NCBI RefSeq assembly: GCF_011682065.1
Contig: NZ_VUYU01000021.1
Span: forward strand, 1-64,000
Source: Massilia rubra
GTDB taxonomy: Bacteria > Pseudomonadota > Gammaproteobacteria > Burkholderiales > Burkholderiaceae_D
Direction of reading: 5' to 3'
Length of the DNA: 64,000 nucleotides
The position numbers and the translations under genes are program-made. Numbering within the stretch: position 1 is the first letter of the stretch; each line of letters begins with the position of its first letter. Below the pieces are notes generated by a model. That model was not told the DNA's origin, ran no database searches, and was given only the letters and a program-made list of their open reading frames with translations. Positions 1 through 64,000 of the stretch are shown here, one piece after another.

Positions 1-642
1 CCCAGATCAGCTTCGACCGATTTCATGTGATCGCCCTGGCTAACGAGGCGATGGATGCCGTCAGGCGCGACGAGATGCGTGACCAGCCGCGCGTCGTGCG
101 GGCAGCGATGGGAACGGACCGTAAGGCACTCAAGGGCATGCTCTGGGGCATGCGCAAGGATCATGCTGACTGGAGCGTCGATCAGATCAACACAATGTAC
201 CGGCTGCAGCGTTCGAACCTCAAGAGCGCACGCGCGTGGCGCCTGAAGGAAGGGCTGCGCTCGACTTACGCCGCCGGCGTGACGAGCAACTGCCCGCAGC
301 AGGCCGAGGCCGCCTTGAAGAGCTGGATCTCGTGGGCACGGCGCAGCCGGCTCGATCCATTTAAGAAGCTCGCCACCACGCTCAAGGAACGCCTGGCCGG
401 CGTCGTGCGCGGCATGCTCGATGGGCGCAGCAACGCCTATGTCGAGGCGATGAATGGCATGCTCCAGCAGACCAAACGGGCCGCGCGCGGATTTCGCACC
501 GTGAAAAACTTCGTCGCCATCGCCTACCTTCGCATGTCCAAACTAAAGAACTTGCCCATCAATCCGATGCAACCGGCCGCGCCGATCCGATCTACCATCT
601 ACCGCGCCGGACGTCCATTTCCACTGAAAAGGGCGTAGAGCC
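1..642 (+). mobile_element. ISL3-family insertion sequence, right part
   Basis: The right-hand part of an ISL3-type element; the left part lies outside the window. The transposase ends at 638 and the sequence just after it (637-642, agagcc) reads GGCTCT inward on the other strand, a start typical of ISL3 terminal repeats, so I place the right end near 642. The left terminal repeat and target duplication cannot be seen. The element abuts the headless toxin domain that follows and probably cut off its N-terminal part. Confidence 0.55.
3..638 (+). CDS. ISL3-family transposase, C-terminal part
   Basis: DDE transposase of the ISL3 (IS204/IS1001/IS1096/IS1165) type, catalysing cut-and-paste movement of its element. 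The frame is open from base 3 and begins with ISFDRFHV, the D-x-FHV segment that carries a catalytic Asp in this family. The rest is helical and basic, and the segment RSNAYVEAMNGMLQQTKR near the C-terminus holds the expected final Glu (N-x-E type). The internal GTG at 27 is not a real start: the gene is cut by the window edge. About 211 residues are visible against roughly 400 for the family. Confidence 0.8.
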   Translation, partial: QISFDRFHVIALANEAMDAVRRDEMRDQPRVVRAAMGTDRKALKGMLWGMRKDHADWSVDQINTMYRLQRSNLKSARAWRLKEGLRSTYAAGVTSNCPQQAEAALKSWISWARRSRLDPFKKLATTLKERLAGVVRGMLDGRSNAYVEAMNGMLQQTKRAARGFRTVKNFVAIAYLRMSKLKNLPINPMQPAAPIRSTIYRAGRPFPLKRA

Positions 643-654
643 GGAAATAGCGCA

Positions 655-1080
655 TTGGATGTTCACCTATTTGATGAAGGTGCTGCAGCGTTTTCGCCAA
701 CCAATATGAATATTTATGGGACACATGATGAGAAAGCGTTTATGGCTGCGCTGGACGCAAACAACGGTATTGTTGTGAGTTTAACCAAGGTTTCAGGTGC
801 GGAAGGAATGACGACAATTCGATACCAACTGCCCAATAAAAATATTGCGACAAAGACTGTCTTCGATCCCGTAATTTATCCACGCGCAGAAATGACGAAA
901 ATGGCACAATCTGCCTCCCAATCCGCAATTAACCAATACATTAAGTCTGGGGCTACCGTGCCGGATTTACTTCTGGTTAATGTTGGTGGAATCCAGTGGA
1001 AAGTGGCTGTTGCGCCAGGCCCCGGCGGAATTCCGAATGTTAAAACAGCTTATCCAGCAGGAGCAGCACCATGGCCTTGA
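655..1080 (+). CDS. EndoU-like polymorphic toxin domain, headless
   Basis: Reads as the C-terminal toxin domain of a CdiA/Rhs-type polymorphic toxin. The segment HDEKAFMAAL, then IRYQLP, KTVFDPVIYP and a C-terminal GGIQWKVAV strand resemble the EndoU-like RNase domains found at the ends of contact-dependent toxins. There is no delivery region: the frame stays open back into the ISL3 element ending near 642, and only a TTG at 655 or ATG at 706 could start it. It is therefore probably an orphan domain cut loose by IS insertion. It overlaps the next gene by 10 bases, the usual arrangement of toxin and immunity genes. Family assignment is from motif memory and is moderate. Confidence 0.5.
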   Translation: MDVHLFDEGAAAFSPTNMNIYGTHDEKAFMAALDANNGIVVSLTKVSGAEGMTTIRYQLPNKNIATKTVFDPVIYPRAEMTKMAQSASQSAINQYIKSGATVPDLLLVNVGGIQWKVAVAPGPGGIPNVKTAYPAGAAPWP

Positions 1081-1475
1081 TAAATTTTAAATTCGCTAAC
1101 ACTAATGAAAATCTGAATACCTTGTTAAATTACGCATTGAAAGATATTGTTCGAAGCGATTTTGGCCTTTTCGATATACCGGGCATGGCCTCAAACTTGG
1201 ACCTTTTGTATTCGTATCGCGGGTTACGGTACGAAGATGAGGTAGAGTTTTATCTTTTGCCGCACGGCAACGGGGCGAAGGATGCACCTGTTGACTTTGT
1301 GGTCATCAGTGACCTACTGTTCAATCCTGGTGAAGCAGGCCTATATGCATATAATGAGTTTGCACGGGGTCTTTATGCAGAGCTAATGAGGCAAAGTGAA
1401 GGAAACGAAGCACGCCGAGAAAAGGCAGCAACGTTAATTCAACGTTACAACCTGCAAGAATATGCAGATATGTGA
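1071..1475 (+). CDS. putative immunity protein to the EndoU-like toxin
   Basis: A 134-residue acidic soluble protein with no signal peptide. The ATG at 1071 lies inside the end of the toxin frame, with GGAG about 8 bases upstream, so translation is coupled to the toxin. Position, size, acidity and AT-rich composition all suit an immunity protein that would bind the nuclease domain in the cytoplasm. I do not recognise the family. If the toxin is dead, this gene may persist as orphan protection against sibling strains. Confidence 0.5.
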   Translation: MALINFKFANTNENLNTLLNYALKDIVRSDFGLFDIPGMASNLDLLYSYRGLRYEDEVEFYLLPHGNGAKDAPVDFVVISDLLFNPGEAGLYAYNEFARGLYAELMRQSEGNEARREKAATLIQRYNLQEYADM

Positions 1476-1520
1476 CGTGTAGGACTCGGTGTTAATCGAT
1501 CAACAACGACGGTAACTCGT

Positions 1521-1532
1521 GGGCACCTCGAA
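1521..1532 (+). repeat. left terminal inverted repeat of the IS5-type element
   Basis: GGGCACCTCGAA, an exact 12-base match to the complement of 2741-2752. Confidence 0.75.
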
Positions 1533-1584
1533 AAACCTACCCAGCCGTGGCATCATAGCGGCTTAGTGTTACCGCCCCAATTTC

Positions 1585-2609
1585 ATGATCAAAACAAGCC
1601 TGTTTGCCAACCAAGAACGCGAAGCCAAGCTGAACAAGCTTGGTGATGCGCTGAAGGTGATGGAGCAGCATGTCGACTTCGTCGCGCTTGCCGATGCTGT
1701 TGATAAAGCGGCTCCACGCCCCAGCCGCGAACGCGGCGGCCGTCCCCCATTTCCGACCGAACTGATGGTTCGCGTCTGCTGATCCAGCAGTTGTTCAATC
1801 TGAGCGACGAGCAAATGGAATTCCAGTTGCTCGACCGCCTGAGCTTCCAGCGCTTTGTCGGATTGCGTGCCAGCAGTCAGATACCGGACCGGACGACGAT
1901 CTGGACGTTCAAGGAGCGCTTGATCAAGGCAGGCGCCAGCGAGAGCATCTTTGACGCGGTCAACCGTCAGCTTTCCAGGCACGGCTACATTGCGCGTGGC
2001 GGCCAGATGATCGACGCGAGCATCGTGCAGGCCCCGAAGCAGTCGATGAGCAAAGAGGAAAAGTCGCTCGTTGGCGAAGGCGCCATGCCAGTCGACTGGA
2101 AGCCTGCGAAGCGCCGGCAGAAAGATATGGATGCGCGCTGGACCAAGAAGCACGGCAAGTCCTACTTCGGCTACAAGGTATCGGCTAACGCGGACAAACG
2201 CTACAAGCTGGTACGCAAGATCAAGGTCAGCACCGCCAGCGAGCACGACACGCTGCACTTCGAGGATGTACTCGATCCGGCTAACACGAACCGCAACATC
2301 CTGGCCGACAAGGGGTATGTGGATGGCGAGCGCGAGGACAGGCTGACCCGGCAGGGCTGGCGCATTCACATCCAGCGCAAAGGGAGCAAGGACAAGCCCA
2401 TTTCGGAGGCGCAAAAGCGTCGTAACGCACGCATCGCCAAGACCCGCGCCCGGGTAGAGCATGTGTTTGCCGGCCTCGCCGAGATGGGCGGCAAGGGCCT
2501 GCGCACAATCGGGCTGGCGCGCGCCACGCTCCAGCTCAACTGGAAAGTCGCTGCGTACAATCTGCGGCGTCTGGTCTACTTGAGGGAGGCCAGGGTCGAG
2601 GCCTTCTGA
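1585..2609 (+). pseudogene. IS5-family transposase, frameshifted
   Basis: Encodes an N-terminal DUF772-like region (from the ATG at 1585) and a DDE domain. The first frame ends at the TGA at 1780-1782 just after LMVRV. The downstream frame continues with QQLFNLSDEQMEFQLLDRL, which is the normal continuation in this family. Inserting one base after gtc near 1777 would restore a protein of about 341 residues. Catalytic residues are visible: MIDAS (first Asp), ADKGY (second Asp) and RARVEHVF (Glu). The element may be unable to move by itself, unless the shift is a sequencing error or a programmed frameshift; no slippery run is obvious. Confidence 0.8.
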
Positions 2610-2740
2610 CGCCCGCAGTCCGTCCGGACTGCGCAAAATGAGGTTGAGCGCCTGTAAACGGGTACGAAACAGCTCGGCCTGGCATCAAAAAACGCATCCG
2701 CCGGCATCGCAAGCGGCAATTACGCGGAATTTGCCAGTAA

Positions 2741-2752
2741 TTCGAGGTGCCC
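2741..2752 (-). repeat. right terminal inverted repeat of the IS5-type element
   Basis: TTCGAGGTGCCC, the exact complement of the left repeat at 1521-1532. Confidence 0.75.
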
Positions 2753-2943
2753 TTCAGTAGTTGAACTTCCACGTACACCTCTTTTATGTATAAGGGGACG
2801 CCTTTGGGTACGCTCCGCCACAATTGTCCGGATCGCTCGCATTTATGAATTTACAAAGAAACTTGCATTTTGATACCCGCAAATAGTTTATGACTGCGGA
2901 TGAGCTTATTAATCTTCTAAAAAAGTGAGAATTGGGAGGCGTC

Positions 2944-3453
2944 ATGTCGGATTCTGCGAGAATTATTGGGAATATATTCTGTCCAGGTTGTCACGTCAAA
3001 ATCCTGAACTCGGCTCGTTTTCAGTGGGGCGCCGTATCTGGGATAACCTATGAAATTGGTGAAGATGTAATTTGGCTGCGAGACGATGGGGGAGCGATTG
3101 CTCCATCATTTAGGTTATATTCTTTGCAGCAAGGCGCTTTGCACTGGAACTGTGGCGATTCACAGGTTAAGAATGTAATTTTGTTTGATGAAGATGTTTA
3201 TACGAAGAACCACATTCTTGAATGCCCACACTGTCATGAGGTATCGGCGGCCCTAGTTGCGATAGTTAAGAATGGGAAAATTGATGCTCTCACAGCGTTG
3301 CTGGAAAAAGAGGTCGATCAAATTCTTGGACACAATCGTGATAATGCACATATTGTAGTTGTCCGTGACGATGGCACCTATTGGCCGAGAGTGGACTGGT
3401 ATGATCATCCAATTGAAATAATTCTGACTCCTGATTCCGTATTCCGAATCTGA
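2944..3453 (+). CDS. small protein with two CxxC pairs
   Basis: A 169-residue protein. The ATG at 2944 is chosen because GGGAGG lies 5-10 bases upstream. Two CxxC pairs, CPGC near residue 15 and CPHC near residue 96, would suit a zinc ribbon. The rest is mixed alpha/beta, with VVVRDDGTYWPRVDWYDHP near the end. AT-rich like its neighbours and lying just beyond the IS5 element, it may be an immunity or accessory protein of the broken toxin locus, but nothing in it proves that. Family not recognised. Confidence 0.5.
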   Translation: MSDSARIIGNIFCPGCHVKILNSARFQWGAVSGITYEIGEDVIWLRDDGGAIAPSFRLYSLQQGALHWNCGDSQVKNVILFDEDVYTKNHILECPHCHEVSAALVAIVKNGKIDALTALLEKEVDQILGHNRDNAHIVVVRDDGTYWPRVDWYDHPIEIILTPDSVFRI

Positions 3454-3455
3454 TC

Positions 3456-3713
3456 ATGGATCAGTCCAGGGGAGTGCCAACAAACGGAGGCCCACTTAGC
3501 AATGATGGCGGGATTTTTTTACTGTGGCAACATAAGGTGCTGCTCTATCCCATTCGTATGCCGCCCTATATTGAAAATAGTGATTTGGCAATTCGAAATA
3601 TATCATTTGGCGCTCCTCGTGTAAATATTGAGTGTGGGAGTTTAAACACGAAAATGAGGAATTTCAATTCGAAAGGAATTCCTGAGACTATTACTGGTTT
3701 GTATACGCGGTGA
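3456..3713 (+). CDS. hypothetical 85-residue protein
   Basis: Begins two bases after the preceding stop and has no clear ribosome site, so it may depend on coupling. No signal peptide, membrane segment or known motif is visible. It could be a real small orphan protein or the tail of something lost by rearrangement. Confidence 0.3.
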   Translation: MDQSRGVPTNGGPLSNDGGIFLLWQHKVLLYPIRMPPYIENSDLAIRNISFGAPRVNIECGSLNTKMRNFNSKGIPETITGLYTR

Positions 3714-3780
3714 CGCATGGTGTTTGTGAAAATATTGAGTATATCTATTAATTTGTAAATGCAATATTTTTTTGCTTTGT

Positions 3781-4065
3781 ATGAATATGAAAAATTTGAC
3801 TCCAGATCTATATGAAAAGGCTTGTTTAGTTCTTGCTCGAGATATTTCTTTATCTGAGGAGGAAAGTGTGAATTCATTTTTTGAATTCTCAGATTTAGAT
3901 ATCCGTGAGTTTCAGCTTCTTGGTGAAAAGAGCAGTATATTGGTAGTGTCGTATATTAGATTTAGGCTGCAAGGAAACGTTGCATTGAGTTCGGTGATGT
4001 CTTATTGTTCCTCGGTTGTCCAAAAAGGCATGCCTGTTTCTGAATGGTATGCCTTGTTAGAATAG
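3781..4065 (+). CDS. small acidic protein, immunity-like
   Basis: About 94 residues from the ATG at 3781 (a second ATG lies at 3787), acidic and helical, with the segment LSEEESVNSFFEFSDLDI. The base composition is strongly AT-rich. It ends exactly where the IS30 remnant starts, so its C-terminus may be native or trimmed. Size and setting suggest an orphan immunity protein; the family is not recognised. Confidence 0.4.
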   Translation: MNMKNLTPDLYEKACLVLARDISLSEEESVNSFFEFSDLDIREFQLLGEKSSILVVSYIRFRLQGNVALSSVMSYCSSVVQKGMPVSEWYALLE

Positions 4066-4320
4066 CTTGGTTTGCTCTGGTCGCCGGAGCAAATTGCGCG
4101 CAAACTCAAGCTCCTTTGGCCGAAAATCCAGAAAAATCTGTGTCCCACGAGACCATCTACAATGCCATCTATCTGCATCCGTGTGGCAAGTTCAAACGTG
4201 AGCTGATCAGCTGCCTGCGCCATCACAAGCAAGTGCGCAAACCGCGCAGCCGGGGCACCGACCGCCATGGTCAGATCCAAGAGATGCAGAGCATCCATAT
4301 CCGCCCTCCAGAGGAACGGA
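4066..4320 (+). pseudogene. IS30-family transposase remnant
   Basis: Two frames together read as an internal IS30 transposase segment. LWSPEQIARKLKLLWP lies in one frame, and ENPEKSVSHETIYNAIY followed by GKFKRELISCLRHHKQVRK and IHIRPPE lies in another. The shift falls near 4120. Both ends are missing, no terminal repeats are visible, and the right edge joins directly to a second EndoU-like fragment. It is dead. Confidence 0.65.
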
Positions 4321-4321
4321 G

Positions 4322-4507
4322 GTTAGTTCTACGAAGTTTCCCGGTCCCAATGGATTTTATGAAGTGAAATATAGCCTTCTTGGGAAAGCCGAGACTACCA
4401 AAACTGTATTTGATCCCAAGGTTATACTCCGACTGACGTGGCAGGCATGGCACACTCAGCTAGAGTCCCACCGGTATGAGTTCGTTGATTGCTCCTTGGC
4501 TCGATGA
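4322..4507 (+). pseudogene. second EndoU-like toxin fragment
   Basis: In the frame starting at 4322 the translation runs VSSTKFPGPNGFYEVKYSL, then KTVFDPKV. This parallels the IRYQLP...KTVFDPVIY segment of the toxin domain at 655-1080. After FDPKV the similarity stops and the frame ends at 4507; a neighbouring frame continues with YSD, the expected next residues, so a frameshift follows the motif. The N-terminal part is replaced by IS30 sequence. This is a broken second copy of the same toxin class. Confidence 0.5.
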
Positions 4508-4901
4508 GGTTTCAAATCGCGTTCCAGAAGGTACATTATCACAATTTGAAAATGAATCATTCGTGTCTGCAACAGCACAAAGCATAACTAACGGCGTCAC
4601 TGAAGCTCAGATGGTCAAGGAGATTGGTGAGTGGTCGAACGCTGAGACTCTTCCAAAACAGCCGAACGCATGGAAAGCAAACAATGCGGTCTGGGGTGGC
4701 GGAATGGTATCGGAACAGAATACCGTATTGTTAGCGAATAGAGGTATTATTGGAGCGGAATTGCAAGTGCCTAGGCAAAAAGCTCATATGGTCGCTATTG
4801 AATCAATAGCTGGGGCGCTTGGTCAATTTCGTATTTTAGATGCCGGTATTGGTGCCACCTATACCGTCAACAAAGCTTGGAAAAAATACGTTTCAAAGTG
4901 A
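4476..4901 (+). CDS. hypothetical 141-residue protein, possible toxin-module piece
   Basis: Starts at an ATG inside the second EndoU-like fragment. It has no signal peptide and carries a Gly/Ala-rich stretch (NNAVWGGGMVSEQ) and a basic C-terminus. It could be a small effector-like domain or the reading frame that remains after the rearrangement upstream. It is followed 62 bases later by a small acidic-type ORF, again a toxin/immunity-like arrangement. Family not recognised. Confidence 0.35.
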   Translation: MSSLIAPWLDEVSNRVPEGTLSQFENESFVSATAQSITNGVTEAQMVKEIGEWSNAETLPKQPNAWKANNAVWGGGMVSEQNTVLLANRGIIGAELQVPRQKAHMVAIESIAGALGQFRILDAGIGATYTVNKAWKKYVSK

Positions 4902-4963
4902 TTTTCACTAAATGATTGATTTAGAGGTATTTTTTCAAAGTAAAGGAAGGGAGATTAAAAATT

Positions 4964-5224
4964 TTGTCTTTTTATGAGCTTGAATCTATTTCTTTTTATA
5001 GGAAAAATTGTTATTTTATAAAAATAGAAAGATGTGGTGAATATATTGAAACAATTTGTGAGGTCAAACGAGTTGAGGCAGGGCAAAGTGGACCGATTGA
5101 AGTCCTGGAATTCACCTCTGTGCAATTTAATGAACTATGTACTAGCGGGGAAATATATTTAAGGCCGATAGGTAAAGTGGTTTTTGCATTTCATGAGTGC
5201 CGCTGCTTGGCAGGTGTTAATTAA
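4964..5224 (+). CDS. small orphan protein, immunity-like, start uncertain
   Basis: An 86-residue reading with a TTG start at 4964, preceded by a purine-rich aaggaaggGAG about 10 bases upstream. A different frame starts with ATG at 4912 (MIDLEVFFQSKGREIKN) and stops at 4977, just inside this one. The two may be a single gene broken near the T-rich run at 4970. Predicted beta-rich with two Cys near the C-terminus. Likely the partner of the preceding ORF; function not recognisable. Confidence 0.35.
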   Translation: MSFYELESISFYRKNCYFIKIERCGEYIETICEVKRVEAGQSGPIEVLEFTSVQFNELCTSGEIYLRPIGKVVFAFHECRCLAGVN

Positions 5225-5469
5225 TATAAACAATGTCGGAATTCGGTAGGGCTTTCTGATATTTTAAGCAAGCGCCTATTTGAACGTCCCTTGGATTGCA
5301 AGCGTGAGGTGTGGCGACTCGTGGGATCATGTACCCATCCGTAGCTGGTCAGCGTACACTTGGAAATCGTCAGGCGTAGTACGGTACACTCCAACTTGAG
5401 ACCTTGTGTCAGAACCAGTTTTACTGCATCTTCCCGAAGCTCCACGGTAGAGGTTTTTGAGCGTCTCAT
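5221..5469 (-). pseudogene. IS3-type OrfA N-terminal remnant
   Basis: The start, STVELREDAVKLVLTQGLKL, is typical of the helix-turn-helix beginning of IS3-family OrfA (IS911-like) proteins. After about 30 residues the match fades into a Ser/Arg-rich stretch that does not look like a real protein. No OrfB and no inverted repeats are visible. Probably a residual fragment. Confidence 0.4.
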
Positions 5470-5628
5470 AAAGTTTCTCCAGTTGGTGGATTAAAATATC
5501 AAATCTTGCAGAGCTTAGATATACTCAGACGCCATCGAAATTTCTGAGGCGTGGCGCTATGGCGTGGGAAATATTTGTCGATATGCATAGTCCATACTTG
5601 AATATAGACTTATAGCGAGGTGGACATT

Positions 5629-5988
5629 ATGATTAAAGCAATTCCCAATGATTATTTTAGCTTGCTGGGGATTTCTTATTTGGAAGAGAATAAGATCTTA
5701 ACGGTAGAATTCGGAGGTAAGACGGGTGATATTCACATTAGAAAATATGGGCTGGTTGATCTCTGCTTGCCCGATGTGTGGATTGTTTCTGATATGGATA
5801 TACTTAATATATTTGGGGGTAGATACATGCCATATTTATGTGTATTTTTTAGGAATTTGGAGCAATTCTGTTTTGTGAATAGGATTCAATTGCCTTTGAA
5901 AAAAATAGATTTGCGTGATATTGGTAGGTATGATTTGGATGGGCGCGCCTACGATGAGCTAATCGGAGTTGTTGTAGCAGCTCGCTAA
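5629..5988 (+). CDS. hypothetical 119-residue protein
   Basis: The start is the ATG at 5629 with AGCGAGG about 10 bases upstream. A soluble, hydrophobic-core mixed alpha/beta protein, AT-rich like the other orphans here. No motif recognised. Size and setting fit an orphan immunity gene. Confidence 0.45.
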   Translation: MIKAIPNDYFSLLGISYLEENKILTVEFGGKTGDIHIRKYGLVDLCLPDVWIVSDMDILNIFGGRYMPYLCVFFRNLEQFCFVNRIQLPLKKIDLRDIGRYDLDGRAYDELIGVVVAAR

Positions 5989-6233
5989 GACATTTTGCTA
6001 ATCAGGTTTATCCACTTGGGGGAGTGGCTTGTCGAGGTGGGCTAATCGCTATCTGAAGAATTGATGGTTGATTTTTAACCGTTCAGCCTGAGTGGCAATG
6101 CGATTATATGCTCTGTCTCATCGCATAAGTAGCGCTCAATAGTAGTTGAGTTTGTGAATAAAGGTGGACAGCGTGCTATTGGAGCGAATTCAGAAAAGTT
6201 GCCGATTAACATGGTTATTGAAGTGAATAAGTG

Positions 6234-6449
6234 ATGGCAAAAATCGTGTTGGATGGATGGGAACCTGGTTTCAATAAAGTCGGCTTGAATCAACTGTTAA
6301 GGCAGAGGTTCGAGTATTCGCTGGGGGCGGCAAAACGGGTTGTTGACGAGCTACTGGAGAATCGGCATATAGTTATCGAGGTGGCCGATGCAATTTTGAT
6401 AGAGATCGGCCTGAGATTGAAGGTTCTGGGAGTGCGATTCAGGTATTAG
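6234..6449 (+). CDS. small 71-residue protein, L7/L12 C-terminal-like sequence
   Basis: The segment NKVGLNQLLRQRFEYSLGAAKRVVDELLENRHIVIEV is reminiscent of the ribosomal L7/L12 C-terminal fold (helix-helix-strand). Small stand-alone proteins of this kind occur as orphans. The ATG at 6234 is used; a GTG overlaps at 6231. No clear ribosome site. Function unknown. Confidence 0.4.
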   Translation: MAKIVLDGWEPGFNKVGLNQLLRQRFEYSLGAAKRVVDELLENRHIVIEVADAILIEIGLRLKVLGVRFRY

Positions 6450-6777
6450 GAGACTGAAGTTTTTCCGCGAGTAGCTGGAACGGTGTCAGATAAGCTAACT
6501 GTTCGTTTGCTCAAATGCTGGCTGTTTGCAGCGGCACTGTAATCAAGACTGCCGCCGGCTTCATTATGCCGGTCGCTTGCAGGGCTGAACCGGCGTAAGA
6601 TGCATGGCTCTATATCGGGAATGCCGTGCCCGCATGGCGAAAGACGATGTCGAACAAACGCATGCAGTTGGTGTCCGAATGTGGTTGACGGCATTGCCGG
6701 CTACAATGCGGACGAACCAAGTCAACTCGAACGCCTCTACGAATTTCGTGCTGCGTTCGACCTATTGCGGAGAGAAG
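6450..6777 (+). other. gap without a supported gene
   Basis: About 330 bases between two small orphan genes. Several short frames cross it on both strands, but none has a ribosome site or a recognisable protein pattern. Its GC content is higher than that of the genes on its left, so it may be a remnant of a lost insertion, which I cannot name. Confidence 0.4.
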
Positions 6778-7239
6778 ATGAGAACCTGCGAGATGTGCGG
6801 TACCGACATGGCGTCCGGACAGAGTCGCTGTCTGGGCTGTGGCGGTATCGTTTCCGATCCGCCAGCGGGAACCGACCGTTTGATCGGCAATGCGACATGG
6901 GGACGCATTATCGTGGACCTTCGCTCCGTGGGCGACAGTAAAATCCCGTTCTTGAGCTTAATCCAGGCAACATGGAAGAGCTTTGAAGAACGTTCCGCCC
7001 AGCGCTTGTATCCGGGGCAGGCAGATTCTGTCGACTTCCAAGCCGCCACCATGACGCTGTATGGCCCCCTTGAATCGTTTTTCCGGCTCAAGGAGGCACT
7101 GGAGGCGTCCGGCTATTGTCCGGCTCCCATCGTATTCGATCCGGTTGCCCTCGATGAGCTATACGCCATTCGTGACGGGAGCCCAATGGTGACACGTCAT
7201 CTCGATGAGCCAGTGCCGGCGGTCGGCAATCCGGTGTGA
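6778..7239 (+). CDS. zinc-ribbon-type hypothetical protein
   Basis: 153 residues from the ATG at 6778, chosen because GGAGAGAAG immediately precedes it and a zinc-ribbon pattern begins at residue 4: CEMCG...CLGCGG, two CxxC pairs 11 residues apart. The remainder is alpha/beta with a hydrophobic helix near IPFLSLIQATWKSFEE. A longer in-frame extension back to 6604 exists but lacks both a ribosome site and protein-like composition. Function unknown; it begins a run of four same-strand small genes. Confidence 0.5.
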   Translation: MRTCEMCGTDMASGQSRCLGCGGIVSDPPAGTDRLIGNATWGRIIVDLRSVGDSKIPFLSLIQATWKSFEERSAQRLYPGQADSVDFQAATMTLYGPLESFFRLKEALEASGYCPAPIVFDPVALDELYAIRDGSPMVTRHLDEPVPAVGNPV

Positions 7240-7295
7240 TGGGCTGGTTGTGCGGTTGCCGGATGTTGAAACATAGATGAATCGGGGGGCGACAC

Positions 7296-7691
7296 ATGTA
7301 TGATTTTCTTAATGATGAATTCCCAGATGGACAAAGAATCCCCTACAAGCTGATCCGGTATCAATTTTTGCGGTGCTATTACATCTACTGTAGCAGTAAG
7401 TTCAGCGTATCTAAAAGAATTTTCGGCGAGTGGGTGGGGAATGAGCACGAAAGTGCCTTTGCTTATGATAACCTGGAATTGTCCTTTGAATTGCCGATCG
7501 AAAACCTGATGCTGGAGGTTATATCTACGATCATGGCTGGTGGGCGCCAATCTGCGCAATTCGAACAGCACACCCAAAAACGAATCGTAAAAATACTTGA
7601 TGGAAGAAAGATAGGCGACTTGCTGGGAACCCTGGATGGCGATGAATTGGCGGAATTCCGGGCCGATCTTGCTTTGTTGAGGTTGATGTAA
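7296..7691 (+). CDS. orphan immunity-like protein, paralogue A
   Basis: 131 residues. It begins MYDFLNDEFPDGQRIPYKLI and is clearly related to the next gene (same opening, AGGRQS in the middle, and an acidic LDGDELAEFRADLALLR ending against LGHDERREFRDDLAIV). A G-rich ribosome site (GGGGGG) lies about 10 bases upstream. Tandem, diverged, small soluble proteins next to toxin debris are typical of immunity-gene arrays. Family name not recognised. Confidence 0.6.
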   Translation: MYDFLNDEFPDGQRIPYKLIRYQFLRCYYIYCSSKFSVSKRIFGEWVGNEHESAFAYDNLELSFELPIENLMLEVISTIMAGGRQSAQFEQHTQKRIVKILDGRKIGDLLGTLDGDELAEFRADLALLRLM

Positions 7692-7747
7692 GGTGATCTG
7701 CCAAATAGAATGAAAATAGGCGAATCGCATCGAAAAAGGACTTGAAT

Positions 7748-8140
7748 GTGTATGATTTTGCAAATGACACCTGGCCCGACGGCGAACGGGTTCCCTACAA
7801 GCTGATTCATTGGCGTTTTCTGGATCATCTGTATCAGTACTCCAGAATTCCCGGCAATTTCAACAGTGACTGGGGCACTGGCTGGGACAGATACGAGCAG
7901 CAAAGTGAATTTGCTTACGAGAAGATTGTGCCATCACTTCAGCGACCGGTCGAAAAATTGATGATCGAAATTGTGGTATTGCTCCTGGCTGCTGGGAGGC
8001 AATCGCCCAGCTTCGATGAATTCCACCGCAATAAAATTGCTGCGATCCTTGACGATTCCGCCCTGGAAGACTTAATGAGCATGCTTGGACATGATGAGCG
8101 GCGCGAGTTCAGGGATGACCTGGCCATTGTGCAAACATAG
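7748..8140 (+). CDS. orphan immunity-like protein, paralogue B
   Basis: The start is taken as GTG at 7748, because AAAAGGA lies 7 bases upstream and the resulting N-terminus (MYDFANDTWPDGERVPYKLI) aligns exactly with that of the preceding paralogue. 130 residues, soluble, acidic. With its neighbour it forms a tandem pair, probably from duplication and divergence to match different toxin variants (inference). Confidence 0.6.
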   Translation: MYDFANDTWPDGERVPYKLIHWRFLDHLYQYSRIPGNFNSDWGTGWDRYEQQSEFAYEKIVPSLQRPVEKLMIEIVVLLLAAGRQSPSFDEFHRNKIAAILDDSALEDLMSMLGHDERREFRDDLAIVQT

Positions 8141-8154
8141 CCGGAATTGAAAAG

Positions 8155-8541
8155 ATGAAAAACGATAAAACATGGCTGATCATGGCGAAGGAGCAGTTCG
8201 ATGCCCAAGGCCTTGGCGGCGCTGACTTCTATTATTTGATCGAGACAATGTTGGACAGTGGAAAAATGTCCTTCCCCCAGCTTGTCGTTGATGCCGCCAA
8301 CGGGCATGGCTGCACCGTCCGTGAAGGCTTGGGCTATGTATTGGATCAGGATTGGGAACCTTCAACCCTTTTTGATGAAGTAAGTTTTTTCATCGGCGAG
8401 ATGGAAGGTCCGGGATTGAGCATCGGCGAATTCGTCGCCCTGGTACAAGTCGCATCCGAGGCGTATTGCGCCAGTTTTCCCACCGATGCGGACGCGTTGA
8501 AACGCAATGTAGAGAAATTGATTCATCGGTATCAGCGATGA
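8155..8541 (+). CDS. hypothetical 128-residue protein, immunity-like
   Basis: A soluble acidic protein starting 14 bases after the preceding stop and likely co-transcribed with the paralogue pair. It contains GEMEGPGLSIGEFVALV and a basic C-terminal helix (KRNVEKLIHRYQR). Not recognised. Third member of a run of small immunity-like genes. Confidence 0.5.
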   Translation: MKNDKTWLIMAKEQFDAQGLGGADFYYLIETMLDSGKMSFPQLVVDAANGHGCTVREGLGYVLDQDWEPSTLFDEVSFFIGEMEGPGLSIGEFVALVQVASEAYCASFPTDADALKRNVEKLIHRYQR

Positions 8542-8685
8542 CAGACTTCCCGGACGATGCGCCCGACAAGTCAAAGAGGGGGCGCGCAAGGGGAACCTTG
8601 AGAAGGCCGCTTCAACGCGCCCATGGCGGGCTCGAAGCTGCCCGCCACGGCGTCCCATGCATGCGGCTCAGGACAATCGCCTCGC

Positions 8686-8985
8686 TCAGAACCCTTGCAC
8701 CGCGCTGGTGGTATGAAAAACCCGCGGCGGCGCGCTGAAGAAACCACCCACCAAGCGGCGCCATTCCTGGAAGTCCTCGCTCTCGCGGAAATGCACCATG
8801 TGGTCCTCGATGGTTTCCCACTCGACGAACAGCATATAGCTTCCCGGCTCCTCAACCGAGCGCTCCAGGCGCATGCCATGGCACCCTTTGGCGCGCTTGA
8901 ACAGTTCGACGGCTTGCTGCACGCCTGCTTCGAACTGCTGCTCCGTTCCCGCAGCGACCTTCAATTCCGCGACTTCCCTGAACAT
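8686..8985 (-). CDS. antibiotic biosynthesis monooxygenase-type (ABM) protein
   Basis: 99 residues starting MFREVAELKVAAGTEQQFE, with AGGAG upstream. It has the ABM dimeric ferredoxin-like fold pattern: VAELKVAAGTE, then SYMLFVEWETIEDHMVHFRES. Such small proteins act on quinones or reactive carbonyl compounds, or degrade heme. The typical length is about 100. No linkage to the biosynthetic cluster at 25-50 kb is implied. Confidence 0.75.
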   Translation of the reverse strand: MFREVAELKVAAGTEQQFEAGVQQAVELFKRAKGCHGMRLERSVEEPGSYMLFVEWETIEDHMVHFRESEDFQEWRRLVGGFFSAPPRVFHTTSAVQGF

Positions 8986-9084
8986 GTTTTCTCCTGTTGA
9001 TGCCGGCCTTTGCCGGCGTGCCCATATTCTATCGGGTCGCACGCAGGTCTGCCTGCTGCGATAAGATGCGCTAACGGAGGAATC

Positions 9085-9630
9085 ATGACACAGCAAATCG
9101 ATTACGCATCTCAGGAAGCTTGGATCAAAGCCTGGCGCTTCGCCGCCGTGGCGCACGCACAGCAGAAATTCCCAGGCACCGAGATGCCTTACCTGGTCCA
9201 TCTGGGCATGGTCGGCATGGAGCTGCTCGCCGCCCATGCGCAGGAGCCGATCGACGGCATCGGCGTGGCCATGACGTGCGCCATCCTGCACGACGCGATG
9301 GAAGACCAGGAGGTCGCGCACGCCACGCTGGTGACCGAATTCGGCCTGGCCGTGGCCGAAGGCGTGGCCGCCTTGTCGAAGGCGCCCGACTTGCCGAAAG
9401 CCGACGCCATGGCCGACAGCCTGGCGAGAATCGTGCAGCAGCCCAAGGGCATCTGGTGCGTCAAGCTGGCCGACCGCATCTGCAACCTGGAAGCGCCGCC
9501 GCATTACTGGCCGCCCGAAAAGGTCAGCGCCTACGGCAAGGAAGGAAGCCTGATCCTCGACACCCTGGGAGTGGCGCACGGCTTCCTGGCGCAGCGCCTC
9601 GCGGCCAAGATCGCCGCCTATCCGTCCTGA
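9085..9630 (+). CDS. HD-domain hydrolase, SpoT/GTP-pyrophosphohydrolase-like
   Basis: 181 residues from the ATG at 9085 with ACGGAGG upstream. HD-domain landmarks: an early HL pair (YLVHLGMVG), LHDAMED (the HD pair) and [10 protein letters not shown], as in the hydrolase half of RelA/SpoT and its small stand-alone relatives. Probably a metal-dependent phosphohydrolase; the true substrate is unknown. It overlaps the convergent exonuclease gene by 13 bases. Confidence 0.7.
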
Positions 9631-10190
9631 CGGCCACCCGCCAGGTTATCGGCCAGCATATTGCAGAACATTGCACCCTGTTCGATGGCGTCGTCGAGCG
9701 CCACATGCGTATGGGGCAGGGGATCGAACCAGTGCTTGGGCATGTTGCGCTTGGTGCTGTCGCGATAACCGCGCTTGAGCACCGCCATGGCGTACGACTT
9801 GATGTCGAGCGCCGAGTGGCTGAATGGGCTTTCGCCGGTGAAGCGGATCAGGTACCAGTACACGAACAAGAAATCGAAGCCGGCGGGGTAGGCCACGAAC
9901 ACCGGTTTTCCGGGCAGCGACTTGACCCATGCCAGGTAGCGCTGCATGGCCGCCTGCGGCGCTTCCAGGTTGGCGCGGCAGGCGGCCCAGGCCTCGGGCT
10001 GGGTCAGCCACCACGCGGCGGTGTCCGGGTGCGCCGCCGCCTCCGGCAGGCATGCCAGGTTGGCGCTGAAGGTGGAGAGGCAGGTTTTGTCGGCCAGGTA
10101 GGCGGCCGATCCGATACTGAGCATCGAATGCGGACCCGGAATCGGGCCGTCGGTTTCGATGTCGGTGCTGATGTAGATTTCCGGTTTCAT
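9618..10190 (-). CDS. DEDD-type 3'-5' exonuclease
   Basis: 190 residues. Exo I motif STDIETDG near the N-terminus (D and E of DEDD), then SIGSAAY; Exo II-like [17 protein letters not shown]; and an Exo III-like [14 protein letters not shown]. This is the DnaQ/RNase T-like fold without other domains. Likely a small nuclease acting on DNA or RNA ends. Convergent with the HD gene. Confidence 0.75.
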
Positions 10191-10243
10191 TGTTGTCCTG
10201 ATTCGTCAGTGGCGCGCGCGGGTCAGGCACGCGGCGCCCGCGC

Positions 10244-10690
10244 TCATGGGCTGTTGTGCAGAAAATCGTCGAACACGGCCTTGATCTCGGCGCGCGTCAT
10301 GGCGTCGGACTTGAGGATGGCTTGCAGTTCGGTTTTCGTCAGCGGATAGTCGCGCAACGCGCGTTTCAGTTCATGCGCTTCGATCGCCTGCGCCCGGATC
10401 GGGGTGATCCGGGTCGGATCGTCGAGCTGCTTCAATTTCAAGATGTTGTGGTCGAGGTTGACGTACACCCTGTAGCGCTCCACACCTTCCGGAAAGCCCT
10501 GGTCGTAATACAGGGTCGTGCCTTTGGGGAGCAAGTGCAGGTTCTTGTCCCTGCTGTCGGCAGCGAGCAGCATGGGGGCGTCGAGCACGTACACGTGCAC
10601 CGGTTTCGCCGCGCTCCAAAAAAAACAGGCGGCGGCCAGCATCAGCGCGCCGGCTGCGGCGCCGAGCGAAAACCAGGCGACCGGTTTCAC
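10244..10690 (-). CDS. membrane-anchored hypothetical protein
   Basis: 148 residues with a GTG start at 10690. An N-terminal hydrophobic segment (about residues 5-25, WFSLGAAAGALMLAAACFF) should act as an uncleaved anchor or signal. The rest is periplasmic: a beta-rich region and a C-terminal Ala/Lys helix region. It sits directly downstream of tssL on the same strand (91-base gap) and could be co-transcribed, but nothing ties it to secretion. Confidence 0.5.
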   Translation of the reverse strand: MKPVAWFSLGAAAGALMLAAACFFWSAAKPVHVYVLDAPMLLAADSRDKNLHLLPKGTTLYYDQGFPEGVERYRVYVNLDHNILKLKQLDDPTRITPIRAQAIEAHELKRALRDYPLTKTELQAILKSDAMTRAEIKAVFDDFLHNSP

Positions 10691-10781
10691 TCGCCGTGTC
10701 CCCGAACATCGCCGCGCCGGACTGCCGATGGCGCCGGCGCGCCGAACCAGTTCATGACGATGATCCGGTCCGGGCGCGGCG

Positions 10782-11546
10782 TCACGGCAAGGTAATGGTC
10801 AGGTTGGCGGCGCGCGGCGCCAGCTTGACCACGTCGTTGTACGCGCTCATGCGTTCATCGGTGCTCTTGTTGAGCGAGGTGCGCAGGCCGATGTAGCCGA
10901 GAATGCAGATCAGCCCGAACACCGAGCACAGCACCCACAGCGGCAGGTCGCTGCGCAGCTTGTGCACGATCTGGTCGGGACGGTCGGCGTGCGGCGCGAA
11001 GCCGCCGCGGCGGCCCTTCATGTTGGCGATTTCGTCGCCCAGGCGCGCGGTCAGGTAGTTCAGCTTTTCCGACCCTTCCAGGATGTAGCGGCCCTGGAAG
11101 CCCAGCAACAGGCACATATGGAACACTTCCAGCGCCTGCAAATGGGTGCTGCCGCGCGTGCGCAGCGATTCGAGGCGGTGATAGAAATTCTCGCCGGCCA
11201 GCTGGTCGCCGAACAGCACCAGTTGCAGCGGGCGCCGTTCCCATTCGTCGCGGATCGAAAAGTTCGAGCGCAGGATGATTTCGTCGACCGCCGCGCAGAA
11301 CGCGTACTTGGAGGCGTCGATGTCGTCGGCCGAGGCGCCTTGCTTCTTGGCGCCGCGCGTGAAGTCTTCGAGGAACTGGGTGGTCTTGCGCTGGAAATCG
11401 GCGTTGTTCTGCGGGCCGCTGCCGTTCTTGAGCATGAACAGCGCGTAAAAGCCTTCGTACATCAGGTCGAGCAGCGTTTGCGGGGTCGCTCCCGCGGCGG
11501 GCGCAACAGGCCCGCCGGCCATCAGGGAGGGTGCGGTGGTAGTCAT
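10782..11546 (-). CDS. tssL: T6SS inner-membrane protein TssL (DotU/IcmH)
   Basis: 254 residues. A cytoplasmic DotU domain (LLDLMYEGFYALFMLKNGS, then DEIILRSNF and LEVFHMCLLLGFQGRY) is followed by one C-terminal membrane helix at about 207-226 (LPLWVLCSVFGLICILGYIG). TssL forms the T6SS membrane complex with TssM and TssJ. The short tail after the helix shows there is no OmpA-like extension; the separate OmpA/BON protein at 52 kb may provide peptidoglycan binding. It lies 17 bases downstream of tssK. Confidence 0.95.
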   Translation of the reverse strand: MTTTAPSLMAGGPVAPAAGATPQTLLDLMYEGFYALFMLKNGSGPQNNADFQRKTTQFLEDFTRGAKKQGASADDIDASKYAFCAAVDEIILRSNFSIRDEWERRPLQLVLFGDQLAGENFYHRLESLRTRGSTHLQALEVFHMCLLLGFQGRYILEGSEKLNYLTARLGDEIANMKGRRGGFAPHADRPDQIVHKLRSDLPLWVLCSVFGLICILGYIGLRTSLNKSTDERMSAYNDVVKLAPRAANLTITLP

Positions 11547-11563
11547 CTGGGCAATTCCTTGGG

Positions 11564-12904
11564 TCAGGAGGTTACGGCAATCAGTTCCAGGGACAGCTCG
11601 CGCAGGCCTTCAGGAACATAAATCGAAATCGACTGCGCCTGCATCATGCGTTCGTACATCTGGCCTTTGGCCTCGATCGTGAAGTAGACCGTGTCGGGGC
11701 GTACCGGCACCGCCGGCGGCACCTGCGGCGCGTGCTGCAGGCGCACGCCCGGCATGGCCGAGAGCACGAATTTCTCGACGTCGTCGGGCGCGCCGATCTT
11801 GAAGCGCAGCGGCACCACGTCGACCAGTTCGATGGCCGGCAGGTTGGCCGACACCGCCAGGAAAAACACCGTCTTGTCGTCGATCTTGCCGGACTCGAGC
11901 GAGCCCAGATAGTAGGACGGCTTGATTAGATCGAGCGCAATGGCGAAGTACTTCGACGAGATTACAGTGTCCAGCAGGTCGCGGATGATCATGTTCAGTT
12001 TCGCGAACGCCGGTCCCGGATCGGCATGCTGGTAAGGCGGCAGGTCGGCCAGGGTCCAGCTCTTCGAAAACGTCATCAGGGCGCCCGCCACGCCCAGCAA
12101 CGCTTCGTACAGGCGTTCCGGATGCAGCGCCGGGTGATGGAAGTAGTGCGTCAGCGAGGCATACGCACTACTGGCCGTGTGCAGCAGCCAGAACGAGGAC
12201 ATGTCGCCGGAGCGGAACTCGATCACATTCTTGCTCGGTTCGCGGTGGTGCCCGTACAGGGCGCTGACCTTCGCCTGCAGGGCGTCGATCAGGCGGCGCA
12301 GCTGCAGGAACAGGATCGGGGCGCTGCGCACCGACATGCTCGGCGGCACGAAGCCCGGGTCCATCTCGAAGCCGCCGGTGGCCACGCGGCGCAGGCGCAG
12401 CAGCGGGAAGTGGGTGTACGAGTCGCGCGGCTCGAACTCGGAAATGAGGCGCACGCTTTTGGTCAGGTAGGTCAGCTGGGCTTGCGCGGCCTGGGTGTAC
12501 AGGTCGGGCGTGTCGGCGTTGGCCTGGACGAAGCGGGCCGCGTTGGCGGTCTGGCCGAGCGGCGCGAAGTTGCCGCCGAACGGCTTGAAGGCGGGCAGGG
12601 CGGCGTAAAACGTGACGGTTTGCTGCGATTGCAGCAACTGGCTCAGGTCGACCGTCTCGGGCAGCGCATCGGCCCCCGGCGCGTCGACCAGCTCGCCATC
12701 CTGGAAGCGCAGCGACAGTTCCAGCACGCGCAGGGCGTTGTTGGCCAGCGCGTCGCGGTCAACCTGCAGCGTGTTGACGCCCCAGGCGTAGGGATGGACT
12801 GCCTTGACGCTCTCGTGCAGGCGGTGCTCGTGGTACTGGTCCTGCTGCTGGAAATGCTGGGGGCGCAGGAACAATCCTTCGCCCCAGAGGACTTTACTTG
12901 ACAT
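11564..12904 (-). CDS. tssK: T6SS baseplate protein TssK
   Basis: 446 residues, full length. The N-terminal signature VLWGEGLFLRPQHFQQQDQ is diagnostic. TssK is the trimeric baseplate component that docks the baseplate onto TssL/TssM. A GAAGGG ribosome site is visible. Transcribed with tssL away from the tssB operon; the 236-base gap between the two should hold divergent promoters. Confidence 0.96.
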   Translation of the reverse strand: MSSKVLWGEGLFLRPQHFQQQDQYHEHRLHESVKAVHPYAWGVNTLQVDRDALANNALRVLELSLRFQDGELVDAPGADALPETVDLSQLLQSQQTVTFYAALPAFKPFGGNFAPLGQTANAARFVQANADTPDLYTQAAQAQLTYLTKSVRLISEFEPRDSYTHFPLLRLRRVATGGFEMDPGFVPPSMSVRSAPILFLQLRRLIDALQAKVSALYGHHREPSKNVIEFRSGDMSSFWLLHTASSAYASLTHYFHHPALHPERLYEALLGVAGALMTFSKSWTLADLPPYQHADPGPAFAKLNMIIRDLLDTVISSKYFAIALDLIKPSYYLGSLESGKIDDKTVFFLAVSANLPAIELVDVVPLRFKIGAPDDVEKFVLSAMPGVRLQHAPQVPPAVPVRPDTVYFTIEAKGQMYERMMQAQSISIYVPEGLRELSLELIAVTS

Positions 12905-13075
12905 GCTGTTGGCACCCTTCGGAAAATTTTGCGCGAATTTGAAAAACTAATTAGCGGAACAATAACATTTATGAGAAGATTTGTCTGCCGTTCCTAATGT
13001 AACGTGCGCGCTTACTACAAAGTGAGAATGTGTGATTTTCAATTGAACGCTGTTAAATTTCAAACTCTGCTAACG

Positions 13076-13105
13076 TTGTTTCAGTAATAAGTGTTACAAT
13101 ATACA
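13076..13105 (+). promoter_or_regulatory. candidate sigma70 promoter of the tssBC operon
   Basis: TTGTTT at 13076-13081 and TATACA at 13100-13105, 18 bases apart, lie 35 bases before the lipoprotein start in an AT-rich intergenic region (12905-13140). No sigma54 -24/-12 pair with correct spacing was found on either strand. Confidence 0.35.
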
Positions 13106-13140
13106 CATTACTTTTTTGTCACCGCTTTTGAGGATACCGC

Positions 13141-13791
13141 ATGACCACTTTTCCCGATTTCAAGTACCTTTGTGGCGTCCTTGCTTGCGCCGCGGCATTG
13201 GCCGGCTGCGAGACCTCGAAGCCTGTGATGCCGAAGGGCCCCGCCCCGCTGGCCGAGCTGCTCAACCAGGGTACCCAGGCCTCGGCGGCCGGACGCAAAG
13301 AAGAAGCGATTGGCTATTGGAAGCAAGCGAGCGACGCTTACAAGGGCGACAAGGCCCCGTGGGCGAATATTGCCCAGAGCCGCTATGATACCGGCCAGTA
13401 TGGCGAAGCCATCGTCAACGCGCAGGAAGTTTTGTTGCGTGATCCCAACGATAAGGCCGCCAGCGCCATCATCGCCGCAGCCAGCCTGCGTCTCGCGAAC
13501 CGCGCTTTGGGCGACCTGAGCCGCCAGAACGTGCTGGCCGGGCAAGTGCGCGCCGATTCCCAGGATCAGATCAAGCAGTTGCGCGATCACATGGGCGATG
13601 GCCCGGCGGCGTCCGCGCCGATCCGCAAGACCACGGCGGTGACCCCCAAGCAGAGAGACAACAACCCGCTCGGTGCGCTCAGGGACACTACCAAGGTTGA
13701 CATCGACAAACCTGTACCCAAGGTCCGCGAGCCAGATGCCAAAGCGGGTCCGTTTGACGCGCTCAACAATCTCAGGGATACCGGCAAGTAG
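13141..13791 (+). CDS. T6SS-associated TPR lipoprotein
   Basis: 216 residues. Signal peptide with lipobox ALAGC (Cys near residue 23), then a TPR-like region (GRKEEAIGYWKQASDAYKG, then GQYGEAIVNAQEVLLRDP) and a Pro/Lys/Asp-rich tail. GAGGAT ribosome site. It is the first gene of the tssBC operon, as seen in other Oxalobacteraceae and Burkholderiales T6SS loci. It is not a classical TssJ: the SciN beta-sandwich pattern is absent. It may help assemble the envelope complex (inference). Confidence 0.7.
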   Translation: MTTFPDFKYLCGVLACAAALAGCETSKPVMPKGPAPLAELLNQGTQASAAGRKEEAIGYWKQASDAYKGDKAPWANIAQSRYDTGQYGEAIVNAQEVLLRDPNDKAASAIIAAASLRLANRALGDLSRQNVLAGQVRADSQDQIKQLRDHMGDGPAASAPIRKTTAVTPKQRDNNPLGALRDTTKVDIDKPVPKVREPDAKAGPFDALNNLRDTGK

Positions 13792-13831
13792 ACTGCACGT
13801 CCCGCTCTCACATTATGTAGAAGGAATTACC

Positions 13832-14338
13832 ATGTCAAAGAAACAAAGTGTCCAGAAGAAGCTGCAAAAAGTGCGGCCACCACGCATCCAGATGACCTAT
13901 GACGTCGAAATCGGCGATGCGATCGAGAGCAAGGAACTGCCGTTCGTGATGGGCGTGGTGGGCGACTTCGGCGGTACTTCCGAAGTCGAGAAAAAACGCC
14001 TGAAAGACCGCAATTTCGTCGGCATCGACCGCGACAATTTCGATGAAGTCATGAAGGGGATCGAACCGCGCGCCGCTTACCGCGTGCAGAACACCCTCAC
14101 CGGCGAGGGCGGCAAGTTCGCCGTCGACCTCAAGTTCCGTTCGATGGAAGATTTCCGTCCGGAGTCGGTGGTCCAGCAAGTCGAGCCGCTGCGCAAGCTG
14201 CTCGAAGCGCGCACCAAGCTGGCCGACCTGCGCAACAAGCTTGCCGGTAACGACAAGCTCGAAGACATCCTCGCCGACGTGCTCACCAACACCGAGAAAC
14301 TGGCCCAGCTCGGCCAGCAAGCTACCAAGAAAGACTGA
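13832..14338 (+). CDS. tssB: T6SS contractile sheath small subunit TssB (VipA)
   Basis: 168 residues from the ATG at 13832 with AAGGA upstream. Typical TssB: PPRIQMTYDVEIGDAIESKE and PFVMGVVGDFGG near the N-terminus, and a C-terminal helical half. It interlocks with TssC to form the contractile sheath. Two bases separate it from tssC. Confidence 0.95.
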   Translation: MSKKQSVQKKLQKVRPPRIQMTYDVEIGDAIESKELPFVMGVVGDFGGTSEVEKKRLKDRNFVGIDRDNFDEVMKGIEPRAAYRVQNTLTGEGGKFAVDLKFRSMEDFRPESVVQQVEPLRKLLEARTKLADLRNKLAGNDKLEDILADVLTNTEKLAQLGQQATKKD

Positions 14339-14340
14339 CC

Positions 14341-15825
14341 ATGTCCGCTCAACTGAACCAAGCCGCCGGCGCCGCCGCGACCCATGAAACGGCCCTGCTC
14401 GACCAGATCGTCGAACAGAGCAAGGTGGCTAAATCGAGCGTCGAGCACGCCCGTGCCAAGGACCTGATTTCGGAACTGGTGCACCAGGTGATGGACGGCA
14501 CGGTGATCGTGTCGGACAACCTGTCGGCCACCATCGACGCCCGTGTCGCCGAACTGGACCGCATTATTTCGGACCAGCTCTCGGCCGTGATGCACTCGCC
14601 CGAATTCCAGAAGCTCGAAAGCAGCTGGACCGGCCTGCATTACCTGGTGAAAAACACCTCGACCAGCACCACGCTCAAGATCAAGATGTTCAACGCGACC
14701 AAGCGCGAACTGGTCAAGGACTTCCAGACCGCGCTCGAGTTCGACCAGAGCTCGATGTTCAAGAAGGTCTACGAAGAAGAATTCGGCACCTTCGGTGGCG
14801 CGCCGTTCGGCTCGCTGCTGGGCGACTACCAGATCACGCGCCAGCCGGAAGACATGTATTTCGTCGAGCAGATGTCGCACATCGCCGCCGCCGCCCACGC
14901 GCCGTTCATCACCTCGGCCTCGCCCGAGCTGTTCGGCCTGGAAAGCTACAGCGAACTGGGCAAGCCGCGCGACCTGGCCAAGATCTTCGACACGGTCGAA
15001 TACGCCAAATGGAAATCGTTCCGCGAATCGGAAGACTCGCGCTACGTCGGCATCACCCTGCCGCGCTTCCTGGGTCGCCTGCCGTTCCATCCGGCCGACG
15101 GCGCCACCACCGAAGGCTTTAACTTCGTGGAAGACGTGGACGGCACCGATCACCACAAATACCTGTGGTGCAACGCGGCGTACGCCTTTGCGACCAAGCT
15201 GACCGGCGCGTTCGACGACTTCGGCTGGTGCGCGGCGATCCGCGGCGTCGAAGGCGGCGGCCTGGTCGAAGACTTGCCGACCCATACCTTCAAGACCGAT
15301 GAAGGCGAAGTGGCGCTCAAGTGCCCGGCCGAAATCGCCATCACCGACCGTCGCGAAAAAGAACTGTCGGACCTGGGCTTCATCTCCCTGGTGCACTGCA
15401 AAAACACCGACTACGCGGCCTTCTTCGGCGCCCAGTCGGCCCAGAAAGCGAAGAAATACAACACCGATTCGGCCAACGCCAACGCGGTCCTGTCGGCCCA
15501 GCTGCAATACATCTTCGCCGTCTCGCGGATTGCCCACTACATGAAGGCAATGATGCGCGACAAGATCGGTAGTTTCGCTGCCGCATCGAACGTCGAAGAC
15601 CACCTGAACCGCTGGTTGACCCAGTACGTGTTGCTGGACGATAACGCGAGCCAGGCCCAGAAAGCCCAGTTCCCGTTGCGCGAAGCGTCGGTGCAAGTGT
15701 CGGAAGTTCCAGGCCGTCCGGGCGTGTACCGCGCCGTGTCGTTCCTGCGTCCGCACTTCCAGCTCGACGAGTTGTCGGTTTCCCTCCGTCTGGTCGCGGA
15801 ACTGCCACCATCGACCAAATCGTAA
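14341..15825 (+). CDS. tssC: T6SS contractile sheath large subunit TssC (VipB)
   Basis: 494 residues, full length. Landmarks: LESSWTGLHYLVKNT, PFGSLLGDYQI, FVEDVDGTDHHKYLWCNAAYA, and the C-terminal FLRPHFQLDELSVSLRLVAELP, which is characteristic. Pairs with TssB in the sheath. Strong codon bias in line with high expression. Confidence 0.97.
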   Translation: MSAQLNQAAGAAATHETALLDQIVEQSKVAKSSVEHARAKDLISELVHQVMDGTVIVSDNLSATIDARVAELDRIISDQLSAVMHSPEFQKLESSWTGLHYLVKNTSTSTTLKIKMFNATKRELVKDFQTALEFDQSSMFKKVYEEEFGTFGGAPFGSLLGDYQITRQPEDMYFVEQMSHIAAAAHAPFITSASPELFGLESYSELGKPRDLAKIFDTVEYAKWKSFRESEDSRYVGITLPRFLGRLPFHPADGATTEGFNFVEDVDGTDHHKYLWCNAAYAFATKLTGAFDDFGWCAAIRGVEGGGLVEDLPTHTFKTDEGEVALKCPAEIAITDRREKELSDLGFISLVHCKNTDYAAFFGAQSAQKAKKYNTDSANANAVLSAQLQYIFAVSRIAHYMKAMMRDKIGSFAAASNVEDHLNRWLTQYVLLDDNASQAQKAQFPLREASVQVSEVPGRPGVYRAVSFLRPHFQLDELSVSLRLVAELPPSTKS

Positions 15826-15863
15826 GCACGACGTAGTCCCTGCAAACCAACGAAAGGAACACT

Positions 15864-16355
15864 ATGGCAATCGACGTTTACCTCCAAATCGACGGCATCA
15901 AGGGCGAGTCGACCGACTCGTCGCATAAAGACTGGATCGAATGCCAGTCCGTCAGCTGGGAAGTGCTGCAGCCTAAATCGGCTACCGCATCGACCGGGGG
16001 CGGCCATACCGCCGAGCGTACCGAGCACCGCGACATCGTGATCGCCAAGCTGGCCGACCTGGCAACCCCGCTGCTGTTGCAGAACTGCTCGTCGGGCAAA
16101 ACCCTGGGCAAGGCCAAGATCGAGTTCCTGCGCGCCGATGGCCAGGGCGAGCGCATCAAGTACTTCGAAATCGAACTCGACAACGTGCTCATTTCCAGCG
16201 TCGCTCCCACCGTCTCGCAGGGCGACATCCTGAGCGAACACCTGTCGCTCAAGTATTCCAAAGTCAAATGGAAATACACGCAGCAAAAAGTCGGCGGCGG
16301 TGCGGGCGGTAATACCTCCGGCGGCTGGGACCTGGCGACCAACAAAACGGCGTAA
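15864..16355 (+). CDS. hcp: T6SS tube protein Hcp (TssD)
   Basis: 163 residues, the Hcp1-type hexameric inner-tube subunit: MAIDVYLQIDGIKGESTD at the start, and the KYFEIELDNVLISSVAP strand and SLKYSKVKWKY later. GAAAGGA ribosome site. Located between the sheath and baseplate genes, as usual. Confidence 0.96.
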   Translation: MAIDVYLQIDGIKGESTDSSHKDWIECQSVSWEVLQPKSATASTGGGHTAERTEHRDIVIAKLADLATPLLLQNCSSGKTLGKAKIEFLRADGQGERIKYFEIELDNVLISSVAPTVSQGDILSEHLSLKYSKVKWKYTQQKVGGGAGGNTSGGWDLATNKTA

Positions 16356-16404
16356 CGCGGCAGGTCGCAGCAAGTTAATAACGTAGCAAAGTATCGGGGT
16401 ACCA

Positions 16405-16893
16405 ATGAAGGGTTTTACGCCAGGTTTGTTTGACCGGTTGATGGATGTGCCGGTCAATGGTTCCTCCAGCGGCACTGTCACCCGGATGTCGATCGAGGAC
16501 ATGAAGGACTCGGTCGCACGCGATCTCGAGGCGCTGCTCAACACGCGCACCGTGATCCCGGAGCTGTTGCTGCAACGGTACCCCGAATGCGGTCGCTCGA
16601 TCGTGACGTTCGGCCTGAACGATTTTGCCGGCCGCTCGCTCTCGAGCACCGATGACCGGGCCTATATCTGCCTGTGTCTCGAAAAAGCCATTGCGCGCCA
16701 TGAGCCGCGCCTGCGCAACGTCAAGGCTTCGCTGGAAGTGCGCGAAGACTCGGTGAACCGCCTCAATTTCGCCATTACGGCACTGCTGGTCGTGAGCAGT
16801 TCCCAGGAACCCGTCAACTTCGACGCCATCTTGCAGCCATCGAGCCTGCATTACACTATCAGCAAGGCGCGTCGCGCTCTTGGGGGAGCCTGA
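16405..16893 (+). CDS. tssE: T6SS baseplate protein TssE
   Basis: 162 residues with a gp25-like pattern: FDRLMD near the start, SVARDLEALLNTR (the conserved L-x-LLNTR segment), then YGLNDF-like FGLNDFAG. A baseplate component that initiates sheath assembly. Its stop lies one base before the tssF start. Confidence 0.92.
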   Translation: MKGFTPGLFDRLMDVPVNGSSSGTVTRMSIEDMKDSVARDLEALLNTRTVIPELLLQRYPECGRSIVTFGLNDFAGRSLSSTDDRAYICLCLEKAIARHEPRLRNVKASLEVREDSVNRLNFAITALLVVSSSQEPVNFDAILQPSSLHYTISKARRALGGA

Positions 16894-16894
16894 G

Positions 16895-18739
16895 TTGGAA
16901 GACCTGTTACCGTATTACGAACGCGAACTTGGATTTTTGCGCCGCTACTCGCGCGAATTCTCCGAGCGCTATCCGAAGATCGCCGGGCGCCTCTTGATCG
17001 CCGGCGAGGTGTGCGAAGATCCGCACATCGAACGCATGATCGAATCGTTCGCGCTGCTCAATTCCCGCATCGCCAAGCGGCTCGACGACGACTATCCCGA
17101 ATTTACCGAAGCCCTGTTCGAAGTGCTGTACCCGCACTACCTGCGCCCGTTTCCATCGTGCTCGATCGCGCACATGGATTTTTCGGGCGTGGCCGCGCAG
17201 CTGACCACCGCCACCGCGATCCCGCGCGGCACCCAGCTGACCACGCGCCCGGTGCGCGGCGCTTCCTGCACCTTCCGCACCTCGTATCCGGTGACGGTGG
17301 CGCCGGTGGCCCTGTCGGGCGCCTCGTTCGCACCGATCATCGACACGCCCGAAGCGATCCGCCCGCCGGTCGGCGCCACTTCGAGCCTGTCGCTGACCAT
17401 CACCAGCATCTCGGACCAGGTTTCGCTGGCCAACCTGGGCCTGGCCAAGCTGCGCGTGTTCATCGACGGCGAGCCCTCGTTCTGCGCGGCGCTGCGCGAT
17501 GCGCTGTTCATGCGCGGCGTGGCCGCCTACGCCGAAGGCGACAACAGCGGACGCTGGATGGCGCTGCCGGCCATTCCGATTTTGGCGGCCGGCTTCGAGG
17601 AAGACGAATCGCTGATCGACTTCGAAGCGCGCTCGCACTCGGCTTACCGCCTGCTGACCGAGTATTTCTGCTTCCCCGAAAAATTCAATTTCTTCGATAT
17701 CGACCTGGCCGCGCTGACCGCGGTGCTGCCGATGGGTTGCCGCTCGATTACCTTGCACCTGGCGCTGTCGGGCATGCGCACCGACTCGAACGCGGCGCGC
17801 ATGCTGGGCACCCTGACCACCAACAACGTGCTGCTCGGCTGCACCCCGGTGGTGAACCTGTTCCGCCAGCGCGGCGAACCGATCCGCCTGACCCACACCA
17901 CCGCCAGCTATCCGGTGCTGGCCGACGCGCGCCGCGCGTTCGCCTACGAAGTGCAGTCGATCGACTCGGTCAAGCTGGTGCGCCAGACGCCGCAGGGCGA
18001 ATCGATCGTCGACTTCCGCCCGTTCTATTCGCTCAAGCACGGGCAAACGCCGGAAAAGAAGGGCCACTACTGGGTCATGCGGCGCGACGAAATCATCGCC
18101 GAGAAGAGCCCCGGTTTCGAGACCGAGATTTCGATCGTCGACATCGACTTCGATCCGGCCGAAGTGGAAACCGACACCCTCAGCCTGGAGCTGACCTGCA
18201 CCAACCGCGACCTGCCGTCCTCGTTGACCTACGGCCTGCGCGGCGGCGACCTGTTTCTGGAAGGCGGCTCCACGGTGCGCCAGGTCAGCTTCTTGCGCAA
18301 ACCGACGTCCTCGCACCGCTTCGAGCGTGGCCGCGGCGCCCACTGGCGCCTGATCTCGCACCTGTCGCTGAACCACCTGTCGCTGGCCGACGGCGGCCTG
18401 GACGCCTTCCGCGAAATCCTGACCCTGTACGACCTGCCACGCTCGCCGTCTTCGCAGCGCCAGATCGGCGGCATTGCGGCGGTCGCCTACAAGGCGGCCA
18501 ACACCTGGCTGCCGGGGAACCCGTTCGCCTGCCTGGTGCGCGGCATGGAAGTGCGCCTGACGATCGACGAAGAAGCCTTTGTCGGCTCCGGCATCCACGC
18601 CTTTGCCCACATCATCGACCGCTTCCTCGGCCTGTACGTGCATGCCAACAGCTTCACCCAACTGGTGATCGTATCAAATAAGAATGGAGAAGAGCTATTG
18701 AAATGCTTGCCACGAAGCGGCGATTTGAGCCTGCTGTAA
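16895..18739 (+). CDS. tssF: T6SS baseplate protein TssF
   Basis: 614 residues if started at TTG 16895, giving MEDLLPYYERELGFLRRYS, the family's conserved beginning, with GGGGGAG 6 bases upstream and one base after the tssE stop. A frame 5 codons longer exists from 16880 but loses this ribosome site. Forms the baseplate wedge with TssG and TssK. Its end overlaps tssG by 37 bases. Confidence 0.94.
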   Translation: MEDLLPYYERELGFLRRYSREFSERYPKIAGRLLIAGEVCEDPHIERMIESFALLNSRIAKRLDDDYPEFTEALFEVLYPHYLRPFPSCSIAHMDFSGVAAQLTTATAIPRGTQLTTRPVRGASCTFRTSYPVTVAPVALSGASFAPIIDTPEAIRPPVGATSSLSLTITSISDQVSLANLGLAKLRVFIDGEPSFCAALRDALFMRGVAAYAEGDNSGRWMALPAIPILAAGFEEDESLIDFEARSHSAYRLLTEYFCFPEKFNFFDIDLAALTAVLPMGCRSITLHLALSGMRTDSNAARMLGTLTTNNVLLGCTPVVNLFRQRGEPIRLTHTTASYPVLADARRAFAYEVQSIDSVKLVRQTPQGESIVDFRPFYSLKHGQTPEKKGHYWVMRRDEIIAEKSPGFETEISIVDIDFDPAEVETDTLSLELTCTNRDLPSSLTYGLRGGDLFLEGGSTVRQVSFLRKPTSSHRFERGRGAHWRLISHLSLNHLSLADGGLDAFREILTLYDLPRSPSSQRQIGGIAAVAYKAANTWLPGNPFACLVRGMEVRLTIDEEAFVGSGIHAFAHIIDRFLGLYVHANSFTQLVIVSNKNGEELLKCLPRSGDLSLL

Positions 18740-19788
18740 TCGAGCGCCTGTTCGAGGAACCGTACCGCTTCCAGTTCTTCCAGGCGGTCCGCATGCTCGA
18801 GCTATGGCTCAAGCGCCACGGCTCGCCCCAGCAAAGCGCGATCGCCAATTTCCTGCGCTTCCAGAACTCGACCTCGCTCGCGTTTCCGCCCAGCGAGCTC
18901 GAAAAGCTGGAGCCGGTCCCGCGCGAACTGCCGCGCCAGGCCAAGTCGCTGGGCGAAGCGCTGCAATCGAATACGCTCAAGTACATCCGCATCACGCCGG
19001 CCTTCATGGGCCTGTTGGGCGTGGCCGGCGCGCTGCCGGCCCATTACACCGACCGCATCTCGGCGCACATCATCTACAACAAGGATGAAGGGCCGCGCGC
19101 GTTTCTCGACACGTTTTCGAGCCGCTCGGTGGCGCTGTTTTTCGAAGCCTGGCGCAAATACCGGCTCGAACTCAAATACGCGATCGACGGCAAGGACAGT
19201 TTTTTGCCGCTGCTGCTGTCGCTGGCCGGGGTCGGCAACGACAGCTTGCGCCATCGCCTCAACGATGAACTCGGGGGCGGGGTGCTGGACGAGTCGCTCG
19301 GCTACTTTGCCTCGGCGCTGCGCCACCGGCCGCCGTCGGCGGTGCAGATCTCGCGCGTGCTGTCGGAGTATTTCGGCAAGCGCGTCAAGGCCGAGCAGTT
19401 CATCGGCTGCTGGTACGAGGTGCCGACCAGCCAGCAGACCATGCTGGGCGCGGCCAACTCGATGCTCGGCGCCGGCGCCATGGCCGGCGAGCGCGTATGG
19501 CAGCGCGACCTGCGCCTGCGCCTGGTGGTCGGTCCGCTCGACCACGACAGCTTCAACTCCTTCCTGCCGGGCGGGAAGGCGGCGCGCGCGCTCAAGAGCA
19601 TGATCACCATGTTTACCGGTGTGTCGCTCGAATACGAAGTACAACTGGTGTTGCGCGGCCCCGACGTGCACGGCATGCAGATGGACGCCACGCGCACCGG
19701 CGGACGCCTGGGATGGGACAGTTTTTTGGTCACCAGCCCGCTCCAGGAAGACCGCAACGATGTCCGCTACGATATACACGCGCTGTGA
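18703..19788 (+). CDS. tssG: T6SS baseplate protein TssG
   Basis: 361 residues. Family signatures: YRFQFFQAVRMLELW, FRNSTSLAFP-like FQNSTSLAFPPSE, and GFMGLLG-like AFMGLLGVAGALPAHYT. Completes the TssE-F-G wedge. The start lies inside tssF, so translation is coupled. Confidence 0.94.
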   Translation: MLATKRRFEPAVIERLFEEPYRFQFFQAVRMLELWLKRHGSPQQSAIANFLRFQNSTSLAFPPSELEKLEPVPRELPRQAKSLGEALQSNTLKYIRITPAFMGLLGVAGALPAHYTDRISAHIIYNKDEGPRAFLDTFSSRSVALFFEAWRKYRLELKYAIDGKDSFLPLLLSLAGVGNDSLRHRLNDELGGGVLDESLGYFASALRHRPPSAVQISRVLSEYFGKRVKAEQFIGCWYEVPTSQQTMLGAANSMLGAGAMAGERVWQRDLRLRLVVGPLDHDSFNSFLPGGKAARALKSMITMFTGVSLEYEVQLVLRGPDVHGMQMDATRTGGRLGWDSFLVTSPLQEDRNDVRYDIHAL

Positions 19789-19822
19789 TTGACAAAACGA
19801 ACACCAATAAAAGGAACCCTGC

Positions 19823-22480
19823 ATGAGCATCAACCTGAAAACGCTGATCGGCAAACTCAACGAAACCAGCCGCACCGCCGCCACCCGCGCGGCCAGCATC
19901 TGCGTCTCGCTCGGCCAGTACGAAGTCGACATCGAACACCTGTTCCTGGCCCTGCTGGAGCAGCCCAAGAGCGACTTCGCGCTGATCTCGCGCCAGTGCG
20001 GCATCAGCGCCGGCATGCTCGAAGCGGACCTGCAGGCCGAAGTCTCCCGTCTCAAGGCTGGCAACTCGCGCACGCCGGTGTTCTCGGTGCGCCTGCCCAA
20101 GCTGTTCGAAAACGCCTGGCTGATCGCCTCGCTCGATATTCAATCCGGGCGCGCAGCCGAAATCCGCAGCGGCCATTTGCTGCAAGCGCTGCTGACCGAT
20201 CCGGAACTGGCGCAGCTGGCCTTCCGCGGCTCCAAGTTGTTCGGCAAGTTCGACGTTGAACAGATCAAGCATAACCTCGACAAGCTGGCCGCCGGCTCGC
20301 AGGAAGCGGTGGCCGCGCAGGCTGCCGGCGCCGCCCAGGACGGCGAGGGCCACGACCCGGTCGGCGACATGGCCGCCAAGGCCGCGTCCAAGACCCCGTC
20401 GCTGGACCAGTTCACCACCAACCTGACCGAGCGCGCGCGCGCCGGCAAGGTCGACCCGGTGATCGGGCGCGACACCGAAATCCGCCAGGCCATCGACATC
20501 CTGATGCGGCGCCGCCAGAACAACCCGATCCTGACCGGCGAAGCCGGCGTCGGCAAGACCGCCGTGGTCGAAGGCCTGGCGCTGCGCATCGCCAGCGACG
20601 ACGTGCCGGACGTGCTCAAAGGCGTGGAAATCCACACCCTCGACATGGGCCTGTTGCAGGCCGGCGCCAGCGTCAAGGGCGAGTTCGAGAACCGCCTGAA
20701 AAACGTCATCGACGAAGTCAAAAAGAGCCCGCACGCGATCATCCTGTTCATCGATGAAGCGCACACCATGATCGGCGCCGGCGGCGCCGCCGGCCAGAAC
20801 GACGCGGCCAACCTGTTGAAACCGGCGCTGGCGCGCGGCGAACTGCGCACCATCGCCGCCACCACCTGGGGCGAGTACAAGAAGTACTTCGAAAAAGACG
20901 CCGCGCTGGCGCGCCGCTTCCAGGTGATCAAGGTCGAGGAACCAAGCGAAGAACTGGCCTGCGCCATGTTGCGCGGCATGGCGCCGCTGATGGAAAAACA
21001 CTTCGGCGTGCGTGTCTACGACGAAGCGATCACCGAAGCGGTGCGCCTGTCGCACCGCTACATCATGGGCCGCCAGCTGCCGGACAAGGCCATCAGCGTG
21101 CTCGATACCGCCTGCGCCAAGGTCGCCCTGGGCCAGAACGCCACGCCGGCGCTGATCGAAAACCTGGCGCGCAAGCTCGAACGCATCGACATCGAAGCGG
21201 GCGCCTTGCAGCGCGAAGAAAGCGCGGGCGGCTCGCACGCGGCGCGCCTGAAGGAACTGAGCGCGCAGCGCACGGCCGCCGCCGAACAGCACACCGCGCT
21301 GGCGGCGCGCTGGGAACAGGAAAAGCAGCTGACCGAAAAAATCATGGACGGGCGCCGTACCCTGGAAGAATCGGGGCAGAAGGATGCCAGCAAAGGCAAG
21401 GACATCCAGGCCTTGATGACCGAACTGCGCACCCTGCAAGGCGAAACGCCGATGGTGCCGGTGCAGGTCGACGGCCATGTGGTGGCTGAAATCGTCGCCG
21501 GCTGGACCGGCATCCCGCTCGGCAAGATGGTCAAGGACGAGATCAAGACTGTCCTCAAGCTGAAAGACTTGCTGGAAGAGCGCGTGCTGGGCCAGTCGTA
21601 CGCGATCGAAGCGGTGGCGCAGCGCGTGCGCACCTCGCGCGCCAACCTCGATGACCCGAACAAACCGAAAGGCGTGTTCCTGTTCGTCGGCCCGTCCGGT
21701 ATCGGCAAGACCGAAACCGCACTGGCGCTGGCCGACGTGCTGTACGGCGGCGAACGCAAAATGATCACCATCAACATGAGCGAATACCAGGAAGCGCACA
21801 GCGTCTCCGGCCTGAAAGGCTCGCCGCCGGGCTACGTCGGTTACGGCGAGGGTGGCGTGCTGACCGAAGCCGTGCGCCGCAATCCGTACAGCGTGGTCCT
21901 GCTCGACGAAGTCGAAAAAGCCCACCCGGACGTGATGGAGCTGTTCTTCCAGGTGTTCGACAAGGGCGTGATGGACGACGCCGAAGGGCGCGAGATCGAC
22001 TTCAAGAACACCATCATCATCTTGACGTCCAACGTGGCATCGAGCGCGATGATGCAGGCTTGCCTGAACAAGGCGCCGGAAGAAATGCCGACCCCGGAGC
22101 AGCTCGAAGACATGATTCGTCCGCACCTGATGAAGCAGTTCAAGCCGGCCTTCCTGGGCCGCCTGAAAGTGATCCCGTACTACCCGCTCGGCGACGACGC
22201 GCTGGTCAAGATCATCGAACTGAAGATGCGCAAGATCGCCCAGCGCATCGCGACCAACCACAAGGCCGACTTCACGTACGACGAAGCGCTGGTCGAAGCG
22301 GTGCTGGCGCGTTGCACCGAAGTCGATTCGGGCGCGCGCAATGTCGACAATATCCTCAACGGCACCTTGCTGCCGGAGATCGCCGAAACCGTGCTGGCCA
22401 AGATGGCCGAAGGCGCCGCGATCGCCAGGATTAAGGTCAGCGCCGACAAGAAGGGGCAGTTCAAGTACACCATCAAGTAA
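19823..22480 (+). CDS. clpV: T6SS sheath-recycling ATPase ClpV (TssH)
   Basis: 885 residues. A Clp N domain (about 1-150), AAA-1 with Walker A GEAGVGKT near residue 240 and Walker B LFIDEAH, a shortened middle domain, and AAA-2 with GPSGIGKT near 625 and VLLDEVEKAHPDV. Disassembles contracted TssBC sheaths for reuse. AAAGGAA ribosome site. Last gene of the plus-strand T6SS operon. Confidence 0.96.
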   Translation: MSINLKTLIGKLNETSRTAATRAASICVSLGQYEVDIEHLFLALLEQPKSDFALISRQCGISAGMLEADLQAEVSRLKAGNSRTPVFSVRLPKLFENAWLIASLDIQSGRAAEIRSGHLLQALLTDPELAQLAFRGSKLFGKFDVEQIKHNLDKLAAGSQEAVAAQAAGAAQDGEGHDPVGDMAAKAASKTPSLDQFTTNLTERARAGKVDPVIGRDTEIRQAIDILMRRRQNNPILTGEAGVGKTAVVEGLALRIASDDVPDVLKGVEIHTLDMGLLQAGASVKGEFENRLKNVIDEVKKSPHAIILFIDEAHTMIGAGGAAGQNDAANLLKPALARGELRTIAATTWGEYKKYFEKDAALARRFQVIKVEEPSEELACAMLRGMAPLMEKHFGVRVYDEAITEAVRLSHRYIMGRQLPDKAISVLDTACAKVALGQNATPALIENLARKLERIDIEAGALQREESAGGSHAARLKELSAQRTAAAEQHTALAARWEQEKQLTEKIMDGRRTLEESGQKDASKGKDIQALMTELRTLQGETPMVPVQVDGHVVAEIVAGWTGIPLGKMVKDEIKTVLKLKDLLEERVLGQSYAIEAVAQRVRTSRANLDDPNKPKGVFLFVGPSGIGKTETALALADVLYGGERKMITINMSEYQEAHSVSGLKGSPPGYVGYGEGGVLTEAVRRNPYSVVLLDEVEKAHPDVMELFFQVFDKGVMDDAEGREIDFKNTIIILTSNVASSAMMQACLNKAPEEMPTPEQLEDMIRPHLMKQFKPAFLGRLKVIPYYPLGDDALVKIIELKMRKIAQRIATNHKADFTYDEALVEAVLARCTEVDSGARNVDNILNGTLLPEIAETVLAKMAEGAAIARIKVSADKKGQFKYTIK

Positions 22481-22576
22481 GCTGGCGGGCCGGGGCGCGG
22501 CAGTCGCGCGTCCTGGCCGGTGCCTGTGCGGGTCGCCTCGTCCATTCCACATCACTTCCTCGGGTAATGAATTCGC

Positions 22577-23011
22577 ATGGCGTTTGTCAAAGATTTAACG
22601 CCCGCCGGTAACCGGCGCATGGGCAAGGTATTGAGCGTGCTTGGCGCGCTGGCGCTGCTGGTGTCGCTCTGGCTGGGCGCGCACAGGATACTGTTTTACG
22701 TGTACGCCCTGGAGGCGCAGGGCACGCTGCGCGCAGTGCAGGGCGAGACACTCCCGGCCGTCGAATTTCGCACCATCGACGGCAAGACCGTGCTGTTCAA
22801 ACCGGAGGGCCGCGGCTATGACAGCCAATACATCGGCAAGCGGGTCGATGTTGTCTATTCCGAGACGCAGCCGCAATACGCGTATATCAACACCGTCACG
22901 CAACTGTGGCGTGATCAGCTGGTCAGCGCTTATGTCAGTGCCGCCCTGCTCCTGACCGGATACCTGACCTTGCGCGGGCACTTGGAGTGGTGGCGGTCGT
23001 CGTTCGACTAA
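22577..23011 (+). CDS. DUF3592-type membrane protein
   Basis: 144 residues with two membrane helices (about 17-38 and 112-132) flanking a periplasmic beta domain. The pattern (AQGTL, VEFRTIDGKTVLFKPEG, YIGKRVDVVYSETQPQYAYIN) resembles DUF3592 proteins. Follows clpV by 96 bases; role unknown. Confidence 0.65.
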   Translation: MAFVKDLTPAGNRRMGKVLSVLGALALLVSLWLGAHRILFYVYALEAQGTLRAVQGETLPAVEFRTIDGKTVLFKPEGRGYDSQYIGKRVDVVYSETQPQYAYINTVTQLWRDQLVSAYVSAALLLTGYLTLRGHLEWWRSSFD

Positions 23012-23020
23012 GCTCGATCG

Positions 23021-23466
23021 TCAAGGCTTGATCGGCATGGACAGGAACTGCTTGACCGACTTGATATCGGTTAGCCGTCCTTTGCCGCCGGCTTGCGCCA
23101 CCAGCTCCTTTTCCGCTTTGATCACATTCTGACTGACCGAAAACAGCGCCAGTTGGCGGCGGCCACCTTGTAGATATTCCCGCAGGAGGGAAAGCTGCCG
23201 CCTTTTTCGCTCGATAGCACATCGATATACACCGGCGCGCCGGGGCCGCGCGCCAGCAGGCCGCAGGCTTGGCCGCCCGACCCGGGCACGGAGTAGAGGA
23301 AGGGGAGGATATCGTCCACCGGCATCTTGAGCCCGGCAGGTTCTGCGTTTCCCCATTTCTGCGCGGCGCCGTATTTTTGAATGTCGCTGGCGGTGATGGC
23401 CGCCGCCGCATGCTGGCTGGCCAGCGTGAAGGTCAGCAGGAGAGCGGTGCGCAGTGTCGTCATCAT
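23021..23466 (-). pseudogene. exported hypothetical protein, frameshifted
   Basis: From 23466 the frame reads a signal peptide (TLRTALLLTFTLASQHAAAA) followed by ITASDIQKYGAAQKWGN, and runs to YKVAAANW near 23145, where it would end early at 23122. In the next frame a sensible continuation (LALFSVSQNVIKAEKELV...FLSMPIKP) runs to the stop at 23021. A one-base change near 23145-23160 would fuse them into a periplasmic protein of about 147 residues. This is either a mutation or a base-calling error. Role unknown; adjacent to another exported gene on the same strand. Confidence 0.5.
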
Positions 23467-23480
23467 GTGGTGCAGGGTAG

Positions 23481-24500
23481 TCAAAGAGGCGCCGGATCGG
23501 GAATGGCCAGATTGGCGCCGGGAGGGCAATCGATCAGGCAAAAAGGCGTGGCCCGGTTCGCGGCGCGCCCGGCCACGCTGTTGGCATGTTCGTCGGCGGC
23601 CATGTCCACCTCGGCGGGAACGGTGTAATTGAACGGCAGCGCCGCTTCGCCATGGCGCGCGAAGGCCGTCTCGCCGGGGCCGAACATGCGCCCCGCGTAC
23701 GGCTTGGCAGGCCTGGCAGGTTCGCGATGGAGCGCCTTGATGCCGCGCCATTGCGGTTGCAGGTTGACCGCGCTGGCGCAGCTCTCGCCGGCGGCGCCGG
23801 GGCACAGCGCCTTGGGAATGCTGTGATAGTAGCTCAGGAACAGCCAAGGCTGGCGCAGGCGCCTGGCCGGGTCGTCCGGCGCCAGGTACACGCCGCTGCC
23901 GGCCAGGAACACCCGGTCGCCGGTGCGCTTGCCGGTCTTGGGACTGATGGCAAACCCGCGCTTGTCGAATTTGACGATGAAAAACACGCTGGCGAACTGC
24001 TTCGGCTTGACCAGGTAGGGCGAGCGCGGCACCGCTTTGTAGAGGTCCGAGCTTGCTTCGCTGCCCGATCCAGCGCTGGCGACGTACAGCCAGTAGCGAA
24101 ACGGCCATGGTTCGACCGGCAGGATCTCGCGCGGGCCGATGAAGCTCCAGCGATCGACCCAGGTATCGGCACCGCGCACATGGCAGCGTACCCGGCCGAC
24201 CGGGTCGGCCATGCTGATGCAGGCTTCCCAGTCACCTTCGCCGACATCGAGCACGCGCGCATCGGTCAGCTCGCGTACCGGCTTGGCGTCGTCCTTGTTG
24301 GCGTACATCGGCAGCCAGTTTTTACCGGGGAAGATCGGCACCAGCAGGTCGTTGCCGAAGTTGGAATACACGGCGCCGGTCACGCCGCCGGCGTTGCACA
24401 TACTGGCCGCGCCGAGGAGGAGGGCGCCGGCGAGGGCGCGCGCGGGTTGGACCGGGAACTGTTCTTTGCCGGCGTCGATGGTGCTGGGGGAGCTTGGCAT
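23481..24500 (-). CDS. exported hypothetical protein, about 339 residues
   Basis: A signal-like segment, ALAGALLLGAASMCNAGG (about residues 20-40), then a long beta-rich periplasmic body with several Trp/Tyr/Pro-rich strands (PVEPWPFRYWLYVASAGSG) and four late Cys that could form disulfides (CPGAAGESC, CLIDC). I chose ATG 24500; an upstream frame extends to 24569 without support. Not recognised. It lies upstream of the frameshifted exported gene, 14 bases apart, so they are probably one operon. Confidence 0.5.
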   Translation of the reverse strand: MPSSPSTIDAGKEQFPVQPARALAGALLLGAASMCNAGGVTGAVYSNFGNDLLVPIFPGKNWLPMYANKDDAKPVRELTDARVLDVGEGDWEACISMADPVGRVRCHVRGADTWVDRWSFIGPREILPVEPWPFRYWLYVASAGSGSEASSDLYKAVPRSPYLVKPKQFASVFFIVKFDKRGFAISPKTGKRTGDRVFLAGSGVYLAPDDPARRLRQPWLFLSYYHSIPKALCPGAAGESCASAVNLQPQWRGIKALHREPARPAKPYAGRMFGPGETAFARHGEAALPFNYTVPAEVDMAADEHANSVAGRAANRATPFCLIDCPPGANLAIPDPAPL

Positions 24501-24712
24501 GCGGATACGAATGAGGTGTGTAGGGGGACGATGCGGGCCGGGCGACTGTGCCGGAATCCGCGCCGCCAACGCGTCGAGCGGGCAAGCATCGGCGCAACGG
24601 TGACGAGCGAGCCATTATACTTTTATAAACGTGCCGGCCGGCTCATTTATACTGCACGTCGTTCAAGTCGGTATCGGAAAGTTAATCGCAGCATGATCAG
24701 GCAAGGCGTCGC

Positions 24713-25867
24713 ATGACGGAGAATGGCAAGGGCAAGGGCAAGCGCAACAAGGGGCAGGGCAAGCGGGATGGCGCCGGGACGGCGCCCGATCCGCGCACGT
24801 TCAGGGATCATCGTTTCGGCACGCGCGAAGCGACCATGATGTTCTTCCGCTGGCATGGCGACGACCCCGATTACAAAGGCAACGATGCCGGCATCGCCAT
24901 GCCGGCGCTGGACGAATCGGTCAGTGCGAGCCCCGACTCGGGCGGCATGGTCTACACCGTTTTTCCGGACGGCCTGGTGTATGGCGACCAGCGCTGGAGG
25001 TTTTCTGGAATGGGCTTGTTCCTGTTGGCGATACTGGCGTTTTTCGCATCGATCCACCTCATTATCGGCGGGACAAACCCGTTCCTGTCGTTCTTTTCAA
25101 CGATGACCGATGGCGGGACGCTGATGTTCATCCTGTCGCTGTTCATGGTCGTGGCGCTGCTGGCCTTTAGTCCGCTCATGCTGCTGATGATCGCCGAAGA
25201 CCTGATCGATTTCCGCTTCGAGACCAGCGCCCTGTTCGACCGCAAAGCCGGCAAGGTCCATCTGTTTTCCTTGCGGCCGGCGCGCAGGGCGCCATGGGGC
25301 TATCGTATCGACAGCTACGACTGGGCCTGTGTGCGCGCCGGCATTGGCAGCGTGTCGGTGGCCGGTGAGCAGAGCACGCAGTTCGATTTTGGCGTCACGT
25401 GCCTGGTGATGGACGCGCCCGAAGGCACGACGATCGTCAACCGCTTTCTGCTGCGCGCCACCAATAGGGAGGACCATCTCCAGCCGCTGCTCGACACCTG
25501 GGAACATGTGCGTCGGTTCATGCAGTACGAAGGCCCCACCTTCGCGCATGGCGATGGGCCGAACTTCGCGCTCGGCCGCAAGCCGCTGTGGAAACACCTG
25601 TGGACGCTGCCGGAGCAGCACATGGACTTGACGGTGAAGATGGTCAACGCCGCCTGGCGCGAAAAGAATCCGCTTTACTTGTTCCCGGCTTTTCTCGGCC
25701 TGCTCACCATGCCGGGCCAGGCGCTGGTGCTGTGGTGGGGTTTGCTGCCGTGGTTCAGCGGCCTGGTCAAACCTGATCCGGTCTGGCCCCGCGATGTCCT
25801 CGCCAGCGTCGGCGGCAAGGCCTTGCGCTACGCGGCGCCCAACCAGCCCGACGCGCCCGGCCAGTGA
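24713..25867 (+). CDS. membrane protein resembling DUF6708
   Basis: 384 residues. A basic, Gly/Lys-rich N-terminus is followed by VYTVFPDGLVYGDQRWRFSG, two membrane helices (about 103-122 and 137-162), then a cytoplasmic region and a last hydrophobic stretch near 320-345 (LYLFPAFLGLLTMPGQALVLWW). This layout fits DUF6708 proteins, often seen near T6SS loci, possibly in effector or immunity roles (recalled, not checked). Ends 26 bases before the convergent ArsR gene. Confidence 0.5.
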   Translation: MTENGKGKGKRNKGQGKRDGAGTAPDPRTFRDHRFGTREATMMFFRWHGDDPDYKGNDAGIAMPALDESVSASPDSGGMVYTVFPDGLVYGDQRWRFSGMGLFLLAILAFFASIHLIIGGTNPFLSFFSTMTDGGTLMFILSLFMVVALLAFSPLMLLMIAEDLIDFRFETSALFDRKAGKVHLFSLRPARRAPWGYRIDSYDWACVRAGIGSVSVAGEQSTQFDFGVTCLVMDAPEGTTIVNRFLLRATNREDHLQPLLDTWEHVRRFMQYEGPTFAHGDGPNFALGRKPLWKHLWTLPEQHMDLTVKMVNAAWREKNPLYLFPAFLGLLTMPGQALVLWWGLLPWFSGLVKPDPVWPRDVLASVGGKALRYAAPNQPDAPGQ

Positions 25868-25892
25868 TCCTCGATCCGGCCGCCAATAACGG

Positions 25893-26477
25893 TCATTCAA
25901 TCGCATCCATGCCGTGCCGGGTCCAGGTATAGACGCCATCGTTGCGCACCATGTACATGAAATCGACCCATGCCCGACGAACAGAGCAATAATCCTCGTA
26001 AATCGGCTTGATATGCGCGTCGAGTTCCGCTTCCTTGTATTCCGCTTTCCAGGGTATGCGCCTGAGCAATTCCTCCAATACAATCATTTTTTTGCGACGA
26101 TTGCGCAGCGGTAATGCCTTTAGTTGTGAGCCGGCGAAAAAGGCACTCAGCACCTCGCGGGTGTCGACACTGACGTCGCCCACGCTGGCGGTTTCTGGAT
26201 CGCGCGAGCTGGTGGCCAGTTCGATCGCCGTGCGCTTGAGCTGATCGAGCGTGGCCCGGTATCGGGTTTCGCCGGCCACGACGGTTTTTACCAATCCGGC
26301 TTGCTGTAATGCCCTCAGGTGGCGCATGGTTGCGGCCAGGTTGAGCATCGAACGGGCCGCGATCTCTGTCGGTGCGAGGTCTTCGTCGAGGATCAAGCTC
26401 AGCACCCGCAAGTGGACCGGGTCGGCAAACAGCAGCAGGAGTCTGCCGATCTTTTCTGTCGTCAGGTTCTCGGTCAT
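25893..26477 (-). CDS. ArsR-type regulator with C-terminal DUF2087
   Basis: 194 residues from the ATG at 26477; a GTG at 26498 would add seven. N-terminal winged helix with DPVHLRVLSLI, a recognition helix around AARSMLNLAATMRHLRALQQAGLV, and the wing GETRYRA. The C-terminal part (LPLRNRRKKMIVLEELLRRI ... YCSVRRAWVDFMYM) matches DUF2087. No Cys pair for metal binding is seen in the HTH region. It is the last gene of the biosynthetic operon and is a candidate local regulator. Confidence 0.75.
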   Translation of the reverse strand: MTENLTTEKIGRLLLLFADPVHLRVLSLILDEDLAPTEIAARSMLNLAATMRHLRALQQAGLVKTVVAGETRYRATLDQLKRTAIELATSSRDPETASVGDVSVDTREVLSAFFAGSQLKALPLRNRRKKMIVLEELLRRIPWKAEYKEAELDAHIKPIYEDYCSVRRAWVDFMYMVRNDGVYTWTRHGMDAIE

Positions 26478-26546
26478 GAGCGAAAACTTCCCAAACACGG
26501 TGATCGTTACATAGTCGTGTTGAAGCGGCCGCGCCGCTCGGCGCGA

Positions 26547-27314
26547 TCACTGCACGGTTGAAAACAACACTCGCTTGCAGCAGATTTCCGAAATCCTGGC
26601 TAACAGCATTGGCCGTTCCTTGGTCAGGAAGAAATGGCCGCCCGGCAGAATATGCGTTGAGCAAGGACCGTCCGTTTCTTCTGCCCATGCCTCAAGTGTT
26701 GGCAAGGTGATGCTCGTATCCTGGGCGCCACCGAAGACCGTGATGGCGCACGATAGTTTTGGACGCGGACGATATTGATAGTGGTCGCACAGGGACAGGT
26801 CGGCGCGCAGGATCGGCATGACCAGCTTCCACAGGCTCGGATTTTCCGACAACTTCGCGTCCTGATTCATTTCCTCGACATGCGCCAGCAAATCCGGTTC
26901 GGACAAGCGCGACACAGCCGGTCCATGAGGATGTTTCGGCCCCTGATGGGCCCCGACAAACAGGCAAGCCGGAATCGCTTCGCCGCGTGAGCGCAATTCG
27001 TGAGCAAGTTCGAAGGCGATCAGGGAGCCGAGGCTGTGGCCATAAAACGCAAAGGGCATATCGAACATCGGCCGAAGCGCGTCAGCCAGCACCGGTACCA
27101 GCTCCTCGACACGGTGGAACAACGGTTCGGAATAGCGCGATTCACGGCCCGGAAGCTGGACCGCGCACACTTCAATTTCCGGCGGAAGCCCGGCCGACCA
27201 GCTGCGATACGCCGAAGCGCTGCCTCCAGCGAAAGGGAAGCAGAACAGACGAAGCCTTGCGGCTGCGCGTGCTTCATAAGCGCTCAACCAGGGTCCGTGC
27301 TTCAATCGCGCCAT
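26547..27314 (-). CDS. type II thioesterase
   Basis: 255 residues from the ATG at 27314. An alpha/beta hydrolase of the type II thioesterase class: RLRLFCFPFAGGSASAYRSW at the start, the nucleophile elbow GHSLG, a later Asp in FGGAQDTSI, and the catalytic His in PGGHFFL. Such enzymes clear mis-primed carrier proteins of NRPS/PKS lines and sometimes release product. With no thioesterase in the NRPS itself, a release role is possible. Follows the free carrier protein gene. Confidence 0.88.
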   Translation of the reverse strand: MARLKHGPWLSAYEARAAARLRLFCFPFAGGSASAYRSWSAGLPPEIEVCAVQLPGRESRYSEPLFHRVEELVPVLADALRPMFDMPFAFYGHSLGSLIAFELAHELRSRGEAIPACLFVGAHQGPKHPHGPAVSRLSEPDLLAHVEEMNQDAKLSENPSLWKLVMPILRADLSLCDHYQYRPRPKLSCAITVFGGAQDTSITLPTLEAWAEETDGPCSTHILPGGHFFLTKERPMLLARISEICCKRVLFSTVQ

Positions 27315-27411
27315 GAGCGATTCCAGTCCTTGCGCTGCCGGTGGGGACGATGCACCGTCCGGCACGTTGAAACGAATGCGTACGATGCCGCGCGTGTCGT
27401 CGCATGGACTG

Positions 27412-27687
27412 TCATTGATCCTGGCCCAGGCTGTTTTTCTCGGGCGCGCTCGCCGCACTTGGCGTCAAGGTCTCGAGATAGGCGAGCAGGTCGCCGATTC
27501 TTTCAAAACTGGTGGGATTGAGTTTTTCGTCGTCGAATTCAACGCCCAGTGCATGTTCAAGCTGGACAATGAGCTGGATGAACCTCAGTGAATCGAAATC
27601 GAGATCGACGAATCGATCGTCGAGCGAAAAACTCGAAATATACGGCGCCGTCTTGCCGATACAGCGTAACAGTACGGTTTCATTCAC
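27412..27687 (-). CDS. free-standing acyl/peptidyl carrier protein
   Basis: 91 residues with a GTG start at 27687 and GGGAGG 6 bases upstream. The carrier motif is DLDFDSLRFIQLIVQLE, with the Ser of DSL as the phosphopantetheine site. The four-helix size is normal and it ends with a Ser/Ala tail. Lacking the GGxS of NRPS PCPs, it is closer to acyl carrier proteins. It may carry the chain handled by LuxE/LuxC or an extender unit for the radical-SAM enzymes (inference). Confidence 0.85.
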   Translation of the reverse strand: MNETVLLRCIGKTAPYISSFSLDDRFVDLDFDSLRFIQLIVQLEHALGVEFDDEKLNPTSFERIGDLLAYLETLTPSAASAPEKNSLGQDQ

Positions 27688-27751
27688 CTGGCACCTCCCT
27701 GATCGTCGTGCATCGTCAGCACCGCCTGGTCATCCATGCTTGTTCGGATCT

Positions 27752-27813
27752 ACGCTGGCTGATCGGCTCGCCAGCGTCGGTCCCGGCAGGGACAGCACGG
27801 TCCCATCCCTGCC
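27752..27813 (-). promoter_or_regulatory. two consecutive hairpins between cupin and carrier genes
   Basis: ACGCTGGC at 27752-27759 pairs perfectly with GCCAGCGT at 27770-27777, and GGCAGGGA at 27785-27792 with TCCCTGCC at 27806-27813. Neither is followed by a T run on the transcribed strand, so they look more like transcript-stabilising or attenuating elements than terminators. Confidence 0.4.
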
Positions 27814-27823
27814 ATTGTTGAAA

Positions 27824-28219
27824 CTACTTTTTGCTGCGGTGCGCTTCATCCCGTCCCACCGCCCCGGTGAACAGTTTGTATCTGCTTTTCTTGCCGCCCA
27901 CATGTGAAATCTTGAGATACACGGTGTCCTCATCGGTCGCGGTAAAGTCCGCGCGAGTACTTTCTTTGGGATCTTTCATGGCAAAGTCGCCGGGGCGCAA
28001 GCTCATTTTCTTGCGCTCTCCCTCCGCCGCCTTGTATTCGAGCACCATATGCCCCTTTATCAGCTGAATAAATTCATGGCTCGGTTCCTCTGGGAAAATG
28101 TCGGGCGGCGTGATCTGGCCGCGCACCGTAACACGGTCTATCTTGATGATTTCGTTTTCGAACAAGGTTTCGATGATCGGTGGCCGATCGAGTACGCCCT
28201 TTAATGTTTGATAAGTCAT
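27824..28219 (-). CDS. cupin-domain protein
   Basis: 131 residues with AAGGA upstream. Single cupin barrel: PSHEFIQLIKGHMVLEY (motif 1-like, one His and a Glu), SLRPGDFAMKDPKE (the PGD turn) and VYLKIS near the end. Only part of the usual His metal-ligand set is present, so a classical Fe dioxygenase is uncertain; it may be a sugar/lipid-type or non-enzymatic cupin. Encoded between the HemN-like enzyme and the carrier protein. Confidence 0.65.
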   Translation of the reverse strand: MTYQTLKGVLDRPPIIETLFENEIIKIDRVTVRGQITPPDIFPEEPSHEFIQLIKGHMVLEYKAAEGERKKMSLRPGDFAMKDPKESTRADFTATDEDTVYLKISHVGGKKSRYKLFTGAVGRDEAHRSKK

Positions 28220-28404
28220 CGCACTAGTTCCTTATTATGTTAGGTCCACGCGGCGCTAACCATTTTTCCGCTATGGAAAGGGTTGGAAATGGCATGCATA
28301 CTCGTCATTCAATGTTAGCGGTCATGCCGGGAAAAACAAGGGTAAGGCTTGAAAAAAAGTGCAACTCCGTCCTGGTTTATCGCGTACCGGCGGGCGCGCG
28401 ATAT

Positions 28405-29688
28405 TCATGCCGTGGGCTGCTCGCATTTGATCGACAACACGGGCACGGATTCGGCCGCCTCATTAATACAATCCTCAATTTCGCGCAGGTGTAGCGTTCC
28501 GTGCATAGTAAGGGAAATTGTGTGCGTGTCCACGCAGATCAATCCCAGCTTGTCGAGCAGCGCTAGCTTGTCGCCAAAGGCTTGCTCGACGGTGATTCCG
28601 AATTGCTCGCGAAATTGTGCGGTCAGAAACGATTTGACGCGCAGGCGATACAGGAATTCGAACTGCATGCGCTCCCTGTCGGTCATGACAAACTGCTCGA
28701 CCGCCGTGGGCTCCCCGCGCTCCACCCTGTCGATGTAGGAGCGGATGTTCCGGTCGTTAAAGCGAATGACACCGTCAACGTGACTCATCGCTGACATGCC
28801 GAATCCGATCCAATTGCGTGCCTGCATTTGCCAGAGGCCATACTGGTGCCGGCAGTCGGGGCGCAAGGCATAGTGAAACGCCGTGTAGCGTTCGTAGCCG
28901 AGATCGGCCAGAACGTCCACGCCACAGACCAGCTGCTCGTATTGCGCCGCGAGACGGGGCAATTCGATGAGCCCATTACGAACCCGTGTCTTGAGCGTCG
29001 TCTGGTCATAGACCCATAAGGGATAGAACGCGAAATGGTCGGCCCCGCACCGCACCGCCGTTTCGATATCGCGCCTGGTGCTGTCGGGCGTGCTGGCGGG
29101 CAGGCCCAGGATCAAGTCAATGCCCACCGAACCGATCCGGGACGCGACGGCACGCTCGATGGCCTCCTTTGCGAGGATGCCATGATTGCGTCCGACAGCG
29201 TCGAGGCATTCGGCCTGGAATGACTGTACGCCGATGTTCAGCTTGACGTTGGGAACACGCTCGATCACGGCAATCCGATCGGCGGTGATGGTCGTCGGAA
29301 AGCCTTCAATAATGACTTCTTCCAACTCCGTGCAATCGAATTGCGCAAAGACGAAATCGAGCAATGCGTCCAGATTCTCCGCGCTGAGGGCGGTGGGGGT
29401 GCCGCCGCCAAACTGAATCAGCCTGATCTTCGGCGCGTGCTCGCATGCGTCGAGGAAGGCGCGCATTTCCTTGTACAGGGATTGGAGATAGTCTGTGACG
29501 AGTTGTTCCGTGACCTGCCGGTCTACCACGACGGCGAAGGCGCAAAAATGGCATCGTTTTTCACAGAAAGGTATGTGGACATACAGGGCGATGGGTTCGA
29601 GCCCGATCGGACGCGCCGCGCCGACCGGCAATCCTTTCGAGGTGACGGGGTGGAAATGCACCCCCAGGCTCTTGTTGTTGTTGTTCAT
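28405..29688 (-). CDS. HemN/HemW-like radical SAM enzyme
   Basis: 427 residues. PIALYVHIPFCEKRCHFCAF holds the CxxxCxxC cluster motif (starting near residue 38), followed by IRLIQFGGGTPTAL (the GGE-equivalent) and VKLNIGVQSF, all as in coproporphyrinogen oxidase-like proteins. HemN relatives in secondary metabolism act as class C methyltransferases or cyclopropanases using two SAM molecules (NosN; C10P of CC-1065). Its place in an NRPS operon argues against heme synthesis. The exact reaction is unknown. Confidence 0.85.
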   Translation of the reverse strand: MNNNNKSLGVHFHPVTSKGLPVGAARPIGLEPIALYVHIPFCEKRCHFCAFAVVVDRQVTEQLVTDYLQSLYKEMRAFLDACEHAPKIRLIQFGGGTPTALSAENLDALLDFVFAQFDCTELEEVIIEGFPTTITADRIAVIERVPNVKLNIGVQSFQAECLDAVGRNHGILAKEAIERAVASRIGSVGIDLILGLPASTPDSTRRDIETAVRCGADHFAFYPLWVYDQTTLKTRVRNGLIELPRLAAQYEQLVCGVDVLADLGYERYTAFHYALRPDCRHQYGLWQMQARNWIGFGMSAMSHVDGVIRFNDRNIRSYIDRVERGEPTAVEQFVMTDRERMQFEFLYRLRVKSFLTAQFREQFGITVEQAFGDKLALLDKLGLICVDTHTISLTMHGTLHLREIEDCINEAAESVPVLSIKCEQPTA

Positions 29689-29742
29689 TCCGGAACCGTC
29701 CTTTCCGCCGCCACCGCTGCCCGGTGTATCTGAGAATGTCGC

Positions 29743-31794
29743 CTACAAATCCACGTTGGAAATCTGGCGATGCACGCCGGGGCGCTCTACTGCCAGAGGC
29801 AATACAAACATCGGTTTTTCCTGAACCTGGAGGTTCTCGCGCTGACTTGGTAACCATCTGGCGTCGGTGGCGTCGCACACCAGGCTCAGAATGCGACCGC
29901 GCTCCCCGAAGATCAAGCGGCGCTCGTCGAGCAGCGCGATTTCTCGCCTGATCTCTTCCTCATCTGTGAGAAGGGCCGCATGCAGCTCGGCGACGCTCAT
30001 CGGGCGCGCGAGCAGTTTGAGCATGTTCTGTCCCAGTGCCGAGAGCTCGTGTTCAACGGCCGTACCATCGCGCGAGTCATAGATGGCGCGTCCATTGTCG
30101 CTTGGCCTCAGTTCAGGGCGCAGCAGTCCGTCACGGACAAACCAGCGACGGCGCCACAGATCGACCACGCCTTCGATCTTGCGCTGCCAGCGGGCGACGT
30201 TAAACAGATAGCCGTTGGTGAATTCCTGGTCGGCCCAGAAATAGGCGAATTCCTCCATCTCTTCTTCTGTAAAGGGATAGAGCATGGTGTAGAAATCGAG
30301 CGGGCGCAGTTTCAGGCCATAAGCGCCAGGATCTTTCTGATAGGGGCTGTGGCGGTCGATGCGGACCGGAAACGTCGCGACCGGTGCGGGAAGATGCACA
30401 AGCGCGGGGACAATCCGGATGTATTCCGCATAGACCGACTCGTCCTCTTTCGGAAATCCGGTCAGAAGATTCCAGTGGACTTCGATGCCGTGGCCGGCAA
30501 TTCGCTTGAGGAAATTGATATTCTGGAACGCCGTGCTGCCTTTCCTCATCAGCTTGAGCACCGAGGTCGACAGGGACTCCAGGCCCGGCTGGATTTTGGT
30601 CACGCCCGCTTTCGCCAGTTGCGCCATTTGCGCCGGGTCGTCGATGACCCGGGTCTCGTAGAAGATGCTGGCGCCTTGCGGCGTTTGCACGAAGGGGAAA
30701 ACATGCTCGTAGTAGGAGGGCTCCAGGATATTGTCGACCGCAACGAATTGTCGGACCTGTGGATATTTTTCGAACAGTTCCTTGAACTGCGCGATGGCGT
30801 TATCGGGCGACATGGAGCGGAACTGCATCGTTGCGCCGTTGATGCCGCAGAAAGTGCAGTGGGCGCGCTCGCCCCACCAGCAGCCCCTGGACGTTTCAAA
30901 GAACAGCTCCGGCTCGATAGCGGCGCCGAAACGGCCAGCGCTGGCCAGGAAGTCATCATAATCGAGTGCGATCCGGTCGTTGATATCAGCCTCATTGCCA
31001 AGCCGGTCGTGGTTCTCCGGGAAGTTCGCTTGCATCCCTTCGCGCGAGTGCACGCCGGCGATGCGCCAGGGTGGCTCGCCGGCGTTGCTGATCAGACGTT
31101 CGACGAAATCCGGAAAGGCCCGCAACGCCGGTCCCGCGAAGGTGTAGTCGATCGCGTCGACCCGCTTGGCCAGAACCCGGCCGACCCCGGGCTCGCAGCT
31201 CGCGCCCCCCATGACCGTGGTGACGCCGGGACTGCGCAGCTTCAGGCGACGGGCCATGGCGATGGACGCCGTGGTCTGGTCGAACATGGAGGTAAAACCA
31301 ACAAGCCGGGCAGTGGAAAGCTCGTAGCGATCGATCAGCTCGTCCATGAAATCGCCCAGCCTGGAGCGAAGTTCGATCAATTGCATGAGAAGGCTCGGAC
31401 CAAGGCAGCAAGGGACGGTGGTTGCCACGGCCGGATTGCTGTTGGGGGTCGACGCACAGCCGTCGAGCTTGTTGCGAAGTCCGTCCGCGCAGCGGCAAGC
31501 GAGCGCCGGCATGTAGCGGGCGATGTAATGCTCGGACGTATCCGGCGAATCGGGAAACGCGAGATCGCGAAACATCCAGTCGGTCAGTCCCGTGACGGTG
31601 GTCCGGCTGTCGTCACTGAGATAGCGGTACAGGTTCAGACCGAAGAACTCGGCGAAATCATGGTTCAGATAATGAATTCGCGTCTGTACTTCTGTGGAAA
31701 AATCGCGATCGAGCACCGCTTTGAGCTGCGTCAGTCCGAGCGATGGCGTATGGACGGCGCCGAATGGCATACAGATAAGCGCAATGGGAAACAT
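29743..31794 (-). CDS. B12-binding radical SAM enzyme, RiPP-maturase type
   Basis: 683 residues from the ATG at 31794, with GGAGG at the end of the NRPS gene serving as ribosome site. An N-terminal B12-binding-like region (ALICMPFGAVHTPSLGLTQL; TTVMGGASCEPGVG) precedes a radical SAM core with SRGCWWGERAHCTFCGI, a CX7CX2C cluster shape typical of the rSAM_ocin_1 / RiPP maturation radical SAM protein 1 family. Then comes a C-terminal alpha/beta region. Such enzymes normally act on ribosomal peptides; here it is encoded directly after an NRPS. It could methylate an unactivated carbon (inference). Confidence 0.8.
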   Translation of the reverse strand: MFPIALICMPFGAVHTPSLGLTQLKAVLDRDFSTEVQTRIHYLNHDFAEFFGLNLYRYLSDDSRTTVTGLTDWMFRDLAFPDSPDTSEHYIARYMPALACRCADGLRNKLDGCASTPNSNPAVATTVPCCLGPSLLMQLIELRSRLGDFMDELIDRYELSTARLVGFTSMFDQTTASIAMARRLKLRSPGVTTVMGGASCEPGVGRVLAKRVDAIDYTFAGPALRAFPDFVERLISNAGEPPWRIAGVHSREGMQANFPENHDRLGNEADINDRIALDYDDFLASAGRFGAAIEPELFFETSRGCWWGERAHCTFCGINGATMQFRSMSPDNAIAQFKELFEKYPQVRQFVAVDNILEPSYYEHVFPFVQTPQGASIFYETRVIDDPAQMAQLAKAGVTKIQPGLESLSTSVLKLMRKGSTAFQNINFLKRIAGHGIEVHWNLLTGFPKEDESVYAEYIRIVPALVHLPAPVATFPVRIDRHSPYQKDPGAYGLKLRPLDFYTMLYPFTEEEMEEFAYFWADQEFTNGYLFNVARWQRKIEGVVDLWRRRWFVRDGLLRPELRPSDNGRAIYDSRDGTAVEHELSALGQNMLKLLARPMSVAELHAALLTDEEEIRREIALLDERRLIFGERGRILSLVCDATDARWLPSQRENLQVQEKPMFVLPLAVERPGVHRQISNVDL

Positions 31795-31797
31795 CAC

Positions 31798-34700
31798 TCA
31801 GACCTCCAGTAAACGGCCGATGGCATCGGCATATGCGGGATGAAGTGCGCCAATGCGGCCTAGCCTGGCCTGCACGGCATGCATTTTTTCGGCGGAGTAG
31901 GTCCCGGATTGACGCAGCTTGCTCAGGACGGCGAGCAGCACGGAGAGATGGGAAGTGATTTCCGTCAATGGACTGGCAAGCGTGGCGTCGGCCAGGATCA
32001 GGTCGAGCTGACAGGCCTCCAGCTTCTTGGCGAGCAAGACTTCGCCAATGGTGAACATGAACCGTTCCGCATGCTCGGACCAGGACGCCTCACTGGCCGA
32101 TGCGAACTGGAAGTCGTCGTGGAGCAGGGCAAAGGCTGCCGTTTCCTCCTCGCGCAATGGGTGGGCGAGCCGGAGCGTGTCAAGCAGGACCTGGCGCGTC
32201 AGGGCGCGCTCCTGCGCGACGAGGTCGGCGCCGTGTTGGCGTGAAACGAACAGGGCGCTGTCATCATCCATGCCGCGCGCGTTGAAGACTTTCTGATAGC
32301 TCTCGTATGCGGCTGCCATCTCCACGAAGCCGATCTTCGTGCTGCGATACAGTACGTTTCGCCCCGGTTGGTTATCGATGGTGTCAAACATGCCCTGTTG
32401 CGTGTCGTATCCGGTGACAAGGACGGTGTGGTCGCCATGCCTGGCCTGGTACAAGTCCCCATGTTGCTTGACATGAAAGCTGTCGAGCTTGACGACGCCG
32501 AGTTCGCCGCGCGCCAGCGCGCTCTTGAGCTGTTCGCAGATGGCGCTCGTCGCGTTGCTGCGGCGCACAGTCAGCCCCATGTCGGCGAGCACGTCATAGA
32601 ATGCCTGGCTTTCGATATAGTCGACGGCGACACGAAGCCCATGCGTGCGGTGCGCATTGCGACGCACAATGCCGATCGACGCTGCCATTGGCCGGGTCAG
32701 GTCGCCGCCGAGGTAGCGGGTCGCCGTCAGGACCGCCTGATAGGTGCAGTCCCGAAAGAAGACATCCGAAAACGGCGCCACATCGAGGCTGACACGGTCG
32801 GGCGCGGGCGGGGTGCAGGTCGCCACCGCATCGACTATTTCGGCGAAGGCAAGCTTGAAAGTTTGCGCCAGAAATTGAAGTCGGGCGCTCACGCCAGCCG
32901 CCGCGTGGGCGCGGAACACGACCGTCGTCGAACCATCCTCGACTCCGCTGTCGATGTCGATGCCGATGCATCCAGGTGGCAACTGGACATCATCTGTTGC
33001 TGAAAAACCGGCGGCAGGCACGGCAGCGCCACGCGAAAAATGGACCAGCGCGCTGCATTCCAGCGCGGCGGCGAGCGCGTCATTATTCACGACGGTATCC
33101 CACGCCAGCAGGTTTGCTTCGGCGAGGGCGATCCCGGCCCTGACGCGCGCACGATTGTCGGCGACATTGTGGACGTCATCGATGCCGATGACAGCCGGGC
33201 CGACGCTCCGTTCGCCGGCCCCGCCTGGGGGGCTGCGAAGAAGGGCAATGCGGATACCAGCGCCTGCGGAGGACATCTTCAGGCCGACACACAGCGCGGT
33301 CAGGAGGAGTTCATCGCCGACTGTTGTGGCGTCGGCCGGGGCCAGTTCGTTCCATGCAAGGTCGACGCTCACGCGCGACAAGGCTGGCGATACGGGGGCC
33401 ATGGACTCCGCTGGCGGCAGCAATGCCGCCGCATGCGCCGCGCGCACCGCGTTCCAGTACGAATTCGGCTGAGCGTCATCCTGGCGCCGCAGGCGCGCTG
33501 TGACGAGCTCGGCGATATCGCGCAGCGCCGGATGTTCGAAGAGATCGAGCAATTCGATCGGCAAGCCCTGCTTCTCGAGCAGCTTGACGACGAGGTTGGC
33601 GCCAATCGAATCGCCTCCCAGCGTGAAAAAGCTGTCCTCGGGGCCGATGTCATCGAGATGGATGCCGATGATGTCGCCCCATGTCTTCGCCATCAGTTTC
33701 TCAAGTGAATTCGTCTCACTGTCGTCCACTGCCGGCGCCGGTTCGGGGACGGCGGCCGACATGGCGAGCAGCCGTGCTTGATCGACCTTGCCGTTCGGCG
33801 TCAGCGGCATCTTGTCAAGCTGAAGGAGTCGGGAAGGAACCATGTAGTCCGGGAGACGCTTGTCGAGATAGTCGCGCATGAGCCTGAGATCCTCCTGGAT
33901 GTCGGATGTGAAGAAGCCCATGAGCTGAGTGCGCCCGTCGCGCGATGCCGCCAGCACAGCGCTCTCACGGATGGTTGAATAGCTTGACATCGCCGCTTCG
34001 ACTTCGGAAGACTCGACCCGGTAGCCGCGAATCTTGAGCTGCTTGTCGGCGCGGCCGAGATAGTCGATCTGGCCGTCGGGGAGCCACCGGACCAGATCGC
34101 CCGAACGGTACAGGATGCGGCCAGCCTGGAACGGATCGTCGACGAAGCGTTGCCGCGTCAGGTCCGGGCTGCCAAGATACCCGTTCCCCACCCCGAGTCC
34201 GCCGATATACAGTTCGCCCACCACGCCGGCCGGGCACAGGCCCCGCTCATCATCGAGAATGTACACATAGGTACCGGGCACCGGGCGGCCTATGCTACGG
34301 CTGCGGTCGAGAATGTCGAGACGCGACAGCATGTGGAAGGTCGAGTAGACAGTCGTTTCGGTGATGCCGTAGCCATTCACAATGGCCGGCATGTCATCGC
34401 GCCAGCTCAGGAAATTCTCGGGCTTGATCGCCTCGCCGCCAAGAATAATGTAACGTAGCGCCGTTGGCCGCTCGGCTTGCAACATGGTATCGGCGAGAAG
34501 ATAGAAGGCCGATGGCGGCTGGCACAATAAGGTCACGCGGTTTTTCTGGATGAGATCGAGCAGGCCGTGGCTGTCGGCGGCGAGCTCGCGCGGAACAATC
34601 ACCAGGTGCGCGCCGCTCAGGAGGGCGCCGAACATTTCCCATACGGAGACGTCGAAACACACGCTGTGAAATAGGGTCCAGACATCGTTGTGGTCCAGGC

Positions 34701-37700
34701 CAAACAGGCTCGTTGCACGGCGTACCAGGGTGACGATATTTCTCTGGGCGACCATGACCCCCTTGGGGACACCGGTGGTGCCGGACGTATAGAGCACATA
34801 GGCATTGCTTTGCGGGCCAGGATAGGATCCCGGATTGGTACAGGGATAGTCGGACAGGTCGCCGCGCGGATCGACCAGCGTGCCATTGAAACCGAGTGCG
34901 CCGATGTCCTGGTCCGTGATCAGTATCTTCGCGCCGCTATCGGCGAGCATGGCGCCAGTGCGCGTGGCGGGATAATAAGGGTCAAGCGGCAGATGCGCGG
35001 CCCGGGCTTTTTGGACCGCAAGTATAGCGATGACCATGTGCGTCGAACGCGAACAGAACACGCCCACCGTGTCGTTTTCCAGGACGCCCAGTTCGATCAG
35101 CTTGTGCGCGAGCCGATTACTTCGCGCATTGAGCTCGGCATAGCTCAATACCTGCGCGCCATCACTGAGCGCAGTCCTGGCGGGATGCTTGCGGACCTGC
35201 TGCTCGAAGCACAATGCAAGCGATCCTTCGTCAAACGCGTCAGTACACCCGGGCACGCGTCCCCAGGAAAGAATCTTGTCCCGTTCCGCGTCGCCCATGG
35301 AACACAGCGACAACACCGACGCTGCCGGAGACCGGACCGCGTCCGCCAGTAGCGTCATAAAGTTGTCGACCAGGCGCAGGATGGTGGTTTCCTCAAAGCG
35401 CCGCGTTGGATATTCGAATGCGAAACTGCCTTCCCCGTCATCGAGGTTCAGTTCGAGCGAGAGGTCGAATTTCGAGGTGCCGGTATGCAGCGGCCGGTGA
35501 CTTGCTTGAATGCCGTCGAGGGTGATGCTGGTCACCGCGTTGTCGACCATATGCAGCAGGACTGAAAAGAGCGGATTCTCGGCGTAGGCACGTTCGATGC
35601 CAAGCGCCTTGATCAGATGCCCGAATTCGACCTGTCTTCTTCCCAAGCCTTCGAGGACATGGTTTTTGACCGTGTCGAGGTACGCGAGAAAGCCCGCATC
35701 GGTCCGGATATCGAGGCGGAATGGCACCGTGTTGAGAAAAAGCCCGACGCACGCTTCATCGTGCGCTCCGGTGCGCATCGACACCGGCGCGCCAATCACC
35801 AGCTTTGTCTGGCGCGTGAACTTGTGGAGAAGCAAGCCGAATACCGCCATGAAGAAAGTGAATTCCGTTACGTCCGCCGAACGGCACAGCGTACGGATCG
35901 CGCGCACCAGTCCTGCCGCAAAGGCGCCGCGCACGACCCGGCCTGAATTCGATCGTTGTGGCGTGTCCGGGTGGTCGAAGGGGATGCGCAGTGGCTCGGC
36001 CGCACTGTCGCTGAGGTAACGGGCGGCGGCGGCGAGCGCGCCATGGTAGCTCTCGGCAGCCTGCTCCCGGCGCTGTGCTGCGGCAAAGTCCGCGTACGTC
36101 GCCTGCGGAGCTGGTGGCAGGCGTCCGCCTGCGTAGGCGCTTGCAAATTCTCGGAGCACGATCCCGAGCGCCACTTCGTCAATGACGATGTGATGAAAAT
36201 CGATCAGCAGCATCCGGTGCGTCTGCCCTTCGGAGAACAGCACCATACGAACCAAGGGCCCCGTTTGCAAATTGAACGGGACGACTGCCGCGCAGGCAGC
36301 CGCTTCCAGGCTCGATCCCGCTGTCAGCGGGCGTTCGGTGAAATCGACGCTGGCCTTGTCATCGACCCGCTGTACCCAGCGGTCTTCTTTTGCATGGAAG
36401 GTGGCGCGCAGGGCGGCGTGGCGAGCGACGACGGTTTCCATGGCGCTGAGCAAGCGGTCGATGTCGAGATTCGCGCCGACCATGAAAAGGACCGGCAGAT
36501 TGTAGGAAAGAGGGTGTTCAGAAGCAAGCGCGAGCATGCGTTCCTGGGCTGGCGACAGCATCATCTCACTGGGGTGAGCAGGAACCTCATGGCTCGCCTG
36601 CGCCACGCGGCTAAGGCGATCCTGGCGCGCTATCACGCTGTGCAGGCGGCGTATGGTATTTGCCTCGTAGATTTCGTTGAGGCCAAGTGCGACGCCCATG
36701 GTTTCCTGAATGCGCGCCAGCAGCCGCACCGCGCTCAAGGAATGGCCGCCTCGTGCGAAAAAGCTCTCGTCTTGACCGATGTGCTCGGTTTCCAGGATGT
36801 CCTTCCAAATCGCGGTCAGATCGCGTGTCAGCGCGTCGTCGGGCATGCCGGGGTTCGCCTTGCTGTCGGGGCCTTGCCCCAGCAAATGCAAGGCGTCGCG
36901 GTCCAGCTTGCCAGCGGCATTGAGCGGAAGCGCCGCCACCGGAACGACGCGGACGGGTATCAGATTGGGCGGCAATTTGTCGCGCAAGGCCGAGGCGAGG
37001 GTGTCGGCCGAGACCGGAGAAAAGCTCACGATGAAGGCCGTGATGACTTCCTTGCCGGCCGGGCCGTTCGCAAGGATTGCCGCTTGCCTGATGTGCTCGC
37101 ATGTAAGGACCGCCGCCCGGATCTCGTCGGGGTCGACCCGGACGCCGTGCACCTTGAGGTAAGCCTCGCTGCGGCCCTGGTATTCCAGCTGTCCATCCGG
37201 AAGCCAGCAGCCGTAATCGCCCGTGCGGTAGAGCCGCTCGCCGTCATGTTCATGAAAGCCAAGGTCCGCCGTGCCGGCATCGCCACGCGCCAGGCCCGGC
37301 CCGCCCAGGTGGATTTCCCCGCTCGCGCCAATCGGCACTGGCCGCAGGCGGCGGTCCAGAATGAGGACCTTGACATTCGATATTGGCCTGCCGATCACGC
37401 GCACGGTTTCCGCAGTCAGCTTGGGATGGCAGGTCGACACGACCGCGTTCTCGGTGGGGCCGTATTCATTGCTCAGGCGGACATGCGGCAGCAGCGATGC
37501 GCTGCGCACGATCAGCGCGGCGTCAGCCGCTTCGCCAGCCAGCGTGACGGTATCGAGTGAATCGAGGCGAACACCTGCGACATGGTCGAGCAGCGCCGCA
37601 TGAATCATGGGGGTACAAATGCAATGCGTTACGCCATGATGCGAGATGGAATCGACCATCTCGTCGGGAGCGCGCAGCGCTTTGTTGTCCATCAGGATAA

Positions 37701-39102
37701 CGGTTGAGGCGGAGCAAAGAGACGCGAAAACATTCAACACAAAGCCATCGAATTCGTAGCCAAACAATGGCAGTACCCGGGACGACGATGCAAGTTGGTA
37801 GGCGCGCTGCTTCCAGGCGATGGCGTTCATGATGCTGTGGTGCTTGATCGCCACCGGTTTCGGGGTTCCCGAGGTGCCGGAGGTAAAGATGACGTAGGCG
37901 CGATCTTGAACGGGGAAGATGCTGTGTAGCGCAGCGTCTTCGGCAGAGAGCAGGGATGCCAGTGACACCATGCGGCACCCGGGTGGCGCGATCGCTTCGC
38001 AGTCATCCGAGACAAGCAGGTCGGCGCCGACGGCGTCGAGCATCTTGCGCAGTCGGGTGACCGGTTCGCCAACGCCAATCGGGCAAAAGGCGGCGCCGGC
38101 CATCATGATCGCCAGCTCGACGACCACGGCATCGATGCCACTTGCCAACTGCAGCGCCACCGTCTTTCCGGGACCAATCCCCATTCCGGCGAGGCACGCA
38201 GCGGCTTTGCGCGCCTGGCTTTCAAGATCGGCATAGCTGAGCTGGCGTTCGCGGTAGATGAGCGCGCAGTTCGCGGGCGTTTGCAAGGCCTGGGCCGATA
38301 CCATGGCGTCGAGCCGCAGAGGGGGAATGTGCGCGATCGGACCAAGCGAGAACGCTGCGATGCGCGCTTTTTCAACATCGGACAGGTAGTCGATATCATC
38401 GATGGCGAGCGTGTAATCAGCCGTCGCCGCGACCACGAATTGCGTGAAATTCGACGACAATTCGCTCACCAGGTCGGGCCGGAAGCGGCTGGCGTCGAAG
38501 CGGATGGACCAGGAAACCTGTGATGCCGATCGATCGAACCAGAACGCCAGCGGGCTCCTGAAACGCGATTCTTCCCTCTTGTGGATGGCGGTCAAGGCAT
38601 ACATTGGCGTGTCGGAGAGGATTTTGTCCGCTGTTTCCGGACCGTGCACCTCGGTCAAGGACGCGCCCTGGTTGGAATAGCCATCGACGATCGTCCGCCG
38701 CAACATGAGGATGGCCGAACGCATGTCCGTCCCGCTCGCGACAACGCCGGTGAAACAGACAGTATGGGCAGGCGCTTGGGCGTCGTTCGCACTGTAAGGG
38801 GGAGAAAGGAACGCTGTATTTTCCTCTCCCGTCACCCTGGCCAGGTAGGCCTTCAATAGCGCAACGAGCATGATATACAGCGATAAATCGGGCCCTTTGC
38901 AGACGCGCAGGATGCTTGCGGAGCACGCGTCGGGAAGTGCTCCATCGCAAGTTGTCCATTGTGCGCCGGGTGGCATGGGCGCGCGCCAGCGCAGCGAGCC
39001 AAGCAGGGGGTGCTGGCCGGCAGGGGCCTCACCAAGGCTTCGCCAATAGGCGATATGGCGGGCGTCGGGGGCTGTCCCGGTCTCGTCGTCAATTTTCAAC
39101 AT
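31798..39102 (-). CDS. two-module NRPS with C-terminal papain/C39-like domain
   Basis: 2434 residues from the ATG at 39102, which overlaps the end of the upstream radical-SAM gene by 14 bases. Domains in order: half condensation domain without an HHxxxDG motif (1-250); A1 (about 265-735; FTSGTSGTPK, FDGFVLNVF, NEYGPTE, YRTGD, AAGK); PCP1 (GGHS, Ser788); C (about 845-1275; HHIVIDE at 970-976 instead of HHxxxDG); A2 (about 1290-1785; YTSGTTGVPKG, FDVSVWEMF, NGYGITE); PCP2 (GGDS, Ser1832); a C-domain-half-like region (1880-2100); then a domain with Cys2119 (FFRDCTYQAV) and His2225 (RHGDHTVLVTGYD) plus Asp2240/2243, resembling BtrH_N/peptidase C39 acyltransferases, with a helical tail. No TE or reductase. 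The Asp that binds the amino group is present in both A domains, so alpha-amino acids are expected. Release may be acyl transfer by the Cys domain or by the type II thioesterase. Confidence 0.9.
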   Translation of the reverse strand: MLKIDDETGTAPDARHIAYWRSLGEAPAGQHPLLGSLRWRAPMPPGAQWTTCDGALPDACSASILRVCKGPDLSLYIMLVALLKAYLARVTGEENTAFLSPPYSANDAQAPAHTVCFTGVVASGTDMRSAILMLRRTIVDGYSNQGASLTEVHGPETADKILSDTPMYALTAIHKREESRFRSPLAFWFDRSASQVSWSIRFDASRFRPDLVSELSSNFTQFVVAATADYTLAIDDIDYLSDVEKARIAAFSLGPIAHIPPLRLDAMVSAQALQTPANCALIYRERQLSYADLESQARKAAACLAGMGIGPGKTVALQLASGIDAVVVELAIMMAGAAFCPIGVGEPVTRLRKMLDAVGADLLVSDDCEAIAPPGCRMVSLASLLSAEDAALHSIFPVQDRAYVIFTSGTSGTPKPVAIKHHSIMNAIAWKQRAYQLASSSRVLPLFGYEFDGFVLNVFASLCSASTVILMDNKALRAPDEMVDSISHHGVTHCICTPMIHAALLDHVAGVRLDSLDTVTLAGEAADAALIVRSASLLPHVRLSNEYGPTENAVVSTCHPKLTAETVRVIGRPISNVKVLILDRRLRPVPIGASGEIHLGGPGLARGDAGTADLGFHEHDGERLYRTGDYGCWLPDGQLEYQGRSEAYLKVHGVRVDPDEIRAAVLTCEHIRQAAILANGPAGKEVITAFIVSFSPVSADTLASALRDKLPPNLIPVRVVPVAALPLNAAGKLDRDALHLLGQGPDSKANPGMPDDALTRDLTAIWKDILETEHIGQDESFFARGGHSLSAVRLLARIQETMGVALGLNEIYEANTIRRLHSVIARQDRLSRVAQASHEVPAHPSEMMLSPAQERMLALASEHPLSYNLPVLFMVGANLDIDRLLSAMETVVARHAALRATFHAKEDRWVQRVDDKASVDFTERPLTAGSSLEAAACAAVVPFNLQTGPLVRMVLFSEGQTHRMLLIDFHHIVIDEVALGIVLREFASAYAGGRLPPAPQATYADFAAAQRREQAAESYHGALAAAARYLSDSAAEPLRIPFDHPDTPQRSNSGRVVRGAFAAGLVRAIRTLCRSADVTEFTFFMAVFGLLLHKFTRQTKLVIGAPVSMRTGAHDEACVGLFLNTVPFRLDIRTDAGFLAYLDTVKNHVLEGLGRRQVEFGHLIKALGIERAYAENPLFSVLLHMVDNAVTSITLDGIQASHRPLHTGTSKFDLSLELNLDDGEGSFAFEYPTRRFEETTILRLVDNFMTLLADAVRSPAASVLSLCSMGDAERDKILSWGRVPGCTDAFDEGSLALCFEQQVRKHPARTALSDGAQVLSYAELNARSNRLAHKLIELGVLENDTVGVFCSRSTHMVIAILAVQKARAAHLPLDPYYPATRTGAMLADSGAKILITDQDIGALGFNGTLVDPRGDLSDYPCTNPGSYPGPQSNAYVLYTSGTTGVPKGVMVAQRNIVTLVRRATSLFGLDHNDVWTLFHSVCFDVSVWEMFGALLSGAHLVIVPRELAADSHGLLDLIQKNRVTLLCQPPSAFYLLADTMLQAERPTALRYIILGGEAIKPENFLSWRDDMPAIVNGYGITETTVYSTFHMLSRLDILDRSRSIGRPVPGTYVYILDDERGLCPAGVVGELYIGGLGVGNGYLGSPDLTRQRFVDDPFQAGRILYRSGDLVRWLPDGQIDYLGRADKQLKIRGYRVESSEVEAAMSSYSTIRESAVLAASRDGRTQLMGFFTSDIQEDLRLMRDYLDKRLPDYMVPSRLLQLDKMPLTPNGKVDQARLLAMSAAVPEPAPAVDDSETNSLEKLMAKTWGDIIGIHLDDIGPEDSFFTLGGDSIGANLVVKLLEKQGLPIELLDLFEHPALRDIAELVTARLRRQDDAQPNSYWNAVRAAHAAALLPPAESMAPVSPALSRVSVDLAWNELAPADATTVGDELLLTALCVGLKMSSAGAGIRIALLRSPPGGAGERSVGPAVIGIDDVHNVADNRARVRAGIALAEANLLAWDTVVNNDALAAALECSALVHFSRGAAVPAAGFSATDDVQLPPGCIGIDIDSGVEDGSTTVVFRAHAAAGVSARLQFLAQTFKLAFAEIVDAVATCTPPAPDRVSLDVAPFSDVFFRDCTYQAVLTATRYLGGDLTRPMAASIGIVRRNAHRTHGLRVAVDYIESQAFYDVLADMGLTVRRSNATSAICEQLKSALARGELGVVKLDSFHVKQHGDLYQARHGDHTVLVTGYDTQQGMFDTIDNQPGRNVLYRSTKIGFVEMAAAYESYQKVFNARGMDDDSALFVSRQHGADLVAQERALTRQVLLDTLRLAHPLREEETAAFALLHDDFQFASASEASWSEHAERFMFTIGEVLLAKKLEACQLDLILADATLASPLTEITSHLSVLLAVLSKLRQSGTYSAEKMHAVQARLGRIGALHPAYADAIGRLLEV

Positions 39103-40714
39103 GATCGTCGAAACCAAACATTGCATCCGCCAGCAAACGGGGATCCGCGTACGCCATGCCGCTTGACGCGCCCGGCAACGCCACGTCATCCTGTACGCGG
39201 CGATTGAAGTCGCCGACAATCTTTTTGATGTCCTTGAGTTCCCACCCTTGACTCAACAGGCAGAACAGGCTTGGAAAGTCGAAGTCGTTCTGCGGCAGCC
39301 AGGTCGAGGCGAGAACGTCATTGTGGAGCCGGTCAACCCAGTCGGCCGCCTTTTTTGCGTTCATCGTCCGGTGCGACCACTCGAACTGGGAATTTTTGAG
39401 ATCGTACTTCGCCGCATCCCGGTGAATGGGCGTCGTCATGTCGTAGTACCAAAGCTGTGCCCGGAAAAAATCCGGCTTGGCGGTCTCGATGAAGCGCATT
39501 GTCTCTTTGACGGTGTCATCCGTCTCGCCGGGAAATCCGACGATGAACGACGCGTAGGTCAGGATGCCGGCATCGCGTAAGTGAGCGATTCCCGTCAGAT
39601 ATTGTTCTGCGGTGACGCGTTTGTTCATGTTCAGCAGAACGGGATTGCTGCCAGACTCGAGGCCGAGAAAGACACCTTCGCAACCGGCTTCCTTCATCAG
39701 CGCGGTCATCCCGGAGGTCGCATACTGGCAACGGAAATTGCAGTTCCATTTGAAGGAGTAGTGGCGCTCCTTGATTCCTTGTAGAATTTCTTCGAATCGG
39801 CTCGGCGGTACGTTGAACGTGTCGTCGATGAAGGTGACGCTGTTGATGCCGCCGAGCGCCTCGATGGCGTCGAGCTCGCGCCAGACATCGGCGGGTTGCA
39901 GGTATTTGTAGGCGCCGGCGTGTTGCGGAAAGCTGCAGAACGAGCAGGCAAAAGGACAGGATCGCGCCGTGCGCGACATGACCATGTAGCGTTGCTTGCC
40001 GTCGGCCGGGGGAGCGAAGAGCGACCAGTCGACCAGGTTGTCTTCCAGCGGATTGTTTTCCTGGATAAGCGGCGTTGAAACATAGCTCTCGCCCTTGCGA
40101 AAGACAAGATTGGGGATGCTGTCGAAATCGGCCGCGCCGCGCAGCGCCCGCAGCACCCGGACCAGGGTTGATTCGCCCTGGCTGCTGACGATATAGACAT
40201 TGGCGCCAATTTGCGCGAGCAGGTACCGCAAGGAACTGGCGGACAGGATCTTGTGCTGGGTATCGACGAAGGGACCACCGACGACGATACAGACGTCCGG
40301 ATTGACCGAGCGCACGAACTGCACGACTTCGAGCAGCGGGAGCGGCGAGACATAGTACGTTGTCGTGATCGCGACCGAGGCCACGCGGCCGCTGCGCAGG
40401 AGGGATGCGAGTTCTGCTTTGCCTTCCTGAAACATGTTGATGTACGCACTGGAGAATCCGCGTCGTTGCAGGAACGTTGCGAGATAGGTGATCGTCGCAC
40501 TGAGAATATTGTCGTAACCGATGTCGGGACGGCCGGCTGGCTGCCTTCGATTGACATAGTCGCGGCAGCTGACAATCCCGGCCCCGTCCTCGTAGTAGCT
40601 CCAGCGCAGGTCCCGATAGGCGCCCGAGCTCTTTCCCATGGCTGCAACTGAAGCGACATAGTCGCCGAAGCCCATCTGGTTGTTGCCGATGACGAGGCAA
40701 TCGATCGGGCTCAT
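39089..40714 (-). CDS. PhpK-like B12-dependent radical SAM methyltransferase
   Basis: 541 residues. The opening MSPIDCLVIGNNQMGFGDYV with SGAYRDLRWSYYE matches my memory of PhpK-family (phosphinothricin P-methyltransferase) radical SAM proteins. A B12-binding-like region (CIVVGGPFVDTQH) precedes the radical SAM core with SCPFACSFCSF (CxxxCxxC) and FIDDTFNVP. The substrate need not be a phosphinate; many relatives occur in NRPS clusters without phosphonate genes, and none are seen here. Its start overlaps the upstream stop by 4 bases (ATGA), so it is tightly coupled. Confidence 0.8.
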   Translation of the reverse strand: MSPIDCLVIGNNQMGFGDYVASVAAMGKSSGAYRDLRWSYYEDGAGIVSCRDYVNRRQPAGRPDIGYDNILSATITYLATFLQRRGFSSAYINMFQEGKAELASLLRSGRVASVAITTTYYVSPLPLLEVVQFVRSVNPDVCIVVGGPFVDTQHKILSASSLRYLLAQIGANVYIVSSQGESTLVRVLRALRGAADFDSIPNLVFRKGESYVSTPLIQENNPLEDNLVDWSLFAPPADGKQRYMVMSRTARSCPFACSFCSFPQHAGAYKYLQPADVWRELDAIEALGGINSVTFIDDTFNVPPSRFEEILQGIKERHYSFKWNCNFRCQYATSGMTALMKEAGCEGVFLGLESGSNPVLLNMNKRVTAEQYLTGIAHLRDAGILTYASFIVGFPGETDDTVKETMRFIETAKPDFFRAQLWYYDMTTPIHRDAAKYDLKNSQFEWSHRTMNAKKAADWVDRLHNDVLASTWLPQNDFDFPSLFCLLSQGWELKDIKKIVGDFNRRVQDDVALPGASSGMAYADPRLLADAMFGFDDHVEN

Positions 40715-42063
40715 GGCATGTGCTCCGCGCTGAAATCGAAAGCGGCATCGCGCGCCCAGTGCGCCATGCGGACCGTGTCGACGATCTCGCCAACGGTGCT
40801 GGCGCCATGCCCGGCCATGAGGCCAGCGATCGTCTCGCAGGTCCGGCGATCGTCTTCCTGGCTGAAGGTCCTGCCATCCTGATCGAAATGCACCGTTAGT
40901 GCGATGACCGCCTCGCCGATCTCCACGTCGAGATAGGTGTCGAAGCTCGCTGCCTGCGCATAGTCGATGTTGGTGATGGCGAACGGCAGGGCTGCACTGT
41001 GCGGCGTGGCAACTTCAGACTTGTCGATGCTGAAATTGACCACGCTGTGCATGTCATGATGCGAGAGCCCCGCGCTGGCCAGCATGTCGCCCACTGACAG
41101 GAAGGACCGGCTGCTCGCTTCCAGCACATGCTTTTGCAGCTGGGGCAGCAGGGCCGCCAGTGGGGTAGTCTCGCTGATGACAACCGGAACGGTATTCGAG
41201 CAAACGCCGGCCACAGTGTGAATGCCCTTCAGTGGCAGGCTGCGTCCGAATACGGCGCACCCCAGCAGGCAGGCGCCGGTACCCTGGCGTGCAAGGGCGA
41301 ACAAACCCCACATGGCGAGCACGGCGATGTTGAGCGTGACCCGCTGTTCCCTGCGAACCTGATCGAGATGCGCGCGCGCCTGCGCCGACAGCGCGATGCG
41401 AATGGAGGTGCGCCCGCCACGCGCGTCCAGTCCCGGCACTGTCCTGGCCTTCGCCCTTGGCGCCGATGCCAGGTAGCCGGACCAGAACCGGTTCACGGCG
41501 GTCGCGTCCTGTGCGGATATGAAGCGTACATAATCGGAATAGGGCGTCGCCGGCTGCGCGATGGCGCGGCCCTCCTGGATGGCGCGATAAATGGCGCAAA
41601 AATGTTGCTGTAAAAGGTGCAGGGTCCATGAATCCGCGAGCGCGTGATGATAGGTCCAGGAAAAGACATGGTCTTGCGGAGCAAGCCGATACAGTGCGCA
41701 GCGGGACACATGTTGCGATGGATCGAGCGGGGCGTGTGCATCGGCCGCGATCTTGCGCCGCGCCGTTTCGCGTGGCTCACGTCGATCGCTAAGGTCATGG
41801 AACGGCAGCGCTGGCACACATGAGGGACGAATTTCCGCCGCCAGTCGCCAGTTGTCGCGCACATAAAAGGTGTGCAAAATCTCATGCATGCGTACCAGCT
41901 GGCGCAAGGTCTCTTCAAAGCGTGCGCGATCAAGCTGGCCGACGATATCGCACACCATGTGGTCGACATAGACGCCGTCGTCGCAATAGAAATCATGGAA
42001 CAGAAGGCCTTCCTCGATCGGCGATACGGCCCGCCTGAGCCCGTCGCCGGGCGCCGTACTCAC
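40711..42063 (-). CDS. free-standing NRPS condensation domain
   Basis: 450 residues, one complete condensation fold. Opening AVSPIEEGLLFHDFYCDDG, catalytic WTYHHALADSW (HHxxxDG with the last Gly replaced by Ser), and a C-terminal lobe with VAGVCSNTVPVVI (in place of VGxFVNT-like). The GTG start at 42063 overlaps the aminotransferase stop (GTGA). As a separate protein it may condense an amine or the free carrier protein's cargo with the NRPS chain, or supply the function missing from the half-C at the start of the NRPS (inference). Confidence 0.88.
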   Translation of the reverse strand: MSTAPGDGLRRAVSPIEEGLLFHDFYCDDGVYVDHMVCDIVGQLDRARFEETLRQLVRMHEILHTFYVRDNWRLAAEIRPSCVPALPFHDLSDRREPRETARRKIAADAHAPLDPSQHVSRCALYRLAPQDHVFSWTYHHALADSWTLHLLQQHFCAIYRAIQEGRAIAQPATPYSDYVRFISAQDATAVNRFWSGYLASAPRAKARTVPGLDARGGRTSIRIALSAQARAHLDQVRREQRVTLNIAVLAMWGLFALARQGTGACLLGCAVFGRSLPLKGIHTVAGVCSNTVPVVISETTPLAALLPQLQKHVLEASSRSFLSVGDMLASAGLSHHDMHSVVNFSIDKSEVATPHSAALPFAITNIDYAQAASFDTYLDVEIGEAVIALTVHFDQDGRTFSQEDDRRTCETIAGLMAGHGASTVGEIVDTVRMAHWARDAAFDFSAEHMP

Positions 42064-43439
42064 AGTGCGCCTCGCGTCGCGACGGGCGCCGAAGGCCGGG
42101 TCGTCGCCGGCTTGTTTTCCTGCATCTTCTCAACAAAAGGGGCGACGATCTTAAATACCTCGTCGATGCGCTCCTCGAACAGCGCAATGTCGCTGTCGTC
42201 AACCGCGATCGAGCCATACAAGCGGTTCATGTTCGACACCAGGATCCCGCACTCGGCCATGGCTTCGCTGGTCAGCTTCACGGCGTATTGGGCGATCATG
42301 GCCGATGAGGCACCCAGCTCGGCGCGCGGGCGAAAGTGGAAGACACCGGCCGCGTCCAGGCCTTGTATCTCGAACGTCAGGCCGTACTGCGCCGCCACAT
42401 GCACAAAGATATGATGGATTTTCCGCATGTGCGTTGCCAGATGGGTATAGCAATCGCCGTTGTCTTCCGACAGGATGTCGAGCGTCGCCCTGACGGCGGC
42501 CATGCCCAGCGCGTAGCCGTTAAAGGTGCCGCCATGGACGACCTTGCGGGCAGTGTAGAGATTCATGATCTCGCGGCGACCGGCAATTGCCGAGACCGGC
42601 AGGGCGCCCCCCGCCATCGCCTTGCCCAGCGTGGTGAGATCGGGCATTACATCGACCAGCGCTTGGGCGCCCCCCAGGCCGACCCGGAAACCTGTAATCA
42701 CTTCGTCGAAGACGAGGACGATACCGTGCGCGTCGCAGAGCCGCCGCATGCCCTCGAGATACCCCGCCTGCGGCGCCACGCCGCCGCCGTTGATGCAGAT
42801 GGGCTCGGTCAGCACGGCGGCGATCTGGTCGCCATACGCACTCAGAACCCGCTCGAGCGTCGGCAGGTCATTCCACGGCAGCAGAAAGGCTTCCTGCGTG
42901 GCCCCGCTTGCCTTCCCGTCCGTGTCGGTGATGTCTCTGTCGAACGATTCTGCCAGGGGATAGTCGAGGTTGCCGACCCGTCCGCCGAGCAGGCTGTCCG
43001 CATTGCCATGATAATGCGTGAAGAAACGAATGAAACGGGACTTGCCTGTGTAGGCGCGCGCGAGGCGCAGCGCATTGAGGACCGCGTCCGTGCCCGAAAG
43101 GGAAAACCTGACCATCTCCGCGCTGGGGACAAAGGCGCAGATCATTTCCGCCGCTTCGGCCTCATTGGCGCCGAGGTTGACCGCGGCCGCGCCGTTCAGG
43201 ATGTCGGCCAGACGGGCGTTGTAACGACGGTCGTTGTGCCCGAGGATATTCGCCCCGAACTTCGAAAAGAAATCCAGATACTCGTTGCCATCCATGTCCC
43301 GCAGTCGGGCGCCATGTCCACCGACGAAGTGAATTTGCTTCGATTCCCACGGCATCCGAAAACTATAGTGCGCGCCGCCGGGAACCACTTGTTTTAGGCG
43401 GTCATTATAGGACTTCGATCTGGCGGTGTTAAATGTCAT
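42060..43439 (-). CDS. class-III PLP aminotransferase, glutamate-1-semialdehyde aminomutase-like
   Basis: 459 residues. Signatures: VPGGAHYSFRMPWESKQIHF at the start, DMDGNEYLDFFSKFG, the PLP phosphate segment FSLSGTDAVLNALRLARAYTG, VLVFDEVITGFRVGLGGAQ (Asp binding the pyridine N) and TTLGKAMAGG with the Schiff-base Lys. Close to HemL in form, but the setting (first enzyme of an NRPS operon, opposite LuxE/LuxC) suggests amination of an aldehyde or a 2,3-aminomutase-like step on a biosynthetic intermediate. It is preceded by a well-positioned 36-codon ORF that overlaps its start. Confidence 0.88.
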   Translation of the reverse strand: MTFNTARSKSYNDRLKQVVPGGAHYSFRMPWESKQIHFVGGHGARLRDMDGNEYLDFFSKFGANILGHNDRRYNARLADILNGAAAVNLGANEAEAAEMICAFVPSAEMVRFSLSGTDAVLNALRLARAYTGKSRFIRFFTHYHGNADSLLGGRVGNLDYPLAESFDRDITDTDGKASGATQEAFLLPWNDLPTLERVLSAYGDQIAAVLTEPICINGGGVAPQAGYLEGMRRLCDAHGIVLVFDEVITGFRVGLGGAQALVDVMPDLTTLGKAMAGGALPVSAIAGRREIMNLYTARKVVHGGTFNGYALGMAAVRATLDILSEDNGDCYTHLATHMRKIHHIFVHVAAQYGLTFEIQGLDAAGVFHFRPRAELGASSAMIAQYAVKLTSEAMAECGILVSNMNRLYGSIAVDDSDIALFEERIDEVFKIVAPFVEKMQENKPATTRPSAPVATRGAL

Positions 43440-43539
43440 GCTGGCCCCGCGACCGCAAGGCCAGGTGCCTGGCCACGGGGCGCGGCAAGGGAGTTTGTCC
43501 CTTGCTCAATTCATGAAAACTCCAATCGTCAGCGCGCAT
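43429..43539 (-). CDS. 36-residue leader ORF overlapping the aminotransferase start
   Basis: A 36-codon frame from the ATG at 43539 to the TAA at 43429-43431, with a perfect GGAGG seven bases upstream (43547-43551), the best ribosome site of the operon. It begins MRADDWSFHELSKG and ends SRGQHDI, and overlaps the aminotransferase ATG (43437-43439) by 11 bases. It could be a translational leader that opens the hairpin at 43459-43474, or a real small peptide. Because a RiPP-maturase-type radical SAM is encoded in the operon, a precursor-peptide role should be considered, but nothing proves it. Confidence 0.45.
   Translation of the reverse strand: MRADDWSFHELSKGQTPLPRPVARHLALRSRGQHDI
43459..43474. 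repeat. GGCCAGG/CCTGGCC hairpin before the aminotransferase
   Basis: GGCCAGGTGCCTGGCC, a 7-base perfect stem with a two-base loop, 20 bases upstream of the aminotransferase start and inside the leader ORF. It could restrain translation initiation until the leader is translated. Confidence 0.45.
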
Positions 43540-43621
43540 AAAGCATCCTCCGTAAGCGTAATTGCGTAGGGGAAAGGCGTTAGAACTGGGCGAATTGCAC
43601 AAAACATTTTATGAATCTGGA

Positions 43622-43650
43622 ATTTTGCGCGGCTCCCCTTCGCAAGTCAA
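43622..43650 (-). promoter_or_regulatory. candidate promoter of the minus-strand biosynthetic operon
   Basis: On the minus strand, TTGACT (43645-43650) and CAAAAT (43622-43627) are separated by 17 bases and lie about 80 bases before the leader ORF. It falls in the 214-base region between the two divergent operon leaders (43540-43753), which must also hold the promoter for the LuxE-side operon; I could not place that one with confidence. Confidence 0.4.
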
Positions 43651-43753
43651 CTGCTAAGAGACATAATCAGGTATACATGGCGATCTGCTTCATTTTTTGC
43701 CGCTCCAGCGCCAGTGTCCGGACGTGACCATGCAGGGGAAAGTTGAGGACGAG

Positions 43754-44875
43754 ATGTCGCAATCCACATTCGACAGTGCGCATGGCGAGAGCATGGCGGC
43801 GTCCCTGGCCAGCCTGTTTGCGATGCCGCCTTTTGCAGCGGACAAATCGTGGCGAAAACGCCACTTGGACATGATTGTGACGACGCTCACCCGGCACCAC
43901 TATGAGCAGTGCAGCGCCTTCAGGCATATTCTTGACGGCCTCGATATTGATCCGAACCAGACCCGCGCCGTCGCGGATCAACCCTTTCTGCCAGTGTCCC
44001 TGTTTAAGAAAATGATCTTGCGAAGCGTACCGATAGCGCAGGTCAGTCACCGGCTTATCTCATCCGGAACGGGCCGCTCGGGCCGATCGGAAATTTTCAT
44101 CGATCGCCCCACGTCGCTTCTGCAAATGCGCGCCCTGTCGCGGATTGTGCCGAGCGTGATTGGGGAGAAGTGCCTTCCACTGCTGGTCGTGGACGCGCCG
44201 ACCCCGGCATCGGATCCCGCCGGCTATGCCGCGCGGTCGATTGCGATCCAGGGCTTTTCACTGTTTGCGAGCGGGCGTCCCTGCTTTGCCCTGAACGACG
44301 ACATGACATTGAATATGCATGACATTTCGGCTTTCCTGGAACGTGCGGGCGGCAAGCCATTTCTCATGTTCGGGTTCACGCATGTCATATGGCGGTACTT
44401 TCTCGAAGCACTCGCGCTGACGCGCCCTCGCTTTGATTTCGCGCATGGCACCATGATTCATGGCGGCGGGTGGAAGCGGCTGGCGGAAAGCGGGGTCGAT
44501 GAACGACGCATGAAGGCGGTCGCAAAGGAGTTGCTCGACCTTTCGAAAATCCATAACTATTATGGGATGGTCGAACAACCAGGCTCGATTTACCTTCAGT
44601 GCGCGCATGGGTTCTTTCATTGCAGTAATTTTTCCGAGGTTTTTGTTCGGCGTGCCGATCTCAGCATTGCGCACGATGGCGAAGCGGGAATCCTGCAAAC
44701 AGTGTCAGTCTTGCCGAAGTCCTATCCCGGTCATAATTTGTTGACCGAAGACCTGGGCGTATTGCATGGAGAAGACGATTGTGCTTGCGGCAGGAAAGGA
44801 AAATATTTCAACATCTTGCGACGGCTGCCCGGGGTGCAGCCGAAGGGCTGCGGGGACGTTGCGACAAACCAATGA
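43754..44875 (+). CDS. LuxE-like acyl-protein synthetase
   Basis: 373 residues from the ATG at 43754 (GAGGA upstream; further in-frame ATG at 43730). LuxE-family pattern: QPFLPVSLFKKMILRSVP, then LISSGTGRSGRSEIFIDR (the AMP-binding Ser/Gly/Thr segment), LPLLVVDAP, IHNYYGMVEQPGSIYLQC, and a late CACGRKGKYF. The family activates a carboxylate with ATP and passes it to LuxC. Paired with the LuxC-like gene immediately downstream. Confidence 0.85.
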   Translation: MSQSTFDSAHGESMAASLASLFAMPPFAADKSWRKRHLDMIVTTLTRHHYEQCSAFRHILDGLDIDPNQTRAVADQPFLPVSLFKKMILRSVPIAQVSHRLISSGTGRSGRSEIFIDRPTSLLQMRALSRIVPSVIGEKCLPLLVVDAPTPASDPAGYAARSIAIQGFSLFASGRPCFALNDDMTLNMHDISAFLERAGGKPFLMFGFTHVIWRYFLEALALTRPRFDFAHGTMIHGGGWKRLAESGVDERRMKAVAKELLDLSKIHNYYGMVEQPGSIYLQCAHGFFHCSNFSEVFVRRADLSIAHDGEAGILQTVSVLPKSYPGHNLLTEDLGVLHGEDDCACGRKGKYFNILRRLPGVQPKGCGDVATNQ

Positions 44876-44924
44876 GAATGGCCGGACGGCGCTGTCGGGC
44901 AGCGCTGCGCATGAGCAGGCGACG

Positions 44925-46226
44925 ATGAGGTGCGAGGAGCGTATGGAGAGTGCGGCGACGCCACACGATACAGCGGCGGCGAACCACGGTTCGCAGGCTT
45001 GCACGTTTCCGGCGGACATAGAATTTGTGGTCGGCCAGGCTGCGGATTGGGGCATCGAGCGCGTCGTCACCGTACGCAAGGCATTCGATGAGGCAATCCT
45101 CGCCCTGTTCGATACGCTTGCCCGGCGGATACTAACCAGCGCGTCCGCACACCAGTTTCCCGATGTCGTCGCCTTCGCCCAGTGGTGTCGCAAAGCCTCG
45201 CTCGAAAATTTGCGCTGCGAAATGGGTACGGGCGCCGTGATGCTCGGGCGCGGTATTGGATTTCACGTTTCCCCGTCCAACATCCCGATGATGGCCGCCT
45301 ATAATCTTGCGCTTGGCTTGATTTCCGGGAACTGCACCATCGTGCGGCTGCCGTTCCGGATTTTTCCGCAGATGGCATACCTGTGCAGTGAAATCACCGC
45401 ATGCCTGTCGGAAGAACGGCACAGCGCCTTGAGCCGCGTCATGGCGCTGATCCGCTACGACCGGACCCGTGTCGATATCACGCAGTATCTGAGCACGCGT
45501 TGCGACGTCCGGGTCATCTGGGGCGGAGACGCAACCGTTGACGAAATACGGCGGATACCGCTTCGGCCCCATGCCCATGAATTGACGTTTCCAGACCGTT
45601 ATTCCGTCCTTGTCATCGACGCCGCCGCCTGGCTGGCCGCTGACGACAAGGCGCGCCTGATGCACGGATTTTACAACGATACCTTTCTCAACGATCAGGC
45701 ATCCTGCGCGTCGCCACGGATGGTTCTCTGGCTTGGACGGCACGCCCGTGAAGCACGCGACGATTTTTGGCCGAGGCTGGAAGCATTGGTCCGCGAACGC
45801 TATCGTCCTGTTCACGCAGGCACGGTAGCAAAGCTGACCTACGCCTATGAAAAACTGGCCCGCCATCCCGGCTTGCGGATGGTCTCAAGCGATCCGCTGG
45901 TCATGCGCATCGTGAGCGACAGTCCCCTGCCGGAACTTCTGGAGGGACATCCGGGCGGTGGCATATTCATCGAGTGCGACATTGCCGATCTTTCCGCAAT
46001 GGCGCCGGTTCTCGCGCGCCGCTGCCAGACCGTGGTGTATTTCGGCGTGCCTGCGCAAGAGCTGCTTGCCGTGATCTGTGGCGCAGGTGCGCCTGGTGGC
46101 GACCGTATCGTGCCGATCGGCCAGACGCTCGATTTTTCCGCGATCTGGGACGGCCACGACATTGTGCGCGCCTTGTCCAGGACGCTGACCGTCGGCGCGC
46201 GGCAGGAGGGGCGGCAATTGGCATAA
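44925..46226 (+). CDS. LuxC-like acyl reductase
   Basis: 433 residues from the ATG at 44925 (another candidate at 44943). LuxC hallmarks: GRGIGFHVSPSNIPMMAAYNLALG (split here as GIGFHVSPSNIP and LALGLISGNCTIV), WGGDATVDEIRR, and the nucleophile in NDQASCASPRMVLWLG. Accepts an acyl group from LuxE or an acyl thioester and reduces it with NADPH to an aldehyde. No LuxA/B/D is nearby, so light production is not implied. The aldehyde is a natural substrate for the aminotransferase across the divergent promoter (inference). Confidence 0.87.
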   Translation: MRCEERMESAATPHDTAAANHGSQACTFPADIEFVVGQAADWGIERVVTVRKAFDEAILALFDTLARRILTSASAHQFPDVVAFAQWCRKASLENLRCEMGTGAVMLGRGIGFHVSPSNIPMMAAYNLALGLISGNCTIVRLPFRIFPQMAYLCSEITACLSEERHSALSRVMALIRYDRTRVDITQYLSTRCDVRVIWGGDATVDEIRRIPLRPHAHELTFPDRYSVLVIDAAAWLAADDKARLMHGFYNDTFLNDQASCASPRMVLWLGRHAREARDDFWPRLEALVRERYRPVHAGTVAKLTYAYEKLARHPGLRMVSSDPLVMRIVSDSPLPELLEGHPGGGIFIECDIADLSAMAPVLARRCQTVVYFGVPAQELLAVICGAGAPGGDRIVPIGQTLDFSAIWDGHDIVRALSRTLTVGARQEGRQLA

Positions 46227-46288
46227 GCGCCGCTGCATCGTGGGCGGCACGCAAGGGCAAGATCATCGATGTAACGTAGTGAGGTGCC

Positions 46289-48103
46289 ATGCAGACGCAG
46301 ACAGAAACACTCGGTCCGGTGCTCGCGCGGGGATCGTTCGCAACACGACGAGATGCCGTCGCTATCGATTGCGACGGGCAATTGACCAGCTATGCCGAGC
46401 TCGATGCCCAAGCGCATGCGATCGCCCGCGCAATGGATGATCTCGCAATCGCGCCCCACAGCCATATCGGCATACTCGCCCGGCGCACCGATGTCATCGT
46501 GGCGGCGATGCTGGCAATCATGGCGCGCGGAGGTGTTTTTGTCGTGCTGGAACCGGGTCAAGCCGCGCCCATGCTGAAAAGTAAGACTGAGGCGGGCGAC
46601 ATTCGTTGCCTCATCGTCGAACCGGGCCACATGTCCGATGCGCTGGCTGGCTTGCCCACTGTGTTGGTCGACTGGCGCATCGCCGCACGCGCGGGACGGG
46701 CCGGCGATGCGACCATCGTGCCCGGGCTCGCCGCGGCGACCGGAGTGCCCCTGTATCTCTATTTCACGTCGGGCACGGCCGGTCCTGCCAAGTCCATCCT
46801 CGGACGTTCCGATTCGCTCCTCCACTTTCTTCAGTGGGAAATCGCCACCTTCGGCCTTGAGCGGACCGTACGCGTGGCGCAGTTGACGCCACCTCAACAC
46901 GACCCTTTCCTTCGCGACATTTTCATCCCACTCGTCACCGGCGGGACGATTTGTGCGCCGCGTTCACGGCAGATTGTGCTTTCCCCGCCCGATTTTGTGC
47001 GCTGGCTCGATTCGGCAGGTATCAATCTCATGCATTGCACGCCGACCGTGTTCAGGAATATGTGTAACGGGCCGCTTGAGGGCGCGCTCTTTACACACTT
47101 AAAACATATTCTCATCGCCGGGGAACAGCTGCGCGGTGCGCATGTGCGGCGCTGGTATGAGGTCTTCGGCGAGCGGGTGGGCCTGGTCAATCTCTACGGC
47201 CCGACAGAGACAACCTTGGCCAAGCTCTTCTATCGCCTCACGCCCGGGGACAGCGATCGCCGCGTGATTCCCATCGGCATGCCCATGGAAGGGGCCCGGG
47301 CCCATATCGAGGCAAGCGTGGACAACCCTGGCGACCCTGACGGTTGCGGCGAGCTGTTTATCGAAACCAGGTTTGCCAGTCTTGGCTATTTTCGGCGTCC
47401 TGACTTGAATCAGGCACGTTTTAGCGCGGATCCCTGCATTGCGCAGAACGATCCCATCTGCTTCCGGACGGGCGACATCGTCCGCCGCCTGCCGGAAGGC
47501 GTGTTCGAGTTTATCGGCCGGCGCGATCGCCAGGACAAGCTGCGCGGACAGCGCATCGACCTTGGCGAGGTCGAAGACACGCTGCTTCGACGCGCTCCAA
47601 TGCAGAGTGTGGTCGTCACCGTTCTGGTGGACGAAAGCGGACGGATGCCGGATCGCCTGGCCGCATTTTATGTTGCCGATGGCGAACTGGACGAGTCCAA
47701 GGTGCGGGAGCAGCTAACGCGCGACCTGCCTGCGCTGATGATTCCCGACGTGTGGGAGCGCGTCGGTTCGCTGCCGACCAATGCCAATGGAAAGATCGAT
47801 ATCGCCACCCTGGCGATGGACATCCAGGCCAGGGCAGCGTTACCGGAAAGGGAGATCCGCGCCGAGGGCGAGGGTGATGCGCGATTGGTGGACGAGCTGC
47901 TGGCAATCTGGAAAGAGATTCTGCAAATTCATGATCTGGGACCGGAGGATACCTTCATGGATGCGGGTGGCGATTCCTTGAGCATCATGCTGCTGATCGC
48001 CCGCCTCGATGAACAGTTCGGCTACGAGCTCACGCTCTGGAACGTCTTCGATGACCTGACGGTGGCCAAGCTTTGTTTGCTGATGCAAAGCGAAGCGGCG
48101 TAG
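46289..48103 (+). CDS. free-standing NRPS adenylation-carrier protein
   Basis: 604 residues with GAGGTG upstream. A domain: YLYFTSGTAGPAKSILG (A3), QHDPFLRDIFIPLVTGG (A4 region, with Asp then DPFLRD), NLYGPTETTLAKLF (A5), FRTGDIVRRLPEG (A7) and NANGKIDIATL (A10, Lys). A C-terminal carrier with FMDAGGDSLSIMLLIARL (phosphopantetheine Ser). No condensation or release domain. It could load a starter or side-chain acid for LuxC reduction, the free C domain or the methyltransferase. Confidence 0.9.
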   Translation: MQTQTETLGPVLARGSFATRRDAVAIDCDGQLTSYAELDAQAHAIARAMDDLAIAPHSHIGILARRTDVIVAAMLAIMARGGVFVVLEPGQAAPMLKSKTEAGDIRCLIVEPGHMSDALAGLPTVLVDWRIAARAGRAGDATIVPGLAAATGVPLYLYFTSGTAGPAKSILGRSDSLLHFLQWEIATFGLERTVRVAQLTPPQHDPFLRDIFIPLVTGGTICAPRSRQIVLSPPDFVRWLDSAGINLMHCTPTVFRNMCNGPLEGALFTHLKHILIAGEQLRGAHVRRWYEVFGERVGLVNLYGPTETTLAKLFYRLTPGDSDRRVIPIGMPMEGARAHIEASVDNPGDPDGCGELFIETRFASLGYFRRPDLNQARFSADPCIAQNDPICFRTGDIVRRLPEGVFEFIGRRDRQDKLRGQRIDLGEVEDTLLRRAPMQSVVVTVLVDESGRMPDRLAAFYVADGELDESKVREQLTRDLPALMIPDVWERVGSLPTNANGKIDIATLAMDIQARAALPEREIRAEGEGDARLVDELLAIWKEILQIHDLGPEDTFMDAGGDSLSIMLLIARLDEQFGYELTLWNVFDDLTVAKLCLLMQSEAA

Positions 48104-48162
48104 GAGTCTGCGCGGGCAAGTGCGTTGTTTGGATGAGGGAACGTTTGATCAAAGGGGGTAAT

Positions 48163-48927
48163 ATGGTCTCGTACGAAAAATTTATTGCAGAAATCTATGA
48201 CAGCTCTCCCTTTTTTGGGCAAGGGAAAGCGCGAGAACTTGAAAAATTCAACGCACCGTATTTCCGGTATCTGAAAGATCGCTCGAAGCGCATCCTTGAA
48301 TTTGGCTCGGGAACGGGCATGTTGACAGTGCCGCTCGCCCGCGCAGGCTATCAGTTGGATAGCGTCGACATTTCGCCGTTCATGCATGACGTGCTGAAAA
48401 GTAAGTTGGAACAGCAAAGTGACGCGGTCCGGCAATGCGTCAAGCAGATCGTCGCCGACGCGACCAGCTACCGCGGTGCGGCCCCGTATGACACGATCGT
48501 CATGCCGGAAGGAATTCTCATCGCCTTGCCTTCCGACGCACTGCAGATGGCATTGCTACGCAGCTGTCACCGCAATCTGGCGCCGGGCGGCCTGATACTG
48601 ATCGATTGCTTCCAGCCCTATTATCAAGTGATCTCGGGCGAGAAGAAGACCGACTACTCCAGGTTCCGCACGCCTGACGGCCGTACTTACCTGATGCAAA
48701 TTCATTTTACCAACGATAGTTATACCCAGATCCAGAACTGGCATGTGATCTACACCGAGATCGTCGATGGCAATGAGCTGCCAGGCATCGTGGTCAATCT
48801 CGATTTTCGCTATGTCTTCTGCTCCGAGCTGAAGTTAATGCTGGAGATCGCGGGCTTTCGCGTCGTCGAACTGGACGTCGAATTTGCCGAGCGGCGCGGC
48901 TTCTTCCTGGCGGCCGAAAAAGTGTAG
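48163..48927 (+). CDS. SAM-dependent class I methyltransferase
   Basis: 254 residues from the ATG at 48163 with AAAGGGGG upstream. Motif I is ILEFGSGTGMLTVPLA and the post-I acidic residue is SVDIS; then DTIVMPEGILIAL and LAPGGLILIDCF. A small-molecule methyltransferase fold. As the last gene of the LuxE-LuxC-A/PCP operon it probably methylates the product or a carrier-bound intermediate. The presence of a HemN-like enzyme in the same cluster recalls the C10P/C10Q cyclopropanation pair of CC-1065, only as a hypothesis. Confidence 0.85.
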   Translation: MVSYEKFIAEIYDSSPFFGQGKARELEKFNAPYFRYLKDRSKRILEFGSGTGMLTVPLARAGYQLDSVDISPFMHDVLKSKLEQQSDAVRQCVKQIVADATSYRGAAPYDTIVMPEGILIALPSDALQMALLRSCHRNLAPGGLILIDCFQPYYQVISGEKKTDYSRFRTPDGRTYLMQIHFTNDSYTQIQNWHVIYTEIVDGNELPGIVVNLDFRYVFCSELKLMLEIAGFRVVELDVEFAERRGFFLAAEKV

Positions 48928-48981
48928 ATGCCTCGACGCTGGCATTGGGCCTGGGCGATTCGCCAGGCGCAAGGTGCGGAT

Positions 48982-49986
48982 TCAGCCCGCCATCAAGGGG
49001 CCAAGGTCGATCTCGCGCTGCGCGATCCTCTCACCGCGCATGACGCCGACCCGGGCCGCCACCAGATCTTCCTGCACGCCGCGGACAATCAGGACGACCC
49101 GGTGCGCGACGCCAGCCGCGCGCTCGATCCGGAAGAAGCATCCGGACGGCATTCCGACAATGGTGAATTCGCTTTCATCGACACGTATCAGCCTGCAATG
49201 CCGCCCGCCGTCGACATACAGGCAAAGGGCCCCACCCTCGCGCCGAAGCATGGCCGATGCGCCCTTGATCATGTCGGCGAGTTTTCCATGCCGAAGCAGC
49301 GGCAGGATCGACCCCGGGATGTGGAAACGACATTCAAACGTGGCCAGGTCGTCCTGTTTTGCGTAGCGCGGACGATGCATCGACACTGGACCAAACTGGG
49401 ATTGCATGTCGATATATTCTGCCGGCATCATTGCGAGGAGTGCGTCGTTGATCTCGACATCCACGACCGCGTGCAAGCGGTTTTGATTGCCTCTGTTCAT
49501 GACCTCGTGCGGCTTGGAAAAATCGCCGTACCACAGTTCACCGACGTTCATGGTGACACGGCGGCCTCCGATCAAAAACTCGACATCCGGATTCGTCTGC
49601 ATGGGTATGTGCAAGCGGACAAGTCCGAACTGGAAATTGGTGTCGAAGTCGACATGGCTTCTGATCTTGCCACCGACCGGGAGCCACAGGACCCTGACGA
49701 CCTGGAGAACAAACCGGAGCGATTCCAGGATTTCCTTGAGATAGGGCGCAGAGTCGGCTTCAGCCGTGAATGCATAGCTGACGAGGCTGGGAAAACCGGG
49801 GTTCGGCGTCTGGACGCCACCCGAGGCATGGATGGCGACGCCCGCCCATTCTCCCGCGTGATACGGTCCCGGTTGCGGACGCCGCGCAAGGGTGTCGAGT
49901 TGCCTGGCGTCGCTGGCGAGGCGATCGCGATCGAAATGGATGGGAAGGGCGAAAGCATCGATTCCTTGCGCCAGTTGCGCGACCAT
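48982..49986 (-). CDS. aspartyl/asparaginyl beta-hydroxylase-like Fe/2OG enzyme
   Basis: 334 residues from the ATG at 49986 with AAAGGAG upstream. The double-stranded beta-helix core holds IRSHVDFDTNFQFGLVRLHI (His-x-Asp metal ligands), LWYGDFSKPHEVMNRGNQNR (distal His and a 2OG-binding Arg) and VVDVEIND. Typical of the Asp_Arg_Hydrox family, which hydroxylates the beta carbon of Asp/Asn/Arg, including carrier- or peptide-bound residues in NRPS pathways. Transcribed towards the methyltransferase gene; its stop is 54 bases from that stop. Confidence 0.8.
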   Translation of the reverse strand: MVAQLAQGIDAFALPIHFDRDRLASDARQLDTLARRPQPGPYHAGEWAGVAIHASGGVQTPNPGFPSLVSYAFTAEADSAPYLKEILESLRFVLQVVRVLWLPVGGKIRSHVDFDTNFQFGLVRLHIPMQTNPDVEFLIGGRRVTMNVGELWYGDFSKPHEVMNRGNQNRLHAVVDVEINDALLAMMPAEYIDMQSQFGPVSMHRPRYAKQDDLATFECRFHIPGSILPLLRHGKLADMIKGASAMLRREGGALCLYVDGGRHCRLIRVDESEFTIVGMPSGCFFRIERAAGVAHRVVLIVRGVQEDLVAARVGVMRGERIAQREIDLGPLMAG

Positions 49987-50119
49987 AGGCAACTCCTTTT
50001 GCTTGCATGGGTACCGCAGGTACTCTAGACTCGTATTTGTCTCTTGACGAGAATGAGCCGATCATGACCGCTCAGGGCTCAAGATACTCCTCGTGGCGAT
50101 GGCGCGCCCTCGACCAGCA

Positions 50120-50260
50120 ATGCCAAACACGACCACCAGTGCGACGATCATGCCGCTTACAGACGGCGAGGTCAATATGGTCCGGGTGGCTGTGGCTTTG
50201 CCGGGTCCGCAGAGCGCTTATCAGCCATTCTCCGAGCTAATCTTAGAGGAAACAACGTGA
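50120..50260 (+). CDS. small 46-residue ORF coupled to the GST gene
   Basis: A short frame from ATG 50120 (MPNTTTSATIMPLTDGEVNM... ending SELILEETT) whose TGA overlaps the GTG start of the next gene as GTGA. No convincing ribosome site is seen before its ATG. It may be a leader peptide, a gene remnant or chance; the exact stop/start overlap is its only support. Confidence 0.25.
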   Translation: MPNTTTSATIMPLTDGEVNMVRVAVALPGPQSAYQPFSELILEETT

Positions 50261-50907
50261 CCTATTTAATCCATGGCGCACGAGGATCGGGATCCGGAAT
50301 CATTGAGGCCGCCTGTGCTGAACTGCATGTTGACTACGCGGTGCGCGATCTTGATGTGCGTGCCGGCAAGAATCATGACGCTGCGTACCGCAGGCTGCAT
50401 CCCTTGGGAAAACTGCCTGCGCTGGAGTTTCCAGATGGCGAGATTGTGACCGATACGGTCGCCATCCTCCTGACGCTTGAAGAGCGGCATCCGCAGCGTG
50501 CCTTGCTTCCGCCCTGTGGCAGCAAGGCGCGTACGCGCGCGCTCCGATGGCTCCTGTTCTGTGCCACCGAGCTCTATCCCCTGGTCGAAATGATTGATTT
50601 TCCGGAGCGATTTTCGGATGCCGAGGCATGTCAGGCCATGCTCAGAAAGCGCGCCAGCGCCATGTGGAACGAGCGCTGGTTGCATGTTGAAAGCGCGGTG
50701 GCCGGTTCGCCTTATCTGATGTCCGAGGGGTTTTGCGTTACCGATGTCTACATCGCAGTGCTCTCCAATTGGGACATGGATCCGGATTGGCGCCAAAAAA
50801 ACTTGCCTCGTGTCAAGGCGCTTTCCGACGCGGTGCGGAATCGACCGGCATTGGTTCCGGTTTTCGAGCGGCACAAGCCGGGAGCCGACGTCCCGGGTGA
50901 GGCCTAG
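50257..50907 (+). CDS. glutathione S-transferase family protein
   Basis: 216 residues with a GTG start at 50257 preceded by GAGGAAA. N-terminal thioredoxin-like half: HGARGSGSGIIEAACAEL (Ser in place of the usual catalytic region), NPLGKLPAL-like LHPLGKLPALEFPDG and VTDTVAILLTLEE. All-helical C-terminal half with the N-capping-like FCVTDVYIAVL. Probably a detoxification enzyme; as it lies between the hydroxylase and tssA it may or may not belong to the biosynthetic cluster. Confidence 0.85.
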   Translation: MTYLIHGARGSGSGIIEAACAELHVDYAVRDLDVRAGKNHDAAYRRLHPLGKLPALEFPDGEIVTDTVAILLTLEERHPQRALLPPCGSKARTRALRWLLFCATELYPLVEMIDFPERFSDAEACQAMLRKRASAMWNERWLHVESAVAGSPYLMSEGFCVTDVYIAVLSNWDMDPDWRQKNLPRVKALSDAVRNRPALVPVFERHKPGADVPGEA

Positions 50908-50975
50908 GAGTCCGCGCCGACCACCACCAGCCAGCGTGGCCTCGGTCACGCGGTCCATTCTTGACAGGCCGGCGC

Positions 50976-52052
50976 TCAGTCCTGCGGCGGTTTCACACCC
51001 AGCAATTCTTCGATGTGGGCCATCGCGCCCGCATCCTTGACCACCGAGCGCAGCCAGACGTGCAGGTCGGTGGCGGCGGCGTCGGCCGCCTTGTCGGCGA
51101 AGTACGAGGCCGGGCTGTGCGGCTCGGTGCGGCGGAAAAATTCGGCCACATTGCGCAGCTGGGTCACGGCCTGGTCGCGCGTGCGGATCACGCCCGGCGG
51201 CCCGGACGGCGCCGCCGCACCTGGCGGGCCTTGCTCGTTGACCGGCTCGGCGTGATACACGTCGCCGCTCTCGGCCGGCGCATCGGGCGCCGCGACGACG
51301 GCGGCCGGCATCAGGGTGACCATGTTCTGCAGCGCTTCGCGCGCGTTGGAAAACCCCGGGCTGTCGTGCCCGAGCCTTGTGTCGGCCGCCTGTTCGAACA
51401 GCTTGAGCCCATCGAGGCAGTACTGGGCGTCGGCGGTGAAGGTCTCGCGGAACCTGGCGGAGGTGGCGCTGCGCGCCTTTTCCAGGTCGGGCAGCTTGAG
51501 CGGCGGCGGTCCGCTGCTGGGATTGGTGTGGCCGTTGCTGTGGCTGCCGCTGGGGGCGGGGGCGTTGGCCAGCTTGCGCGCCACTTCGAAGTCGATGATG
51601 GTGTAACCGCGCGTGCCTTCGGTGATGCGCGTTTCGCGCACCAGGGCCGGGGTGCGGCCCAGGATCCACGACAGGTTGCCGACGCGCTGGTCCTGGTCGC
51701 CGTCTTCGGCTTCCGGGTACAGCCCGAGTTCCCAGTACTGATCGATCAGGCCGGCGATGACGCGAAAACTCTCGCCCAGGCCGCGCAACTGGTGTTTTTT
51801 GGCGGCCGCTTCGGCCAGCCAGACCGCCAGGCGCAAGTCCTTGCTGCGTTTTTCCAGCAGGGCGGCGCAGCGCGTGACGACGAACTCCCAGTCCGCTTCC
51901 TTGATTTCGGTGACCCATTCACCCTGGTCGAGCGAAGGGTCGTCGGCCTTGCGCGCCAGGTTGATGGCGTCCAGGTCAGGCGAAAAAGCCAGGTCTTCGC
52001 CGGCCGGCTGGTCCTCGCTGATCGGGTTTAAAAGCTGTTCTGCTACAAACAT
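50976..52052 (-). CDS. tssA: T6SS protein TssA
   Basis: 358 residues with the ImpA N-terminal domain: LLNPISEDQPAGEDLAFSPD, then EADWEFVVTRCAALLEKRSKDLRLAVWL. A Gly/Ser/Asn/His-rich linker near 185-205 precedes a helical C-terminal region. TssA primes tail assembly and coordinates baseplate and sheath growth. First of the right-hand T6SS block but downstream in transcription order, 24 bases after the OmpA/BON gene runs the other way round (tssM, tagF, ompA, tssA is the direction of reading). Confidence 0.93.
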   Translation of the reverse strand: MFVAEQLLNPISEDQPAGEDLAFSPDLDAINLARKADDPSLDQGEWVTEIKEADWEFVVTRCAALLEKRSKDLRLAVWLAEAAAKKHQLRGLGESFRVIAGLIDQYWELGLYPEAEDGDQDQRVGNLSWILGRTPALVRETRITEGTRGYTIIDFEVARKLANAPAPSGSHSNGHTNPSSGPPPLKLPDLEKARSATSARFRETFTADAQYCLDGLKLFEQAADTRLGHDSPGFSNAREALQNMVTLMPAAVVAAPDAPAESGDVYHAEPVNEQGPPGAAAPSGPPGVIRTRDQAVTQLRNVAEFFRRTEPHSPASYFADKAADAAATDLHVWLRSVVKDAGAMAHIEELLGVKPPQD

Positions 52053-52076
52053 GTTTTCCTCGTGGTGTGGAGGCGC

Positions 52077-52844
52077 TTACTGCGCCATCCGGAATTCGAT
52101 GCGGCGGTTGCGCGCGCGCCCGCTGGCGCTGTCGTTGCTGGCGACCGGGCGGTCGGCGCCCTGGCCGGATGCGCTGAGCAGCTCGCCCTTGATGCCGGAG
52201 CCGATCAGGTAGGTCTTGACCGCTTCGGCGCGCGCCTGGCTCAGGTTCTGGTTGGTGAGCTTGTTGCCCTGGCTGTCGGTGTGGCCGATGACGTCGACCT
52301 TGCGGTCGTTGAGTTTTTTCATGGCGGCGGCCATCTCGTCGAGGATCGCGCGCCCGGTCGGGGTCAGCTCGGCCTTGCCGCTTTCGAATTCGACGATGCG
52401 GTTGGCCAGGGTGGTATCGAGCACGCTCTGGTCGGCGGCCGACACGCGCAGGGTGTTGTTGACCGTGTAGGTCGGGTTCAGGCTGGCGGCGACGTTGCTG
52501 GCGATTTTCTGGCGCGTCGCTTCGCTCGCCACTTCGCCCTTGATGCTGACGGTGCTGCCGTCGATCTTGAGCTGCCCGCGCGAGATCGACTTGAGGTCGG
52601 GCGTGATCAGTTTTTGCACATAGCCGTTCCAGTTGGCCGGGGTGGCGACCTGGCCGACGCTGATCTGGTCGACCACGAGGTCGGCGCCGTACACTTCGCG
52701 CAGGCGCGCCAGCACGGCCTGTTTGCTCGCTTCGTCGGGCACGGTGCCCGACACGAGCACCTGGCCCGGCTGGGGAGCGGCGGTTTGGGCGCCGGCATTG
52801 ACTGCGCCGGCAAGCAGGATGACAAGGGCGAGGAGGTGGCGCAT
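52077..52844 (-). CDS. T6SS-associated BON/OmpA periplasmic protein
   Basis: 255 residues. Signal peptide (MRHLLALVILLAGAVNAGAQ), BON-like segments (VLVSGTVPDEASKQAVLARL, then SIKGEVASEATRQKIA), and a C-terminal OmpA domain (IEFESGKAEL-like VEFESGKAELTPTGR, HTDSQGNKLTNQNLSQARA, and RARNRRIEFRM). Binds peptidoglycan, probably anchoring the T6SS envelope complex since TssL here has no such domain. Confidence 0.85.
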   Translation of the reverse strand: MRHLLALVILLAGAVNAGAQTAAPQPGQVLVSGTVPDEASKQAVLARLREVYGADLVVDQISVGQVATPANWNGYVQKLITPDLKSISRGQLKIDGSTVSIKGEVASEATRQKIASNVAASLNPTYTVNNTLRVSAADQSVLDTTLANRIVEFESGKAELTPTGRAILDEMAAAMKKLNDRKVDVIGHTDSQGNKLTNQNLSQARAEAVKTYLIGSGIKGELLSASGQGADRPVASNDSASGRARNRRIEFRMAQ

Positions 52845-52847
52845 GTT

Positions 52848-53840
52848 CTAAGATCCGATAAACGCCGCGCGCAAGGATTCCAGCGCGGATTTGAGTGACA
52901 AATTGGCTTGCGCCAGATAGGTGGACAGTTTCTGGACGGCGTAGTCGGAGTCGGTCTGTTGCTCGACCCACTCGAGCTGGTCGAACGTGATGTGGCGTTC
53001 CAGGCCGGCGGTCGGGTCCATGATCGCTTGCAGCGTCTGCGGCGAGGCGCCGGAAAAGCCGATCACCAGCGCCGGCCTGGCGTTGATGCGGGCCACGAAC
53101 AGGGCCAGCTCGAAGTCGGCGCGCGCCAGGAACGGGGTAATCAGGTGCATCCAGAAGGCCGCCACCAGGTTGCGGTAGATCGGGTCGACCGGCAGCGGCA
53201 ACACCAGGCTCTTTTCGAGCCGGCTCGAACTGCTGGCCATGACCGGCTGCATCAGCATGCCGAGCGCCAGCAGCACCTGGCGCGCCGAGCATTCGTAGCC
53301 GGCCTGGTGCAGCAAGGCGTCGAGCGCGCCGACTGTCTGCATGTCGAGGAAGTCTTCGAACGCCGCTTCGTAGGCCGAGGTGCGCAGGTCGACGTCGATC
53401 GTGTGGGTGGCGGCGGCCTGCAGCGGTCCGGCGGCATCGGCCGCGCCGATCACGCCGGCGCTGAGCGATTCGAGCCGGTTCCACAGGCGGCTGAGCACCA
53501 GCGGCGCGTCCGGCACGAAGGTGGCCGGGTCCGGCACTTCCATCGCGCTCATCATCAGGAACGGGAAGCGCCGGTTGGACTGGTCGCTGCTGGCCACGAT
53601 ATGGCCGGCGATCGCATTCCTGCGGCGCGGGCCGATGAAGGCGAAGTGCAGCGGCGCGAGCGCGTCGTAGCTCAGTTTCCAGCGCGCGTCGGCGCTCATC
53701 AGGTCCATGGCCTGGGCCAGCCAGTCGTCCAGCACCTTGATCAGGGCCGGGCTGTCGCTGCCCTTGACGAAGTCGCCGCGGCTGGGAATCTTGCCGAAGT
53801 AGCCGACCGGGGTCGGGGTCGGGGTGCTGCCGCGGGTCAT
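52848..53840 (-). CDS. tagF: T6SS-associated protein TagF
   Basis: 330 residues with the TagF/DUF2094 opening: VGYFGKIPSRGDFVKG, then FAFIGPRRRNAIAGHIVAS and SNRRFPFLMMSAMEV. TagF is a post-translational repressor of T6SS firing in Pseudomonas and Agrobacterium. No PpkA kinase or PppA phosphatase is seen in the window, so regulation may be independent of that pathway or the partners lie elsewhere. Its start overlaps the tssM stop (ATGA). Confidence 0.92.
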   Translation of the reverse strand: MTRGSTPTPTPVGYFGKIPSRGDFVKGSDSPALIKVLDDWLAQAMDLMSADARWKLSYDALAPLHFAFIGPRRRNAIAGHIVASSDQSNRRFPFLMMSAMEVPDPATFVPDAPLVLSRLWNRLESLSAGVIGAADAAGPLQAAATHTIDVDLRTSAYEAAFEDFLDMQTVGALDALLHQAGYECSARQVLLALGMLMQPVMASSSSRLEKSLVLPLPVDPIYRNLVAAFWMHLITPFLARADFELALFVARINARPALVIGFSGASPQTLQAIMDPTAGLERHITFDQLEWVEQQTDSDYAVQKLSTYLAQANLSLKSALESLRAAFIGS

Positions 53841-56800
53841 GGACGCGCTCCCGCCACGGCGCCCGGCGCGGCCGGCGCCGGCGCGCTCGCCGGCAGGGTC
53901 GAACTGATGATCGTGTCCGGCAGGCGCAGGCCTTTGAAGCCCCTGCCCGTTGCCGGCGCCGCTGCCGGCGCTGGCCGCGGCGCGGAGCCGGCCGGCATGA
54001 TCTTCAGGTTGGAGGTGACCTTCACGCCACCGCTGTCCCAGCTCAACTCGAACGCGCCGTCATCCTTGCGTTTGCGCTGGGCCGATTCGACCATTTTTTG
54101 CAGGCCGTTGCGGCCCGGTTCATTGAGCAGCACCACCGTCTGGCCCTGCGGCGTGATGGCGGTAATGCGCGAGCCCGGCGTACCCTGCGGGTTCGGCCAG
54201 ACCATCCGCACGTACGGCTGCGGCTGGCCTTTCCAGCGCAGCGACTGGCCATCGATTTCGATGGTGAACTCGGTCGCGCCGCTTGCGCTCAGCGCCTGCA
54301 GCTCGAACTGGGTCTGCGCTTCGGTGCTGGCGCTGGCGGCGGCGGTCGCGTTGGCCACGCCGCCGGCCGACAGCGGCGCGATCCAGCCGGGGAAGCTGGT
54401 CACCGCCGAAGGCGACAAGCCCACGCCCATATTGGCCCAGGTGCGGGCCGCGACCACGTCGCCGCGGCGCACCACCAGCGGGCCGATGGTGGTGTCGAAG
54501 AACTTGGCGATGGCGCCGGACGGACCGAACACCAGGCCGATTTCTTCATTGGTCGCTTCCGAACGCGAGTCGGACGAGAACGGATATTTGCCGGACAGGT
54601 TCTGGCGGAACGGCTGCAATACCTGGGCCGCCCAGACCTTGTCGATTTCGGCTTCGGTCGGACGCACGATCACGGCGAAGGTCTGCATCAGCGGACGCAC
54701 CAGGATCGGGCGGATCGCCTGCTTCTGGATGTCGGTCATGCCGGTGAGCATCTGTTCATCGACATACTTGAGCGCATCGGCCAGTTCCGAGCCGCTGCCT
54801 TCGAGGGTTTGCTGCATCAGCTGCTTGGCGCCCGGACCCGGGTCGCCCTGGTTCTTGATGGTGTTAAAGCGGCTGCGCAGTTTCGACAGGTGTTCCATGT
54901 AGCCGCGCATGAGCGAAGCATCTTTTTCGCGGGTGACGACCAGGCGCGCCACGCCCGAGAACTCGCGTCCGATCGGGCCGAGCGGCAGGTTGGCCGGATT
55001 GACCGCGTTCTGGTTTTGCGGCACGTTCACCTGGATCTGCGACGGTTTGCGGCGCAGCACCACTTCCTTGAGCCAGGTCATGAAGTCGCGCTTGGCGCTG
55101 GCGATGCCGGCGTCGGCCAGGGTCGGGTTATCCCACGAGGTTTGTTCGGCCACCGTGCTGATCAGCTTGTGGATCGGCGAGGTTTGCGGGTCGCCCAGGC
55201 GGTTCATGGCCGTGACCGCCGCTTCGAAGCCATGCAAGTCGCGGATGGTGACGCCCTGCACGAACTTCTGCCATTCCTTGGCGTAGTCGTTCTTGTACAT
55301 CTCGATGAGCGCCTTCTGGATCTGCTCCGGGCTGCCTTCGAGGGTCAAATCGTTGGTCGAGGCGGTGCGCAGCACCCAGTCGGCGCTTTGCAGTTCCTTG
55401 TTGGCGGCATCCTTGAAGGCGGCCTGCACATAGCCTTCCCAGGCTTCGCGCGTGAAGCTGCCCGGCACCGAGTAGCTGCCCAGCACCAGATCCTTGTCCT
55501 GTTCGCCGACGATGCGGCTTACCGTGGCCGACGGGTAACGGGTGGCGGCGCGCGCCTTGACGTCGGCGTACACGCGTTCGCGCGCCGGCATGCCGCGCAC
55601 CACCAGGCGCAGGGTGTCGCGGGTCTGGTCGACCAGGGCCAGCTTGTTTTCGAGCTGCGGCCACGACACGTCCTGCACCTGGGCCAGGTAGAACGAGATG
55701 GTGCGCTCGGCGCTGCGGATCATTTGCTCGCGCGGCATGGCGCCGCGGTTGGCGTCGAGCCAGCCGCGCCAGAAGCGGGTCAACTGGTCGTTCAGGTGGC
55801 CGCCTTCGAAGCGCGATTTATCGGCCAGCATCAGGTAGGTCTTGAGGGCGTTGTAGCCGTCTTCGGTCTTGGTCGGCGAGGCATCCTGGAACTGGGTGCT
55901 GGCCGGCGCGGCCGTGGCAGCCACGGTCGCGGCAGGTGCGGCAGCCGCGGCGGGCGCGGCGGCGCCGAGCGCCCCGGCCACGGCGGCGCGCACGCCACCG
56001 CCAGGTGCGTCCGGCGCGACCGGACGCACATTGCCCTGCAACTGGCCGGCATTGGCGTTCACTTCGGCGAGGAAGGTTTCGAGCGAGCTGGCCACCGGTT
56101 TGAGCATGATTTCGCGCACGCCGTTGAAGTATTCCTCACGCAGCTTGCGGTCGAGCATTTCACCCTGGTACAGGCCGAGGCTCAGCGACAGGGGACGGTC
56201 TTCACGGTAGCGTTCCAGCTGTTCGATACGGTCCTGCAAGATCTGCAGCGCTTCGAAGCGCGATTGCAGGTCGATCTTGTTGGACTGGATCTTGACCACC
56301 TGGTCAAGGTCGGCCTGGACGTTTTCGACCAGCTTGCGGTTGCTCATGTACGACCAGCTCCAGCCGCCCAGGGTCACGCCGACCATGGCGGTAGCGAGGA
56401 AGAAGGCGGCGTAGCGCATGCGCGTCTTGTTCGGGCTGGCATATTGGGCGACCAGGTCGCGGTCGGCGAAAATCACGTTACGGAACAGATTGAGCAGGAA
56501 GAAGCCGCTCTGGGTCTGGGTTTCGGCGTGGTGCTGCGGTTGCAGTTTAATGTCGAACAATTGCGCCACGTGCTGCGAGGAGGCCGAAATCGATTCGCCT
56601 TCCTGCAGCGCGCTGGTGAAGTAAAAGCCGCGGAACACGGGCTTGAACTGGAACGGATTTTCCTCGAACAGGGTGGCGATGAAGGTGCGCAGCGGCTGCT
56701 TGATGGTGGAAAACTCGAGCGGGAAGGTGAATACGCCCGGCGGCATGCGTTCGCGCCATTGCAGCGCCATGTTGGCTGCGCTCAAGTCTTTCAGGCCGTC

Positions 56801-57724
56801 GTACAGCTCGTCGAAGCGGGCGTCGAACTGGGACAGGGCTTTTTCGCTGCCGGTGGTGTGGCTGTAGGGCAGGGTGGCGCCCCAGACACGGTCGCGTTCG
56901 GCGCGTTCGGTGTCCTGGAAGAATTCGTTAAAGCCGGCGATCAGGTCGGCCTTGGTAAATACCACGTACACCGGCGCGTGCACTTCGAGGCGCTCGGTCA
57001 GTTCCTGCACGCGCATGCGCAGGTTCTTGGCCAGGTTGATGGCGAACTCGGGACGGTTGCCGGTCAGTTCGGCCACGCTGACGGCGATGATGATGCCGTT
57101 GATCGGGGCTTTTTTACGGTATTTTTTCAGCAGCGACAGGAAACCGAACCATTCGGTGCGGTCTTCGTCGACCACCGAGTAGCGTCCGGCGGTGTCGAGC
57201 AGGATGCCGTCGGTGGTGAAGAACCAGTCGCAATTCCTGGTGCCGCCCACGCCCTGGACGATCTGGCTGTCGGCAAACGGAAACTGCAGGCCGGAGCTGG
57301 CGATCGCGGTGCTCTTGCCGGCCGCCGGATTGCCGATGATCATGTACCAAGGCAATTCGTACAGGGCCGCGTCACCGGACAACTGGCCCAGCTTGGAGCC
57401 CTTGATGGTGGCGATCGCATCGAGCATGCGTTTCTTGATGGTCTCGTGTTCCTGGCGCTGGGCCGGATCGGCGCGCACCGGCGATTGGGTCACTTGCTGT
57501 TCGAGCATCTCGCCCAGGTTGCCGGCGGCTTGCTGGCGCTTGTGGCGGCGCCACAGCCAGATCAGCAGGGCGAAGAACAGCGCCACGCCGAGCACGGCGA
57601 GCGCGTACTCGATGGGAATGTCCAGCGCCGCCGCCCCGATCAGCAAGATGGCGGCAAACGCCACCCATCCCACGATGATCAGGGTGCGACGGCTCGTCAG
57701 GAACTGCCAGATTGATTGCATCAT
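53837..57724 (-). CDS. tssM: T6SS membrane-complex protein TssM (IcmF)
   Basis: 1295 residues. Two N-terminal membrane helices (about 13-33 and 39-58), a GTPase-like cytoplasmic domain with Walker A GNPAAGKST (131-139), a third helix near 437-458 (FFLATAMVGVTLGGWSW), then a large periplasmic region with an Ala/Pro-rich insertion near 570-625. C-terminal part as in TssM (RLVMPNPQG-like RMVWPNPQGTPGSRI). Spans the inner membrane and periplasm in the TssJLM complex. Confidence 0.96.
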   Translation of the reverse strand: MMQSIWQFLTSRRTLIIVGWVAFAAILLIGAAALDIPIEYALAVLGVALFFALLIWLWRRHKRQQAAGNLGEMLEQQVTQSPVRADPAQRQEHETIKKRMLDAIATIKGSKLGQLSGDAALYELPWYMIIGNPAAGKSTAIASSGLQFPFADSQIVQGVGGTRNCDWFFTTDGILLDTAGRYSVVDEDRTEWFGFLSLLKKYRKKAPINGIIIAVSVAELTGNRPEFAINLAKNLRMRVQELTERLEVHAPVYVVFTKADLIAGFNEFFQDTERAERDRVWGATLPYSHTTGSEKALSQFDARFDELYDGLKDLSAANMALQWRERMPPGVFTFPLEFSTIKQPLRTFIATLFEENPFQFKPVFRGFYFTSALQEGESISASSQHVAQLFDIKLQPQHHAETQTQSGFFLLNLFRNVIFADRDLVAQYASPNKTRMRYAAFFLATAMVGVTLGGWSWSYMSNRKLVENVQADLDQVVKIQSNKIDLQSRFEALQILQDRIEQLERYREDRPLSLSLGLYQGEMLDRKLREEYFNGVREIMLKPVASSLETFLAEVNANAGQLQGNVRPVAPDAPGGGVRAAVAGALGAAAPAAAAAPAATVAATAAPASTQFQDASPTKTEDGYNALKTYLMLADKSRFEGGHLNDQLTRFWRGWLDANRGAMPREQMIRSAERTISFYLAQVQDVSWPQLENKLALVDQTRDTLRLVVRGMPARERVYADVKARAATRYPSATVSRIVGEQDKDLVLGSYSVPGSFTREAWEGYVQAAFKDAANKELQSADWVLRTASTNDLTLEGSPEQIQKALIEMYKNDYAKEWQKFVQGVTIRDLHGFEAAVTAMNRLGDPQTSPIHKLISTVAEQTSWDNPTLADAGIASAKRDFMTWLKEVVLRRKPSQIQVNVPQNQNAVNPANLPLGPIGREFSGVARLVVTREKDASLMRGYMEHLSKLRSRFNTIKNQGDPGPGAKQLMQQTLEGSGSELADALKYVDEQMLTGMTDIQKQAIRPILVRPLMQTFAVIVRPTEAEIDKVWAAQVLQPFRQNLSGKYPFSSDSRSEATNEEIGLVFGPSGAIAKFFDTTIGPLVVRRGDVVAARTWANMGVGLSPSAVTSFPGWIAPLSAGGVANATAAASASTEAQTQFELQALSASGATEFTIEIDGQSLRWKGQPQPYVRMVWPNPQGTPGSRITAITPQGQTVVLLNEPGRNGLQKMVESAQRKRKDDGAFELSWDSGGVKVTSNLKIMPAGSAPRPAPAAAPATGRGFKGLRLPDTIISSTLPASAPAPAAPGAVAGARP

Positions 57725-57861
57725 TATCAGAAACTCAGTTTATAAAACATTTACATCAGGACCGTCGCGGGCCGGACCAGGGCGGCGCAGCGACGGAGAT
57801 AATTTCATTGCTCAACATATTACAGGGGCATGCCGGACAGGCGCCCGATGTAAGGCGAGCG

Positions 57862-58701
57862 TCAACGGCGCTTCATGACACCCGGCATGCGCAGCTCGGT
57901 ATGGCCGAAGTCCATCATTTTCCAGCGGCCGCCCCAAGTCAGCCCGAGCGATTCGGCCACTTCGCCGTACAGCTGGTAGCCACGCATGGCCCAAGGATCT
58001 TTTTCCGAAATCACAATTTTACCGTTACGCACGAACGCACAGTCGGCCGCCAGGCCGTACTGGTGCCAGCTCTGGAAGGCGGCGGCGTTGGTGACGGACG
58101 AGCCCATCGCGGCCAGCTTGTTCTGGCGCTCCGGACTACGATAGCCTTCCAGGATCGCCATGTCGTAACCATGCCGTTCTTTCATTATTTTAAACGCTTG
58201 GAGCAGGCGTTGGGTGTAAGCCGGATTCATCAAGCCCCAGTCGCGGCTGGCCGAGACGATCATCGGGCGTTCCTGTTCGACTTCCACGGTGGCAAACAGC
58301 ATCGGCGGCAGCGGTGGCGGCGGCACCAGGTTCTCGCCTTCGAGCAGGTCGGCCACCTGGGTATCCATCTGGCGGGTCGATTCTTCGTAGCCGCCCAGCG
58401 ACGAGCCGCCGCTGAACAGCGCCACCAGCGGCGGCAGCGAGACCAGCACCACGCCGCCGATCACCAGCAAATAATGACGGCGCAGAAAATTGCCCGCTTC
58501 GTGAGCAGATGCCGTTCCGCTCTGTCGTATTGCCGCAACACTCTGTCCCCTGACGTGCTCCGCCTTGCCGAACCAGCCGCGCAGGCGTGCGCCGGCATGC
58601 GCGAGCATGCGCAGCGCGAACGCGCGTCCGGCCGGAAACAGCACCAGGAAGCTGATCAGGCACGCCAGCAGGAAATACAAGGCTACTGCAAGGAACAGCA
58701 C
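57862..58701 (-). CDS. M15 peptidase-like membrane protein, TagX-like
   Basis: 279 residues with a GTG start at 58701 (GAGG upstream); a TTG at 58749 would add 16. Two membrane segments (about 2-25 and 77-98), then a periplasmic VanY/CwlK-type domain: ILEGYRSPERQNKLAA, SWHQYGLAADCAF (His and Asp zinc ligands) and DFGHTEL (second His). The fold cuts peptide stems of peptidoglycan. Position beside tssM and the TagX precedent in Acinetobacter suggest it opens the cell wall for the T6SS. The gap to tssM (57725-57861) holds nothing else visible. Confidence 0.8.
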   Translation of the reverse strand: MLFLAVALYFLLACLISFLVLFPAGRAFALRMLAHAGARLRGWFGKAEHVRGQSVAAIRQSGTASAHEAGNFLRRHYLLVIGGVVLVSLPPLVALFSGGSSLGGYEESTRQMDTQVADLLEGENLVPPPPLPPMLFATVEVEQERPMIVSASRDWGLMNPAYTQRLLQAFKIMKERHGYDMAILEGYRSPERQNKLAAMGSSVTNAAAFQSWHQYGLAADCAFVRNGKIVISEKDPWAMRGYQLYGEVAESLGLTWGGRWKMMDFGHTELRMPGVMKRR

Positions 58702-58902
58702 GGGGACCTCATCGGGACATTCAAAACAAAAAGTGCGATACTGACACAAAGGATTGCTTGGAAGTATATCTTACTGTTCTAGCAATCCGACATAGGATTT
58801 AACACTCTTTTGTGTGAAGAAACGCACTGTTGACATGCTAAAAAAGCTTCACGTTTTTTTTGAATAGCGTAAAGTTATGTAGAGATCAACAAGGAGCACC
58901 TT

Positions 58903-59793
58903 TTGCAACATCGTGAAGATCAGCCGCCAGCCTACAGTCGGCCCAGTTTACTTTCTACCGAGCAACAAGAAGCAGCGGCGCGCGCGAGTGCGCAAGCCCG
59001 CGAGGCCGCGCAAGCGGCGGACAGCGCCGCCTTGCAGGCCGACCAGGCCAAGCGCAGCAAGAAGGGCTGGCTGGCCGGCGGCGCCGCGGTGCTGGCTGTG
59101 TGCGCGGGCGCCGCCGTCTGGCTGGCCTTGCAGCCCGGCAAGCCGGCCGAGGTGACTGTGGCGGCGGCGAGCACGGACGCGGGCACGCCTGGCGCGGCCC
59201 GGCCCGACGCGGCCCGGCCTGATGCGGCCCGGCCTGATGCTGCAATGGAATTGAAGCCGGGCGAGTCCGAATCGGATGTGTCGGCCGCCGCCATCCTCGA
59301 GCATGGGGCGGCGCCACCGGCTGTCAAGCGGGGGTCGCTCAAGGAGATGCTCGACGCGCCCGCCACGCCCAAGACCGCCGCCGAGGAACTGAACCAATTG
59401 CTCGCCAGCAGTCCCGCCGATGCGCCGACGGCGCAATTGAAGGATGCGTCGAAGGCGCAAGCCAAGCCGGCGGCACGCGAGCAAAAGGGCGTGACCGCCA
59501 AAGACGGCGTCAAAAAGCCCGTGCTGCCAGCCAAGGCGGTTCCCGCCAAAGCCATCCCGGCCAAGCCCGCGCCGGGCGACGACGCCAGCCTGCTGGCCGC
59601 GCTGGTGGCCCATTCCAAGGAGGGCGGCGCCACCAAGGCCAGCAATCCCGGCGCCGCCCCGACCTCATTGAAGCAATGCAAGCAGCTCAACGCCGCCCAG
59701 GCGGAACAATGCCGGGTCAGGCTGTGCGCCGGCAGCGCCAAGGACGATCCGCAATGCCGCTCGCTGCGCGTGGCCAAGCCGGAGGCGGACTGA
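58903..59793 (+). CDS. Ala-rich single-pass membrane protein
   Basis: 296 residues with a TTG start at 58903 (AGGAG about 8 bases upstream). An Ala/Gln-rich probable coiled coil (about 24-50), a membrane helix (about 54-76, WLAGGAAVLAVCAGAAVWLAL), then a long periplasmic Ala/Pro/Lys tail with a DAARP repeat and a Cys-containing end (QCKQLNAAQAEQCRVRLC). Not recognised. Divergent from the M15 peptidase gene, so possibly T6SS-linked by location only. Confidence 0.55.
   Translation: MQHREDQPPAYSRPSLLSTEQQEAAARASAQAREAAQAADSAALQADQAKRSKKGWLAGGAAVLAVCAGAAVWLALQPGKPAEVTVAAASTDAGTPGAARPDAARPDAARPDAAMELKPGESESDVSAAAILEHGAAPPAVKRGSLKEMLDAPATPKTAAEELNQLLASSPADAPTAQLKDASKAQAKPAAREQKGVTAKDGVKKPVLPAKAVPAKAIPAKPAPGDDASLLAALVAHSKEGGATKASNPGAAPTSLKQCKQLNAAQAEQCRVRLCAGSAKDDPQCRSLRVAKPEAD
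59194..59238 (+). repeat. three 15-base tandem repeats
   Basis: Three copies of gcggcccggccygay, encoding AARPD-type repeats in the periplasmic tail of the Ala-rich membrane protein. Copies 2 and 3 are identical, and copy 1 differs at two positions, so copy number may vary between strains. Confidence 0.7.
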
Positions 59794-60002
59794 GCGGGCG
59801 CACGCGTCGGCAGTCCGGCATGGTCCGGCGTGATGGCGATGTCATCCGACCCGCATGCCGCAGCTCATGATCGTCATCCGGAACCAGGGGGGGCAGGCCT
59901 GCGCGCCTGTCCGGCTGCCTAAAAAAGCCTGAGTGCAACAATACTCGTCGTGGCAAGGATTTTCCTTCACAATGACGACTCATTCATCTGCAGGAGCATC
60001 AC

Positions 60003-60479
60003 ATGCTGAACAAGATCGTTTCCCGCCGCACGCTGCTGGCCGGCGCCGCGCTATGGTTGATGGGAACATCCTCGACGATGGCCCAGAGCGACAAGGTGCT
60101 CGATGTCTACATTTTCAACTATTCCGACCAGACCCTGCTCGACGTTTCCGTCAACCAGGTGCGCATGGGCAGTCCCGGGCCGTATCCGTACAGTGGGCGC
60201 CGCAACAAAGTCGGCGCGCGCTTTAACGACGGCCCGCAAACGGTCACGTGGCGCGTGGCCGGCACCGGCGGACAGGAATCCGGCCCGATCGTGCGCTCGT
60301 CGAACACCCCCACCATGGGCGAAATCCCGTCCGATGCGCGCAATCTGTCGATCCACATCTATCCCGATTTCACAGTCGAATTCAATTTCTCGCGCCGGGT
60401 GCCGGTGCTGAGCAAGCGCGGCGAAGCCATCGACGCCGATTACCGCCGCCGCAAGGCGGCGCAGAGTGGCGCGTCATGA
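60003..60479 (+). CDS. exported hypothetical protein
   Basis: 158 residues. Tat-like or Sec signal peptide (VSRRTLLAGAALWLMGTSS, cleavage probably after MAQ), then a beta-rich domain: VLDVYIFNYSDQTLLDVSV. Ends with a basic tail (RRRKAAQSG). Secreted or periplasmic; family not recognised. Its stop overlaps the next start (ATGA), so the two genes are co-translated. Confidence 0.6.
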   Translation: MLNKIVSRRTLLAGAALWLMGTSSTMAQSDKVLDVYIFNYSDQTLLDVSVNQVRMGSPGPYPYSGRRNKVGARFNDGPQTVTWRVAGTGGQESGPIVRSSNTPTMGEIPSDARNLSIHIYPDFTVEFNFSRRVPVLSKRGEAIDADYRRRKAAQSGAS

Positions 60480-61240
60480 GCCGGAGCGCCATCACCGCCG
60501 TCGTCACCGGCCACACGCAGGGCTTGGGCGCGGCCCTCGCTGCCGGGCTAATGGAACGCCACATCGCGGTGCTGGGCGTGGCGCGTGGCACGGCGCCCGC
60601 ACTGGCGGAGCGCTTCGGCCCGCTGCTGCGCGAGTGCCAGGTGAACCTGGCCGACAGTCAGGCGCTGGGCGCCTGGCTGGCCACCTCCGTTTTGCGCGAG
60701 CATATCGGCGCAAGCACGCTGGTGCTGCTGATGAATAATGCCGGCACGGTCGATCCGGTCGGCGCGCTGCACGACCAGGATCCGCTGGTGGTGGCGCGGG
60801 CGGTCGCGCTGAACGTGGCGGCGCCGCTGATGCTGGCCGCCGCCGTGGTCGCCGCAGCCCCGCAGGCCGAACGGCGCATCGTGCACGTGTCGAGCGGCGC
60901 CGCGCGCAATGCTTACACGGGCTGGAGCGTGTACGGGGCCACCAAGGCCGCGCTCGATCATCATGCGCGCTCGGTGGCGCTGGATTACCCCATCGGCCCG
61001 GACGGCGGCGTGCGCATTTGCAGCCTGGCGCCGGGCGTCATCGATACCGCCATGCAGGCGCAGATCCGCGCCACGCCCGAGAGCCTGTTTCCGCAGCGTG
61101 AGCGGTTTACCGCCTTGCAGCAGGACGGCGCGCTGGCGTCGCCCGCGCAGTGCGCTGCCGGCATCATCGACTACGTGCTCGACCAGCACTTCGGGCGCGT
61201 GCCGGTTGACGATCTGCGTACTGCTGCGCGCCAGCAATAG
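60476..61240 (+). CDS. short-chain dehydrogenase/reductase (SDR)
   Basis: 254 residues from the ATG at 60476. SDR pattern: AVVTGHTQGLGAALA (TGxxxGxG), LMNNAGTVDP (NNAG), HVSSGAARNAYTGWSVYGATK (catalytic Ser, YxxxK) and SLAPGVIDTAMQ. NAD(P)-dependent oxidoreductase similar to benzil/sepiapterin reductase-type bacterial proteins. Coupled to the exported gene before it. Confidence 0.88.
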   Translation: MSRSAITAVVTGHTQGLGAALAAGLMERHIAVLGVARGTAPALAERFGPLLRECQVNLADSQALGAWLATSVLREHIGASTLVLLMNNAGTVDPVGALHDQDPLVVARAVALNVAAPLMLAAAVVAAAPQAERRIVHVSSGAARNAYTGWSVYGATKAALDHHARSVALDYPIGPDGGVRICSLAPGVIDTAMQAQIRATPESLFPQRERFTALQQDGALASPAQCAAGIIDYVLDQHFGRVPVDDLRTAARQQ

Positions 61241-61461
61241 CATTGCCCGGCATGCGCCCGGCAAAACCGATGGCAGCTTCCTGAAAAGAATCGACAGACG
61301 TGGTGCGTCAATCCGCACCTGGAACATCCGCCGCGATGGGGCACGCGGGCAGAATGCATCAACGTTTTCGCTTGACGGTGGGGATACAGTGAATCGAACA
61401 AGGCCGGGTCGTTGACCGGCATTGCTTCCTTTGCAGACTGTATTTCACCGGGAGAATGGAT

Positions 61462-62796
61462 ATGCATGCTCACACTCTTGCCAGGATCATCCGCGCAGCG
61501 GCCAGGAGTTTCTGCTCGAAACGTGCAGCAAGGCGTTCGGGCGCGCTTGGTATATGGATGGTGCTATTCGCCGGTCTGCCTCATGGGCACGTCGGGGCAC
61601 AAGGTTTTCCGTCGTCCAATGATAAAGTGCCTAGCGGATGGAACGGTCCCGTTTTCAAGCTGAGCCAGGACTACCCCACCACGCTGGCGGACGAAGCCTT
61701 GCCTTGGCGGGACATCGATCCGACCGTGGAGCCGGAGCGCTTTGGCCGGACGATTTACAACTACGTCCTGGAGGGTAATACGGAAGTCGACTGGGATGTG
61801 CGCGCCAACAATGTTCGCAAATGGTATCACGCACCGTGGATGCATTATGGCGATACTGGCCGGGAGTTCATTCGCGGCCTGACCAGGGAGCGCACAACGC
61901 CAAGTCCGGCCACAGCCGGCAAGGGCGAACTGGGTCCGGCCCAGACACGATGTTTCCAGAACTGGGCGGTTGGTTTTTACAATTCCCCGGGCGGATATCA
62001 GGTTGGAAAAATATGGCAACAAGCAGCCAAGCCGAATGCCGGCTTATCGCAATTCCCGAACGGCACCGTCATCGCGAAGCTGTTATTCACGACGGCGCCC
62101 GATTCCGAAGTGCCTTATCTCAAGAACACTGTCGAATGGCGCGCCAATATTCATGTTTTCAATGGGGCAACCTGCCCCAACGGGGCGCTCGCCCGGCAGC
62201 CGCAGACGGTACGGCTGATTCAAGTCGATCTTGCGGTCAAGGATGCGCGCGCGGTGGACACAGGATGGGTGTTCGCCACGCTGTCGTATAACGGCATGCG
62301 GGCGGGGGACACGCCGTGGGAACGGATGGAACTGGTCGGCGTGATGTGGGGTAACGATTTGGCCAAAAAACAGCAATGGATCAACACTGCCAACGGGACG
62401 CCCCAGCATCTGGGCGCGGAAGGGCGGCTCAATGGACCGGTTGACAATCCCAGGTCGTCTTGCATTTCTTGTCATGCGACGGCACAGACGCCCTCCCGAT
62501 CACCGTTGATTCCTCCCTCGCAAGCCGATGCGCCGCGCTGGTTCGCCAATTACCCCGGTAGCCGCGCTTTCGACGCCGGTGCCATCCCGACTGACTACTC
62601 GCTGCAAATCGCCATGGGCATCCAAAACCTGAACCGTTCGAGGACGCCGGTGCGCAGCGCGACGAACAAGGATTCGCCGCCGCTCGTCATCTCGGCGGAA
62701 GAGGTGAAGCTGATGAACAGGGCCTTTGATTCCGGCAGGGATATTGCGCTGCCGGTCGTCATTGGCAACAACCTGGAATATCCGTTCGGACGCTGA
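61462..62796 (+). CDS. exported protein with a single c-type heme motif
   Basis: About 444 residues from the ATG at 61462 (GGGAGA about 7 bases upstream; another ATG at 61456). An N-terminal basic then hydrophobic signal-like segment (GIWMVLFAGLPHGHVGAQ) precedes a large Trp/Tyr-rich periplasmic domain. Near residue 335 SSCISCHATAQTP carries a CxxCH heme-binding site, pointing to a monoheme cytochrome c-like protein. Family not recognised; the electron-transfer partner is unknown. Confidence 0.65.
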   Translation: MHAHTLARIIRAAARSFCSKRAARRSGALGIWMVLFAGLPHGHVGAQGFPSSNDKVPSGWNGPVFKLSQDYPTTLADEALPWRDIDPTVEPERFGRTIYNYVLEGNTEVDWDVRANNVRKWYHAPWMHYGDTGREFIRGLTRERTTPSPATAGKGELGPAQTRCFQNWAVGFYNSPGGYQVGKIWQQAAKPNAGLSQFPNGTVIAKLLFTTAPDSEVPYLKNTVEWRANIHVFNGATCPNGALARQPQTVRLIQVDLAVKDARAVDTGWVFATLSYNGMRAGDTPWERMELVGVMWGNDLAKKQQWINTANGTPQHLGAEGRLNGPVDNPRSSCISCHATAQTPSRSPLIPPSQADAPRWFANYPGSRAFDAGAIPTDYSLQIAMGIQNLNRSRTPVRSATNKDSPPLVISAEEVKLMNRAFDSGRDIALPVVIGNNLEYPFGR

Positions 62797-62849
62797 TCGA
62801 TGGATGGCCTCGCGCCGCTTGCTGTGGCCCATGTCGCCAGGCCATGTCG

Positions 62850-63374
62850 CTAGCCCGTTTCGCTGTCCACGTAAGCCTGCTCGCGTTGCAGCAGGCTGTC
62901 TGGCAGTTGCAGGCCGTCGCGGCGCGCCACGGCGAACATGGCGCGCTCGGTAAATCCGCCGTGCAGGCCGCCGGCGCGGTCGCGCACCAGCCAGTCGACC
63001 AGTTCTTCGTAGCGGCAGCGGTAGATCCGTTCCAGCCGCCCCCTGTGCGTGACCGGCGGCGTGACCAGCCGGATGCCCAGTTCATCGGGGCCGAGCACTT
63101 CCAGCACTTCCGCCCACAGATATTCTACCCGCTGTGAACTGCTGACAAAGCGCAGCTTGACCAGCGCATTCTCGTACGGATGGCCCAGCAGCGCGCGAAA
63201 CCGGCCCAGCCCGGCTTTGGCCTGTTCTTTCGCCGCCTGCATGAGCGGGTCGTCCGCTTGGGTGGCCATGGGCGGAAATTCCGGTACCGGGTAGCGCCAG
63301 CGCATGTACATGCACAGGCACAGGAGGAGGGCGAGCACGAAAATGAGCGCAAGGTCGGTATCGATGAGCGGCAT
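62850..63374 (-). CDS. small membrane protein, DUF2314-like
   Basis: 174 residues from the ATG at 63374 (AGGTG upstream; longer in-frame extension rejected). N-terminal helix (about 4-24, TDLALIFVLALLLCLCMYM), then a cytoplasmic domain with DDPLMQAAKEQAKAGLGRF and VKLRFVSSSQRVEYLWAEVL, reminiscent of DUF2314. Function unknown. Confidence 0.55.
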   Translation of the reverse strand: MPLIDTDLALIFVLALLLCLCMYMRWRYPVPEFPPMATQADDPLMQAAKEQAKAGLGRFRALLGHPYENALVKLRFVSSSQRVEYLWAEVLEVLGPDELGIRLVTPPVTHRGRLERIYRCRYEELVDWLVRDRAGGLHGGFTERAMFAVARRDGLQLPDSLLQREQAYVDSETG

Positions 63375-63783
63375 GGGGGCACCTGTTGTCAAGGGTTCTA
63401 CAGTCATTGGAGTGGCGCCGTTCCAAAACGTTCCGCAGCGGGTGCGCGGCGCGCGCAAAATACCTTCGCGCACTTGGTGGATCATTGCCACTTGGAATGC
63501 TTTTGAACCGTCATCGAGCCGCCTTGCGCGATTTCGCCGCGCGCGCCATCGGCTTCCTTGTTGTTGCATTTTTAACTCGCGACAAAGTCTCGTTGACATT
63601 GAAAAACATTGAGTGATATATTTTGCTCATCGATTGGGAGCGTTTCCAATCAGCCGCAAGCGCCGTGACAGTCGATCGCGGCTGTATTACAAGGTCTGCG
63701 CAGCAGGGAGTAGTGGAGTCAAGACGTGGCGCCGTCCAGGGCCGCGTACAAAAAACGATAATCAAAAAAATCAAGGAGACGCA
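63375..63783 (+). other. intergenic region upstream of the TonB-dependent receptor
   Basis: About 410 bases between divergent genes. No supported gene; contains a strong-looking promoter at 63593-63622 and an AT-rich stretch at 63620-63780 that would form the receptor's leader. No obvious Fur-box-like palindrome was found by eye. Confidence 0.5.
63593..63622 (+). promoter_or_regulatory. candidate sigma70 promoter of the TonB-dependent receptor
   Basis: TTGACA at 63593-63598 and TATATT at 63617-63622, 18 bases apart, give a near-consensus promoter about 160 bases before the start, leaving a long leader. Confidence 0.5.
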
Positions 63784-64000
63784 ATGTTGTATCCGAAGAC
63801 AAGAAGGACCCTGGTCAGCCTGGCCGTTGCCAGCGCGTGCGGGCTGATCGGCATGTCCGCCCATGCCCAGGCTCCCGCAGCCGCGCCGTCCAGCGAAAGC
63901 AACAAGGATTTCATTCCCGAGGTCAAGATTACCGCGACCCGCTACTCGACCTCGCTGCTCAAGACCCCGCTGGCGGTCACCGCCTACAGCCAGGACAACC
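63784..64000 (+). CDS. TonB-dependent receptor, N-terminal part
   Basis: 72 residues visible, cut by the window end. The start has AAGGAGA upstream. Signal peptide (LVSLAVASACGLIGMSAHAQ), a Pro/Ala/Ser linker, and EVKITATRYSTSLLKTPLAV, the TonB-box and plug-start pattern of outer-membrane receptors. Substrate cannot be judged. Confidence 0.8.
   Translation, partial: MLYPKTRRTLVSLAVASACGLIGMSAHAQAPAAAPSSESNKDFIPEVKITATRYSTSLLKTPLAVTAYSQDN

Follow-up and report, generated by a model that had tools for sequence, protein, structure and literature searches.

A BtrH_N-like domain at the C-terminus of a nonribosomal peptide synthetase as a possible chain-release device

Results

Domain layout of the NRPS

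The window, that is, the whole stretch of 64,000 nucleotides of Massilia rubra DNA analyzed here, contains on its minus strand a nonribosomal peptide synthetase (NRPS) frame of 2473 open codons (39219..31798). The protein starts at the ATG at 39102 (residue 40 of the frame), in a 14-base overlap with the end of the upstream gene, stops at 31798, and comprises 2434 aa; residue numbers given below follow the open reading frame (ORF) and equal those of the preliminary description, counted along the 2434-aa protein, plus 39. The domains, all encoded on the minus strand, are arranged in the order of a half condensation domain (half-C; 38302..39102), a first adenylation domain (A1; 36886..38307, approximate limits), a first carrier domain (PCP1; 36628..36849, approximate limits), a condensation (C) domain with an HHIVIDE motif (35269..36567), a second adenylation domain (A2; 33787..35208), a second carrier domain (PCP2, residues 1845–1906 with the motif LGGDSI; 33502..33687), a linker of 233 residues (32803..33501), a BtrH_N-like (papain/C39-like) core (residues 2140–2330; 32230..32802), and a C-terminal tail (residues 2331–2473; 31801..32229).

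A Pfam search at E ≤ 0.1 found two AMP-binding domains, one Condensation domain, two PP-binding stretches, BtrH_N, and AMP-binding_C in the NRPS, together with weak matches to LamB_YcsF and DUF1839, each below its own cut-off. Adenylation domain 1 is assigned by domain profile matches, adenylation domain 2 by PF00501 and PF13193, the C domain by PF00668, and both carrier domains by PF00550, which matches PCP1 in two stretches; PCP1 also aligns with the carrier region of linear gramicidin synthase A. The N-terminal segment contains the C-terminal lobe of a condensation domain, as identified by hhalign (E 1.4e-6, probability 90 %), and matches PF00668 at profile positions 385–455 with 24.1 bits, below the cut-off. 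The same search at E ≤ 0.1 gave no thioesterase (PF00975) or reductase domain in the NRPS, which, together with the PF14399 match described below, confirms the earlier proposal that the protein ends in a Cys-His domain and not in a thioesterase; no docking or reductase domain, the alternatives then considered, appeared in the Pfam search.

Two other parts of that proposal were not borne out. A region resembling half of a condensation domain had been placed between PCP2 and the core, but the linker gave no PF00668 match at E ≤ 1, an hhalign probability of 0.2 % against eight C domains, and PDB matches of E 0.23 at best, and is without detectable relative. A condensation half before the BtrH_N-like domain is therefore rejected, the half-C sitting at the N-terminus of the NRPS instead, and no terminal condensation domain was found by PF00668 after PCP2. 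Likewise, DUF4872 (PF16169), a common yet not universal partner of BtrH_N that had been thought possible behind the core, is absent (no match at E ≤ 1); the tail matches no curated family and is predicted to be helical in an AlphaFold2 model of low confidence.

Family identity and candidate catalytic residues of the terminal domain

The predicted assignment to the BtrH_N family (PF14399) proved correct by the Pfam score of the domain and of its core. The isolated 191-aa core scored 33.3 bits (E 6.6e-8), with residues 2158–2278 on profile positions 2–129, the last 567 aa including the linker scored 31.0 bits, and the NRPS domain in the genome search 34 bits, all passing the curated cut-off of 29.7 bits, whereas the full 2473-aa protein (28.2 bits, E 2.6e-6) remained below it. 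Similarities of the core to DUF1839 (17.6 bits) and to Peptidase_C39_2 (PF13529; 18.3 bits, E 0.0036, against a cut-off of 24 bits) were both below cut-off, and NCBIfam gave no match on the terminal domain. A profile built from 58 other BtrH_N ORFs scored 22.7 bits on the domain and 19.3 bits on the whole NRPS, against 8.8 bits for the best of 1000 shuffled domain sequences; the match spans residues 2213–2281, that is, the His half without the Cys, and is mildly circular in that the profile columns came from an alignment that had contained the NRPS domain. A profile of 13 BtrH_N proteins built without the NRPS domain gave E 0.16 (six-frame ORFs of 143 loci), and hhalign of the domain to those 13 proteins, with which it shares 13–20 % identity, gave E 4.4e-4 and a probability of 34 %. 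On account of these last profile and hhalign values, we judge the similarity to BtrH_N, as far as sequence comparison goes, to be real but remote.

The predicted nucleophile, Cys2158 (codon 32746..32748), lies in FFRDCTYQAV, which begins at residue 2154, occupies PF14399 profile position 2, and follows the second carrier domain by 252 residues; position 2 is also Cys in the BtrH_N proteins of loci L025 and L075. The predicted base, His2264 (codon 32428..32430), lies in GDHTVLVTGYD, which begins at residue 2262, and the likely third residue of the triad is Asp2282 (codon 32374..32376); all three codons are on the minus strand. In an alignment of 14 rows (A1), the Cys is shared by 13 of the 13 other BtrH_N proteins, the His by 12 of 13, with Tyr in its place in the L003 row, and Asp2282 by 11 of 13; in a second alignment of nine rows (A5), the counts among the eight other proteins, rows with gaps left out, are 7/8, 5/7, and 7/7, respectively. 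The position of His2264 is given by hhalign and by the 58-ORF profile as well. The preliminary description had named two Asp residues, corresponding to Asp2279 and Asp2282; the latter holds a family position, whereas the former is matched in 0 of 13 rows of A1, and the counts, resting on remote BtrH_N sequences and not on NRPS-fused relatives, favor Asp2282 over Asp2279. When the core and the L075 protein were aligned as a pair, their Cys residues were not brought into register.

Papain-like folds have the Cys preceding a helix and the His beginning a strand. AlphaFold2 models predicted from the single sequence are unreliable, with a pLDDT of 38.7 for the C-terminal 481 aa and 38.4 for the 191-aa core, and a Foldseek search gave no match below E 0.57. 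The low-confidence core model places the Cys before a helix and the His at the start of a strand, an arrangement to which we give no weight.

Gene cluster around the NRPS

On the minus strand, a class III aminotransferase (42060..43439; PF00202, E 1.4e-50), a stand-alone condensation-domain protein (40711..42063; PF00668), a PhpK-like B12 radical SAM protein (39089..40714; TIGR04479, 585.2 bits against a cut-off of 600), the NRPS, whose start is overlapped by the PhpK-like gene, and a B12-binding radical SAM protein (29743..31797; TIGR03975, 492.7 bits against a cut-off of 281.85) form a run with successive overlaps of 4, 4, and 14 bases, the last two genes being adjacent. The run is followed by a HemW-like radical SAM protein (28405..29688, minus strand; TIGR00539, 185.9 bits, below cut-off), a small cupin-type ORF with weak NCBIfam matches only, and the overlapping minus-strand genes of a stand-alone carrier protein (27412..27687; PF00550, E 2.1e-9) and a stand-alone thioesterase (26547..27458; PF00975, E 6.7e-46). 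Divergent from this run, on the plus strand, are a LuxE-like acyl-protein synthetase (43697..44875; PF04443), a LuxC-like acyl reductase (44766..46226, start uncertain; PF05893), a stand-alone adenylation and carrier protein (46289..48103; PF00501 and PF00550), and a SAM methyltransferase (48073..48927; domain profile matches), with an aspartyl/asparaginyl beta-hydroxylase-like protein (48982..49992, minus strand; PF05118, E 9e-14) beyond. The carriers of the cluster are accordingly the two PCPs in cis, the protein at 27412–27687, and one domain within 46289–48103.

The two radical SAM proteins at 28405–31797, one of them above the RiPP-maturation cut-off of TIGR03975, lie inside the NRPS cluster. 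Type VI secretion genes flank the cluster at 18703–25867 and 52848–57724 (TssG, ClpV-like AAA; TagF, IcmF), and a DUF6708 protein is encoded at 24713–25867. Among 16 further genomes of the genus, four contained a match to the PhpK-like protein, with a top score of 99.9 bits (31 % identity); because matches were so few and distant, the cluster may be an insertion. The PhpK-like neighbor also raised the idea of a phosphinothricin-like (phosphonate) pathway, which is rejected for now since the genome has no PEP mutase above cut-off (best 115.2 bits against 319.55). In tblastn searches of plasmids, the PhpK-like and TIGR03975 proteins found only matches of less than 60 % identity, and no Rfam match was found within the 64-kb window.

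BtrH_N and PhpK-like proteins at other loci

The L075 cluster of a Lachnospiraceae MAG (L075:8485-20487) groups a BtrH_N protein (53.4 bits) with two free carriers and a PhpK-like radical SAM protein (39 % identity). It also encodes a squalene-cyclase-like protein and shows another, weak BtrH_N match of 18.9 bits (E 0.0018) as well as weak similarity to class II tRNA synthetases (27.3 bits, below cut-off); the cluster looks like an NRPS-independent carrier-based assembly. In L183, the BtrH_N protein (36.4 bits) has a carrier and a SPASM radical SAM protein as neighbors, and that of L025 (30.2 bits) is accompanied by ATP-grasp, class III aminotransferase, carbamoyltransferase, ketosynthase, and a C-A-PCP-TE NRPS, as well as a weak tRNA-synthetase match (27.6 bits, below cut-off). 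None of these three BtrH_N proteins is fused to an NRPS, and DUF4872 was not found in those of L025, L075, L182, and L183. A carrier pattern applied near twelve BtrH_N loci marked L183 and, doubtfully, L184; the pattern is insensitive, since it failed to pick up the L075 carriers found by Pfam. Judged by the look of their ORFs, L181 and L182 have no biosynthetic neighbors. Contig C63 of the NRPS-bearing genome itself (L023 and L024) has three further BtrH_N genes, all stand-alone and grouped in a stretch of about 16 kb; a HemW-like match and a weak match to radical SAM proteins lie close by.

The PhpK-like (TIGR04479) proteins of loci L064–L078 are matches of 36–45 % identity. NRPS-like sequence lies within 10 kb in 11 of the first 13 loci listed (all but L073 and L075), and the next two loci, L077 and L078, are without it. 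The P-methyltransferase label may be wrong for these proteins, which look like NRPS tailoring enzymes.

Rarity of the fusion

A count of how many NRPSs share this fusion, suggested in the preliminary description, was made on genome samples. Among 805 genomes, PF14399 had 75 distinct matches, 73 above cut-off, and a single one lies in a frame longer than 1000 aa, namely, the NRPS described here (frame of 2484 aa). The samples comprised the organism's own phylum (398 genomes; 21 matches in 17 genomes), the phyla of genomes G1136 (168 genomes; 22 matches in 20), G1144 (103 genomes; 22 matches in 21), and G1143 (129 genomes; 8 matches in 6), and ten individually chosen genomes (3 matches in 3), three of which, one with a match, also fall within the samples of the latter three phyla. 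Frame length serves here as a proxy for fusion; of the 74 other matches, 11 were run through Pfam, and no NRPS domain was found in these 11 proteins. The second-longest frame, of 989 aa in G1186, considered as another fusion, contains only BtrH_N and DUF4872 (Pfam, E ≤ 0.001). Among plasmid relatives of two other BtrH_N proteins, no NRPS lay under the match in the 40 listed of 50 and the 40 listed of 93.

Searches with the domain itself found the own genome alone among 392 genomes of the family, and no relative at E ≤ 1 among PLSDB plasmids; a scan of GTDB contigs for exact 8-residue patterns (reaching close relatives only) was likewise negative, as were the viral contigs scanned and a tblastn search at E ≤ 1e-4 in 80 loci including L064–L078. 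The best match outside the own genome among 369 genomes of the class (E 0.0042, 80 residues, in a 453-aa frame) was treated as chance, and the best PDB match by sequence had E 0.66. An NRPS-BtrH_N fusion is not described in the titles and abstract openings of the papers listed in searches of open-license literature. The fusion looks rare and is unique within the genomes sampled; it may occur in other phyla, which are covered at most by single genomes among the ten.

Discussion

The NRPS carries, directly after the linker that follows its last carrier domain, a BtrH_N family domain with Cys2158, His2264, and Asp2282 at the family positions. PMC10318531 describes BtrH as an acyl carrier protein:aminoglycoside acyltransferase and places BtrH_N close to C39 and C70; PMC2922099 names the BtrH family as one of the transacylase-like groups with the potential to release acyl chains from carriers. 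From this family membership and the place behind the last PCP we infer a papain/C39 fold, catalysis, an acyl-enzyme at Cys2158, and an amine acceptor. In the predicted reaction, Cys2158, aided by His2264 and Asp2282, would receive the dipeptidyl chain of PCP2 in thioester linkage, and the acyl chain would then be handed to an amine, the product leaving as an amide instead of a free acid. That a built-in acyltransferase moves the chain in this manner has, in our estimation, about an even chance of being right. In view of the family and the gene context, it is plausible that the domain is a chain-release device with an amine as acceptor of the peptide, and its route of release would differ from those of thioesterase, reductase, and terminal condensation domains.

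Consistent with such a role, no thioesterase or reductase is integrated in the NRPS, BtrH_N proteins without DUF4872 adjoin free carriers in L075 and L183 and occur in an NRPS/ketosynthase-type cluster in L025, and the cluster described here contains, by gene content, a gene set able to make an amine. We speculate that an acid might be activated and reduced by the LuxE- and LuxC-like proteins to an aldehyde, which the class III aminotransferase would transaminate; an equally speculative acceptor would be an amino acid on the stand-alone carrier protein. The complete route, in which the last domain releases the peptide as an amide with an amine made by the cluster through LuxE/LuxC and transamination, is possible but doubtful. 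On the other side, the cluster's own stand-alone thioesterase could perform release, which is the main ground for doubt about amide release, and the neighbors of the BtrH_N genes in L181 and L182 do not look biosynthetic.

The overlap of the stand-alone carrier and thioesterase genes bears on another assignment of roles, in which the domain serves the stand-alone carrier, moving its acyl group to an amine of the growing chain, and the thioesterase frees the peptide. Known BtrH uses a free carrier (PMC10318531), and the L075 and L183 relatives adjoin free carriers; fusion behind PCP2, where a release domain would be expected, nevertheless argues against this assignment, and we consider it somewhat unlikely. 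The same position would suit release by hydrolysis or by ring closure through an internal amine of the chain, the domain being a cysteine substitute for a thioesterase, and papain-fold Cys-His-Asp enzymes can hydrolyze or cyclize. The BtrH_N family, however, transfers to another amine, and the cluster already has a thioesterase, which makes ring closure or hydrolysis unlikely.

The remote similarity, the missing DUF4872 tail, and the failure of the searches to find a close relative would also be compatible with a domain that has lost catalysis and persists in a docking or structural role, release then falling to the stand-alone thioesterase; with Cys, His, and Asp2282 all on family positions, such a loss is quite unlikely. 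Finally, the weak Peptidase_C39_2 similarity and the TIGR03975 neighbor, whose family name refers to RiPP maturation, could point to a peptidase-like domain for peptide trimming that might act jointly with this neighbor, but the C39_2 score is below cut-off and the domain is fused to an NRPS, and this reading appears highly improbable.

The release step sets the end of a nonribosomal peptide as an acid, a ring, an aldehyde, or an amide. If amide release by the BtrH_N-like domain is true, a cysteine acyltransferase acting in cis would be a new release tool joining peptides to free amines, and such a release domain could be moved between assembly lines. The acyltransferase would be of a known kind; what is new is its fusion to an NRPS, the sole case in our samples, for which the function is predicted from sequence. 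It would also tie BtrH_N to amide formation on carriers outside the aminoglycosides, in keeping with L075 and L183, whose BtrH_N proteins lack DUF4872 and have free carriers and radical SAM proteins as neighbors.

The proposed role is worth comparing with those of other cysteine enzymes in assembly lines. The RifF-type amide synthase of the ansamycins, a Cys-His-Asp enzyme, terminates its chain by forming an amide. It differs from the domain described here in belonging to the arylamine N-acetyltransferase family, in being a separate protein, and in closing the ring of a polyketide. AdmF, the transglutaminase homologue of andrimid biosynthesis (Fortin 2007), is reportedly a condensation catalyst with a Cys of the papain class within an assembly line; it is of a different family and is a separate protein, not a release domain. 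Amide bond formation in the thiotemplated pathway to closthioamide has been ascribed to cysteine-protease proteins (PMC8868522), an activity like the one proposed here, in a pathway whose product does not come from an NRPS. Within the family itself, the comparison is with BtrH of butirosin biosynthesis and other PF14399 proteins, with which the domain shares a core with Cys, His, and Asp at the family positions and carriers nearby. It differs in its fusion to an NRPS, in the lack of DUF4872, and in its remote sequence, and its acyl chain would be supplied in cis by a peptidyl carrier domain.
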